A stretch of DNA of 64,000 nt from Muricea muricata. Taxonomy: Eukaryota; Cnidaria; Anthozoa; Malacalcyonacea; Plexauridae. The notes below the pieces were generated by a model that searched no databases, had not been told where the DNA came from, and saw nothing but the letters and a program-made list of their open reading frames with translations. Location of the stretch: NCBI GenBank assembly GCA_963855995.1, contig OY979725.1, positions 12,566,383 to 12,630,382 on the forward strand. Direction: 5' to 3'. Numbering within the stretch: position 1 is the first letter of the stretch; the number at the start of each line of letters is the position of its first letter. The position numbers and the translations under genes were made by a program. Positions 1 through 64,000 of this stretch are shown in pieces.

Positions 1-86
1 ATTTCAAAAGAAACTCGTCGGGCAGAACATGAATGTATGAATATACCCCCCCTCCCAATTAACGTTCTAGTTTCGGCCCTGAATGT
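1..86. repeat. Interspersed repeat fragment, copy 1
   Basis: This stretch aligns by eye with 34516-34600. Both begin ATTTCAAAAGAAA, pass through a C-rich run, share AATTAAYGTTCTAG and end near CCCTGAATG/CCCTGATG. It is a truncated copy of a dispersed repeat cut by the window edge. Confidence 0.6.
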
Positions 87-169
87 TGGTACCATACATT
101 GTGCTGTACATGCAAAACAACATTCTTGTTCTGCATGTATAATCATATAGAAGATTGTTGTACTTGTAC

Positions 170-586
170 CTGCGTTTTCACAATAGACAGCGTTTCTTGT
201 ACGACGCTCTTTGTATTAGCCACAACACTTTGAACTGTTGATTTCGGCAGGCAACACTCTTCTTGCAGTTTTAGTAAATACAAAGCACTTGCCCTTTTTA
301 CTTGGTCATGCTCTACGTCATTCCCAATCATGTCTGGATCAATATCCATGTTGGCGACTGGCTGCTGGTGGACGTGAACTGCGGGGTTGTCATTGGTGAT
401 ATTTGCATGTTTTTTTTTTATATGCTTCCTCCACGTATAATATTTTTTAAATGTATTGGCACAACCATCTATACCACAGACACAATGAAAATTAGGATCA
501 TTCCGATGGCATCTCCCAATATGATTTAAAAGTAGATTCACGCTATCTGCGGCGAACGCTCCACGCATACTGCAATGCCAAGGCAT
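170..586 (-). CDS. C2H2 zinc-finger protein, 5' exon (gene continues leftwards)
   Basis: The exon opens at ATG 586 on the minus strand and stays open to 143, but a good donor (CAG|GTACAAG) at 170/169 makes it likely that coding sequence splices out there and continues beyond the window. The protein starts MPWHC. A first finger is degenerate: one cysteine is replaced, and the NHIGRCH histidines remain. A second finger is intact, CGIDGC followed by RKHIKKKH (C-x4-C-x12-H-x4-H, about residues 38-60). A linker and a helical stretch rich in K, S, V and Q follow (about 95-140). Similar zinc-finger plus helical proteins are multicopy in anthozoan genomes from memory; the function is unknown, and nucleic-acid binding is an inference. 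It is head-to-head with the SAMD3-like gene, with about 300 bp between its ATG and the first exon of that gene. Confidence 0.6.
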
Positions 587-883
587 TGCGATTTGTGAAT
601 GATTTTCTGCAGCTAGCTGCAGACCTCAAATTGTCAAGATCACAGAATATGATTATTCTATTCTGTGTCAAGGTCAAGGCTCAAGACGAAGTGGATGCTA
701 GCCAATCAGGATACTCATTTTAAATAACATGCTCATTTCAGCCAATAAGAGTTGATAAAATAAGGCTGGCGCGAAAACAATTGTTCTTGGCCTCTTGCTT
801 CGGGTCGCTTCCTGGTCAAAACAGTTGTCGTCTTTTTTTCTGCCGGAGCCTTTGCAGTTTCTACGGATATTTTTATCAAATAT
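587..883. promoter_or_regulatory. Probable bidirectional promoter with CCAAT boxes
   Basis: This lies between the minus-strand zinc-finger ATG and the non-coding first exon of the SAMD3-like gene, whose donor AT|GTAAGT is at 883/884. It holds two forward CCAAT boxes (GCCAATCAG at 701, GCCAATAAG at 741) spaced 40 bp apart, and an E2F-like GGCGCGAAAAC near 769. CCAAT pairs at this spacing are typical of divergent promoters. The transcription start itself is not visible. Confidence 0.45.
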
Positions 884-1310
884 GTAAGTAAATTGTATTA
901 AGAACCTTAATATTTACTTGTAGTGTATTTTAGAAATTGTTGCCGGTTTTTAAAAGATTTATTTTACGTTCTTATTGAATCTTGTTGTTGTGATTTATTA
1001 TACTGTTTTGCCATATTTCTGTCGTATTTTAAGTCCTTTTTGTTGCCTTTGTCTCCAAGTCAGGTTAACGTTTATACTTTTTGACCAAAAGGAGTCAGGT
1101 TTATTAACTTCTTGCTTGATTTTATTAAAGGCAGCTGTTTTGACCCGTCATTTTTACGTCTTTTGTGCAGTTTTAATAATCCTATATCGTCCCTAAACCG
1201 GGCCTTAGCCTCACGTAATGACTTTTTTCGCATTTATTGTTGTGTGAAACATAGCTCGTATAAAAAACATTACCTAAATTTTAATATATTTGGGGTTTTT
1301 TCTGCGCAGG

Positions 1311-4300
1311 ATGGAAGAGAAGTTGAGAAAAGACCTTCTCGGGGCTGGTCTTGAAGAACGCGTAATAGCTGTCTTGCAAGATCAAAAGGCAAGTCGTCGT
1401 TCATTGTTGTTCATCAGTTGTTTCTTTTTGAGTTTTCGGAATAAGGAAATCTATTAAAAACTAGTGGAAACACTGCGTGCAGACACCACTGATATTAGAA
1501 ACCATATAGTAAAAACATAGAATTCAAAGTCGAATTGATGAGTTTTGTAATTTACTCGTGATATACACTGTCACTGCATATATACTTTTATTTAGTTGAC
1601 CGACTACTCAACACTGAAAGAGGTCGAATTTAGTGCCATGATATTGTGCGGGATAAAGGCAGGAGATGTTGTAAAAATTAAGAAGATTTGTGATAAACAA
1701 GATCAGGGTTTATCTTCTACAGACCAGGCTCTATGGCTGTAGACATACCACTGATATCAGTGACTGAAGTAAGTAGTGATGCGATCTCAATTTAATGAAT
1801 ACTCATAGCGTACTTTACAACTTAAGTTTATGATTTAAAAACTATAGTTGAAATATGTTTCGACTATATGTAGATGACTGTAAGATCAGGTTGTCATGGC
1901 GACATAGACCTCCCTAGCTCACTAGCTGTGAGAAGTATTTTTATTTTTAATGGTATCACAGAATAAACACCATCTTGATTGTATGGGTCAAAGAAACCTA
2001 TGTATAAGCATTGTGTTAAAATATACTTCTTGGCATTTTGAAGGACATCTTTTGGCCATGCAGAAAAAGTAGGAACTGGGCCTTTGCTTAACTGTCATGT
2101 CTTCCTTCAAGGCTAGCTTTCCTAAGGAAACACTGACAGTCTTGGAACCACTAAAAATAATGCTTACCGAGGCGTCTGATACGTGTAGTTCCATGAACAT
2201 CAACATTAGTATAACAGTACTAATTGGCAATACACATTGTATATAATTATATAATTTTGCCCGATGCTATATGCCACTCTATATAATTGGTCTTGTTCAC
2301 ATGTTGCCGTCATGCACATACCAGCTAATTTTGTTTATACATGGTTTATTAAATATATATACCGTGTTGTCAGGTTATGTGCGGCTATTTTTCCAGTTGA
2401 GAAATAATCTTGATTGTGTTGAGTGGCAAAAAAATGTGATGCATATGTGCATATACATATATAAGTTATAACTGTTGTATATAATACTTTCTTATTTTCA
2501 TTCTTTTTAGTCTGCACATGAGGAAACAACATCCAATGCTTGTGTGGAACCTGTATCATCTCCTAGTACTGGTGGTACCGATGCCAGCAGTCCACAAAAC
2601 CCATTTACATTCGAAGCAGTTAAAAACAGAGTGTTTTTCCGTGATTTTAATTTACCAGAAAAGGTATTAACAAACTTTTACACGTATATAATTGATGCAA
2701 ATTTTGCAGGGTTTGTGCATGATTATCAGATTTAGTGCAGAGTGTCTGGCAAGCTGTTTGGCTGTTATTGCAAAATTTGCTGAATTTGTTTGTATCTGTA
2801 ACATTGACAATCTTATGCTAATATTGTGATGTCAAAACTAAGCATCAGTGCACCACTGACCAACTGTGGCAATTAAACTGGAGTTGGGATCATATGTCTT
2901 ACAGCTTTGTAGATTTCCTAATGGTTGAATCTAGTCTGGTATACAGTTATCAATTACTATTAATAGTTAACAATTTAAGTTTAAACTTTCAGATTTTTTC
3001 CTTTTGCAATCACATTTTGACAGCTAACTAAACAGGTTTACAGCTACTGTAGCTGCCTGCTGTCTTCCAAATTTGGACATTCAAGCTCTATTGCATGATA
3101 TCTTTATTTGTATTATACCGGTACATGATATGTGATGAAAAATGGTTGTCAGTATTAATTTTATTTTGATGCATTACTCAATTCGCCACCCGGTTGATAC
3201 AAAATAACTGAAATTTGAATTCTTTTGTTTTCCAGTTTTCTCCAAATGTAGCCCTGGCTTTGCAAAATAAACAATTAACTGGAAACCAGCGGAGCGAATT
3301 TATTCGAGACATTTGTACACACATATCTTCCAATGGAATATACTTCCTGAACAAAGTCGAAAGAAACCAAGTGGCAACAGCAATTGTCACCAAGTACCCA
3401 CACCTTAAAGACCCAATTGGCAGTGGTTTGGTAAGTTTTCATTATGCCATATGTGTGTTGAAAGCAGGTTCTGATTGGTTCCCTGCAGGTGAATTTTATC
3501 AAATTAATAAAATGGCTTTCTAATTGGTTACAAAATTTCAGTTTGCTTTAAAACTGCTTATGCTGCTGTGCACCTCAAGCTTCTCAAAAACCATGGCAGA
3601 CAAAATTCAACTCACTAGTTAAAACCTACACTTTTAAGTTAGAACATTTCTTGATTTCTCTCTTCACTTTATAGTTGTGTCATGTACTGTACTAAAATGT
3701 AATCTGTCGTCTGAAGCATTTCTGAAGCATTTTTACCTTAAGCTAATCTGCAAGCTTTTAGGTAAAAGCTGTCCTAACCTCCAAGATTCTTGGAGATTTT
3801 GGTGTGTGCACTGCAGTGAATAGATGTAATTCTGACCCAAATTACCGTCTGCCTGCAATGATTTCAGTCTTTACTATTTGTTCTTATTTCAGGTTTAGCA
3901 GGTAGGGTATATACCACAGCGCATGCGCCAATATGGTACAAATTTGGGAGATTAGGACAGCGTTTACCAGAGCTCCCAGATGCGTTTTTATCGTTAATAG
4001 AAGTCATCTTAAAAAAAGTCAAGTCAACTTGTATCGTTATTGTTTCATACAAGGGTTCGTGGGAGGAAGCAATAAAAAACCGATTCAAGTACGTTAGAAG
4101 ATATGACTCTAAAAAGAGAAAACTGTTCCAGGATCGTCAAAGCACAAACGCCCAGGCTATAAATGTTGAACTGGAAGTGAAGAGGCGTAAAAGATCAGAT
4201 TTTTGGAATGAGATCCCCGTTTCAAAGGAAAACGAAGCCTTCTTTGCAGATCATCTTGTAGCGCTGAAACAAGAATGTTCCCGTCCTCCGAATTGCCAAG

Positions 4301-7032
4301 ATGTGGAAAAGATCAAACAACTGATGATATCCACTTACGAGCACAGAAGAGCTGAAATATTGACCATTGGGAATACAATTCCAGTGAAGGAGATAGTAAT
4401 GAAATATCCACCTCTTGGCACAGTTAGTGGGGTAAGTGTGTTAAGCTAGCATTTAATTCAGCATTTAATACTTAGGTAACAAAACGCTTTCCCTCTGCTG
4501 GTTATTTCAAATGAAAAACTTAATATCCAGTTACTGACTTGTACCCTACGTAAGTTGAAAGTCTGTTCCAACTAGATATTGCAGCTCAATTGCTACAAGC
4601 AGTGCTATAGCAGCGCTTCTCCCAGTTTAAAATAGATGTTAATAGTGTACTCTTTAAACAGTTTGTTTTTCTGTATTTTCAATTTTTACCGTGAAAGGGA
4701 TGACTTATACAAAGACCGTTATTAATAATTATTGCGTTCACACTATATATTCTTAGCATTTAAGGAGGATTTAAATCCGCGAAGGGTGGGGGGGGGGATT
4801 CTACTATAGGATATACAAATTTACAGGTGCGCTCATAAGTTATTGGACATCTTCGTTAATGTTTATTTTGCATGATTTGAGCTCTAGGATGATAAAATTA
4901 AGTTATATGATTAAACAGTTTCAAATTGTGGTAGAAAAAGGTGTTTTGTCAACTTTCAATGTCGTACAATAAGTACAGTGCAAAGTTGCAAAGTTTACAT
5001 TGTGGATATTTAAATACGACATAAGTGGATACAGAAATGCTATTTCCTGTGCCATTTTTACAGCGGTAGAACGTTTAAATCAAAATTTGCTAGTAGATAC
5101 GGACCTCCAAATCTATGAGAGTCCAAATGGTATATAGACCGGTACTAATCTTGCCACATTCAGGAGAATAGCAGCTATGTGGAATAATGTCGATAATAAA
5201 ATATATTTGTCATGATTATTCCCATTATTTTTTGCGCCCATATTCCTTACCTCTTGTTGCTGACGACCTTTTTCGAAATAGCTACATTATACTGTAATAT
5301 GTAAAACGACATTTCTTCTATCATGGTGTGTAGATTCGTCATGAAGTATGTCGTATCATGAAAGATAAAGATGCAGTGAAAGATATCAAGCAGCGTTTTC
5401 AGAAGTACTCATCGGCAGTTGTAAAATATTGCAAGACGCAGCCGAGAAATAGTCCATTTGTTAAAAATTTGTTACGTGATTTACAAGTAGCGACAACAAG
5501 GGAACCTGTCTCAATTGAAAGTACGAGTTATAATCATAATTTAACAGGGTATCAGATTTTTTCCGCCTTGCATCCATTTTATTTTGCCTGAAAGTTGTAT
5601 GACAAACATTCCGATATTTAACAAAATGTCTGGTTAATATAGGCTACTGTTCTTCACAAATACAATCTTTCCTTTATGCACGCTCTTAACTTTGAAAAAG
5701 TGTCGGTTAATTTATGATTTTACCATTGATAATAAATAAATGCTTATTTTACTATCCATGGTTTTACTAATACGTTTTGAATTTTTAACTTGTTAGACCT
5801 GGAAAGCACATTCGCCTTGATGGTTCTGCCAGTCATCCTAAGAAGAAAGAACACAAAAAACAGCAGCTCTATTATTGAGATTATTAGTGTAAGTGTGAGG
5901 CTTAATATATTTTTCTGGTTGGATTGACTACTAAGCGCGCGAACTACTTTTCCACATGACGTCATTTTGCATCACTAGGTGGCGTCTTGGTTGATTCAAC
6001 AGGTAACTTTGGCTGTTTACATACAGCTATTAAGTAGTTGTTTCACTGATTAACTATTTTATCGTTAGTTTTAGCGCATTATGAATGATAATTTTAAAAA
6101 GTATGGCTCTATAGGATCAGAAATATATGGGGTAGATACTTTTTGGTTTGCTACGTGTTAAGAAAATCAACCAAGATGACGTCATTTGCAAACAATCAAT
6201 TATGAGAGCGCCTTGGTGTTCTGTATAGTCCTAACTACTTCGTACATCACGTTTTCGTTCTCCTACGTAAATTTCTGACCTGCCTTTATTAATTTTGGTA
6301 TACATTTCAACACCCCAAAATAATTTAGCGTTTTTGAGGCAAGAATTTCCCAAGAAGTCACAGTAGGTAGTATAATAAAGTCAGTTTCTAAGCCCAAATA
6401 AAACTCTCGTTCAAAATTAAAGGATCGAGGAATTCAAACTTGCAGTATCAGAAAAATTAATATACTCCTATTTTTAAGAGGTTCTTAACTCGAAGTGTAG
6501 GGTAAAGATTTACCAAAACACACAATTGTTTGTAAACATTTCATGTCTTTTTAATAGTAATATATAACTTTTATCAAGGCGAAGGCCATGCAATGTTAAC
6601 CCACCAGTCCTACAGGCTATTAAATTGCTATACCCTATTAGGCTTTACCTAGTCTTGTCCCATCTTTGTGGGACAAACACCAATTCTCTTTTTTTTCTGT
6701 AGGAAGACGAGGATTTGAATGACTACGTTCGGGCAAGCACCTTTCCTGTGCTGATTGGTGTCGGGGAAGATCCTTTTAAGTTGAGTCCCCTTCTCATTTG
6801 TGTGGAGGGAAACCAATTGGTGAATGTAACATCGTGTACGGCAGAGTCCGTTTTGTCCACAATTTATTCCCTCTACTATATCTTTTCCATTTCGTATCCG
6901 AACGACTACAAGGATTTTTTCCTATTCATCGATACTGTAATATTTGGACTGCAGAATTCCGAGGGGCAAAAACGAATTTCAATTCAAAAATTTACCAAGG
7001 AACTTGGCCACCATATGCAGAGTGCGGAATAG
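1311..7032 (+). CDS. SAMD3-like (sterile alpha motif domain 3-like) protein, frame broken in this copy
   Basis: The exons I infer are 1310-1388, 1596-about 1769, 2511-2663, 3236-3430, 3893-4431, 5334-5520, 5797-5888 and 6703-7032. The first intron (884-1309) is in the 5' UTR. The N-terminus (MEEKLRKDLL) plus DYSTLKEVEFSAMILCGIKAGDVVKI reads as a SAM domain. Later segments match the SAMD3 family pattern: DPIGSGL, a basic KRRKRSDFW segment, HRRAEIL, ESTFALMVLP and a C-terminal FPVLIGVGEDPFKLSPLL block. The protein ends at TAG 7032, with AATAAA near 7140. Two breaks appear. Reading exon 1596 in frame meets TAG at 1739-1741, while the donor GAA|GTAAGT fits another frame. Joining 3430 to 3893 gives GTT TAG. 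These may be assembly indels, missed micro-exons, or decay. Intron 2 uses a GC donor (AAG|GCAAGT). Its molecular function is not established. Confidence 0.6.
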
Positions 7033-7194
7033 ATATAAACAATAACTGTTGTCATGTTTGAATATATATGTTTCTAATATGTTTTATATAAATATGTATA
7101 CCAGTTATTTTGTATATATATATATATACCTGTTAGTAAAATAAACTTATCCATGTGTTTTACCAATGCATTTCTTTTGTAGTTTGTACAGCGG

Positions 7195-7470
7195 TATAAA
7201 TCTTACCCCTAAAGTGGGTAAGCATTTAACTCCATCGTACCCCTAAAGCTGGAGTAAAATTTTACCCTTTCCGGAGGTTTAATAATTTTACCCCCCAAGA
7301 TGGGGAAAATTCTTACACCCATAACAAGGGTAGTTTTTACTCAATTTTGGGGGGGTAATTTTTACCCTCTTTTTAATTAATTCAAATTCTACCCCCCAAA
7401 TCGGATCATTCTGTGGAAAAGTGTCTACACCCCTATATTAGGGGTAATTTTTACCTCTTAAAATTTACAG
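7195..7470. repeat. Array of short imperfect palindromes with TTTTACCCC / GGGGTAAAA cores
   Basis: At least five consecutive 25-50 bp modules pair a TTTTACCCC- or TTACACCC-type left half with a GGGGTAA- or GGGTAG-type right half, for example TTACCCCTAAAGTGGGTAA and ACACCCCTATATTAGGGGT. It lies just downstream of the SAMD3-like gene's poly(A) signal. It has no coding potential and is probably a degenerate satellite or clustered small hairpins. Confidence 0.6.
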
Positions 7471-8519
7471 TGTATAAGTTCTGCTCAAAGTTACACAATG
7501 CTATAGGACGTACGAGGAACTTATTAAATTGTGCGTGCATGTACCTTAAAAATTGTAGGCTAAGAGAACGTCGAAGCAACATAAAGAAGTACATAGTTCA
7601 AAGGTAGCTATATAGTGCGTGCAAAGAATATATTTGAGGCAAAATTGTGAAGCAGTTAGAGTCGTGACCTGAATACAAAATGGAACAAGCAATATTCAAG
7701 TTCTTTATTTGTTCAAAAGCTGCAACAATACGTACTCTTTACCAGCTGAAGTGCGTCTGTATATATGTTGTCGATCAGGTCAAGTCTTCCGAGCGCATTA
7801 AACCTTATATGGTTAATGCATAAATGCACAAGCTTAGTGCATGGTGAATGTCTGTAAAGAACCTGTGTGCGCGAAACTGGACTATGCATCTGCAAGTCAG
7901 AGTGTCTATGTTTTATCAGCAAGCCTGTTGTGTGATATTCAGATGCATCAACGATATCCTAAGGCTCCCACTAGGCTTGTTGTGAGAATCAAAATGCTTG
8001 AAAGGTTTTTTCTGCGCATTAATTAGACAAAAAGCAAACTGAAAGAGAATTTACTGAGATAGTAGGTCAAAATTTACTACATTGTTGTAGCCAAAGAACT
8101 AAGACTCTAATTTTTTATATAGTCCTTGAAGGAAAATGTGACTGAACTAAGTGATTATATTTGGCGGTGATGTAGTGCGTAACGCTTGGTGTATGTCAAT
8201 AAAGTGTGAAGGTATTTAGCTGAATGTGGAAATATTCAGTGCTCTTAGACTGCAAAAACGAGGTCTTGTTTGAAGTTAATCATTGTTAACTCTTTGTGCC
8301 CAACATATTCATATCTCAGAATGCAAGAATCGATGCATGAAAATTTTTGTTTTTAAATTTCAACTGCGTTAAGAGACGCCATGCACTGACCGCAAGCGAG
8401 TGATTATTTTTATACATGTGGGTAAACACTCGAGACTTAACGGTAGTCGCTCGACAGCGTCAGTTGATGCATAAATACAAGTATATTTTGTAGGGTCTAT
8501 ATTAAATTTGCGCACTCAC
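7471..8519. other. Intergenic, no recognisable feature
   Basis: AT-rich sequence with short random open frames only. I see no splice-bounded exon, RNA gene or clear repeat. If the minus-strand exon at 8520-8678 is real, its downstream exons should lie here or further left, but none could be recognised. Confidence 0.5.
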
Positions 8520-8678
8520 CCCATGAACGCGATTCAGCGCTTCGTAATAGACCACATCCTTTGCTTCTTCTCCGAGGTTTTGTAAAACTTCCATCGCAAC
8601 ATCCGCCATTCTTGGTGTAGATTTCGTTCTCTCGTTTGTCGGGTAAAGGCTCTTCAACCTTCGCCAAATGCTGTTCAT
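8520..8678 (-). CDS. Orphan first coding exon, unknown protein
   Basis: On the minus strand an ATG at 8678 opens exactly 53 codons, ending at a consensus donor (CATGGG|GTGAGT). The predicted peptide begins MNSIWRRLKS and contains MADVAMEVLQNLGEEAKD followed by VVYYEALNRVHG. It has balanced, helix-like composition and higher GC than its surroundings. I do not recognise the family and could not find the next exon. A second overlapping open frame (76 codons) exists here but looks less protein-like. It may be the 5' exon of an unmodelled minus-strand gene or a relic. Confidence 0.3.
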
Positions 8679-11648
8679 TGTGTCTGTTGATCGGTTCCGT
8701 TTGTTCTGGCTGCGATTCGTAAACCAAGAGTGCAGTCCGGCACGGAGTGTCCGTCTCTTTGAATCACACGCGCGCAGTCATCTCCTGCAATGACAACGTC
8801 GTAATCGGTGCATGTTTGTGGATTTCAGGGCTGATATCAACTTTAAGAATCTCGACATCACAAGTAATCATACTTGATTCTTACCTCAAGCCCATTAACA
8901 ATCTTGAAACTAGTATTTTCTCCTCTAGCCTTTACCTACCAAATTCCTATGTATCACAATCACTATATAGTGCCTTAGTGTGATCCACTTAAACCCTCCA
9001 GAAGCTGAATAATGTTTCATGCAGTTCACGGCCGTGTAAAACAGTCACTCTCCTATTTCTGCCGACTTTACCGAGTCGGTTTCGCTCGAGAGCACATTAC
9101 TGACTCTCACATGCAGCCTTGAAGATCTAATTGAAACGTTTGTGACAAATCCCGGAATAGATTGTTAATTTGTTATGATCCATTTTAATGTTAAACATGA
9201 TTAATGAAAAGTTTGACAAGTATAAAATGAACATGTAAGTAATAGATTTACGTGATCAAACTTGATTAATTAAACTGTTCTTATTTTCACTGTAAGCAAC
9301 TTTGAAGAGCAGGAATTCAATTTCATGCTACGTCCTAAATGATTTTCAAATCAACTGTAGGCTGCTTTTGTATTTGTATATAACGAAAAAAGGGAATACA
9401 TTAGCAAGAAATCACGGCGAAGTGTACACAACTCACAGGAATGGAAATTTTAGTTACACAAGGATTTTTATGTCACTGATGGCTTTCGTAATATAATTGC
9501 AAGCGCTTTAAGTTTCAATGCCTGTCAAAGCATTGTTGATTTAATATTTTACATCTTATATGAATGCTTTCAACGTTTGGAGTTTTGACTCGCGAAACAA
9601 TTTCGATTGTGTATTCTCAGCATATTAGCTCTCTTTTGGTTCAAAATTTGTGCCCTTTTTACAGGGTACAGTTTGAAAATGCGCATCCATTGGTTGCTGC
9701 GCATCTGCTTATTGGATGTTTGTAAAGTTTACAATCTTAACCACCTTGTCAACACCCCGTTGCAGGGGGGGGGGGGGGTAGAAAACCCGCAACTATTTAC
9801 AGAGCGTTGACTCTCTTATCACAAAAGTGTCTCGAGAATCTGTTGAAAAGATCGAAGTAAAATTGGGAATTTCTTGGGTCGTGCATGTCCTTTTATGTTG
9901 CACTGAACTTTGAAAATAACCCCACAAAGAAGCCGAGCAATTATGTCATTGTGGAGATTGAGGGGATATGGTCTTACCGGCATTTCTGTCGCGACAATAT
10001 ATAAAACACAATGATGTTTATTTCTTAAATCTTTCAGTTTCCATTCAAGCTTAATATTACGATTCAACTTTAGCTGGAACTTTTGCCGTGTACAAAATAC
10101 GTTGTAGATTAGCATTCCAGCGCTCAATGTCCAGAAATCTGCGTGATGATAAAGTCTTGAAAAATTTGTAGGAATAAATCCATCAGCTTAAGCTTAAACG
10201 GATTCCTGCTATATTTTACTCGTCAAGAGATATAAAATATTTATAACTTTAACACGTTTGTTATGGACAATATATATTTGTCGAGGAAATCTTACCTGAA
10301 AAAATTCCCTACCATATCTTGCGGTTATTCTATGTCCTAACCAACTTTACCTTCTTCGACAAGAACAAGCTTCAGACGTTATTCAAAAGCCGCATTCACG
10401 GCGTATGCAATCAAAAATTCATTGTCAATTCAGAAATAATTACCCGAGACGAGAAGAAATGGCAAATTCCCAAAAATAAACAGATTTTGACCGTTAAATT
10501 TGCGTCAAAGCTCAAACACAAAGGCTTAAAAGTAAAATTCGTTTATTACATCACAACGATAGAGGATTTTACAAAATAAATTGCCATGTATTTTAACATA
10601 ATTGTTGATAACCTGCTGCTGCTTGTAACTATAACGGGCTCCGCGATTGCACACGCATTGACATTAGTAACAATCTAAATGCATAATGTCATTAAATGTC
10701 GTGATGGGACTAATATATTTTTTATGTCAATTCCTAATTTTCTTTCGTTTTTTATTCGAAGGAAATGAAAAGTGACACCTTTCGTCCCGCGGTCAAATGA
10801 GAATCAACGAGAGTCGTAACTTTTTCTCCGTTTTGATTAGATTCAAGTTTTCATAAGTGAGAAAGAAAACTCTCATAAACACTTTCGCTTGCAAACTCTG
10901 ATCAATTCTCGCTGGTACTCTCAATGGATAATTTGTTAAATGTTTTTGTACTATTTTCGTTTTTTGGTTTTTACTTTAACGAAATTGCCTATTTGTCCAG
11001 GGCACTTAAATATTACATGTCTTTTTTTTCCAGTTCTATAGTACTCTAATTCTATTTCTGTTCTATAGTATTCTACATTCTTTAATGCCATATCCGTCTA
11101 TAACGAAATAATTTTCAAAGTCAGCTGTCCTCTTTTTTAACGATTTCAAGTTTCATTTTCTATTTTTAGTTTCGTTTCACGTCGGATTTTCTCCATCCTC
11201 AATCGGTCGATATGTCGTTTTGCCAGGACAAATGAGGTTATCCCTGAGGTTATGACGACGATCCTAAAAACAAAAGGGCAAATGGAATATTGTAATTAGA
11301 CAAAAATTCAAAGTTCCATAGATTGTACGGTTATGGCGAAATAGGTAGGTCCATTAACTCGATTGTCTAGGTAAAATATGACTTACTAACTGAATGTCTA
11401 AAACTTTTCTGGTCTGAAATGCTCACAAATGGATTTTATCTCAGAAAAGTTTAAAAGGTGTTTTATGTGTGTGTATCTGCAAGTTCCAATCTGTTTATTA
11501 ACAGTAGCGATGAGCAAAACGAACTTTACGGAGCTTCATATAGTTCTTATGTTTTAAAGTAGTAAGAATGTGAATAATAAGCCCACCATCCGACTGCAAC
11601 CATCGGCATTCCTTGATTTTTTGTTAAGAAAGAAAAATAACTCCTTCT
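8679..11648. other. Intergenic, no supported gene
   Basis: About 3 kb of AT-rich DNA with small unsupported open frames and a G-run near 9767. A short inverted AGTCGGTTTCGCTCGAG segment near 9070 is the only GC-richer patch. I see no exon with paired splice sites and no complete repeat. Confidence 0.5.
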
Positions 11649-11662
11649 TGCCGCCATCTTGG
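11649..11662 (-). promoter_or_regulatory. YY1-like element upstream of XRN2
   Basis: TGCCGCCATCTTGG is the reverse complement of the YY1 consensus (AAGATGGCGGC). It sits about 250 bp upstream of the XRN2 start codon, in the position where many animal housekeeping genes carry this site near their transcription start. Confidence 0.4.
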
Positions 11663-11910
11663 AAATTAAAATTGTAGACCAACTGTTCGATATCAATTGA
11701 AGACACCCCCTGGATTTCTGTTAAACTTATTTAAAGTCAGGGGGGAGGGTAAGTTGTTCCTAGTCTTTTAAGGCAACACGCTGTTTGGAACCTTTAGAAA
11801 CATGGCTGATTTATAATTTTAGAAATATTTATATTTTTTATAGTTTGTAAGGAGGAATTCTGCTATATATTTTATGTGTGCACAGTCTAGAATCTTAACG
11901 TTTTGAAGTC

Positions 11911-14900
11911 ATGGGAGTTCCGGCATTTTTTCGTTGGTTGTCAAAGAAATATCCATCAATTGTCGTGCATTCAGTTGAGGAAAAGGTGAAAAAAATTAGC
12001 ATTTTATATGTTTTGTAGTTGAAGCGTAGGGGAAGGTTGTGGACGTTAGATTACTCAGAGTAGCTCGGATTTTAAATTAATTTTGCTTAAATTTGCTGCA
12101 TTTATCTAAGGATTGCTTGCAAATTTTGATGGCAGATAGCATTTCAATTCATAGTCATTTGTCAATTACAGTGTATATTGACACAATTCTATCAGTGCTT
12201 GGGGTGGATAAAAACATGCCTAGCCACGAAGGAACTAGACTTGAAATATCACATATTCAAGCCTACCTCACCATGTTGCTCAGTTGGTAGAGTTTTGGGA
12301 TGGTTTGCTCCAAAAGTTGTCTGTTTGATCCCTGTTGTGATTCTAGCTGTCGCGATTCCTGTTTTCAGCCAGTTTAGTGTGGAAATAGACTCAGAGTAAC
12401 ACCACAGAACATTGCTTTCACTTGAGTAAATAACACTAACACACTAAGAGACAGTAAAGATCATGACCAGAGATGGATTTATTTGAGCTGGGGGGGGGGT
12501 GTGCTAATTTTCACATGGTAAAACAACAAAAATTAGCAGAAATAAAATGAGATCAGATGCAGTAATTTCAGTAATAAGGAATAATATATTGAAATAACCA
12601 CAACTGTCAAATACCAGTGACAGATGCCTCATCAGCAGTGTGGAATGCTTAACTGGTAAATGTTGATATTCAACACCATGGTTGGATGCTCACCTCCCCG
12701 GCCACCAGATCATGCTTGACCCATCCCCAGTGGCGTGGGAACCAGGGGGCCGTGGGGGCACGCCCCCCTAATAATTACTTTCTTCCTACGCCACTGCCAA
12801 CAGTGGCATAGGAACCAGGGGGCCGTGGGGGCATGCCCCCCCCCAATAATTACTTTCTTCCTATGCCACTGATCCCTGATCATGACTATCATAATCTCCC
12901 ATTGCCACCATCCCTAGGCAAAATTCCACAGCATTTGCAAGCTCTTTGACCAACTGCGCAGTGACATTTGTATTAGAATTAGTAAATTTCACGTGTCTTG
13001 ATGATTTAGTCAGTGTACTAACTGGTGTAGTATCAACAATATTATATGCCATTATACAGGCTAGATAAGTCTCATGATAATATTTTGTTTTAGCCTCGAG
13101 AAGTGAATGGTGTGAGAATTCCAGTTGATTCAAGCAAGCCGAATCCAAACGATGTCGAGTTTGATAATTTATACCTGGACATGAATGGCATTATTCATCC
13201 TTGCTGTCATCCAGAAAACAAGTAATGTTCAAAACTTATTTGTGATACCCCTAGTTTTCTAGATGGTGTTGATGACATTCTGTTTTCCTTGCTTTCTAGA
13301 CCTGCTCCTAAAAATGAAGATGAAATGATGGTGGCAATATTTGAGTACATTGACAGGTTAGTTTAATTGAAATTTTAAAGAACTTAAATGTACTTACTAA
13401 GTATACTGATTCACTATGCGATAAGCTCTCTCTTTCATTATATTTGCTCTGATATTTGCAAACGTCTGAACTTACGGATCGAAAAACTTGCAATTTATAA
13501 TATTTTTTATAATGGTGTTTTGAGAGGAATAAACTTATGTTGTTATGCACTATGAAAAACGGTAAAGCAAGCTACAGTATTCTAATAAAGCAATCATTTT
13601 TTCTCTGTTTTTAGAATTTTCTCAATTGTCCGTCCAAGAAAGCTGCTGTACATGGCTATTGATGGAGTTGTGAGTATGCTGTGAATGTTGCAATTGTATA
13701 ACAGTTTCAGTAGAAATTTTGACCAATTCTTGTCAGTAAAAGTACATCTGATAGGAATCAATCGAAAAGAAGACATTATGTTAGGGATATCTTTCAGGCA
13801 CCGAGAGCAAAAATGAACCAACAACGATCTAGACGATTCAGAGCATCAAAAGAGTCGAAGTAGGAAATATTTGATAGTTTGTGATTAATTAACAATGAAA
13901 ATTTGTATTTAAAAGAGTGTTAGAAATCTGGGCTGTTTCTAGTGGGACGACCAATTTGATGTTGTGCCCATGAAAACATCAAAAACACTGATTTCAAAAG
14001 AAGTATTTGCCATAGAGAGTGTTGTATTCAGGGTGATAAATTTACAAGTTTCTTGTTGTTAGGGACAAACGTGAAGACCTTGCGAGATATCGTGCAGAGG
14101 TCTTGGGTCAAGGTATATTGTGACTTGAGGTTTTCAATATTCTAAGGTTCATGTACACTGACAAACTATCAATTTCAGTGTAATGAATCTAAAATTGTTT
14201 AGGAGGAGAATTGCCACCAGTTAAAGAGAAAACTGAACACTTTGACAGCAACTGCATAACACCGGTAATCAATAGGAGTTTAAAAAAATTACTAATTATT
14301 TTTATGTACAATATTAAGGTCCTATATAGCCCGACAACCTAGTCCCGCTATGCAAATGTTTTCGTTTTCATTGACTGTTAAGACAACAATTTCTAAAGAA
14401 ATGAATAATTATAATGATTTAAAATTTGCATAGGGAGACTAAATTGCCAGGCTGGCTATGCCACTGTATATGTGGACAAACATTTTTATCTTGTCATGGA
14501 AAAATTGCTTGCCTGTACAAGCCTTATAGCTTAATGAAGCAGTTTAGCTAAGATTACTGTGCATTCATTATTCTGGTACTTTCATTCATTATGTATATAT
14601 TTAATTTCTCTTATTTAAGGGTACTGAATTTATGGACAATTTGTCAGTTGCTTTGCGATATTACATCGCTCAGAGGCTAAACTATGATCCTGGATGGCAA
14701 AATATTAAGGCAAGGGGGAAATTATTTTGAACTTCTTTTTTTACAAGTAGTTAAACACAGTTGCATGGCATGATCGTGTAAATGAAGACTGAGCATATTA
14801 TTTATTATACAGGTCATACTGTCAGATGCTAATGTCCCAGGAGAGGGAGAACATAAAATCATGGATTTTATTCGAAAGCAAAGAGGTTCTGCTAAGGGAA

Positions 14901-17900
14901 TTTTTGTGTTTTACTTAGGGAATAAATATTCACAGTTTATATTATGAATGCCACATCAAGTGAGGACAAGAGGCACACAATCTTGGTCACCTGCCATACT
15001 TTCCCCAACACAATCATGTATTTTATTGAAGGAAAAAGATACTTGTTATTTTTTCAGTGTGTGTGAAGCTTAGCATGTCCTCTGTGACAATTTGTGACTG
15101 CCAGCTCTCATGCATCAACTCTAATCCTTGTTTTGGCCAGCGTTAAAAGATTGTTTTCATTGCAGCAAGTCCAAGTCATGATCCAAACACTCATCACTGT
15201 CTCAATGGTGCTGACGGTAATTTAACACTGTACTCTCTTTATATTTTCCAGCCATTACACTAATCTTGAATGTAAATTTCATCTCTATTTTATTCTCTTG
15301 CAGCGGACTTGATTATGCTTGGCTTGGCAACGCATGAGCCCCACTTTACGATTCTGAGAGAAGAATTTAAATACCAGAAGAAGCCATGCGAATTATGTGG
15401 CCAAGTGGGTAAGAGCTACGTGTTAATTTCTATGCTTGATTCATCAAAGGCGCAGTATTTCCGATAATGTAGTTAAATGCTTCAACTACTGTATTCTCCA
15501 ACTTTGCCAGCAAATGTCTCGATTATTTATTAGGTCACGAGTTTAAAGAATGTCAAGGCTTACCAAAAGAGAAGCAAGGAGAGGTAGGATAAAAAAATTA
15601 AAACAGTGCAGAACCTTGGACAACAATACTCTCTTAATTCAAGCGATTGAAAATTCAATCTAATGGATTGAATTTTCAATCTTTTTGGGATTGTTTTTAG
15701 GGATCATACGTTTTCTATTGAAAAGTAATCTAATTAGGTGGCATATTTCAATCGATTGGAACACTGAAAGAGTGTCTCACAATGTATATTCAATCTATTA
15801 GATTAAAAAATAGTCGATTAGATTGAAAAATCCTTCAAACTTTTGAAAGATTGAAAAAAATCTCTCAAACAAATGTTTTAAATTAAGAGAGTAGCTAGTG
15901 CAATATTTGCACCTCCCCAATCCTCGCTTTCGTGATTCTTCAGTATTAAAGCTGCGTTCAAGAAACCTGGAGATGCAAATTCAAACTCATCTGGGAACAA
16001 CGAAATTCTCATTGTTCTCCGAGTGTCAGAATAATATGATCCTAGTTTTACATGTATCTAGATGATATTCTGCGGATTCTTGTTTTTTAGTTTGATGAGC
16101 AGGCAGCGCCAGTCGGTGAAGATGTGAATTTCATTTTTATTCGACTGAATGTGTTACGCGAGGTACAATTGCCGCAAATGTATTCATATGACAGACACAT
16201 CACTTTGCCTAGAAAGTCTTGCCTTTTCTTGAGTGCCCTTCACATCGAACTGTACTGTTTCAGTATTACGTTCGTTAGCTTGTTAATTTCATAAAGAAGT
16301 AGATAGACCTTTTAGATAACTACAGTCACTTCCCAATCACAAACCCGAGGCTTGATAGCCAAAGCGGTAGCTTTTTTGGAAACGTTTTATCATAACTTGA
16401 ACGTGAGTTGTCATTTATTCACATGTTACATTGTATACTTTAGTATCTGGAAAGAGAGCTGAAAATGGAAGGGCTACCTTTTCCGTACGATTTTGAGGTT
16501 TGTCCGACCTAACAAGTCCTTGCAGACCATTACCCAAAGCTGGGAGGTCAATGCCCAATTTCTTTTACCGTTTTTTAAAGTGTTTGCGATTGAACTCTTT
16601 CAGACTGAGCTGTTTCTCTTTCAGAGATGTGTCGATGATTGGGTTTTCATGTGTTTTTTCGTTGGTAACGATTTTCTACCCCATCTTCCGTCACTTGAAA
16701 TACGGTATGTATATCTTCATGTTTGAAAGAAATAAGTGCAGCACAAGATTTGTGGTGTCAAACAAGTTTTAAAATCGTGCATTGGTACCACTGTGTTGTG
16801 CAATGTTGTACATATGTGTCATGTTCAAATGAATCCATATCTTCCGTTTGTCTAAATAAGAAGAATACTACAGGTCTAACATCATCTTTAAGATACATCA
16901 GTGCAGTCGTTGGCTTCATTCAAAATTTATGCCAACTACAGTAATACATAATAATTGTAGCATAATCGAAGGTTTTTTTATTTTATCTTCTAGGGAAGGT
17001 GCGATTGACAAACTGATCAGTCTATACAAAAAATGTCTGCCAGTAACTGGGGTATGGATATTTCTGTAACAGTAGTACAACTTGGATTTTAAAGTCTGAT
17101 CGAATCGTATTTATGAAGGAATGTGTTTGTTCCAAAATAGGGGTATCTTACCGAAAATGGATACGTCAATTTGAGAGGAGTTCATAAGATTCTTGTGGGT
17201 ATGTTATAAGACTAGTAGAACTAAGAGTATGGACTAGAAGCTTCCTGTAAGATATATGTATTCTTCGTAGTCATATGGTGTTACGGCGGCTCCAGCGCAA
17301 GCCGGAGGCCAAAGTAGCCAATGAAGTGACGGCAATTGGTACACTTTCACTTGGATTACATTTCTCACACATTCAATTAAGCTTAGTACTCTTCTACACT
17401 GATGCGAAATTCTTGTTTTCGTTGTTTAAGACTTGGGTGAGATGGAAGATATGATCTTTAAACAGCGACAACAAAAAGAGGTAAATATTTTGTATTTTGT
17501 GTGCGTTTTATCTCGACTCGAGGACTGCACATCTTACTATTGCCTCTCCCTCATTTTAGCTTGCATTTCAAAGACGAGAGAAGGAGAAGAAAGAGAGGTC
17601 AAGATTAAGTACTGTGAGTATGGTATTATTATACCGTGTCATACCAGTACTATACCATGTCAACGTATACCTTAACATACAATACCAATTAACCATAGTA
17701 TACCATACTTTACCATACTATACCATACCATATTATGCCATACTTTACCATACCATGCCATGTCAATGTATACCGTACCATACAATACCTACAAACTATA
17801 CTATACCATGCCATACTTTACCATACCATACTATACCATACCATACCATACCATACCATACCATACCATACCATACCATACCATACCATACCATACCATA

Positions 17901-20900
17901 CCATACCATACCATACCATACCATACCATACCATACCATACCATACCATATTATATCATACTATACCATACTATACCATGTCAATGTATACCTTACCATA
18001 TCTATCAATACCATACCATACCAGATCATCTCATATAAACAACACAATACACATATACAATACCACAGTATCCAGAAAAGAGTCCTGCTTTATACTACTT
18101 TCACTCGATTTCTTTTCATCTCCTGACATTCGACTTTAACAGGGTTCAAACCGAAATTCGAATGGTCCTCGATGGACTCCCGCTGGTCAGTTCGCGCCCC
18201 AGCCTATAACGAGCACGCCAAGATCTATAGAATCACCTCGTCAAGAAGCTTATAAAATGAGAATGCAATCTGAGAACCGCGCTAACTTTGTAAGTGGAAC
18301 ACAGGACTGGTATACTAGTTGCCATGTTTCGAGCATCGTGAATTAAGCAGTTTGCAGCGAAAATCCGTGAAATTAGAGCTAAGAATTTTTCAACGAAGTT
18401 TGAGTACAGGTCAAACGGATTGTCTTCATTTCTTTCCAGGACGCTGCCGCAAATCTAAGATCAATGCTGGTCGAAGACAGCCCACAGAACACTGCATCAT
18501 CAGAGGTAATGAGATGCCTGTTGATGTTCGTTCAATTCTTTTTACAGCTACATGTACCTCGCCCGCGTTGTCAAGCATATTCATCGAGTTCAATTTCGTG
18601 TGTAAATTTTTCAATGCAATTTAGACTTCTGCTACAAACACGAAACCTTCGACCAGTTTGAATTCAACAAAGAATGACGATGAACCCCCTCCTGATAATA
18701 TCAGGTATGGTACCACCCTGACCTCGTTCACACGACATGGCAGAGTTTGAAAAAGGTGCAAAACTCTTGCGTTTAGGTGTTACATACGTTCAACAGTGTT
18801 GTGTGAACAGTCACAAACCGTAATGGTTTTCTACTGTTATACAGTGTGCGACAAGCATCCTTCCGTGTTGCCCTCATTTTGTAAATGCTAAAGTAATGTT
18901 TAGGAAACTACATTAGAACAGTATTGGTATCGTTTAAACACGTGTGCTAACCATAGGTAATTTTCGGGAAGTATTGTGGGGGGAGGGGGGGGGCAACTGC
19001 CACTCCTCCCCTACCGCCTTATAATGCCACCTACCTTTTCTTTTAAAGGCTGTGGGAAGATGGATGGAGAGAGAGGTATTACCTTCAGAAATTTGGCGTG
19101 TCCTCGGACGACGAATCTTACGAAGGTTTCCGAGACCAAGTTGTAAGCAGTTCATTTTGTACAGTTTTTTGGGATTCACACAGATTCACTTCAGACCAAA
19201 AACTGCACAGTGTCGGTGGTGTACTGTTGTTAATTAAACACGTACAAGGCTATAGGATGCTCTCTTAATTCAAACGGTTGAAAATTCAGTTTAATGGACT
19301 GCATTTTCAATCTTTTTGGGATTGTTTTTAGGGATCATACGTTTTCTATTGAAAGGTAATCTAAGTGAGTGACACATTTCAATCGATTGGAACACTGAAA
19401 GAGTATCCCTCAATCTATGTTCAATCTATTAGATTAAAAAATAGTCTATTAGATTGAAAAATTCTTCGAACTTTTGAAAGATTGAAAAAAAAATCCATCA
19501 AGCCAATCTTTTAAATTTAGAGAGTGTTTCACTGCTCAGTAACACGATAAACATTAATCTAGTTAGATTCATTCGTTCAACACTCGAAAACGCTTTGTAT
19601 TTTTGTGTGTTTCAGGCCAGTGCTTACGCAGAAGGGCTGTGTTGGGTGCTCAGGTATTATTATCAGGTTAGTTTCTTGTTTTTCTATGACATTGATTCAT
19701 TCGTTGTAGTTTTGTATTCGGAAACTAAGGAAAACACCTCATTTCTTCGTGTTATTTCAGGGTTGTTGCTCGTGGAAATGGTACTTTCCGTTTCACTACG
19801 CGCCGTTTGCTTCCGATTTTAAAAACATCGAATCAAAACGTTACAACTTCGAGAGAGGGACTCAACCGGTAAGCAGAAAGTCCTGTTTGAATGGACCATA
19901 CCCCAATTAGACAAACCTTCAAATTGGAAAACGATTTTAGCACAGTTGGAAAGAGCTTCCTAAATTTAGTGAACTGTAAAGTTTGGTTGTAAAATATTGT
20001 AAAATGTCGAAAATATAGTAGTGTAAAGATTGTGAATTTTGTATACTGTTGTATTACGCGGGAAAAAGCGTTACCACATTTCCACATAGTGGTAACGCTT
20101 TTCCTTTCGTAATACAAAAGTATACAAAATTCACAAACTTTACAGGACTATGTTTTCCACATTTTACAATATTTTGCAACCAAACTTCACAATTTCACTA
20201 AATTTAGGAAGCTCTTTCCAACTGTGCTAAAATTGTTTTCCACTTTAAAACTTTGTCTAATTGGGGAATGGTCCATTGCGCGGTAAAAACGTGGCTGGTT
20301 TCTGTGGGGATTTCGTGAATTATCTGCTTGCACAGTCAGAAATACCTCCACAGACTTGATTTTACCGCCTTGACGAAAGTTTATCATCAAGTTGTGGATC
20401 CCCTGTTAGCTTGACTAAGTTGCTTCAAGCTTGAGTGAACCATTCCCCTATTCAACAAACTTTTGAATTCGGGAAATAAATTAGCACAGCTGGAAAGAGC
20501 ATCCTAAATTTCATACAATTGTCACGTTTGGTTGCGAAATATTGTAAAATGTGGAAAATATAGTCCTGTAAAGTTTGCGAATTTTGTATACTTTTGTATT
20601 ACGAACGGAAAAGCGTTACCACTATGTGGAAATGTGGTAACGCTTTTTCCCGAGTGATACAAAGGTATACAAAATTCGTAAACTTTACATTACTATATTT
20701 TCAACAGTTTACAATATTTTTGCAACCAAACTTCACAATTTCACTAAATTTAGGAAGCTCTTTCCAACTGTGCTAAAATTGTTTACGAATTTAAAAGTTT
20801 GTCTAATTGCGTGGGAATGGTCCATTGAGCTTGTGGATGGGAAATCTTGACATGTCAATCAACTTGAATCAAACCCGTTAACAACTTGTTATCATCAAGT

Positions 20901-23574
20901 TTCTGGCTGTGTAAGCTTTTAAATCTCGTGTTTTTTAGTTCAAGCCTCTGGAACAATTGATGAGCGTTTTCCCTGCTGCCAGTGGGAACTTTTTGCCGCC
21001 AACATGGCGCGAATTGATGAGTAATCCGGTATGTATGGTTGTTCTTTATGAACAAACATTCAGTTTAACAGTAGTCTGACGGGAAAGTCTTGATTCTTTT
21101 GCAGGACTCTGCGATCATTGATTTTTATCCCACTGATTTTGAAGTTGATTTGAACGGAAAGAAATATGCCTGGCAAGGTAATAGAAGTTCGATATGCAAT
21201 GTATGAAACATGAAATATTAATGGTAATATCACTACATCGAAATGTTTAACGTGAGTGTTAGATACATGATGTTTTCTATGCTCGGGGCACCAAAAATGA
21301 TCACTCTGGCATGTTCAAATCGCCGGGATGAAAATTTTACACTGCCTCCAAAAGTGAGATTTTAGCGATGTTGTGACAAAGTAATGACATAGTTCAATTC
21401 TTTGTTGTTCTTAGGTGTTGCTCTCCTACCGTTTGTCGACGAAAAACGTCTTTTAACTTCTTTGGCCAAAGTTTATCCAGATCTTACTGAAGAAGAAAGT
21501 AAGAAAATTTCTTGCTAAAGTCACACTTGAGTTATCAGTACAGTATGTAAGTTAATTTGAGTAAATTAATTTCGTAGTAAACGACTTTCATTTTTTGCAG
21601 AAAGGCGTAACAGTCGTGGAAAAGATCGACTTTTTGTAGGGTCAAAACATCCTTCGTTTGACTTTTTTAAAGGTCTCTACGAAGGTGGGGGAACAGAGGA
21701 GGTGAGTATATTCATCATTCTAACACAATATTGATTGATTGTCATTGTTCATCATTAACATTATCTTCGAGATCATCTCATGATCTTTATCGGTTGAATT
21801 GCTTATTCTCTCATTCAGGAAGTTGATTTGGTCACAGATCTCACCCAAGGAATGTGTGGGAAGGTTATGATCGATGATCAAGCCATTTTGCCCTCGAAGT
21901 AAGTAACCATGCTTTTTATTGATGGCAACCATAGGACCTCACCTCCTAACATGTTCGTTGTTATTTAGGTGTGTTCCTTCGCCTGTGCCTCAACTTAAAG
22001 ATATAACAGACAATCTTGCTGTCGGGTATGTGTGTCAATTTTAATTAACTGGATCAAGTTAGTGTTGATTGTGTATTGGTTCATTACGCGCACACTTTTC
22101 CTAGAGGGTAGATGCTCTTGCTCATTATTTTTTAACTTTGTTATAGCATCAAATTTGAAGACGTAAAATATGGCGAAGATTATGTGTTTAAAGCAAAACT
22201 CTTGCCCAATGTCACGTTAGTGTGTTTGTATTGGTTAGCTGTATTCCGAACATGTCTTCTTATCAGTGAGCTTTCTACAGAAAGAAAACTGAGCTGTAGT
22301 ATTCATTTTCCAGTATGCCTGGTCGCGTTCTTAAGCCGGAGGACTGGCCAGATAAGAAGCCATACAGACCGCAACTTGGCTTCAGTCCTCACACGCCAAG
22401 AGCCTCATTGGACGTGTCTGCGAGAAGAATGTTAGGGTAGGTATCGACATTCATTTCAACTGCAGTTCAAACTTGAGGTTAACCCACTTTTTTAACTTCT
22501 GTATTTCCACAAATTTGATTGTATTCACGAATCACAACTTTCCAAGCTTGTGCAACTGTTTCCGGATCTTTAACATTACCATTTTAAGTTGTGTTTTACC
22601 TCCACAAACAGTAAACATCTGATTCTTCGTGGTATTTCACTGTAGCCATCACATGAAGACTGGCGGAGCAAATACTTCTGGCTGGAATCCTGGATACGAC
22701 CGCCGTAACTCTTATCCGCCACCTACTCACGTGACTGCATACGGGCAATCACGTTTCTCATCTCCAGGCCCCTGGCCGAGGGAGCGTCCGTCATATTACA
22801 GCAATACTCCAGGAGGGTACAACCCTTACCAGAGAAATGCTCAACAGAGGCATTCGGGGGGTGGTCGCCAGCATGGTGGCCATCCTGGACACTCGCAGCA
22901 TGGCGGGTATGCACATGGTAACAGAGATAGCCAGTATGGTAGTAGGGACAGTTCGTATGGTAACAGGGATAGCCCTTATGCTCGCAGAGATTCTTCATAT
23001 GGTAATAGCGATAGTCCGTATGGCCGAGATTCTAGTCAGAATGACCCAAGGAGAAGATCGACCGGGGTGAGATTTTGCTTTCATTATATTAAGTATTAAA
23101 TATTATTAGTAACTTTTAGCTAAACACAAATAGTAGTTTAAAGTGCTAAGATGGCCCCGCTGTCTCCCGAATAAATTCTTCCCACCTGAAGACTTATCTT
23201 TTTAGGGGTCTGAAAAAGCCTTGTTTTTGGTTGTGAAAAGAGATTAATTTATTTTTGAAGTAATAGGCAACACTCATGTCGTTTTGATAAAATAAATTGG
23301 TCTAAAAAGATTACTTGGTTGAGTTGGGGGGGGGGGGGGAGGGGGAGGAAGCTCTATTAAGGGAGAAGGTGGTGATTTCTTTGTCCATAAGAGGGACTTG
23401 TTAGAGTGGTGCTTGTAAGAAGGTGGGGGTGGGGGAGCTTTCAGGGCATTACAAGAGAGATTGTCACAAATTCTTTAAATATTCCAGGGTTTCAACACAC
23501 CGACTAACGACAGGCGGAGAAACGATGGAAGATCATCACAAGACTATCCCCAGAGACGATATACTCCTTATTGA
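11911..23574 (+). CDS. XRN2: XRN2, nuclear 5'-3' exoribonuclease (35 coding exons, complete)
   Basis: XRN2 degrades 5'-monophosphate RNA in the nucleus and drives torpedo-type termination. The exons sum to 3,015 nt, giving 1,004 aa (vertebrate XRN2 is about 950). The first exon, 11911-11985, encodes [17 protein letters not shown]; the last is 23488-23574. Catalytic-core signatures appear in order: [62 protein letters not shown], a CCHC zinc knuckle ([14 protein letters not shown]) and [20 protein letters not shown]. Then come the linker and the XRN-specific C-terminal domains ([63 protein letters not shown]). Exon 34 (22646-23066) encodes a G/Y/R/S/D-rich tail with reiterated YGNRDS-type units, longer and different from the vertebrate tail. 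Intron 8 uses a GC donor (AAG|GCAAGG at 14709). AATAAA lies near 23645. All junction phases agree. Confidence 0.96.
12260..12425 (+). mobile_element. tRNA-derived SINE in XRN2 intron 1
   Basis: An A box (TTGCTCAGTTGGTAGAG, 12276-12292) and a B-box-like GTTTGATCCC (12323-12332) sit about 30 bp apart. The tail (GTGTGGAAATAGACTC, then ACCACAGAACATTGC) recurs in diverged form at 29755-29850. This is the structure of a tRNA-headed SINE in an intron of XRN2. Confidence 0.65.
12728..12871. mobile_element. Two adjacent 70-bp MITEs with CAGTGGCGTAGGAA ends
   Basis: Two near-identical units (12728-12796 and 12801-12871) each begin CAGTGGCRTRGGAACC and end TTCCTAYGCCACTG. They enclose a GGGGGCCGTGGGGGCA/CCCCCC hairpin and AATAATTACTTTC. 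The motif ATCCC flanks the pair on both sides. CAGTGGC ends are typical of hAT-type elements. They lie in XRN2 intron 1. Confidence 0.75.
14321..14466. mobile_element. hAT-like MITE (145-bp family), diverged copy
   Basis: This shares AATTTCTAAAGAAATGAATAAT and the following AT-rich core with 36214-36348 and 44610-44754, and ends GGCTATGCCACTG. Its left terminus is degraded. It lies in XRN2 intron 7. Confidence 0.65.
15629..15891. mobile_element. MITE with CTCTCTTAATT ends, copy 1
   Basis: This 263-bp element begins CTCTCTTAATTCAA and ends AAATTAAGAGAG, flanked by TA on both sides. The interior is dense in ATTGAA/TTCAAT words that pair with one another. It lies in XRN2 intron 12. The second copy is at 19260-19524. 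Confidence 0.75.
17636..18030 (+). repeat. Pentanucleotide microsatellite (TACCA)n in XRN2 intron 19
   Basis: This is a long CCATA/TACCA tract. It is essentially perfect for about 130 bp (about 17825-17955), with interrupted, diverged units on both sides, including scattered CCATGTCAATGTATACC spacers. All three frames are open across it, producing spurious YHTIP-repeat proteins. Confidence 0.95.
19260..19524. mobile_element. MITE with CTCTCTTAATT ends, copy 2
   Basis: This is a second copy of the 15629-15891 element, collinear throughout, with shared internal words such as TTTTTGGGATTGTTTTTAGG and TCATACGTTTTCTATTGAAA. The flanking dinucleotide is TG on both sides. It lies in XRN2 intron 23. 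Confidence 0.75.
19891..20276. mobile_element. 386-bp whole-length palindromic MITE, copy A
   Basis: The element is a near-perfect hairpin from ATGGACCATACCCC to GGGGAATGGTCCAT. The two halves meet at GCGTTACCACATTTCCACA / TAGTGGTAACGC. It lies in XRN2 intron 25. Related copies are at 20435-20825 (same intron) and 40322-40706 (SLC15 intron 15). Confidence 0.85.
20435..20825. mobile_element. 386-bp palindromic MITE, copy B
   Basis: Same family as copy A, only about 160 bp away in the same XRN2 intron. Its hairpin tip reads GCGTTACCACTATGTGGAAA with TGTGGTAACGC, the opposite tip orientation from copy A. The termini are slightly eroded. Confidence 0.85.
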
Positions 23575-24317
23575 GGGCTGAAATCAAGCAATCTGGTACA
23601 GCTACCAGCCTAACTGTATAATTCTGTAGCGGTGGCGGTCGTGAATAAAGGAAGACAGGCACTAGACATGTTCTATAACCCTGGGCCGGTTATACGAAAG
23701 TGGGATAGCACTATCGACGAGGGGCCATTTGTATAAAAAAAGTGATTAAAGTTAACTGTGATTAGTGGAAACGTCAACCAATCAGAACCAGGTATTTTGT
23801 TCTTAATCACTATTTAACCACAAAGCAGTGAGTAAAAAGTGAATAAGAGTTGAAACTAAGGCCCCAGGCACTGATTTTTTTTCAAATGCTGCAAAAAGGC
23901 ATAAAAAGCAGTGACTGCCGTCTATATGAACTGACAAGAGATAAAAGCGACTTTAACCCGAAAATGCTAAACTTTGATATGGATTTAACCAGTTACTGAA
24001 CATGTTTAGAAAGTTTGAGAAAAATTGCAACCCGAGAGATAGCGCTATCCCATTTCCTGCAACTGTTTTTAAACCCTATTTGTTTTGCATTGAGCAGCAT
24101 TATTGTACCATATGTTGTTCACTTGTACAGTATTATAATGGGTGAGACAATATCTTATTGGATAGCGCTAATATTAAAATTTTATACTGCTAATTATTCG
24201 TTGATAGTTAATGTATAGAAGATAATGTATAAATGATAGATAATTTGTTCGTAATCTACGCATACATTGTATTGTTTAAACTTGATCGTGTGTATTTTAA
24301 TCCGTGCACCGTCTGTA
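23575..24317. other. XRN2 3' region and intergenic DNA with a repeat relic
   Basis: This starts with the XRN2 3' UTR (AATAAA near 23645). A relic then runs from GGGCCGGTTATACGAAAGTG (about 23690) to GATAGCGCTATCCC (about 24035), a motif pair I recall as repetitive in corals. A minus-strand ATTAAA (TTTAAT on the plus strand, near 24296) lies just past the stop codon of the ankyrin gene and may be its poly(A) signal. Confidence 0.5.
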
Positions 24318-25211
24318 TTAGACATAGGTTTCTTTATTTTGATCTAAACTGGTCCTCAACAACACCCCGTTCATCACTCTACCCAATAACAGCAGCATTT
24401 CATCCTGGGTCGCAAGCTCTATCGCGGTGCAGTAATCCGCGGTCCGCGCGTTGATATCCGCGCCCGCTTGAAGCAAAACTAACGCACATGGTATATGCCC
24501 GTGCGACACTGCGTGATGCAAAGGCGTCCACCCGAGATCGTCCGTCTCGTCTATCTTGCCACCGTGTTTTAAAATGAACTGCACAATCCTGTAACTACCG
24601 CTTATGCCAGCGAGGTGCAATGGCGTTAATCCATCTGACAGTTTCTTGTTGAAATTAATCTCCAACTGTTTACAGACCTCTTCAAACTCAGACAAATTAT
24701 GATTCAAAATGGCTGACCTTACTAAATCTTCTCGCCTGAATGTTGCCCTCTTTTTCACGCTAGCACCCTCGCCTCGTTTCAAAATACCTTTCCTACACTT
24801 ACAATAACAACCGCTGTTTTCATGCGTCGAATTTTTAAGAGGTATTTCAATAACAGAACATTTCGTTAAGACGTGAACGCATTCATCGAATGAAACCGTC
24901 CTGCCTCTTTTTTTCCACTGGTGATTCATGCCATTTTCTCTATTTTTAAGAGCATTATTTAAAGTGTGGTTTTTGGTTGGCTTTTCTAAAACCATAACTG
25001 GCGATGAATCCGCTCTTTTAAACTTAAATCTCTCGATTTGTCGTGGACTCTTTTTGGGTGCTATTACTTCGAACTTTTTTGCCGCACAAGAATTTTTGAT
25101 TGTTGAAACATCAGCTTCGATAGGTTCTTCTAAATCTCGTGCGACATATTCCGTATTTTCTGTGTCGATTGTCTTCGTCTGATAGTTGACATTATCTATT
25201 AGAGGGTTCAT
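24318..25211 (-). CDS. Ankyrin-repeat protein, PPP1R27-like PP1 regulatory subunit
   Basis: A single-exon gene of 297 aa with the start at ATG 25211. The N-terminal half is basic and disordered and carries RVxF-like protein phosphatase 1 docking motifs: KKRGRTVSF (about residues 100-108) and KKRATF (about 153-158). A KCRKGILKRGEG segment lies between them. The C-terminal half has ankyrin repeats: DGLTPLHLAGISGSYRIVQF, DDLGWTPLHHAVSHGHIPCA and AGADINARTADYCTAIELA. The layout, in which a short helical lead (LVRSAILNHNLSEFEEV) enters two to three ankyrins, resembles PPP1R27 and the MYPT/PPP1R16 class. Known family members bind the PP1 catalytic subunit; that this one does is an inference. The absence of introns, unlike its neighbours, may indicate an old retrocopy. 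Confidence 0.75.
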   Translation of the reverse strand: MNPLIDNVNYQTKTIDTENTEYVARDLEEPIEADVSTIKNSCAAKKFEVIAPKKSPRQIERFKFKRADSSPVMVLEKPTKNHTLNNALKNRENGMNHQWKKRGRTVSFDECVHVLTKCSVIEIPLKNSTHENSGCYCKCRKGILKRGEGASVKKRATFRREDLVRSAILNHNLSEFEEVCKQLEINFNKKLSDGLTPLHLAGISGSYRIVQFILKHGGKIDETDDLGWTPLHHAVSHGHIPCALVLLQAGADINARTADYCTAIELATQDEMLLLLGRVMNGVLLRTSLDQNKETYV

Positions 25212-26412
25212 AATTAGCGCTTCTCATTCCATCGTACTTTTTCTTGAGAATCTGCTGTCTTTAACTGTTACTATATTTCTGCATCTTTTTCCTTCACGAA
25301 TCAATGCATTATTCCCTTTTTTCCTAGCTTTAACACACTGTTAAAGTTCGCGACGAATAGATTGCTTTACACAGATATATTCCGCACAATAACGAATTGA
25401 TTTACGTCTGTTTACCCAGACGCAATAGTAGGATTAACAGTTATTTGCATCCATTTCAAACATGTGGAATAATATATAGCTTTATTACGTTCTTAAGCAC
25501 ATGGATGGCTACGGTCGCGTAGGTTAGGCAGCTACGCTAGGGTGTTTTAGAATTTTGAAATTTTGACAATAAACAACACATTCAACGTTTTCTCTCTGTG
25601 TGTTATTCGAACCGAGGAACTAACAAGACAGAAGAAACAAGCTGTAAGTAACACAACAGAAGAATGCTACCTCGAAACGTTCAAACGTTTCCGATGGTTG
25701 AGTTATGACGTCACAAGATGGGCAATGTAAATATTGTTGCGGAATAGATAGAGGTAGCAGGTCAATGAGAGGTACACTTACCATTCAAAATGGCAGGTTT
25801 TAGTATTCTTAGAGGAGTCCTTTACACAAGTTTTCCCAACCAACAACATTGAATACATCGCTTGTATATTATCCTTTTATTTTGTAAATATGGATTCTTC
25901 ACACAAGATAGGGTATGTGGGGTAATTGGAAGGGGGGGGGGGTTAACTATACCTGTAACATGCTGTAGTAGAGGTCTCGGCTGCCAGCCGTGTTGTACTT
26001 ACAACAGTATACCACATATTCTACATATTAAACCTGTTAGTGCCCCGACTTTGACAAAATTATATAAAATAAACTGAAATTGTGGTGAAATGATGTTTGA
26101 TTATTGTGCTGTGATGGCAATATTAAATTTGTGATTTATAAGATTTTCTTTATGACTGCCATCAATTCATCATCGGTAAATTTACATGCGCTGTTTTGCG
26201 CACGAATTGGTGAAATTAATGCAGTTACGTGTTTTTATTTATCTGAAAACATTCTAGAACCAGTCCCCTAACGTGCGCGCAAATTTTATGGTAACTACAA
26301 ACTATGCTACAAACCACAGAATAGGTAGTACAAACGTCTGATTGGGTGGAAGAAATTGCAAAAAGTACTTGATTTTTGCTCGAATTTTTGCGTCAATATG
26401 ATGTTTTGAGGC
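25212..26412. other. Intergenic region between divergent ankyrin and CCDC103 genes
   Basis: This serves as the shared upstream DNA of two divergent genes. Visible items are a CAAAATGGCAGG YY1-like core near 25788, a G-run near 25931, and a tiny upstream ORF (ATG ATG TTT TGA, 26398-26409) ending three bases before the CCDC103 start codon. No extra gene was found. Confidence 0.45.
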
Positions 26413-27411
26413 ATGAACAAAGACGGTACGATAGACTTCAGCAAATTAGAAAAACAGCTGTTTGTAGCAGTGGAAGAGGACGCTAAATATCAAAGAGAGA
26501 ATGATGCTAAATTTCGGGCTGTGGCCCAAAAGGTTGGTTCCTACGAGGAGTTTAAGGACATTGTTGCAGCCTCGCATTTAAGACCGTTGGAAAAGAAAGA
26601 TACTGAAGGTATGACAATAGACTGAACTGAGAAATTCATGTATTAAACTTCTTCTTAAGAAAACTCATCAATTTATGACAGGAAAGTTGTTTAGAAACTT
26701 TTGGTAAATTTTTTTAAATTGATGTGTTGGTGAATTGGAGTGTCTGTATGTAGGAGAAAGAACTCGGGAATACCAGCAAAATGGTGTACTACACCCCCAC
26801 AGACATAGACCCACCGCCATAGACACTAGTATATATATGGTAAATATTAATGTATCTTTGGCATGGAGTTTACATGTCAAATAGGTTTTAAGCAAATGAA
26901 TTTGATAGATATGACTAAATTTCCAGGTTTACACAATAGAAAGCAGCCATGGAACCCATATGCTGATAAAGCAAATGAGAAAACAGCACCTTCCCAAGAT
27001 AGTGTAATGTCAGACAGTTTCCACATGCCTAAAAGCAGTCATGAATTCCAAAAATATTGGCGAAGATGCCAAAAGGACAAGGTTAAGAAATATCAATATC
27101 TCACTGCTGTGGGTGGGCCAATGTTAGCTGAAGTTTTTCAAGCTGAAATACCCATGGGTTTTCTTGGCGAGATTGTTGACATCTTGAACGAGAATTGGAC
27201 AGAGGGAGACTCGTCAAAGATTTATAACATTCTGTACAAGCTCGGTGGAGTTCAAAGATTTAGCTTGTCCCTGAAGTTTTTGAGTTGTAGAGAAACAGAA
27301 GCCTTAGTGGAACTTTTTGAAAAGTTGAATAAGGTTATAGTTGCAGGAGAGGATGGGGAAATTGAATGCCTTAGGGCTCTTGAAAGAAAGTATGGCATAG
27401 ATGTTCAATGA
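26413..27411 (+). CDS. CCDC103: CCDC103 / DNAAF19, dynein arm assembly factor
   Basis: There are two exons, 26413-26608 and 26927-27411, joined in phase (GAA G|GT TTA), giving 226 aa against about 242 in human. The N-terminus has the CCDC103 lead: DFSKLEKQLFVAVEEDAKY, then a helical charged stretch ending HLRPLEKKD. The second exon has the conserved RKQPWNP motif, then the RPAP3-C-like region beginning FQKYWRRCQKD. It also contains GEIVDILNENW and the C-terminal LALERKYGI-type end (LRALERKYGIDVQ). Family knowledge: CCDC103 is an oligomeric, microtubule-associated protein needed for outer and inner dynein arm attachment in motile cilia. AATAAA at about 27457. It lies head-to-head with the ankyrin gene and about 280 bp upstream of CWC25 on the same strand. 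Confidence 0.92.
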
Positions 27412-27546
27412 ATATTATGAAGTGTAAATAGTTTAAGTACTCAGAAAAATATATTTAATAAATATAATAAACTAATTTTTGGTCTTTTTTCTATTATATT
27501 AGTTGTATGTTTTGTTGTCATGCAAAGTTGACATTTAGGGTATTAA

Positions 27547-27586
27547 CGCATGCGCAGATGTATACGATTAGTTCAACATGGCGGCA
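27547..27586 (+). promoter_or_regulatory. NRF1-like and YY1-like sites upstream of CWC25
   Basis: ACGCATGCGCAGA (27547-27559) resembles an NRF1 site and AACATGGCGGC (27576-27586) matches YY1. Both lie 100-145 bp upstream of the CWC25 start codon, in the short gap after the CCDC103 poly(A) signal. These are typical housekeeping promoter elements. Confidence 0.5.
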
Positions 27587-27689
27587 AATATATAACAATT
27601 TTAATAGAAGTGTTTTAGCCTTTTTGGAATGGAATTTTGAAGGTTTTGTTTGTGTTATTGTGGGGATTTGAAAACAGAACAGCTTTAAG

Positions 27690-30600
27690 ATGGGTGGAGG
27701 CGATTTGGTGAGAAATTTATTTTGTATTGTCTATTTAAAAAGGGACTAAAATTTAGATAATAAAAACTGTTTATAATGCTTTGGAGAGAGTGTCAATTGC
27801 TAGATTTGTGGCTCTTATGCAGAGTCTCATGAAATCTGCAATTTAGAAACATCTGTTTTGGGTATTAAACTGTAAATTTGGGTATTAAACTGTAAAAATT
27901 GGTATTAAACTGTAAATTTACATGCACAATTATTGTAGAATTTAAAAAAGAGTTGGCATCCCCAGACCTTGCAAAATATTGAAAAGGTATGGAAAGCGGA
28001 GCAGAAGGCGGAGGCAGAGGCGAAGAAGATCGAGCAGCTGAGACGAGAGCTGGATGAAGAACGGCAGAGAGAGGAGATGCAAAGATATGCGGTTGATCAA
28101 GGAATAGCAAAGTATGGGTCATGTCATTGACAAATGCAACCTGTCAAATTTGCCTTGCCACTGAGCAATTCCTCAGGCAAATTATACTTTCCACAGCTTG
28201 CCAAATGGATGTGTAGTGATTACACTACTAATTTGTAGTCAATCACCTGATGTTTGAGGAGAGTGTTTGTGAAACAGCAAAAAATGACTTTATGGTTGTA
28301 TTTGAAATATCGAAAATATGCTGCCATGTACGTTTAAGCATGATGCTTGAACTATTTCACGCATTTGTTCACATTTGAAGCGCGACATTTTGTCAATAAA
28401 TCGAACACTTTTCCCAGTGAAATTGTCATGTTTGAAGTATAATATGTAAACAATTATGAAGTCAAAGAAAACTTTTTGCTACTTTTTGGGCATGTTTACT
28501 GGCTTTATACAGCATATTTTCTTATTACTCAGAAACACTTAACGACAGAGAATCCTACAAGTGCAAATTCGAATTAGCAAAACTTACAAACCATTTTTAA
28601 CACATCAGCCCAGTAAAATACCAATAACTAGCAAAAGTTATCAAGTGAAAACAAACATGTTAATTTTACCAGAAAAAGTGTTTGATTTAATGATGAAACG
28701 TTATGTTTCAAACATGAACAAACACATAAAATATGCATCATGCTTGAATGTAAATGGCAGTAAAGTCTGCCGTACTTCTATTGTTTAAGTAGTAGTTTGT
28801 TTAGGTACTGTAGCTGGTCCTGTAGTTTTGTGTACTTTTCAAACTAATTGCTAGTGTAGGCTATGCAAGACATAATAGGTTTTCTCGATGCCTGAATTAA
28901 AAAATGATCATGAAGGGCCTTTGCTTGACACTCTAATTTTTTTTATCATTTCACATCTATAGTTGAAAATTCTATATCTTTTGTGAGCTTTTGACTACAT
29001 TACGTACACTGGTGAAATTGGTTCCAATATGTAGTCCTACATAATTTCTTTGTACACTGTGTAGAAAGAAATCAGATCGTCTGGAATGGATGTATTCTGC
29101 ACCAGGTCATGCTGGTGTGAACCGTGAAGAATATTTATTGGGAAAATCCATTGATAAAGCTGTTGATCCTCTGGCTACGAATGATGAGAAGGTATTGATT
29201 GAGGTTATTTCCATTAATAATTAGTTTACTGCATGCTCATAAAAAAGTAATCATTTTTTTGTTCTGGATAGAATGCTGATGCCCCAGGAGCAAGCTTCAT
29301 GGACGGCGACAGTTCTAGCGCAAGCAATGACCTAGCAGCTAAGATCCGGGACGACCCTTTGTTTATGATAAAAAAGAAAGAGAATGAGAAAAAGAAAGAA
29401 CTGCTCAAGAATCCAGTTCGCATGAAGCAACTGCAGCAAATGTTAAAAGCTGATTTGCAAAAGAAAGGGAAAAAGGATAAAAAAGATAAAAAGAAGAAAA
29501 AAGAGAAACGGCGGAAGATTTCTGAAGATGGTTCCAGAAAGAACAAACATTGGTATGATGTTAGCAGAGTTTCTTGTTAAAATTTGTTAACAGATTGTGG
29601 TGTTGCTCTGAGTTTACAGTATACCACAATAGGAGGGAAACTTGTGATCTATGGGCTACATAAATAGGGTGGTTTGGAGTCTAGTTTCTTCAATATAATC
29701 TTAAAGAAATAAAAAAAACTCGAACTGACATGACCACATTATGTAGTTGACAGAACATTGGGCTTAATTTCAGCTTTGCCCAGTGTGGAAATAAACTCGC
29801 TATAATGCCACGAACATTAATTTCTCCTGAGTTGATAACAATCCAAAACACTTTAAAATCATGATTGTGGTGTGGTCATTATTTACTATTATGACTTTGT
29901 TAGACTGTTGATGGTATCTTGTCAGATATATGTACTAGCTTCTTCAATCAACATCATTTTTCATGACACACCTAGGTCAAGATCATCGTCAGACAGAAGA
30001 AAGCACAGGGATTCTGACTCGAGTGAAAATAGTGACAGTCCTCCAAAGATGAAGAACGAAAAACACAGAAATTCTGAAAAAAATGGACATCCAAGAGAGA
30101 GATCAGATTACAATGATGATAAGCGCAAAGAAATTAGGAAACATAGGACATATTCCAGGTCACCAGAGAGAAATACTAAAAGACATGATTACAATAATAG
30201 CTCTGAGCGCAGACCACGTAAAGTCCAACAAAGCTCAAGATCACCAAAAAGAAACTCTTCAAGGAGGAAATCTCGATCTCGTAGTCCAAGGAAAAAGCAA
30301 GAAGACCATCGGGCGTTTGAGAATCATTCAAACGAAGGAAGATATCGCAAGGAAACGGAAGAAGATTGGAGAGATAATGATAAACGACATAGATCAAGAA
30401 CTCCATCACCGTCGCCAAGGAAACATGATTCAAAGATCAGGTCATATGCCAGGACGAAATCTCCACCAGAAACAAATGTATCAAGGTTTGTTCTAATCTC
30501 ATCAATGTTGAATATTTTTTATTGTCCTAATGATGATGAAATAAATTTTTTATTTCAATTCAACCATTTTAAGCACCTTTCACCATTCAAATAGTCAGTT

Positions 30601-31679
30601 TCACTCTCACTTTGGACACTTGTTAAAAGAGTTTCTCAATGCTCTGCTCAAACCTCATGAGTCTTCCCTGGGTACTCCGTGCCCCTTCCTGCAGGAATGT
30701 TGACACAGCTTCTGCGATTGAAAAGAATTCCATTCAGCACAGATAATAAGCCGGTTATGCTATTATCTTGGTAGGAAGATGACAGATGAAGAGCGAGAAA
30801 GGCGACTGGCTGAGATGATGGACAATGCAAGGTATGTTTGCATTGTACTGTCTAGAGAACGTTTGACTTTATTCTCATGCTCACCGGTACTCTTTAACGA
30901 AGTTCACTGTCGTCTTGTACGATTGCAGATGGAGAGATGAACAGCGAGGAAAAAATGTGAAACGATACAAGGTGAGGTTAAGAAATAGAAAACGTTTTCC
31001 GAGGAAAAACAACAACAGAATCGGACATTTGAGAAATAGAAAATATGAAAGGCTACGTTAAAATGCTATTTTGTATATAACAATTTCAAATATTGTAACT
31101 AAATACCATTAAACTTATATTATATAAAAGTTTTAACTACTATTTGTAATTCCATTGAATTGGTCATTGGAAACTATATTAACTATATATATAGCTGACA
31201 CAATGGAATAACATTTCACCTATAAGTGGATGTTATTCCGTTAGTTAAGCGTTCATAATTTGCAGATTTGTGAGGGTGCAAAATGTTTTTGTTTTTAGGA
31301 AGAAGATGAAGCGGAAGCGAAGCAGATTGTTGTAAACACAGAAAAAGGAGCTAGTTTCGTTCAGTAAGTGTGCTCATGGACATTGTTGCTTGAAATGGCT
31401 TAGCCTACGTCGTAGGCTAGAAATGGTTTTGCATCCTGAATTCTACTGGGGCTGTTTGGTGGAAAATAGTGGGTAGGGCTGTTGGTCAGTTAGACAGTCA
31501 CCGCTGCCTGGAAGGTTTAGCTCACAGGCTCACTCAAACTGTTTTTCTAATTATTTAACAGGCCGATGAAAGTTCAGACCTTCACGTCGTCAACTGCTTC
31601 TGTTGAAAACCGAATAAAAAGAAACATAAACTCACTTCAGAGGACTCCTGCAGCCATGGAGAAATTTCTGAGAAAATAG
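27690..31679 (+). CDS. CWC25: CWC25 spliceosome-associated protein (CCDC49)
   Basis: Nine exons (27690-27707, 27939-28111, 29065-29191, 29272-29552, 29976-30485, 30775-30831, 30929-30971, 31299-31363, 31562-31679) total 1,392 nt, giving 463 aa (human about 425). CWC25 is a step-one factor that stabilises the branch helix in the activated spliceosome. The conserved N-terminus is MGGGDLNLKKSWHPQTLQN, followed by KVWKAEQKAEAEAKKIEQLR and LEWMYSAPGH. Later come KIRDDPLFMIKKKE and a lysine-rich block. Exon 5 is an RS-like region with many SR, RS and SP dipeptides. The C-terminus matches the family: DEERERRLAEMMDNARWRDE, EKGASFVQPMKVQT, then ENRIKRNINSLQRTPAAMEK. The exon 4-5 junction creates a tryptophan (TG|G). 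AATAAA signals lie near 32148. Confidence 0.95.
27858..27919 (+). repeat. Three 20-bp tandem units next to the CWC25 exon 2 acceptor
   Basis: GGTATTAAACTGTAAA recurs three times with a period of about 20 bp. The array ends about 20 bp before the exon 2 acceptor at 27938, in the region where the branch point and polypyrimidine tract would lie. Confidence 0.85.
29755..29850 (+). mobile_element. SINE tail fragment in CWC25 intron 4
   Basis: GTGTGGAAATAAACTC, then CCACGAACATTAATTTC and CCTGAGTTGATAAC, parallel the 3' part of the tRNA-headed SINE at 12365-12425. The tRNA head is not recognisable. Confidence 0.4.
30652..30745 (+). mobile_element. SINE core fragment in CWC25 intron 5
   Basis: CTTCCCTGGGTACTCCGTG followed by GCAGGAATGTTGACACAGC resembles the central SINE core also seen in the arm-tip elements (TCCGGGTACTCCGG...GAATGTTGACAG, 56537-56565). 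It is truncated on both sides. Confidence 0.5.
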
Positions 31680-33263
31680 TCTGTCTATAAAGTCGCTTTT
31701 TATTATTTTATACTCATAACATACTCATCACAGCACTTGGTGTAGGCAGCCCAATAATTCAATCAACATAAAAACGTTCACATACAGTAGCAGGATTGAG
31801 GGGTTGTGTACGCTACTGGGCCGGTTATTGGTTATTTCAAAGGCGTTTAGCTTAAAGCCAGCTGCACAGAAGAGATATCAGTTAAGCAAATGTTACTCGT
31901 GTCAGCTCAGCCGATATCTCCATCCTCGTACCCAGGCTCTTATCTCCGCAGGTAATAGCCTGGGTACGAGGTTGCCGATATCTCCCGTGTGCGAGTTTTG
32001 TGTCTCATTCAATCTTCTCGTATCAAGCATGTGGGATACTCTAGAAAAATTGTGAAAGTGTTTTTTTTGTAATTTGATTTAATGCAACCGGCTCTGGATT
32101 GTATATATTGTATATAATGGTAAATATAACTTGTAATATCACATCGAATAAATAAAAGTCTAATTGCGACAATATTGATTGGTAGTATTAGTTTTCTTTT
32201 GTAGAAATGCGGGTTTTATTTTTTCAGGGTGTCAATCCAGACAGCTTACAGGAATGAAGATATTTTGTGGCATGAAGACAAGGTAATTTTGTCGTTTCAA
32301 AATTAATCACTTTCAATAATTAATTACTTCTTCAGTTTTCTAAAGAAACGAATGATGGTCACTGAATACCATGAATCCCCGCTTAACTCGGTCGGTCGGA
32401 TCCCTTACAATAAAAGTGCCCTGTCGCATTGTTACATCGCACGTATTCACCCTGTATTCACACTGGGCAATGAACTGCACAAGATTCTACAGAGTGTATT
32501 GGAAAGTAGTGGGGGGGGGGGGGGGGGTAAGTCAATGTTATGTTAGTTTGTTGCCTTGCGTTGCCCCCCATCCGTAAATAATTGCAACATTTAGAGCAGG
32601 GGGGATGGTCCTCGTAGATCTAAGCAGATGTGGTGATAAAGTTTGGTCACACTGCATTGGCCTTTTCAAATGTGTGGGTGTGGGGGGGGGGGTATAGCCC
32701 CTGTCTCTGTGGTGCCTGGTATTAGCTAGGGACACATTGCATGGTACTGGGGTTGCATTTTTGCTTTGTATCTATTGAGTGCAAATAACGTTAGTAAGAA
32801 ATGGAACTTGCTTGAAGTAAGAGCCTAAACGGCTAAACCATTGTATATGTGATGCCCTGAATTTGTAACAACAGGTCTTCCACTCTTTTTTGCTTATTAG
32901 CTTTTTTGTCGTTTTCCTTGCCATTTCATGTCGCGGATAGCCGCGCGGGAAACGCGCGTGGAATTAAGAATTCGCGGGGTATTTAATTAGTAGCAATATT
33001 CGAATGTTTATAAAACTTTCAATTTCATGAATTATTGATGAAAAACATTACTATTTTACCGTCAGATGTTCGCTTTCACGACACCTACACTTTAAACTTA
33101 TTATCTTCGATATTATCACAGATATCTCGACATGAATTGCAGGACGGATGGCTACTGAATTCGCCTCGTAATGGAAGGAGGACATGGCAAAAATATAAAT
33201 ACTTTGGTGGTTTGCTCATTTGTGAAATACTTAATACTTTATCACCTGTAACGCTAGCTCAAC
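31680..33263. other. CWC25 3' region, hairpin relic and SLC15 upstream DNA
   Basis: This contains CWC25 poly(A) signals (about 32148) and a CCTCGTACCCAGGCT / AGCCTGGGTACGAGG inverted repeat (31924-31971). Two long G-runs follow (32511-32527 and 32680-32692). A CpG-rich patch with CGGATAGCCGCGCGGG (about 32933-32975) may be the SLC15 promoter. An isolated exon-like segment at 32228-32282 is listed separately. Confidence 0.5.
32228..32282 (+). CDS. Orphan exon-like segment, unknown
   Basis: A 55-nt open segment sits between a T-rich acceptor (TTTTTTCAG) and a donor (AAG|GTAATT). It reads VSIQTAYRNEDILWHEDK in the frame that is open. It lies after the CWC25 poly(A) signals and before the SLC15 start, belongs to neither model, and has no family that I recognise. 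Confidence 0.2.
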
Positions 33264-36200
33264 ATGTCCGCTGGCGACTACAAATTAGTGAGTGATCGTT
33301 CTGGCTCTTTGAGCAGTAGCAGTGCCGATGAAATTGAGAAACCTACTAGAAGAAAGGGTACGTAGTAATAAATCTGTATTTTCAATAATATGATTGGCGA
33401 CTATGTGTATAAGTGTTATTACGGCAGCTGTAAGTCGTGACCTGTGTATTTTGATGAAAAATTGCTTAAGCGGAACTGTAGGGAGAGCATTTAACGTGTT
33501 ATTACACGTATACTTATTGGGTCCTGTATAACTATAATACAGTTAATATGAGTTTATATTGTATGTACAATAATGTACTTACAGTAAATAATATTTATAT
33601 CTTAGAAATTTATTATTTTCAAACACTCTATTACGAAATAAGGTATTTACATTAGCTGCACAGTTAATATATGTATGGGGAAAAATTTCCTGAATAATGA
33701 TGTGTAGGAAATTCTTTAGTCATTGCTGTTGTAGCTATGGTATTTTATAAAGTCTTTGTTGATATTGTAAGTTCTTTTGAATGTGCTCTTGATACAGTTA
33801 AAAAATCTGCCCTCAACAAATATTGTCCAGATATTTTATCAACTTGAACCAAATCTGATTAAATTTAAACCATATACCATCTTCATTGTTTGTTAAATTT
33901 CCCCAGACGATATCGTAATTGTCAACAAGAAAGAATTGAATCTCAATATTTTGATATATCCTCTCCACAGCAAAAAAGATATTTTTGTAGTTGTTTGAAA
34001 ATCAAATTAATAATGCAATTTAAAAGCAATGAATATTTTTTAGAATTTTAGAATTAGCATTTTAATCCATGTTTTTTTTTGGCATGAAGTTAAATAAAGA
34101 TCTCCAATTCCTAGGTGGATCTAACAAAAAGAGCCCATCAAAAGAAGAAATTAATAAGGTCAGTGCTCAAAACATAAAGCATCCTATTACCCCTAAGGTA
34201 TTATACAGTAGCTTAGCGAAAACTGCTTTAACCGAGTGGCTAGAAATTTCGTTTTTCATGAAAGAAGACATATCTGGTTATCTGTGCAAAGTGACTTCAA
34301 GACATTTCAAAAATACTTGTTCAAAACTTTCCACAAATGACCAAATAGATCTGATTTTGTTAGCATATCTGAACATCACTTTTCTTTCTCTCAAAAGTAT
34401 GTAAGGCATGTACAGATCATATATATATAGATAATAAATTATTTATATATTTGTTATATTGGGGAGGGGGGGGTGTGCATATCATATACTAATTTGGCTT
34501 GAAATCTGAACCTTATTTCAAAAGAAATTAGTTGGACAAAACCTGAATTGTGAGCCCCCCTGCCCACAATTAATGTTCTAGCAGATCCATCCCTGATGTA
34601 GGGCATAGTAAAAATCAAAGTAGTTTTATTTGATGGTTAAAAGTGACGTAAATGTTTGTTCTAGACTCCTGGATGTATTCTGGATGACAATTATCCTTGC
34701 AGTGTGTGGTTCATTTTAGGAAATGAAGTTTGTGAAAGATTTTCCTATTATGGCATTCACAGTAAGGATCGAAATATGTTAGAGATCGAGTTCAATATCT
34801 TCAACTATGCAAAAGAAACTCTTGTATCCCTTTTGATATTTTCTTTCTAGGGTGACATTTTATGTTGGGTCATATTAGGGGTTAATTTGTTGTTACAATT
34901 GTAATAAAACTATAAATGAAATAGTGCTAATTCAGTCAATTTCAGTTAACTTTTCACTGTGCTCATTTTGTTGCAAAGTTTGGAAATTTGTTGCAAAGTT
35001 CAAAAGATCATTTTATAATTCACAAGCCAGTTTGTGATTGGTTTCTGAACTTAACAAAGTCAATCAAAATCAATAGTTTACAAACCGGCTCGTGAATTTT
35101 GGAATGAACTTTTCAGACTCTTCTGGTGAGACGTTAGCTCAAATCAACTGGTAATGTCATTTAGAAAGCTAATTAATGTGTACCAACATCACATTCAGCA
35201 AAACCAGGCCCCTATTTCCATGATTTCCATGGATAGCCCCCTTCCCCATACTTCTAAAATTTGCATTTCATCAGACATTTTTTATAAAGAATCATTCTAT
35301 AAGTTATCTATGTATTTCAATGTTTTATTTAGCGATCCTTGTACTTTATCTCACCTCCATGCTTCAACTGTCAGATGAACGGGCAACGGCCATCTATCAT
35401 GCCTTCAACATGTTTTGCTACTTTAGTCCTTTATTTGGTGCTATCATTGCCGATAGCTTTCTTGGAAAATATAAGTATGTTGAAATCAAAATTATAAATT
35501 ATTTTATATTTGATTTTCTTAGTATTTTGACTATTTTCAGTGAGAAAGTCTAATGTTTTTCTACAGTCTACTGTTGAGTACCATCTTAGTCAGACGCTCT
35601 CAATACCTGTGCTAGTACTGCCTCTAAGATACTGATTTTGTGTTGATTTCAGAACGATATTGTATGTATCAATTATCTATGGAATAGGAAATATAATTGT
35701 AGCTGTAACAGCTGTGCCATCTATATTGGACTCTGTAAAAATGTAAGTACTGCAGATATTGAAGTGATGTGCAAAGGGGCAGACTTTCTAGGGCTGGTTT
35801 TCTAGCACCCCCCCCCCCCTCCACAAGGAAAATCGAACTTGCTGTGCACATAGTGTTATAGTGTTATGATCGTAGACTTTATTTAAAGGAGCTGATATAC
35901 ATTTGACAGTGAAACCTAGTATGGTCTGGAATGTGTCTCCACTGTTAGAGTCGGGGTCCAACTCGACGACACTTGCAAGACTGTCGCAAAAGTTGCAACC
36001 ATATGGAAACCAAGCTTTAGAATACAACTCACTGATAACTTCAAATAACCCAGGCAACCCCTTGGGTAGCACCCTGGTGCCCCCCCCCCTTCCCAAGAAA
36101 ATCTGCACCCTTCCTGTAAAATAAGCATTTATTCACCTTTAAGTGTGCTGCAGAAATACTAAGTCTTGTTTATTGGATGTTTATTGGCAATCTAATATAC

Positions 36201-39200
36201 TAGCTAGTCACATCAGTGGCAAAGCCAGCCCAACATTTGGTCATGCAAAAGCAAAGTATTCTGAGTTTATAGACTGTATAAGGCATCAATTTCTAAGGAA
36301 ATAAATAATGCATAGCATGACTAAATTGTCACGCTAGCTTTGCTACTGGGTACCATGATCTAGATAATTATGCCTGCTTTATAAAGAAATGAACCACTTT
36401 CTGGAAACTATTGATTTGAGTTGTACATTACAGTAGGTCAAGATTGCTACAGCTACAAAATACCTGGAAAATATGAGAGAACTTCAAACAGTTTTACATT
36501 AATTTAATCCTGGTCATAATTATTCTCTTACAGTGGTGGGCCATTGCTTGGCCTGATATTAATAGCATTAGGAACAGGAGGGATCAAGCCCTGTGTCTCA
36601 GCCTTTGGAGGAGACCAGTTTGGTCCACACCAGGTACAGTAATCCACTGATAACTTCAGTAAATGTTTGCTATAGCTTCCATGAATTGGTTGTCATTATG
36701 TTTTTCAAACTAAATCAAAGTGATGCTTGTCTATAAGTGCTTCCGAACTATTCGACATGATTTACAAATTTATAAAATCATAAACGTTTGCCTTATTTTT
36801 TCAGCAACATCTTCTCGAAAGTTTTTTCTCCATCTTTTACTTTGCCATCAATTTTGGAAGTTTGCTGTCGATGATAGTTACTCCTGTATTGAGAGGTGAG
36901 CAGGATTGAATTAGTTCAGATAAGACTACCGCTCAAAATAGTGTTCCACATAAGGACGGTAATGATGACCTGATTCCTTTAGTCACCTATTACACTGCAG
37001 GACACAACTAAACTAAATGGTTGATGCCATAAACAGGGATTTTTTAAGGCCGTAAAACGGCTTCGGGATTGAGTTTTAAACGGTTTGGAATTGAGTTTTA
37101 AACGGTTTGGAATTGAGTTTTAAACGGTTTGGAATTGAGTTTTAAACGGTTTGGAATTGAGTTTTAAAATATTCAGCGCAGTTGTAATGAAGTTTAATAT
37201 TTGAGTTAAATTCATTACGGATCAGATAGACGGTTGTGGACATCTGTGAAATCTTGAAAAGAAACGTGAAAGAGAGGTCCTAAAACAAGTCTTCTTCCCC
37301 CATGGCCATACCTCTGTGGTAAATAACATGTCCTTACAGGATACCTTGTCGGTGTTTTCTAGGTGATGTTATGTGTTTTGGTTATGATTGCTACAGTTTG
37401 GCATTTGGCGTTCCAGCAGCTTTGATGATCATTGCAATAAGTACGATATCATAATTAAGATGAACATACTGCTAGTAAATTAACACCCATTTTTCAGACC
37501 TAAAGCATTACCCCATTGAGTTGACAACAGGATATACAGTATTCTTATTGTTCATCCTCCATTTGGTCCAAACTTTTCACTGGTAACCTTTTGGAAACTT
37601 ACTGCAATACGGTATGGGACAAACAATACGGTATGAGCTCCGTGCAACGGCTTCTGCAATGTGCCCAAAGCTGTTAGGAGAGACTTGTTGTAACATATAA
37701 GAATGTAACATATAAGAACAGCACGATTGTAAGACCCAAGTGTTACGAAGTTATCTTACTGACAATCGAGCTTTTAACGTACTAAACGCATTTTCTGTAG
37801 TAAATATTGTCGTATTTACAGTATTCCTTGCATGCATGCAAATTTTCTAACCAAGAAATTTTTACTACTGTCAGTAACATCAGTATATAATAATTTCCTT
37901 TTAGTTGTATTTGTCGCTGGGACTCCGCGGTACAAGAAAAATCCTCCTACTGGAAATGTTGTCGTCAATGTAATATCGTGTATTTTTGTAAGTAGATGAA
38001 CACGCATGCTAATGAGTCGAAAATGGATCTTAGCAAAGTCTTTGAGAAGACCTGCCTAAGTTCTGTTCATGTCTTTTAAATCGGAATTTCACAGGTTATC
38101 GTCTGCACTTCTTTTCAACTAGCATGCAGCCCGAAGACGTTGCAGTTCTGTTGGTCGCCGTGTCAGGAAGCAGCATTGGTTGGACTGGGCTGAGGATAAA
38201 TATGGCGTTAGTGTCTGATGTTAACGCTTTGTTTTTGCGGTCACGTTTTTTTTAATTATCATACCATGTGAATCCCTGAATACATTTCCAAAGCAAAAGT
38301 GTTGCTTTTTTCCAGAGAGAAATGATATCTGATGTGAAAGCTTTGCTCCGAGTTCTGTTCATGTTTCTTCCTCTTCCATTATTCTGGACTTTATTTGACC
38401 AGCAGGTGAGGGATGATTAGCGATACCTCATTTTATTATATAAAGTTCAGTGCTTTATAAGAATTTCGGGCACTGATAAAACTGATGATCTCACATGTGA
38501 GATTATTTATGATAATTTCATATGCGAAAATTATCACTTTTCAAACAATCACCAATCATAGCTTCAATTTGGTGGAAAACCTTTAGTTTATGTAATAAAC
38601 AGAAAAATACATGGTTGCTTGGAAATACCAGGTTTATTTCTCGTGTTGAACATGATATCATGTTCAACACTCGAAATAAATCTGGTATTACCGCGCACCC
38701 ATGTATTATTCTCTATATATTTCTGCACAGGCAATATTGTGCTCGAAACGCAACAATAAAAACCTGTTCATTATTAAATTTAATTGCTTTTTAAATCGTC
38801 TTGTTTTCAGGGTTCAAGGTGGACATTACAAGCGGAGCTGTTGGATGGACACATTGTATGTGGAAATGATGATTCGCGAAGCTGGTCTGACACTTTGGTC
38901 AAGCTTTGCAAATATTTTTCCCTCTTTATGGCAATGAAAACGATAAGTTTCTAAATAAATGAATAATGATTTAATTTTTGAACTAACGTTGCCAGTGTAG
39001 GTAGTGCAGGAAATTGTACACATAAGATATAGGTTCTTTCACTACCTGAATACTAACTTCACTAACCTTGCCAGTGTACATATTGGTGGTGAAGTTAATG
39101 ATACACGAAAGGTATAGGTTCTTTCACTACCTATGGCCAACCCATAGTAGCAGACTTTGTGAGTGTTGATAACTATGAAGGACAATAAACTATACAAATT

Positions 39201-42200
39201 GGTCTTCTAAACAACGAATCATAAACAATGACGACGTTTGTTTCAAGAGGTCAATCCCAAAACCTGATCATCTTAGGTTGGTACTTACCCATCGTCTTAG
39301 GCAGTCAAAGAACTTGCACCTTTCGTAATTTTAAATATGCACATGCTTGACCACGTGATCGGACTAACTTCGCTAGTGGACATGATTGGATATTGTATGA
39401 ACGAGGATGCAATTGAAATAGTTCAACTGATTACGACACTTAACTTTTTCTAGGGTGAATTGTTAACTGTGAAACCAGATCAAATGCAGGTGCGTGAAAT
39501 ATGGAAGCATTTCGAGTAAAAACTGGTCCTCACTGGCGACATAAAGCAACATAACAAAGGATAACTTTTCCCGGCCAGAGGTTGGCGAAATGACAAAACA
39601 GAAAGAATTTTCTTTTGAGTTTGCTTTTGTTCTGCACCTCTGTAGTCTTCTTATGTTTCGTGCTTATATCGATGTTTATGTCGCAAACTTCACTGCGTTT
39701 CTTTGTTTTATCTTTTGTTTTAGCTTGGGCTTAGGCTTATGTCGCTATTAGGACGAGGCTTTTACGTCTGAGGACAAACGATTAATGCCATCAAAAAATA
39801 CTGAATTTTTTTCAATATCAGAAATATTTGCATGTGCTATACCACGCAACACATTCCATCAAAACTAAATCCTTTTAAAACTAGTCTAGATCCATTTTAA
39901 ACAAATCTGGATCCATTTTAAACTAATCGAAATCCATTTTTAAAATATTTTAGGCTCTTAATCCTATCTTTATCCTGGTGTTGATTCCAATTTTCGAGAG
40001 AATCGTTTATCCCATTTTAAGAAAATGTGGATTTGCTTTAAGGTAAGGTTGATTAAAGTGATCTTTGGTTCGCAAATGCTACACTTACCGATCTATTTCT
40101 TTCTAGACCGTTGCAAAGGATGTGTTTTGGTATGTTTCTGGCCAGTGTTTCCTTCTTATTGGCAGCGTTTCTTCAGCTGGACATTCAGGTATGTCATTGA
40201 AAATGGGATATTAAAAAGATTGAAGACGAGTTGAGTTAGTTGTTCGTTTAAGCTCCGGTGGATTTAATGAAGAGAGTAAATAGGAATTTTCATCGTTTGA
40301 CTTGAGCTAATCAGTTGTTTAATGGACCATCCCCCAATTAAACAAACTTTTAAATTCGAAAACAATTTTAGCACAGTTGGAAAGAGCTTCCTAAATTTAG
40401 TGAAATTGTAAAGTTTGGTTGTAAAACATTGTAAAATGTCGAAAATATAGCCCTTTAAAGTTTGCGAATTTTGTATACTTTTTTATTACGCGGGAAAAAG
40501 CGTTACCACATTTCCACATAGTGGTAACGCTTTTCCACGTGTAATACAAAAGTATACAAAATTCGCAAACTTTACGGGGCCATATTTTCCACATTTTACA
40601 ATATTTTGCAACCAAACTTAAAAATTGTATGAACTTTAGGATGCTCTTTCCAGCTATGCTAATTGATTTTCCGAATTCAAAAGTTTGTCTAATAGGGAAT
40701 GGTCCATTCTGACGCAACCTCAATCTTCTCAATGTGTTTCCAGGTCACAGCTTTCAGAGTACCGCGCCCCCCTTCCGGAGAATCAAACCTACGCCTTATC
40801 AATGCAGCTCGTTGCTCACTGAATGTCACATTCCCGCAGTATCCTTCATTACTCCTAAATATCCCACAAAGATCGGTAAGGATGATGAAGCAATTAGACA
40901 GCTTCGCAGCAAAGATTCTTCCTTGCAGATTGCCATAGGAGTGTCATTGTCAGTGGCATTATACAATCTCTTCACAAGTTCATTGTCTCTTTCTTTTGTC
41001 CACTCGCACACCCTATAAGGCATTTTCTAATGAATGCCCGTAACTTCGCTTTAAGTATATTCTAGGATTTTGTATTTACATGTTTTAAACAAGAACAGCA
41101 ATGTCTGTGCAACTATCGACTTTATTTACGTGTAATCAGGTTTAAAATTACAGTTGAATGCTTTCGAAAAACTTTTTTAGCAATATGAGCAGCATCAATA
41201 TGAGCAGCAGCACTATTTCTCGGCACTTAAAAAGAAGGCAACCACTCAGAGTTGGTTTCAACATTTTTGTGCCCAAAAGGAGAAAAAATACAAAGTCCTA
41301 AAACAGTCTTAAAGTGAGGCTACAGGCTTCCAAAGTAAAGCGTACCAGGTCGTACTTGATGTCATAGTGTTTTAGCTCGCGTTTTCACTCCGTTCCTTTA
41401 ATTGTTTATGACTTAACCGATACGCCTAAAAGTGTTTCATATTTTTTCCCCCAGGCAAGTAAATATCTCGTGCTTCCGTCGTATGTGAAAGATGTACGAG
41501 TTAAAGCTGATCAGTGTCCACAGTCGCCCACACTGGCTTACTTCAAGAAAGAAGAGTCATTCGAATTGTCCCTTGCTTCTAGGAAATCCTTCGAGTTCGT
41601 CGTCTCCAATTACGAAGGGAAATTCACGGGCAAACAGTTCAAAATACGGTTCTTAAACAAGATTAAAAGCGGTACATCACGCGTAAGGTATGTGACTGTG
41701 CGAGTCAGGACGAAAAACGAGTTCGTGGATAAGCGTAGCTTAGGGTCTGACAAGGAGTGAGTTGGACTCGTAAACAAGATCTTTTAGCAAGTCTGTCAAC
41801 AAACCGTCAACAACTTAAGACAACTTACTGACAACTTGTAACAAGCTTGATGGAAACATCAGAACTTTTTACGAGGTTGTCTGAACCAGACCTGAACAGA
41901 TCTGTTGTAGTTCGATTGACAAAAAAATTGTTATATCATTCATGATTGTGTCAGTCTTGCTGGAATAACTTTTCAACAAGTCTGATAGTCCCAACAAGCT
42001 TGTTACAAGTTCGTAAAAGCTTGTTCCAAAACTTGTTTTGCGAACACTACTTGTCAACAGCTTTTGAACAGACTACAACTTCAGCTACAACCTGTGGGTC
42101 TGTTTATCGACAACAAAAACAACAAGATTAGCAACATTTCAAAATGATTTGATTTATCTGAAGCAATCCGTGCTTTCTAATGTCCCAACTGAAGACTCAA

Positions 42201-44492
42201 CAATTCATATTGGAATGATTTCACTTTTTGACCTAAATTTCTTATTACACAACCCAATGAAAACACACTGACAGAAAAATGGTTTTTTTAGATTTATCCA
42301 CGCCGGTGCAGCCGTGATCCCTAGAATATCTATCAAACTCAATAGCAGTTTTACTATTTATAATTTAACACGATTGAATGCAACTCAATATCTCAGAATT
42401 AAGTCAAAAAGGTTTGTGTATTTTTACTTGAAAGTTCCTTGAAAGTAGTCCTCGTGTCGGTTCAACTAGATTCCTTGTTATGTTTTCTCTTTTCAGTTAT
42501 AACTTGCAAGTTTTGAATGGTGATAATAAAGTTAAACTGAAGGTGAAATATTGATTTATTTATGAAGTTATTTTGTTCACGGCAAGCAGGTGTACCAACA
42601 TCATTGTTCCTATTTGTAGGAAAAAATTGAATTCCAGAACAGTGGGATGTACACGGTTATCGTGCAAGGGAATCCTACCACTCCTGATAATCCCGAGGTA
42701 CAGTGAAGATTTTCATTTGAATTTTTTTCAAAAGCAATGCACTTATTGTAGAGGTTTACGTAAGTTAAGAGAGTGAGAGAGTGGGGAATTTGGCAGTCTG
42801 CTGTGAAAAGGTTTTAGGTACAAGGATGACTATTTTTGCTTTGTCCAAAATCTGTACAGCATAAGAACATTTATCTCACAGAATGACGTGATTAGGAAAT
42901 TTCCTTACGTAGTCTCAAATGGGAAGTCCAACGGACACTATATGGGCTGGCTAACACCGTCCTCTGTTGCTTTTTCTCTATTTCCAGCTTGTGTTAGAGA
43001 GATATGTCGAGGTTGGTCCAAAGACAGTGTCAATGTTTTGGCAAATTCCTCAGTACCTTGCCATGACATCGGGAGAAGTTATGTTCTCAATCACTGGCTT
43101 GGAGTTTGCATACTCTCAGGTAAGCTATGCACTGTAGCGAGTATTACAGCAGTTCTTGCAGTTTCATATTCCGTTTCGTATCACAGAGGCATATACAGTA
43201 CCTTTTCCATGGGTATAAGTACCGCTAAATCACGGACTGCGAGTATTTTAGATAGCTTAAAGACATTGTTTAATTATCTGTCCTTTGACAAAGTGATTTT
43301 GAAAATTAGCCTTGTCTTTAAAGCTGAGAAAATCAAAGGTCATGTAAATTAGGACGAAATTTTATCATGCAGTTGTGTTTTCATCATGAATTATAATGTG
43401 TGAAAGATTTTATTAAAAATATTTAAAACTTTACCCGTGTACAATTTCTGATGTTAACACAGAAAGTTTTAATTAATAGTTTGAGTTTATCATACGTTTC
43501 CAAGGCTTCAAAAATTGCGATCGTTTTGACGTTCTGGGTGCAAATGCTTTCATCACAGATGCCTTGAAAGTAAAACCAGTATTTCCTACATTTTAGTCTC
43601 CACCAAGTATGAAGTCTTGCATAATGGCGGCATGGTTGCTAACAGTTTCTGTCGGTAATCTGATCGTTGTTATTTTTGCTGAAGCTCGTTTTTTCCTGAG
43701 CATGGTAAGTCATTGATGGTGGATGAAAATATTATTTCTTCATGTTTCGCTTGCTACTTTAGTTTTATACTGGTTCAGATTTGACTTTCGCTCCCGCTAT
43801 TTATCTTTTAACATAGTTAATAGAAGAGATGGTTTACTCATTAGAATAAGAATATAACTCATGTTGGTCAACCTTTATGCAAAATATAGCCCTTCATCGT
43901 CGTGTGGTTTGCCAAATCCACCAAGAGCAATTCTTGTATTGCCAAATTGTTCATGTCGCGCTTAGCCTTTCCTAAACGTTTGTATTGGTTGCTAAGCGAG
44001 GCACGTGGCGATGAAGAACCTTATTTCTGCATAAACCCGGACAAAAACATAGATTATGATTTGTATTATATTTCTAATGAGTTTCCCAACCATTCTTCTA
44101 TCTGTCCTTCCCCACATGAGAGCTATCGAATGAGCAAGTGTTATTCGTGCCTGCATGTTAGATTGGTTGTGCTGGTGGACTGTTCTGAGTTTTATACCTT
44201 GTGCAACCATCTCGCGAATCATGTTTTGTATGAGAGAACTAAGGGGCACAAGTGACTTTTTCTCAGCTGATAGCTCTCGTGTCTTTATAGCTGGACATTC
44301 CCAACATTGTCATTGTGGATTTTTTAGGCCAGTGAATTCTTCTTTTTCGCCGGTCTCCTTATCGTAGTGGTAATTATATTTGCTGTTATGGCACAGTTCT
44401 ACACCTACGTGTCGGATGAAAGCAAGCCAGAGAGAAATGGACATTACGAGAAATTAACACCGGTCGAACCTGAAGAAGAGACTGAAAACTAG
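33264..44492 (+). CDS. SLC15-family proton-coupled oligopeptide transporter (PEPT-like), 23 exons
   Basis: The exons sum to 2,259 nt, giving 752 aa (human PEPT1 708, PEPT2 729). The first is 33264-33357 ([15 protein letters not shown]), the last 44328-44492 (ending EEETEN). Exon 3 (34665-34761) carries the ExxER proton-coupling motif ([11 protein letters not shown]) and is too short to stand out as an ORF. Further POT/PTR2 signatures are [15 protein letters not shown]-type [79 protein letters not shown] and [17 protein letters not shown] large extracellular domain occupies exons 16-20, between the TM9- and TM10-type segments. Next come [28 protein letters not shown] and a final membrane helix, [18 protein letters not shown]. 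It imports di- and tripeptides at the plasma membrane. Animal PEPT1 and PEPT2 cannot be separated here. Confidence 0.94.
34450..34600. repeat. Interspersed repeat fragment, copy 2
   Basis: The 3' part (34516-34600) matches window positions 1-86. The 5' part has GGGGAGGGGGGGGTGTGC, resembling 12489-12505. The end, CTAGCAGATCCATCCCTGATG-like, is complementary in style to GATGGATTT-G-run starts at 12471. It is a degenerate transposon in SLC15 intron 2. Confidence 0.5.
34997..35117. mobile_element. 120-bp palindromic MITE in SLC15 intron 3
   Basis: GTTCAAAAGATCATTTTAT-AATTCACAAGCCAGTTTGTG pairs with CACAAACCGGCTCGTGAATT-type sequence on the right (read on the opposite strand), with a short loop. 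The arms differ by several substitutions, so it is not young. Confidence 0.65.
36214..36348. mobile_element. hAT-like MITE (145-bp family), copy 2
   Basis: It begins CAGTGGCAAAGCCAGCCC and ends GCTAGCTTTGCTACTG, with the same AATTTCTAAGGAAATAAATAAT interior as its relatives. It lies in SLC15 intron 5. Confidence 0.75.
37063..37166 (+). repeat. 22-bp tandem repeat in SLC15 intron 7
   Basis: The unit GAGTTTTAAACGGTTTGGAATT is repeated about 4.5 times with almost no differences, so it is a young minisatellite. Confidence 0.95.
38600..38714. mobile_element. Palindromic hairpin element in SLC15 intron 11
   Basis: AATACATGGTTGC, then ATACCAGGTTTATTTC and GTGTTGAACATGAT meet their reverse complements at the centre (ATCATGTTCAACAC, GAAATAAATCTGGTAT, then CCATGTATT). 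It is a near-perfect 115-bp inverted repeat with almost no loop. Confidence 0.8.
38985..39133 (+). repeat. Two tandem copies of a 75-bp unit
   Basis: Each copy runs from CTAACSTTGCCAGTGTA to ATAGGTTCTTTCACTACCT. The copies are at about 38985-39051 and 39058-39133, in SLC15 intron 12. Confidence 0.75.
40322..40706. mobile_element. 386-bp palindromic MITE, copy C
   Basis: Third member of the family at 19891 and 20435, with the same ends (ATGGACCATCCCCC / GGAATGGTCCAT) and tip (GCGTTACCACATTTCCACA). It fills most of SLC15 intron 15 and ends 37 bp before the exon 16 acceptor. Confidence 0.85.
41775..42125. repeat. Degenerate CAACAAGT / ACTTGTTG-type repeat tract
   Basis: Variants of CAACAAGTCTG, AACAAGCTTGTTACAAG and TTGTTACAAGTTCG recur on both strands through the SLC15 intron 17. 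A similar tract is at 46150-46380. I recall this repeat style from coral genomes; it has no coding content. Confidence 0.6.
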
Positions 44493-46100
44493 ATTAGAGA
44501 ACAATAAGTGCGACTGTTGACATGTATAGCTACAATCTCGACGTCCATTTAGTTTAAAGACGCTGGCCCGCTCTGGCGAACAGTTCTGCTCTTAAAGTGC
44601 CTATGACATCAGTGGCGAAGCCAGCCCGACATTAGGTCATGCAAATTTTTCAGTGTTTATAGACCGTATAAGGAATCAATTTCTGAAGAAATGAATAATG
44701 ATAATGTTTAAATTTGCACAGCATGACCAAATTGTCGGGCTGACTTCGCTTCTGTATGACATGAAATTTTGCCCAACTATGTATATATTGCGTGCAAAGA
44801 TTACTTAAGGTCACAGTGTAACTTCCCTCGTAGAATTTCTCTAATGTGGGAAAGTTGAAGGGGGTTTAACATTAACTCTGTAAGTCAGATATTTTATTTC
44901 TTTCAGATAAAGTATTTATCCTTGTATTTTGTTCTTGGTTTTCATTTATGATAACAATGAGCAAATGTCATATATCTGTGGCCTCTACACATAACCCCCC
45001 CCCCCCCCCCCCAAGATAATCTGGCTGTATTTCTTGCAAATTAGTACGAAATCTACATCACGCGTAAAATTGATCTGCAGGTTGGTGCAACATTGTTTGC
45101 TGAATAATGTTTGTTTAAGACAAAAGCAACATTGTCCCTACTTGTAACTTGTTCGCTTTTTCCATTCGTCGATCGTCGCGCTACGCTTTTTTACAAGGCA
45201 GAGAAAAACACAGAAGAAACTTAAATCTTTGGTAATTTTGAAGAGTAAAAAGGTTGAAACGTGTAAATATTTCTCAGGCTCGTTAGAGTTTGGCAGGCGT
45301 CTTTCGAGCCTTCAAACTAGTTTTCCCGCTACAAATCCAACCAATCGTATGATGGTATGATAGGGCCCCCACTGTGGGCACTTCAGGGACTGCGCACGGA
45401 ATTCACCGACTTGTTCCGGACAGGCGTCGGATTTGCTCGTTAATAGTTTTGCCTCCGTCACACCTAATATTTGAAAATGTTGTGATTGTGAAAAAACTTT
45501 ACGAAGAAATTTGAAGCAATCCTGTCTTCATATCAAGGTAATTCGCTTTATTTCTGTCAGTAGTTGTAAAAGAATACCTAGATCTATGATATAGATAAAT
45601 GTTATGTACAGTCAGGCGGAATTTAGCGAAATATTTGAACATAGAAGTTTATTTTGTAGGCTTCGTACTTTGCACGTGTTAAATCTTGATCTTCGATGCC
45701 CGTCCTAAAGTAGGAAGCACAAGCTAGATTAAGTCTGCTGTTTTAAATTAATAGTAAGATTATGGAAAGGAGCATGAATTAAAATTAAGCGCTGTTATTT
45801 TCCATGCCCATCGACTTATTCGACTATTTGACTTTACCAGTTGACTTGGCAGAGCCAAGTAACTTGATTTACCCAGTGAGGGCTTACTGGTTTCATCATA
45901 CCTTAATATCATTTGACCATCTTACCCTCAATTATTTAAAAATCAGAAACAAACAGGTTTTGCAGAATTGCCTTCCTGGCAACCAAGGAAAGGGCTCGGG
46001 CACAACCACATTGGTGCTTTATAACCTCATTCACTTTCATTGGGTAAATGAGAGATGGCTTAAAAGCAATGTTTGTTTCCAGTTTGCTTGACTGCAAATG
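44493..46100. other. SLC15 3' region and intergenic DNA; possible CpG-richer promoter
   Basis: Apart from the hAT-like MITE at 44610, it holds a C-run at 44996-45012. A GC-richer block (45290-45540) contains a CCAATCG box and ends at a donor-like CAAG|GTAATT (45538). That pattern would suit a non-coding first exon on the plus strand, but no continuation could be recognised. Confidence 0.3.
44610..44754. mobile_element. hAT-like MITE (145-bp family), best copy, with 8-bp target duplication
   Basis: It begins CAGTGGCGAAGCCAGCCC and ends GTCGGGCTGACTTCGCTTCTG. It is flanked on both sides by the perfect 8-bp direct repeat TATGACAT. Eight-base duplications with CAG...CTG ends identify a hAT-superfamily non-autonomous element. 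Confidence 0.85.
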
Positions 46101-46149
46101 AAATGCATTTAGCAAAAGAGTTGCCAATTCATCTGATATCTATAATTTC

Positions 46150-46380
46150 ATCAAGTAACAACAGGTCTTATAAAATGAGGCTTGAAGCGCTTTGTCATTC
46201 ACAGAACTGTCTGCTGGTAATGGTTTTTTGTTGAAACAACTTGCAGTGATCCTGCAAAATGAGTCTGTTGACAACAAGCTGTTGCAAGCCTTGCTGATGC
46301 ATTTTGCTTTCAACTCGTGTAACAAGTTATTGCAAGATGTTGACAGTCTTGTTGAAACCTGTGTGCATTTTTGTCTGTGT
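46150..46380. repeat. Degenerate AACAAGT/ACTTGTT-type repeat tract, second occurrence
   Basis: GTTGAAACAACTTGCAGTG, TTGACAACAAGCTGTTGCAAG and TGTAACAAGTTATTGCAAG echo the 41775-42125 tract. Both strands have open frames of about 80 codons here, but composition and repetition argue against coding. Confidence 0.5.
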
Positions 46381-49300
46381 AGTGGATTCAAATGGTTGAA
46401 AAGAAATATATTCCTACTTCTTTCTAAGGCCTTAGTGGCAGTTTAATGTGCCTAGATAAATTGAGTCTGCTATGTGCTCAACCGAGTCTTTGACGATGAA
46501 TAAAAGTTTAGCAATTATTAAGTTGTTAAATGATTGCTGTAAACTCTTAATCAATATTACAAATCTGAACTGATTTCTAAAGAAGACAATTATAAATGTT
46601 TTCACGTTATGTTGTAGCATTGACTAAAAACAGGTTCTTTTTCACACAACTCCTTTATGAATAGGGTGTTTCACATAATTTTCCACATTATTAGGATGAA
46701 ATCCACACATGCCCAATCACATTTAATTTGCTTATTTATTTTTATAATTTTCAAAAACCTGTTTAGATGACATGTTGCAAGGATGCTTAATGAACTGATG
46801 AGGATGAATTAAGGCTGCTGCTGAACACTGCTGATGATAAGTGCACAAAAGGTCTAAATATTTTCATTTTTTTCAAATTGAAATGCTTTGAATACTCTAT
46901 GGTTTTCAAGAATAAGTGGTCATGCTTTGGCAATGTTGTACAATATAATTCTTTATCTGTTAAAAAAAGGCAATGTTGAATGTCAACTGTCAAAATTATT
47001 GTACAACAATTGGGACAGTATAAATTTGGAAATTGCTGTTTCACTCTCACCTAATTTGATCATTCTTCGTGTGATCACTTGTCATGGAAAGTGTTGTGTG
47101 CTCAAAGCATTTTAATCTTAGACAAAGTCAAATAATGAGGACAATTTAAAATTATGTTTGTTTAAATAGTTTGGCCAAATGGTTTGAAAAAATAGATTAG
47201 AAGGCTTTAAAATATTTAAAACATCAAATCCTGGTCTCTCAAGGGTTCATATTGAAAATTATGTCAAATTTCAGGCTGTTGTTTTTGCTGGTTTATTTAC
47301 CAGTTAATTTTAATTTGAAGTGTACATACCAATTTTGCTTTCTGTTGTCTTCAATTAAAATGCAATCAATTATAACTTGTGTATAATAAATTGCTCTTTA
47401 GCCAAAAACCAGAGGGTTTCTGCAACACAATAATCAATAACTGTGTTTTTAAACTGCAATAGTTTTTTTTTCTAAAAGATTGCTTGCAATGGAAATTTTG
47501 TTGTAGGCATAAATGCATGATTATTTCCATTCTGAAATACTTTAGCTTGCAAAATTTTTTTCAGCTCGAAAACAATTGAGTTAATTAAGAATTGTCATTA
47601 TTTGACTTTGTACTATATTACTCTGTTTAAACAAAGATAATTGAGATGGTTTATTAGGCACAAAAATATTTTTAACTGTACTAAAATTTCAAGATGGAAT
47701 TAATAAATTTTTAGTTGCTGGACTTTTCAGACACACAAAGTGAATATTTTATGTATCTTTACGCTTTCTATTGTCAGCTAACTCTGTAACTTCAAAGTGG
47801 TCAGAGCATTGCACCAGCATTGCCAATGAATGGGTTTGTTTCCTGCCAGAGGACCTTATAGTTGGTGATAATTTTTTCTCAACTATTCCCAGCTTGAATT
47901 TCTACATGATTCCTATTTTTAGCGTGGCATACACTTCTGCTTAAATATAAAAAACAGTTAATGTAATATATCAGACACTTTATTGAAAAGAAATTTAAAG
48001 ATATTTGTTGTGTTTCCTGGTTTGCCATCTCAATCATCTTTTGTTTACATTGACTTCAAGTGTTCTTTTGGAAGTTTGGGAAGTTCATCTGAAAATCATA
48101 TCAGTTGATCTTACTGAATATTATATTTTAAAGACAGTTTTGAACCCATTCAAGTATATGAACCCTAAAATTAAAAAAATACTTTGTAATGCTTCATAGC
48201 ATATTAACTTTGAAGCAGACATTGTGTGATTTTGTGGTAGAACTTCCCTTTTTCAAGATGAAATACTTGAGGCCAAAATTAGCCAGCATATTGTCTTTAC
48301 TCCATTGCAATGTGGAACTTATTTGGAATTGAGATGAACTGAAGCTGTGGAATTTGATTTTGACAAAAGTGAGAAATGGTCAAACTGAAAGAAAATTACT
48401 TATCATGCATAAAAACTAACAACAACTATAGGCAACAAAATTCTGTGAGCTAATTGTTTTATATATTAAAAAAAAGACGTGAAAAGTATTTAAAAGAATG
48501 TGGGAATTTAAGGAAAAAATTCCGTGTGAGTTGCAAAATTGACAGGGTTGCAAGATTTTACAATTTTTTAACATTTAGCTTGTTGAATCTCAGACATGTC
48601 CTATTAACGAGTAAAATTGTCTTGCATTAGATGAGGTAAAAATTATATAAATAGGCTTGAATTTGATAAAAGTTAGATTTTTATGAGTACAAGATTTTAT
48701 GACCTTTTTGCTTGAACTTTTCATATTGTCTGATTGTTGTAAATTTCTGCTTTTCCCATGCTTCAGTTCAAGTGCGCTTTTCAAATAGTTCTACGTTGTA
48801 GCGGTTGTATAGTAATAATAATATGAGAAAACAGGTGTGCATGGCCGTTCTGAACATAGTCTTTTCAACAAGTAAGTAAAGATAACGTTTATGCTTCAAG
48901 GAGATTTGTTTTTGAACCTGACAAGAATATTATTAACCAAAATTGATTGTTTTCGAGTCTTTTGCTGTACAGACATTTTACTATACTTGATTTAACTTTG
49001 TGAAACATCAAAAAATAAAAACATGTCGAAAACATTTAAAAATTTATGTTCAATGGCATTTTCACAACCATTTATCTCGAATAAATTACGTCTTGTCAGG
49101 TTAAAAACTAATGTGAGATATATGGCTTTTAAGATGGAAATGATTACGTTTGTCAAATTTTTTTTGGGACTACATCAACAAAATATGAGATGCTTTTTGT
49201 CAGATTTTTTATCAACACATTTATTTGATTCACATTGACGAAGATATTACAAAATGCTAAGGCGATTTAGAGTTATTTATTTAGAGGAATTTTTAATTCA

Positions 49301-49903
49301 GCTCAAAAGACTTTTTATGATTCTCGTATTTCAACTAGTCTAGTCCGTTTTGCTTAGCTACCAAAAACTAAATCATTGCTTTAAATAATTTGGTAAAATT
49401 CTGCCAATTTTATGAGAAAGTTAATCCATAATCCATCCTCACGCTTAAACGTTGACAAATAGGAATATGAGTTTCTTATTTTCATTTCTTTAGTTTATTG
49501 TATCTTTGAGCCATATATTTCTCTTTAATTATAAAACAACTTGGTGTTATGTTTTGCAATTCTCTGTCGAACTTGCAAAATTTATCCACTCCTAGTTGTT
49601 CTATGATTATTTTTGTAGAAGTATAAACATTTATCTAAAAAAGACCAAGCTTTTAGGACTTGCGTTCATTCACTTGTGTTGTACGCACGTTTATTGTTCT
49701 TTTTCTGCCATGTTCTGTTTTCTTGTATTGTTATTTTAATAAGTACAATGTGTGGTAGTTAATCTCTTTTTATTGTTATTCAAATTGTATGTAATCTTTA
49801 CAAATTTTTTTCAATAAATTGTTTACAAAATTTACATGTGACCCCTTTTTAATTAAAAATTCAATTCCCATGGGAATTGAGAAATTAAATAAAAAAAATC
49901 CCC
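46381..49903. other. CpG-poor AT-rich block without genes
   Basis: About 3.5 kb with almost no long open frames, very few CG dinucleotides and no recognised transposons, ending near AATAAATTG at 49812. It could be the 3' UTR or intron of an unmodelled transcript, or simply old methylated intergenic DNA. Confidence 0.35.
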
Positions 49904-50021
49904 CTACCCCGACCAGCTCCCCAAGTGCTACTTCCACCTAAGTAGAAGCACTAATACATGTTGTAAAAGTACTTTTACTTATTTACGGTGGAAGTAGCAC
50001 TCGGAGAGCTGGCCGGGGTAG
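49904..50021. mobile_element. 118-bp hairpin MITE with CTACCCCGACCAGCTC ends
   Basis: The left arm, CTACCCCGACCAGCTCCCC then AAGTGCTACTTCCACC, is matched on the right by GGTGGAAGTAGCACT then GAGAGCTGGCCGGGGTAG. A central AAGTA...TACTT stem completes the fold. The arms are about 35 bp. Confidence 0.8.
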
Positions 50022-51464
50022 CCGGCAAAGAGAAGACCAACTTTGCAAAATGCTAATGCAATTGCTAAGTTGATCTTCCCAAGAGAGCAGCCGCGCATAC
50101 CTAGCAAATTAAAACAACAAACGTTAGTGACTTGACGACTTAGCATGCAAATTTGATTCCCAAAGCCAAAATGTCAAGTGCCCCCCGCTGATCCTACCAA
50201 CTGCCTACCTGCCTCAGTTCTAAGCTGTCTTCCTCAGTTCTAAGCTCCTGCATTCCATTCGTTACCTTCACTTTCCTCACCATCGCACAGTCACTCACAG
50301 CTGATAAACCCGCATGCACCACCACCACCCCGACTGCCACCCAATTTCGAAAATTAAAAGAGTTAAAATTTCGGTAAAGTATGCATTTTAAATTAAATTT
50401 ATTTGGATATTTTAGATCAAACGTAAACAGAAAAAGCTCGTACATAAAAACAGGTGAGAATTCTATTTAAAATTTGCTTGCAAAATATAAAACTTAATTC
50501 GCATTTTTCTGAGTTAATAGTGTAGTTCAATTTAGTTGATGTTGAAACCTACTCTTAGCTGCTTTGTTAGAAGTGACGATAGATTTTGGTTTTTAAGCAT
50601 ACTTTCAAAAATTTTAATTCCTTTAATAAGCCTAACCCCATGCCACTTACACACGGCGCACACCCTCGCAGTCCATACATTTAGCTAATAAATTACGTTA
50701 TAAACAAAAAAGCAAAATAAAAAGATAAATTACGTTATCTCTAGCTACTTAAACCCACTTAGACTGAGTTTTTGATTGAATTTTCAAACGTAAAACCTTA
50801 GCTGAATGGGCATGGGCTTTTCGTTGTGTTAACTGGTCCGAAGTAAAAATAGACCTAATACTCACCGAAGTGTAAGGCTGGGTCAAATAAGCACAAGAAT
50901 TACGCAAAAATAAAGAGCAATTAAAACACAACTAAAGTTGTTTTATCTTTTATCTATAGTTTTAAGACTCATCTATGGCAACGTAAACCCTAACTGTAGA
51001 TGACATGCAATTTTTAACGCCGTAATTCTCACACTTATTTAACCGAAACGCCTTCATTTGCATGGTACCTCGCAGCTGCTCTCAAACCACTTTCGTAATT
51101 TGCTTTGGTGCACACAAACAATGGCTTAGTTGTTCCGTTGTTCCCACTTACCAAAACAAACCCGAAAACACCAAGATGCTTGTTATATTTACAATCAAAG
51201 AGGTTCTCATTATGAATCATGCCGCACCATAAAGTGATATATTACCATGAAAGCAGCTGTATTCCCTTGGGAATTTAAAATGCGAAAAATATAACGAATC
51301 CTACTGAGTTTCATGCATGTATAAGTACGAAACAGTATATTCCCCTGGGAATTAAATGCATGCTAATCAAGACTATCAAACTCTTGGAGCATCCCATGTG
51401 ATTTCATTTCTATAAGAGCATTGATTTAGGTCTTAATTCAACCGTAATCTTTTCACCTAATTAT

Positions 51465-51769
51465 TAGCCTGTTCACAGACCTAACTCTGAAAGAGCAAGG
51501 TCTGTTAAGACTTGAAGGATTACTTGTCCTGGCCGAGAGAAGAATGTTAACTATATTCTAGGTGTACATTGCAAATGTTTACTTCTTGTGCAATTTATTG
51601 TAGAGATATTTTACAGGAAAAATGGAAATTGAAAATTTTCTTGATGTATTATATTAAAATGTTGCATAAATTATTTCTTCAAAACTTGAATTTCATTTAT
51701 GCATGGACAAGAAATCTTTCAAGGTTTCACAGACCTTAATCATTCTGATTTAGGTCTGTGCACAGGCTA
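51465..51769. mobile_element. MITE with TAGCCTGTKCACAGACCTAA ends
   Basis: The left end TAGCCTGTTCACAGACCTAA is mirrored by TTAGGTCTGTGCACAGGCTA on the right. The AT-rich interior of about 260 bp has no ORF. It lies in duplication unit 1. Confidence 0.8.
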
Positions 51770-52517
51770 CTTAAGTATTTGTTTTTTCTTTTTTCAAAAC
51801 AATGCTTTTGTTCAATATCCTCTTTGATCTGTAAATAACAAGAATCTTGTTTTCTTCTAACTTACATTTGTATACAGGAGTTTCCACTACTGTCGTATTA
51901 GTAGTGTCTAGCTTGCTTTCTCATTGTCGATTGTTAATTCTGTTGCGGATCTATCTCATCCAGGATCATTCATTCTGGTCTTTTCTTACTTTTCTTCTTG
52001 TGTATCTTGAGATCTCATCATCTTTTGAAATGAAATAATTGAATAATTAAATGCTGATTACGAATAACTTATAAACGATGTTGTTGTAAAAAAATAGAGA
52101 AATATGCAAAGACAGAAATGTTTTGCTCTACTTAATGTAGATGTACTTAATCTACCAAAATGTCACTGACTTTGGACGCAGACAAATTTCTGTTCTGTTA
52201 ACATGCAGAAGTTTATTAAAAGCAGTGGTTTGAGATGTTTGAACGAGAAACATCAGATCTAAATCGCTTGGAATCGTAGCTAATTCGTATCTAATTCGAA
52301 TCGTGACAAAAATATTTTTTCTATAGACTTACATTTCTAAATTTTCATGTAGGTCTTCGCTCGATCATCTTTTGATGTTGCATTCTCTACTTGATCAGCA
52401 GCTTTTACGTCCTTTTAAAGCAAAAAATATTTTCATTAGATAATGGCAAAAGTATCGACGAGTTATGATCTACGTTAGGTTAGATTTTAACAACAACAGC
52501 AATAAATTCGACTCGTA

Positions 52518-52690
52518 GAATTATCTGGGAAACAATTTTACACCCACATTGCTTTGTTCTCGAGATATTTTTTATTCAAAATCATATACTGTATAAGCCA
52601 TCCGCCAATTATTTTGGATATGCATGTTACGTCACGTGCAGGGTAACGCAAGAATTTCGTGTCTATTTTCAACACTATATTCATTAGCAA
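52518..52690. repeat. Left partner of an old inverted repeat
   Basis: GAAACAATTTTACACC, CGAGATATTTT, TTTTGGATATGCATGTTACG and TGTCTATTTTCAACACTAT recur in reverse complement, in the same order, at 55105-55348. Confidence 0.7.
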
Positions 52691-52780
52691 CATTTGAACA
52701 TCTAATTATTGTTGTTTGGTAGTGGTTCTACGCGGACTGCAACTAGCAATATTTTAAAATTTTCCCGCAATTCTCATACT

Positions 52781-54334
52781 TATTTAACCGAAACGCCTTC
52801 ATTTGCATGGTACCTCGCAGCTGCTCTCAAACCACCTTCGTAATTTGCTTTAGTGTACACAAACAATGACTTAATTGTTCCATTGTTCCTGCTTACCAAA
52901 ACAAATCTGAAAGCACCAAGATACTTATCATATCAAAGAGGATTCTCATTTTTAATTAATTAGTCTCACCACGAAAAGAACATTACCATCAAAACAAAGC
53001 ATGCTGTATTCCCATGGGAATTAGAAATACGCAAAAAAATATAATGAATCCTACTGATTTTCATACATGTATGAATCAAGTGAACTAAGAAACAAAGATA
53101 TACAGGGTGTCCCAAAAAACCCCCAAAAACTATTGAAATCAGCTATTGTTAACATTTGAATGCCCTAGCACTTGTTAAAAAATTAAAATATCTATGTGAA
53201 GGACGTTTGTTTTGCTCATGGGAATATTGATAAAACCCAAATTGAATAGGCTGAAATAACCATGCATAAAATTTGATTGCATTTTTAATATGCACTCGTA
53301 AGTTTAGTTTTTTTGTCTGGCATAAAAAGGGTTAACACTGAGTATTACTATTAATCATGACGGTTATGTCAATAGTTTATCCACTCGTGGTTCAATTTAG
53401 TGCTAGGCATTGAAATTCTAACAATAGATCATTTTCAATAGTTTTTGGGTTTTTGGGACACCCTGTAGTATATTCCCTTTGGAATTAGAATATCAAGTCA
53501 TATTTCTTTGGGTTTTTTAAAAACGTAAACCTAGAGTCAACCCATTTTTTTAAAGGTAGAACGACGGAGTCGTGACAAAATACCACTAATCAATAGTATT
53601 ATTAGTACGAAAGCGATTTTTGAAAAAAGGTTCAATCCTGTTGTTTATTTGTTTTTAGAAATATCCAAATCCATGTGTTAGAGACGAAATTTCGCGGCGT
53701 TAAGGTATTGTTCCCTTGAAAAATATTGTCGACATTTACCATTATAGTTTAGCTGATTTTTTACTCGAAATTGACTGTTAAACTTCTGGATCAATCTATG
53801 TAATTACTTTCTTAAAAAGCACTTGATATCAATGTTATTTCAATTCAAATTTTTTCACTTAGTATGTTGCCTTTCCTTTTTCGTTGGCGAGAAATATCTA
53901 TTAAATCCTCTTTTATCTCTCTATTATAAGTATCTCGTTTTCTACTAACTTGTAAATTCCCACTACTGTCTATTACAACGTCGTGTCTTCTCATTCTTGT
54001 GGATTCTTATCGTTTTGTTGGTCTTCTCGTACTGTATCGCTCATTCTGCTCTTTTCAGTTGCGTCTTTTCACACCCCAACACTTTTTGCAATAAAAATAA
54101 TAGAATCATTAGATAATGTTACGAATAATTTATTAACGGTAATATTTATCATTTATAGACTATAGCTAATATAGAACTAAAACATATTATATAAAACTAT
54201 AATATAGACCTATAACTAGAATGTATAATAATTTATCAACTGATTTTTCGATAGCAGACGAAATTTCTGTTTCTGTAACAACAAGAAATCTTTCTATTGG
54301 ATACTAGTGAAAGTTTCGACAATTGTAGGATGCA
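52781..54334. repeat. Old tandem duplication, unit 2
   Basis: This is the paralogue of 51030-52700. It starts at the matching CTTATTTAACCGAAACGCC and carries its own TA-flanked MITE at 53103. Its right limit is uncertain because a nested palindromic element begins at 54335. Confidence 0.6.
53103..53465. mobile_element. TA-flanked MITE with CAGGGTGTCCCAAAAA ends
   Basis: The 363-bp element has CAGGGTGTCCCAAAAAACCC on the left and GGGTTTTTGGGACACCCTG on the right, flanked by TA on each side, as for Tc1/mariner-type derivatives. The paralogous site in duplication unit 1 (ACAGTATATTCCC near 51330) looks empty, with a single junction. Confidence 0.85.
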
Positions 54335-55097
54335 TATACAGCTAATTCAATTAAGGTTGACATCGACAATAGTCAAATGTGCAATATGATCGATCGAGTG
54401 CCAAAAGAATGATTCTTTACATGCATGCGGATGTTAAAAAATATCATACTAGACACTATATTTGCAATCCAGCAAGGCTGCTAATGTGTTGATCTTATCT
54501 AAAACTATATTATTACCATCATTTTTTTACGCTCATGCATATTGCACATTTGCCATTTGACTATTGTTGATGTCAACCTTAAAGTGTTTATGCAACGAAA
54601 TTTGCCCCCGACGTTTTTTGACCTCAGTGTAGAGATGACGTAAAATGGGTTGATAACTTCTTTCACAGAAGTTCATTGTCTGGCTTCTTTCGTGAGAAAT
54701 TTAGCTTTGAATAATATGCAAATATCATACTTATGACATCACAGTGCATAATGTATTTTAAAACAACATAGATTTTTCGAACAATTTAATTTTGTCGAAC
54801 AAAATTCCAAAATTATAACTTACAAATTCTGATTTGCTGTATTTTAGTGCAACTTTTGGGGATTTATCATGGATACTGTAATAGAAATTTCTACAGCACT
54901 AAAAACTCATTATGCACTGTAATGTCATAAATATGATATTTGCATATTATTCAAAGCCAAATTTCTCACGAAAGAAGCAAAATGATGAACTTCTGTAAAA
55001 GAAGTTACCAACCCATTTTACGTTAACTTTACACTGGGGCCATAAAACGTAGGGGTGAAATTTCGTTGCATAAACACTTTAATTGAATTAGCTGTAT
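54335..55097. mobile_element. Palindromic element split by a nested insertion
   Basis: The left end ATACAGCTAATTCAATTAAG followed by GTTGACATCGACAATAGTC is mirrored by GACTATTGTTGATGTCAACC at 54562-54578 and, after the insertion at 54583-55078, by TTGAATTAGCTGTAT. The target TTAA lies in the right terminal repeat of this element. Confidence 0.8.
54583..55078. mobile_element. 496-bp TTAA-flanked MITE (piggyBac-type)
   Basis: The ends are AGTGTTTATGCAACGAAATT and its complement AATTTCGTTGCATAAACACT, with exact TTAA on both sides (54579-54582 and 55079-55082). The halves pair over about 180 bp each, for example TTTGAATAATATGCAAATAT with its mirror. TTAA duplication is the piggyBac hallmark. There is no transposase. 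Confidence 0.88.
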
Positions 55098-55104
55098 TTA
55101 GGCA

Positions 55105-55348
55105 AGTTAATGAACATAGTGTTGAAAATAGACAGGAAAATCTAATTTCACACCACCCTGCTTGTGACGTAACATGCATATCCAAAATAACCTAAGATGG
55201 CGGCAATTCCAAAACAGGTGTCTATTATTCACGCATGTAGAACTTGAAATCAATCTAATTTATGATTGTGAAGGAAAATATCTCGAAAATTGAGCAACAT
55301 GTAAGGAAGGTGTAAAATTGTTTTCTACACAATTCTTAAAGCTCTTTC
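55105..55348. repeat. Right partner of an old inverted repeat
   Basis: This is the reverse-complement partner of 52518-52690 with extra segments, including TAAGATGGCGGCAATTCC (a YY1-like word). About 2.4 kb separates the two arms. Confidence 0.7.
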
Positions 55349-56346
55349 GAACAACAGATATTTATTGCCATATCCCTTAAACTATTACTGCGCACGTGAA
55401 ATGTAAGTATACATATATCATAATTAGTTTCAGCATTTTTACACAAGTGAATATAAGAAATCCAACGTGATTGGTAAAATTTTGACGTGACATTCCTTAC
55501 ATTCAACTACAGGTGCATACAACAGACTAGCCGCTAGCCGCCAACAAAAACAATAAAATTTCGCAAAAAGCCAGTTGTTCTGTAAATTCACTTGTGTAAA
55601 AATACTATAACAATTACTCGGTGATTTTCGAGGGATATTCACCGCGACTTCTTGGTAAATATTCCCCGATAATGGAAACGACAAGGTAAAATAAACAAAA
55701 ACTTACTTTCACTGTATCTTTGGATCTTCTTGGCTTCGGTTGTTCTCGTTTCATCAAGCTGTTCATGTTTTCATCTGGTTGGCGCACTCTCTTCATTGAA
55801 CATCACGGCGGTCCAGTAGGTAACTAGCTCACTCGTGTCCAGTCGACCATCATAAAATAAGGAGAAAATTAATGTTTTAGAAAATATTTTGGAATATTGG
55901 AAACTATACGAATATTTGATTGTAAATTTCTTTGACAAAACGTACGTTGTGATAATATTTGCATCTTAACATCTGATGGAGACGGCTAGTGATCACTTCT
56001 TAGGTCGATATTAGTTCTTTCCCATCTTTTCCATAATCAGTCGATGGTTGTTGTATTTACTTTTTACTTGGCATCCTTTGAAAAAATAAACAATTACGAT
56101 GTTTACAAAACTGTGTACAAAATAGGCAAAACTACGCTAACAAGCATTAGAGGGGACTAAGTAATTATAATAGGCGTGGCAGGTCACGGAGGTCAGTCTA
56201 CGAAGAAACATACCAAATGGTTTGCTCTTCAAGATAGCGTCATACATGCGCACGGCATGTCGAGATATTTGGGGAAAGCAACATCCCAAGTATATGGATG
56301 ACGCTATTCTGCCCGGCAAACTATTTAATAATTGTTTTATAGAATA
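55349..56346. other. Intergenic DNA between old repeats and the giant inverted repeat
   Basis: This contains the orphan minus-strand exon at 55707-55796. A small stem (GATAGCGTCATACAT at 56236 pairing with ATGGATGACGCTATTCT at 56297) lies beside it. Nothing else was recognised. Confidence 0.4.
55707..55796 (-). CDS. Orphan first coding exon, unknown protein
   Basis: An ATG at 55796 opens 30 codons that end at a strong donor (GTGAAA|GTAAGT). The peptide is hydrophilic and basic: MKRVRQPDENMNSLMKREQ, then PKPRRSKDTVK. An upstream ATG in another frame (MFNEESAPTR, stop) would act as an upstream ORF. No downstream exon could be identified on the minus strand in the AT-rich DNA to the left. Confidence 0.3.
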
Positions 56347-56679
56347 ATTACAGTGAAACACAAGTCAACGCCACGGCATTTAAATTTGTCGTGTAGGATT
56401 GTTTGATCCTGCACAGTGATAGCCAAGTGGCGCAATCGTCAGAGCAAACGCCTATCACATGTAAGGTCATGGGCTCAATCCTCACTTCAGACTCGTGACA
56501 CCCATGCGAGGAGTTAGTCAGTCGTGGGTTTATTCCGGGTACTCCGGTTTGCGAATGTTGACAGGATGGTTAAAATTGTAAAATAGCCGCAGTAATCACC
56601 GGAACACGGGCACTTAACTAAACTGCTGACGATAAGGCGGAATTCATAATAAATTAATGAAATTGTGTTTCACTGTAGT
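56347..56679 (+). mobile_element. tRNA-headed SINE/MITE hybrid at the left arm tip
   Basis: It has its own short inverted ends (ATTACAGTGAAACACA / TGTGTTTCACTGTAGT). Inside are an A-box-like TGGCGCAATCG (56428) and a B-box-like GGGCTCAATCC (56471), and a SINE core TATTCCGGGTACTCCGG (56532). It looks like a tRNA-derived SINE packaged between inverted termini. Confidence 0.6.
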
Positions 56680-57275
56680 TATCATATAATGTAATTGTCA
56701 AGCTGAATGAATAATTCTCCAGTAACTACGTCATATGAATACAATTATGAGAGTGGTGGGGAGCAGCATAAAGATTGAAGTAGTGTCAAGAAAGGGGGTA
56801 CTACCGTGACGGGTACTAGGCGAAGAAGTAGAGTAAACAGGAGGAAGAAGATTAAATTGGAGTAAATAAAGGGGATTGGGGTAAAGAAGGGGAGAAGCAG
56901 GATAAAGAAACCAGTGGAAGGGGGTGCTATCCTGGAAGGAGTACCCGGGAAAGAAGAGGGTGAACAGGAGGAAAAGTAGATTGGAGTAAAGAAAGGGGAA
57001 ATTAAACGGATCAGGAAATTCAGACTTGCAATTCAAATGAAAGGCAGCCATTGGTCATGTAAACACTTGTTTAATCATGGTTCTCACATGCCTTTAGCTT
57101 GGAATCATCTTTGAATTTGAACTGAAAATCTAAATTTGCATGTTTCTTGTATAGAGTGCAGTGTATTAGAACAGAAGAGGTTTTGAAGAAAAAGAAAGAA
57201 AGAATAAAAGTAAGTTAAAATTTGTAAAGAATAATGAAGGAACTATTGGTACAGTACTTGATACATGATGATAAT

Positions 57276-57749
57276 AAACAATTATTGAATTCGGTTCTCT
57301 CAGGATATGAGGAATTATTAAGGCAGAGGTTTGTATTATCTGCCGAAGTCGGCTTCGGCAGATAACACAAACCGAGGCCTCAATAATTCCTCATATCCTG
57401 CGAGAACCGAATTCAACAATTGTTTTATTATTTTTTGAAAATATTTTAAACTCAGTTTAAACTTGCTGTGTAAGAAAGAAGACACAAGCTGCTGATAATG
57501 GAACAGCATGAAATTGTTCGAAAACTTTAATAAGCCAATCAGACTACGAAAAAAAATATTCTTAAAACAATTGTCAGATTACGACGAAAGGTCGATTAAC
57601 AAAGGTCAGTCAATATACGACGAAATGAGTCATAATGTCGTATATTTTTTTTCAACCCCAAATTTGGGCAACTACCCAGCGGATTTGACGATTTCATCTT
57701 CAGCTCTTAAACAATCAAAACTCCTAAAATATTTTCAATAAATAATAAT
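57276..57749. mobile_element. 474-bp insertion present only in the left arm
   Basis: The right arm reads straight through at the matching site (about 63050-63060). The insert is bounded by ATAAT on each side. It begins with a 160-bp palindrome (AACAATTATTGAATTCGG, CAGGATATGAGGAATTATT, and the centre TGCCGAAGTCGGCTTCGGCA), followed by 300 bp of AT-rich DNA with one 77-codon chance ORF. Confidence 0.85.
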
Positions 57750-57840
57750 CATCATTATAAACTCTCTATTAATCCCCGGGGGGGATATAATAGAGAATTT
57801 GCAATGATAGTAAGTGTATTGTAATATTTGGGTTTTTTAC

Positions 57841-57909
57841 CTCTAAATGCTCTTGAAAGTCCGCTGTGGCTTCTCTCATCACAGTTGTCACGTGGTTGTC
57901 TCTGGATAT
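57841..57909 (-). pseudogene. Exon-like segment in the left arm
   Basis: On the minus strand, acceptor TTACAG and donor GAG|GTAAAA bound a segment readable as HVTTVMREATADFQEHLE. The right-arm counterpart (62880-62965) keeps the same frame over HVTTVMREATA despite several substitutions and small indels. This may be a captured gene fragment or a transposon exon. Confidence 0.35.
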
Positions 57910-58837
57910 CTGTAACGCGAGGGTCAATATTTAAGATATGAAAAATAGAAACATTTTAAATGGTAGTGAATACTTTAATTTCTGAGACAAAATCAATCAG
58001 CTATAGAGCTAAAAGACGCAGACTTATTAGATAAAAAAAATTACCTCAAAAAGGTTTGATCTGTTTTAATCGTATCACCGGTGTTCCATTTCGAACGGTT
58101 TTCTTACGGTCCTGCTGGAAAGAGAAAAAGAGATTTATCTGAATTTTATTAAATTTAAAAACAAATAGATTTCACCCTGGTAAGCAGAATGGTTGTCAAA
58201 CAAGATAACATTTAATGACTAAAACGTGCACAGAATAGTTAGAGAATACTTACATGTCGAATAAAAATCCAATATTATTAATGTCCAAGTACACAAGAGC
58301 TGTTTTCGTTACATTTCTAGACTGGAGAAGAAGACGACGCCATTTTGATTTTGATTTCTCCCGACAGCGCCAGATTTGTGTTCGCAATTCTTTTTCCATT
58401 TCTTCGTCGTTTTAGCTCCAATTTGCTCGTTGTGTTTCTTTCGTATCTTCCTCGCCATTTCCGTAGAATCAATGGACATTTATACTCAAGATTAAGGCTG
58501 TATTGAGACTTTCAAGATGTTCGTCAGGAGACATAAAAATCGAAGCTTCTTCTTCGAGTTGCAGAAGCAAATGACGTCAGACGACCTTTGTCCGCCAGCA
58601 AATACCCGTATGTATAACATTCAATGATCTTTTTAGGAAGCTGAAAATCAGTTTTTATTGCGCGAACGAAGTGTTTTTGCCATTATTTCTTACTCAGGTC
58701 TTTCTTCTACTACTTTACTTCCAGTTTAGTTAGGTAACTTGCCAAAAGAAACGCCTGTAAGGGACAATTTTGCATTTTTTTTTATTTCGATGCTGATGAA
58801 GAAGAGAAGACTCGTTAGAGCTTTCATTGGCAAATAT

Positions 58838-58925
58838 CTTTCCCTCCGTGGCCGAGAGGTAAAGACAACTGTCTTGACTTCGATTTTGGGTGGATCGAGG
58901 ACCGGTCCAGTTCAACTAAGTTTGG
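58838..58925 (+). repeat. tRNA-like segment inside the left arm
   Basis: CTCCGTGGCCGAGAGGTAAA matches the A-box half of tRNA-Leu/Ser genes, but the anticodon arm and a proper B box are missing. An inverted second copy of GGGTGGATCGAG...GATCCACCC follows at 58890-58985. It is a tRNA-derived repeat, not a functional tRNA. Confidence 0.45.
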
Positions 58926-59112
58926 TAAGAATTTAATTCTGATCGGTGCTCGATCCACCCAAAACTGAAGTCAAAGCTGGGCGTGGAGTGCCGGAAAACA
59001 CCAGGCAGTACCGCGAGGACAAGGAGGCAAACGTTATTTTCCTAGTGTTGTTAACTAATATTTAAGCAAATTTCATTAACTTGACTGTTGGGGACAGACC
59101 TGTAGGGTTGGT

Positions 59113-59275
59113 GCATTGAAGACTTCTCGTCGTTATTTCCCTTCGTTCAAGAAGACAAGTTGTCTTCATCGAGAAATAACGACGAAAAGACTTCAAGGCA
59201 CCACTAAACCACTACACTTTAAAGCTACAGTGTAGTGGTTTAGCTAGCTAAACCACTACACTGTGCCAATAATAT
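59113..59275. repeat. Two small palindromes inside the left arm
   Basis: GAAGACTTCTCGTCGTTATTTC pairs with GAAATAACGACGAAAAGACTTC around a GACAAGTTGTC centre. ACAGTGTAGTGGTTTAGC then meets GCTAAACCACTACACTGT. Both are mirrored at 61596-61757 in the right arm. Confidence 0.85.
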
Positions 59276-59684
59276 ATGGCTGACTTCTTCCTAACGCTTA
59301 CGGTACGACCATGGATGCGCAAAGATGCGCAAACACATTAAAGCCTTGAAAGCAAGTGTTTTCTTTTAGGAAAGAATCAAGGACGACAACGCTTACTAAA
59401 TCAAAGCCGTCTAGTCATGTTTTAAGTACTTCAGCTATGTTTAACGATCTTTTACCAGATCTTTGCAAGAGGAAAAGTAAAATTTTGCATCATTATTATT
59501 AACTTTCCGTCAGTCGTTTCTTTCTTGATCGAGCATTATATGCCATTGTGTTCAGTGTCCTTGATATAGGAGCCATATACTTATGGCCTTGGGTTTAATT
59601 CCCAAACACTGAATGGCAGTGTTTTGCTCTTCCAATGAGATAACAAGATGGCACTGTAGAACGCGTGGTTTTATATAAGCTACG

Positions 59685-60050
59685 AGCGTCAAGATATCCT
59701 TGATAGGTAACTATTGATCCTACAATGGACACTTATGCTCACTGCCAATAGGAACGTTTCCAACTCACAGCTTGTACATAATGGATTTTATAGGTTGTGT
59801 CACAAGGAAACTGCAGTTCGGTCGTAAAATCAACTTGTTTTCAAGGTTGCCGGGTTTTAAACATTACTGACACTGTTAATGTTGTAGCTCGGAATTGTAA
59901 AACAACGGCGGCAATGCAGTTTTCTTCTACGACCGCCAAGCTTTATCCTTGATAGGAAACAATTGATCCCACCAACGACATTTGTATTCTCTACCGATAG
60001 GAACGTTTGAGACTTACAGCTTGTACATAACGCATTTTATCGGTGAGTCG
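59685..60050 (+). repeat. Direct repeat pair (about 248-bp period) within the left arm
   Basis: ATCCTTGATAGGTAACTATTG...AGGAACGTTT...CAGCTTGTACATAA occurs at 59695-59797 and again, diverged, at 59945-60045. The units recur in inverted form in the right arm, so local tandem duplication preceded arm formation. Confidence 0.75.
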
Positions 60051-60141
60051 TGAAACCAACCTGTTACTGCTCAGCAAACTACCAGTTCCCTCGATCAACG
60101 ATAGTCGATGAAGCTTGGCGCTCGTAGGTTGTGTAAAACCA

Positions 60142-60681
60142 TTTACTAAATCAAAGTCGTCTAGTCAAATTTTGAGTTCTTCAGCTAAGTTAAACGATCT
60201 TTTATGGCGAGGTCTTTTCAAGAAGGCATGAAGCATAGATGCGCAAACACTGTACAGCCTTTAAAGAATATGTCTAACGATCGTATGTTTAACGTACGTA
60301 TGTTTAACGATCTTTTGATGACCAGGCCTTTGCAAGAAGGAAAGTCGAAGTTTGCATATATATTGACTTTCCGTCGGTCGTTTCTTTCTTGATCGAGCTT
60401 TATATGTCATTGTGTTCAGTGTCCTTGATATAGGAGTCATGTATTTATGGCCTTGGGTTTGATTCCCAAACACTGCATGGCAGTCTTCAGCTCTTTCAAG
60501 TAATAAGATAACTTTGGAACAAGATGGCAATGCGTTATTTACTATATGCCTGGTCATGCTGTAACTAATCATATAGTACACTCTACAAACCTTAACTCAG
60601 AACGTTGGCTGTCAGTTTCTATTCGTTGTTGCTTTGAAACATTGCAGATACTGCTAACCTGGCTATAACCTGTAAAATGCT
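60142..60681. repeat. Spacer of the giant inverted repeat, itself a diverged arm copy
   Basis: The spacer starts TTTACTAAATCAAAGTCGTC, matching 59394 onward (TTACTAAATCAAAGCCGTC). It continues with TTTCCGTCGGTCGTTTCTTT and GTGTCCTTGATATAGGAGTC, equivalent to 59500-59570, in direct orientation. It is therefore an older, diverged direct duplicate of part of the left arm, not unrelated DNA. Confidence 0.8.
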
Positions 60682-62401
60682 TGGTTTTACACAACCTACG
60701 AGCGCCAAGCTTCATCGACTATCGTTGATCGAGGGAACTGGTAGTTTGCTGAGCAGTAACAGGTTGGTTTCACGACTTACCGATAAAATGCGTTATGTAC
60801 AAGCTGTAAGTCTCAAACGTTCCTATCGGTAGAGAATACAAATGTCGTTGGTGGGATCAATTGTGTCCTATCAAGGATAAAGCTTGGCGGTCGTAGCTTA
60901 TATAAATAATAAAACCACCCATTTTACAGGTTATGGCACAAGAAAACTGCATTGCCGCCGTTGTTTTACAATTCCGAGCTACAACATTAACAGTGTCAGT
61001 AATGTTTAAAACCCGGCAACCTTGAAAACAAGTTGATTTTACGACCGAACTGCAGTTTCCTTGTGACACAACCTATAAAATCTATTATGTACAAGCTGTG
61101 AGTTGGAAACGTTCCTATTGGCAGTGAACATAAGTGTCCATTGTAGGATCAATAGTTACCTATCAAGGATATCTTGACGCTCGTAGCTTATATAAAATCA
61201 CGCGTTCTACAGTGCCATCTTGTTATCTCATTGGAAGAGCAAAAGACTGCCATTCAGTGTTTGGGAATTAAACCCAAGGCCATAAGTATATGGCTCCTAT
61301 ATCAAGGACACTGAACACAATGGCATATAATGCTCGATCAAGAAAGAAACGACTGACGGAAAGTTAATAATGATGCAAAATTTTACTTTTCCTCTTGCAA
61401 AGATCTGGTAAAAGATCGTTAAACATAGCTGAAGTACTTAAAACATGACTAGACGGCTTTGATTTAGTAAGCGTTGTCGTCTTTGATTCTTTCCTAAAAG
61501 AAAACACTTGCTTTCAAGGCTTTAATGTGTTTGCGCATCTTTGCGCATCCATGGTCGTACCGTAAGCGTTAGGAAGAAGTCAGCCATATATTACTGGCAC
61601 AGTGTAATGGTTTAGCTAGCTAAACCACTACACTGTAGCTTTAAAGTGTAGTGGTTTAGTGGTGTCTTGAAGTCTTTTCGTCGTTATTTCTTTATGAAGA
61701 CAACTTGTCTTCTCGAACGAAGGGAAATAACGACGAGAAGTCTTCAATGCACCAACCCTACAGGTCTGTCCCCAACAGTCAAGTTAATGAAATTTGCTTA
61801 AATATTAGTTAATAACACTAGGAAAACAACGTTTGCCTCCTTGGCCTCGCGGTACTGCCTAGTGTTTTCCTGCACTCCACGCCCAGCTTTGACTTCAGTT
61901 TTGGGTGGATCGAGCACCGATCAGAATTAAATGCTTACCAAACTCAGTCGAACTGGACCGGTCCTCGATCCACCCAAAATCGAAGTCAAGACAGTTGTCT
62001 TTACCTCTCGGCCACGGAGGGAAAGATATTTGCCAAAGAAAGCTTTAACGAGTCTTCCCTTGTTCATCAGCATCCAAATAAAAAAAATTGCAAAATTGTC
62101 CCTTACAGGCGTTTCTTTTGGCAAGTTACCTAAGTAAACTATAAGTAAAGTAGCAGAAGAAAGACCTGAGTAAGAAATAATGGCAAAAACACTTCGTTCG
62201 CGCAATAAAAACTGATTTTCAGCTTCCTAAAAAGATCATTGAATGTTATACATACGGGTATTTGCTGGCGGACAAAGGTCGTCTGACGTCATTTGCTTCT
62301 GCAACCCGAAGAAGAAGCTTCGATTTTTATGTCTCCTGACGAACATTTTGAAAGTCTCAATACAATCTTAATCTTGAGTATAAATGTCCATTGGTTGTAC
62401 G

Positions 62402-62545
62402 GAAATGGCGAGGAAGGTACGAAAGAAACACAACGTGCAAATTGGAGCTGAAACGACGAAGAAATGGAAAAAAATTGCGAAGACAAATCTGCCGTTGTCG
62501 GGAGAAATCAAAATCAAAATGGCGTCGTCTTCTTCTCCAGTCTAG
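62402..62545 (+). pseudogene. Short basic ORF in the right arm, possible transposon 5' exon
   Basis: ATG at 62405 opens a basic peptide (MARKVRKKHNVQIG, then ETTKKWKKIAKTN) ending MASSSSPV before TAG. The left-arm counterpart (58340-58475, opposite strand) begins MARKIRKKHNEQIG, but shifts frame after KKWKK because of a 1-bp indel. It was probably coding once; the family is not recognised. Confidence 0.3.
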
Positions 62546-62879
62546 AAATGCAACGAAAATCGCTATTGTGTAGTTGGGCATTAAAAGTATTGGATTTTTA
62601 TTCGACATGTAAGCATTCTCTAACTATTCTGTGCACGTTTTAGTCATTAAATGTTATCTTGTTTGAAAAACCATTCGGTCTGCTTACCAGGGTGAAATCT
62701 ATTTTAAAATCTAAGTTAAATATAGTTCAGATAAAGGATAAATCAACATGATCTAATAAATCTATACTCTCTTTTTGTCATGCCAGCAAGACCGTAAAAA
62801 GTATTCGCCACGATTTAAATTTCTTTCTATTTTACGGTTTCTATTTTTCTAATCTTAAATATTGACCTTCACGTTATAG

Positions 62880-62965
62880 ATATTCCAGAGATTTTGCAAG
62901 ACAAGCACGTGACAACTGTGATGAGAGAAGCCACAGCCAAAAAGAACTTTCAAGAGGATTTAGTG
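62880..62965 (+). pseudogene. Exon-like segment in the right arm
   Basis: Acceptor TTATAG and donor GTG|GTAAAA bound a segment reading DIPEILQDKHVTTVMREATA then KKNFQEDLV. The same splice signals and reading frame occur in the left arm at 57841-57909. See that entry for alternatives. Confidence 0.4.
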
Positions 62966-63663
62966 GTAAAAACCCAAATATTACAATATACTTACTATCA
63001 TTGCAAATTCTCTATTATACCCCCCCCCCCGGATTAATAGAGAGTTTATAATGATGATTATCATCATGTATCAAGTGCTGTACCAATAGTTTCTTCATTA
63101 TTCTTTACAAATTTTAACTTACTTTTATTCTTCCTTTCTTTTTCTTCAAAACCTCTTCTGTTCTGATACACTGCACTCTACACAAGAAACATGCAAATTC
63201 AGATTTTCAGTTCAAATTCAAAGATGATTCCAAGCTAAAGGCAAGCGAGAACCATGATTCAACAAGTGTTTACATGACCAATGAGCTGCCTTTCATTTGA
63301 ATAGCAAGTCTGAATTTCCTGAACCGTTTAATTTCCCCTTTCTTTACTCCAATCTACTTTTCCTCCTGTTCACCCTCTTCTTTCCCGGGTACTCCTTCCA
63401 GGATAGCACCCCCTTCCACTGGTTTCTTTATCCTGCTTCTCCCCTTCTTTACCCCAATCCCCTTTATTTACTCCAATTTAATTTTCTTCCTCCTGTTTAC
63501 TCTACTTCTTCGCCTAGTACCCGTCAGGGTAGTACCCCTTCCTTGACACTACTTCAATCTTTATGCTGCCCCCCCCCCCACTACTCTCATAATTGTAAGT
63601 TATTCATATGACGCAGTTACTGGAGAATTATTCATTCAGCTTGACAATTACATTATATGATAA

Positions 63664-63992
63664 CTACAGTGAAACACATTTTCATTAATTCATTATGAGT
63701 TCCGCCTCATCGTCAGTAGTTTAGTTAAGTACCCGTGTTCCGGTGATTACTGATATTTTACAATTTTAACCATCCAGTCAACATTCGCAAACCGGAGTAC
63801 CCGGAATAAACCCACGACTGACTAACTCCTCACATGGGTGTCACGAGTCTGAAGTAAGGATTGAACCCACGAACTCACATGTGACAGGCGTTTGCTCTGA
63901 CGATTGCGCCACTTGGCTATTACTGTGCAGGATCAAACAATCCTACACGAGAAATTTAAATGCCGTGGCGTTGACTTGTGTTTCACTGTAAT
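63664..63992 (-). mobile_element. tRNA-headed SINE/MITE hybrid at the right arm tip
   Basis: Reverse-complement counterpart of 56347-56679. The B box is better preserved here (GTGGGTTCAATCC on the minus strand, 63866-63878), and so is the core CCGGAGTACCCGGAATAAAC (plus-strand sense). Confidence 0.6.
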
Positions 63993-64000
63993 CATTTTGT

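What the first reader, a model, noticed from the sequence alone, without database searches (positions are those of the whole stretch)
56347..63992. Giant 7.6-kb inverted repeat able to form a multi-kilobase hairpin RNA
The arms are reverse complements over about 3.3 kb, with a spacer of about 540 bp. They contain several older elements that are all mirrored, so the structure arose by inverted duplication of a pre-existing mosaic or is a giant foldback element. A transcript through it would be long double-stranded RNA, the kind of hairpin locus that feeds endogenous siRNA in animals. No coding gene explains its near-identity at the centre. A missed-adapter sequencing artefact is unlikely because the arms differ by substitutions and a 474-bp indel.
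Basis: partly seen in the sequence, partly recalled or inferred. Interest (0 to 1): 0.85.

Follow-up and report, generated by a model that had tools for sequence, protein, structure and literature searches.

The report
Giant palindromic repeat family, foldback-like
The mirror-image stretch is real, but it is only the middle of a much larger palindrome that sits in hundreds of near-identical copies on the small chromosomes of this genome, most likely as a very large foldback-type mobile element whose two arms keep copying over each other.

Summary
The inverted repeat is real: left arm 56343-60141, right arm 60682-63996, 540-base spacer. It is not a single-locus oddity. A 27-mer of the spacer, found once in each of 20 fetched copies, occurs exactly 270 times in the genome; 3 are on giant contigs C1-C3, which hold at least 56% of the bases. 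In the 19 other fetched copies homology runs through essentially all of the ~9.9 kb taken. A block homologous to window 49505-50856 lies 8.8-9.7 kb from a spacer, pointing inward, in 31 of 34 places, so family palindromes measure at least 18.5-19.3 kb. In the 19 copies the arms are 98.7-100% identical by substitutions, with conversion tracts; mutations private to one copy are shared by both its arms 12 times, against 0 in controls. Ten ORFs tested match no Pfam family above cut-off. Best reading: a giant non-autonomous foldback-like element with arm-to-arm gene conversion. True ends, target-site duplications, transposase and transcription were not seen; the hairpin-RNA idea is untested.

The parts
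49505..60141 (+). left arm of the palindrome (older, diverged lineage, with extra inserts; true outer end not seen)
   Evidence: Family homology begins at window 49505 in 34 of 34 family places scored; pieces of 55255-56350 match the continued right arm; 56343-60141 matches the in-window right arm
60142..60681 (.). 540-base spacer (558 in the other 19 fetched copies); the 27-mer at 60365 occurs exactly 270 times in the genome
60682..64000 (-). right arm; runs past the window end, at least to C10:12631999 (1617 bases beyond the window)
49505..50856 (+). outer block, 92-93% identical to the family, found at inward-pointing places 8.8-9.7 kb from spacers
56351..56675 (+). internal 325-bp element with CAGTGAAACAC ends flanked by TA, looks like a Tc1/mariner-type MITE (type recalled); not the terminus of the palindrome
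   Evidence: read by eye; homology continues outside it in the 20 fetched copies
63667..63988 (-). mirrored copy of the same internal element
   Evidence: read by eye
   Evidence: 38 of 40 scored places carry it without the rest of the query, the other two being window and twin; absent from the right arm
59436..59635 (+). arm module repeated in the spacer at 60299-60499 (86%)
55671..55850 (-). block better conserved (92-95% per 60 columns) than most of the next 360 bases (80-92%) between the old left arm and the family, with a short open frame ending at GTAAGT; the four differences I read by eye in it all change the residue, so no sign of protein constraint
   Evidence: reading by eye

Best explanation
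The palindrome is one old, heterogeneous copy of a giant foldback-like repeat family: two arms of at least about 9 kb around a 0.56-kb asymmetric spacer, with no protein-coding gene found. Shown: hundreds of copies, those compared being near-identical; near-exclusive location off the three giant contigs; arms that overwrite each other by gene conversion, and one copy with its arm types exchanged across the spacer. Inferred: copies spread as a non-autonomous mobile element, moved in trans by a transposase acting on outer ends that I could not read. Old inserts (MITEs, other repeats) may have become mirrored because conversion can copy what enters one arm into the other. The window copy would be a surviving older form, with its left arm 8-11% diverged in the outer part and its centre kept alike by conversion.
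For: 31 complete core palindromes, window included, plus 1 cut by an assembly gap among the 32 candidates scored. 270 exact spacers, one per fetched copy in 20 of 20. Homology through essentially all of about 9.9 kb in the 19 other copies. Inward-pointing outer blocks 8.8-9.7 kb from an exact spacer in 31 of 34 places. Arm-to-arm substitutions in the 19 copies range from 0 of 4382 to 58 of 4351 sites, where mean x-to-y differences between copies are 12.6 to 51.0. x/y tract switches, with L020 carrying the types exchanged over most of the arm. 12 copy-private mutations shared by both arms, against 0 in each of 20 draws of mismatched arms. Extended inverted ends that take up other elements on both sides are described for Galileo (passages of PMC4168063).
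Against: No terminus, target-site duplication, empty site or transposase was seen, and no genome-wide transposase search was made. The only TIR-like ends found (TA-CAGTGAAACAC) are internal. Homologs of parts of window 46.6-49.5 kb lie 19.0-19.5 kb from a spacer at three loci, so the repeated unit may be larger and include host-like DNA. On C2 the same flank occurs in what looks like an old cluster beside copies of a transporter gene end. The twin at C10:11.908 Mb shares sequence outside 49505 too, so that copy looks like a segmental duplicate, not an insertion. An unpaired variant of the outer block lies at roughly one per Mb on C3, which a simple palindromic transposon does not explain. 115 private mutations are on one arm only against 12 on both, and only 6 of 38 arms have their own partner as nearest relative, so conversion is patchy.
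Confidence: 0.5

Rival explanations
1. Dispersed palindromic amplicons: large inverted segmental duplications spread by ectopic recombination or gene conversion among the small chromosomes, not by a transposase.
For: No transposase or ends seen; host-like flanking DNA and a transporter gene end recur near old copies; the C10 twin looks like a segmental duplicate; restriction to one chromosome class would fit exchange within a nuclear neighbourhood; arm conversion as in sex-chromosome palindromes (abstract listing of PMC8981503).
Against: Hundreds of copies at scattered sites in both orientations with nearly constant arm length are hard to make without a mobile step.
Confidence: 0.3
2. Long hairpin-RNA locus that feeds endogenous siRNA, possibly with the copies as targets or sources.
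For: Arms about 94% alike in the window and up to 100% in other copies would pair if transcribed; hairpin-RNA loci that silence selfish genes are reported in Drosophila simulans (abstract listings of PMC10292708 and PMC10317233).
Against: No transcript data; no special feature seen at this locus over some 270 others; Rfam microRNA-like hits are all below gathering scores, and none passes them in window or L018.
Confidence: 0.08
3. The palindromes are sites that work for the small chromosomes, for example in pairing, nuclear placement or segregation, and are kept alike by selection.
For: 267 of 270 exact copies off C1-C3; copies on C4 leave a gap of 8.67 Mb (P = 0.00065 against a uniform spread).
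Against: The largest gaps on C5, C6 and C7 are weak (P = 0.03, 0.14, 0.08; lengths of C5 and C6 are lower bounds); the listed Polinton-like polymerase hits show the reverse distribution, so a euchromatin bias of a mobile element may be enough.
Confidence: 0.05
4. Assembly artefact (missed adapters, uncollapsed haplotypes).
For: One neighbouring copy ends in a run of N (L004); a 99% twin lies 706 kb away.
Against: 31 complete copies at distinct loci with arm-specific shared differences; window 24-31 kb has no twin among the 40 places scored, so the twin is no whole haplotig; window and twin both carry the nested insert in the left arm, which in the window is absent from the right arm.
Confidence: 0.03

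Closest known systems
Galileo (Drosophila, P superfamily, foldback-like); longest described copy 9,021 bp with inverted ends of 4,246 and 4,680 bp (passages of PMC4168063)
   Same: 124 of its 191 copies are in the group drawn with spacing sequence between two inverted ends; ends take up other elements that become part of both sides
   Different: Here arms are at least about 9 kb, copies compared are near-identical, chromosome class is restricted; no TSD or superfamily shown
Foldback elements in general, e.g. Tetris of Drosophila virilis with inverted ends up to 1,735 bp (passages of PMC4079207)
   Same: Long inverted arms, middle domain, apparently non-autonomous
   Different: Arm size; ends not seen here
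Large palindromes of mammalian sex chromosomes (abstract listings, PMC8981503, PMC5997626)
   Same: Arms kept alike by arm-to-arm gene conversion
   Different: Those are described on X or Y, with genes expressed in testis; this is one dispersed family with no gene found
Hairpin-RNA loci of Drosophila (abstract listing, PMC10292708)
   Same: Long inverted repeat able to give double-stranded RNA if transcribed (recalled)
   Different: No expression data here, hundreds of copies, tens of kb
Polinton/Maverick
   Same: Large DNA elements with inverted ends (recalled)
   Different: The 7 polymerase loci listed on C4-C7 are 222-1121 kb from the nearest listed palindrome

Membership tests
Foldback-like DNA transposon | Long inverted arms around a short middle domain | tested here: met
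Foldback-like DNA transposon | Many dispersed copies of the same unit | tested here: met
   270 exact spacers; 31 complete palindromes of 32 places scored
Foldback-like DNA transposon | Sharp common ends with target-site duplications | not tested
   Outer ends lie beyond the sequence held; the only candidate ends (TA-CAGTG) proved internal
Foldback-like DNA transposon | A transposase that acts on the same ends, in the element or in trans | not tested
   10 ORFs tested have no Pfam match above cut-off; no genome-wide transposase search was made
Conversion-maintained palindrome (sex-chromosome type) | Arm-to-arm gene conversion after the copy arose | tested here: met
   12 private mutations shared by both arms versus 0 in each of 20 control draws; tracts; 115 private mutations on one arm only
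Conversion-maintained palindrome (sex-chromosome type) | Harbours protein-coding gene families | tested here: inconclusive
   No Pfam match above cut-off among 10 ORFs tested, but spliced genes and the unread outer arms are not covered
Polinton/Maverick | Family B DNA polymerase inside the element | tested here: not met
Hairpin-RNA (endo-siRNA) locus | Transcription through both arms and small RNAs from them | not testable with these tools
   No RNA data held
microRNA gene | Rfam match above the curated score | tested here: not met
   0 matches at gathering threshold in window and L018; best sub-threshold 52.5 bits against 100

The most novel reading that the evidence does not exclude
A giant palindromic element, perhaps over 40 kb end to end, that moves or is copied almost only among the small chromosomes, so that chromosome classes in this genome carry their own homogenised versions (palindromic on the small ones, an unpaired variant on C3, none of the exact copies on C1). 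It would be larger than the foldback-type elements I found described, and a marker of separate recombination pools within one nucleus.
Probability: 0.2. Interest if true: 0.85.

Novelty: new variant of a known kind. Interest (0 to 1): 0.6.

Why it matters
Near-perfect palindromes many kb long are generally held to be unstable (recalled) and are best known from sex chromosomes. A family of hundreds of copies with arms of at least about 9 kb would show that such structures can spread through a genome. It offers hundreds of natural replicates for measuring arm-to-arm gene conversion and arm swaps, and its near-absence from the giant contigs makes it testable why repeats stay within one chromosome class.

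Tried and rejected
Tc1/mariner-type ends (TA-CAGTGAAACAC) as the termini: rejected, since the 20 fetched copies carry homologous sequence outside them. Boundary at 49505 as a terminus: not accepted, because the window could be the odd one out and homologs of the flank recur 19.0-19.5 kb from three spacers. Boundary at 45287: rejected, since at C2:17.66 Mb matches continue across it. Polinton: rejected on the 7 listed loci of C4-C7. tRNA genes: none in window or L018. Rfam: nothing above curated scores. Pfam on 10 ORFs of the arms and left arm: nothing above cut-off. Whole-window haplotype duplicate: rejected for 24-31 kb. Species: not identified; Botryllus schlosseri was considered and set aside because its assembly is 533 Mb at 40.5% GC (passages of PMC12448946) against 453 Mb and 30-42% GC per 2-kb step of the window; that the genome is an animal's is my inference from gene content. 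GC-biased conversion: no lean seen among diagnostic substitution sites (14 versus 16 of 40). The count (918 with up to 3 mismatches) is not used as a copy number, because the arms hold an 86% relative of the same segment.

Sampling limits: the 19 other copies compared are among those closest to the window arm, not a random draw; two of them, L030 and L031, are close to each other; the spacer list shows 100 of 270 places.

Full report
What is there. The inverted repeat is real. Left arm 56343-60141 and right arm 60682-63996 are reverse complements at about 94% over the aligned blocks, with a spacer of 540 bases. Arm identity is highest next to the spacer and falls, unevenly, outward. The asymmetric insert at 57286 to about 57742 is a nested dispersed repeat: one search scored 40 places, the window, its twin and 38 others that match only the insert part of the query.

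It is one of a family. The window lies at C10:12566383-12630382 of a 453-Mb, 74-contig genome. A search with the left core arm scored 32 candidate places: 31 are complete core palindromes, the window included, and one is cut by a run of N. A 27-mer of the spacer, present once in each of the 20 fetched copies, occurs exactly 270 times, with 0 matches of the reversed control pattern. One of the 270 is on C2, two on C3, none on C1 (the list of 100 runs in contig order). These three contigs hold at least 56% of the bases, so a uniform spread is excluded (log10 P about -89). The C2 copy is old (82-83% to the family over its main blocks); flanks read at the two C3 copies are about 98%.

It is much bigger than 7.6 kb. 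In the 19 other fetched copies, 9.9 kb each, homology covers essentially the whole fetched stretch (in L027 with an insert of about 200 bases), so the 7.1-kb span between the CAGTG ends has no boundary there. Pieces of the window's left flank 55255-56350 align with the continuation of the right arm beyond the window end at 72-87%. Searching with window 48000-55300 scored 36 places: the window, its twin and 34 family places whose best match starts at window 49505 in each case. In 31 of 34 this block lies 8.8-9.7 kb from a listed exact spacer and points inward; one lies 27.5 kb away and two have no listed exact spacer near. Where both outer blocks are listed at normal spacing (10 palindromes) the span is 18.5-19.3 kb. 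It may be larger still: homologs of parts of window 46.6-49.5 kb, at 69-86%, lie outside, 19.0-19.5 kb from a spacer, at C4:1.95 Mb, C5:2.72 Mb and C6:9.45 Mb; at C6 there is also an inverted partner 28 kb on the other side, and one at C4:6.68 Mb lies 23 kb from a spacer. Other such homologs listed on C4, C5 and C7 are not near a listed spacer; those on later contigs cannot be judged because the spacer list stops at C8. Near C7:6.44-6.46 Mb they face each other around a centre without a listed exact spacer, together with the outer 30-mer. I could not read those stretches, so the true ends remain unknown.

The arms overwrite each other. In the 19 other copies the two arms of a copy differ by 0 to 58 substitutions in about 4,140-4,380 aligned sites. 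Diagnostic sites show long runs in which an x arm carries y states or the reverse; L020 has the two types exchanged over most of the arm while the innermost indels stay with the spacer. Mutations found in one copy only are shared by both its arms 12 times; mismatched arm pairs gave 0 in each of 20 draws. Against this, 115 private mutations are on one arm only, and only 6 of 38 arms, from 3 copies, have their own partner as nearest relative (1.0 expected), so conversion is patchy and part of the pattern is inherited. The copies are among those closest to the window arm, not a random sample.

The window copy is old. Its right arm is about 1.5% from the other copies and its left arm about 4% on aligned sites, with 8-11% per 300 columns in the outer part and many indels. 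It has a 99% twin 706,107 bp away on the same contig that shares the nested insert and sequence outside 49505; homology to the twin starts near window 45.4 kb, at 95%, and window 24-31 kb has no twin among the places scored. This looks like a segmental duplication.

What it is not, as far as tested. No ORF of the 10 tested matches Pfam above cut-off; three sub-threshold matches between E 0.034 and 0.21 I take as chance. No Rfam family passes its threshold and no tRNA gene is found. C4 shows a large gap without palindromes where polymerase hits occur; gaps on C5-C7 are only suggestive.

Mechanism. The best-supported reading is a giant non-autonomous foldback-like element. Galileo gives the closest parallel: copies of two extended inverted ends plus spacer, up to 9 kb in all, with other elements taken into both ends (passages of PMC4168063). 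Shown here: copies, geometry, conversion, chromosome bias. Inferred: transposition, the trans-acting transposase, and conversion as the reason why old inserts are mirrored. The main rival is spread of a large inverted duplication by ectopic recombination; no end or target-site duplication has been seen to decide.

Hairpin RNA. If a transcript crossed the spacer it could fold into long double-stranded RNA, but there is no RNA evidence, and this locus is one of hundreds. I rate it low.

Another oddity. A 30-mer of the outer block (window 50087 on) occurs 980 times with up to 3 mismatches. Of the 100 listed places 29 are exact and 71 have one mismatch; 60 of the 71 are on C3, roughly one per Mb, in both orientations, and no two listed C3 places are closer than 48 kb, so they are not paired at palindrome spacing. 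So part of the arm seems to exist as a separate dispersed repeat with its own version on C3. The listing is ordered by mismatch and cut at 100, so nothing can be said about other variants.

Literature. Searches for foldback, conversion-maintained palindromes and long inverted repeats listed no paper whose title or abstract start plainly describes a dispersed family with arms of this size. I saw passages of three papers (PMC12448946, PMC4079207, PMC4168063) and the listings of the rest, so this is no proof of absence.

Noticed in passing
C10:11905957-11924305 (twin of window 45.4 kb onward): 95-99% duplicate of the window's left side 706,107 bp away, sharing the nested insert of the left arm; homology to the twin starts near window 45.4 kb.
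   Followed up: partly
whole genome, C1-C3 versus the other contigs: Three giant contigs (C1 at least 121 Mb, C2 72 Mb, C3 61 Mb) beside at least nine of 12.9-19.2 Mb; listed Polinton-like polymerase hits favour the giants, palindromes the small ones.
   Followed up: partly
window 50087-50116 and C3: Outer-block 30-mer occurs 980 times with up to 3 mismatches; a one-mismatch variant is spread unpaired along C3 at about one per Mb.
   Followed up: partly
window 34700-44490 (+): Exons that look like an SLC15-type peptide transporter (recognised by eye; the ORFs of this stretch that were tested had no Pfam match); window 40.8-45.5 kb has a 90-96% copy at C13:3172814-3177994 and older copies on C2.
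   Followed up: partly
window 19884-20830 and 40316-40709: Self-palindromic repeats of about 390 bases, three copies in the window; another of about 504 bases at 54579-55082.
   Followed up: no
window 28318-28773: Dispersed repeat of about 440 bases with 78-88% copies on many contigs.
   Followed up: no
C74:4213-5553 and C1:38414782-38416095: COX1 on a small contig, open over 536 aa with no stop inside in the tool's reading (so no in-frame TGA), and a second copy on C1 with one TAA, probably a nuclear copy; unusual for an animal mitochondrion (recalled).
   Followed up: no
window 24321-25223 (-), 26851-27408 (+): Ankyrin-repeat protein exon and an RPAP3_C-domain exon, both over Pfam cut-offs.
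   Followed up: yes
L004, near C14:1601513: Run of N inside a copy of the palindrome: an assembly gap next to a second copy.
   Followed up: yes
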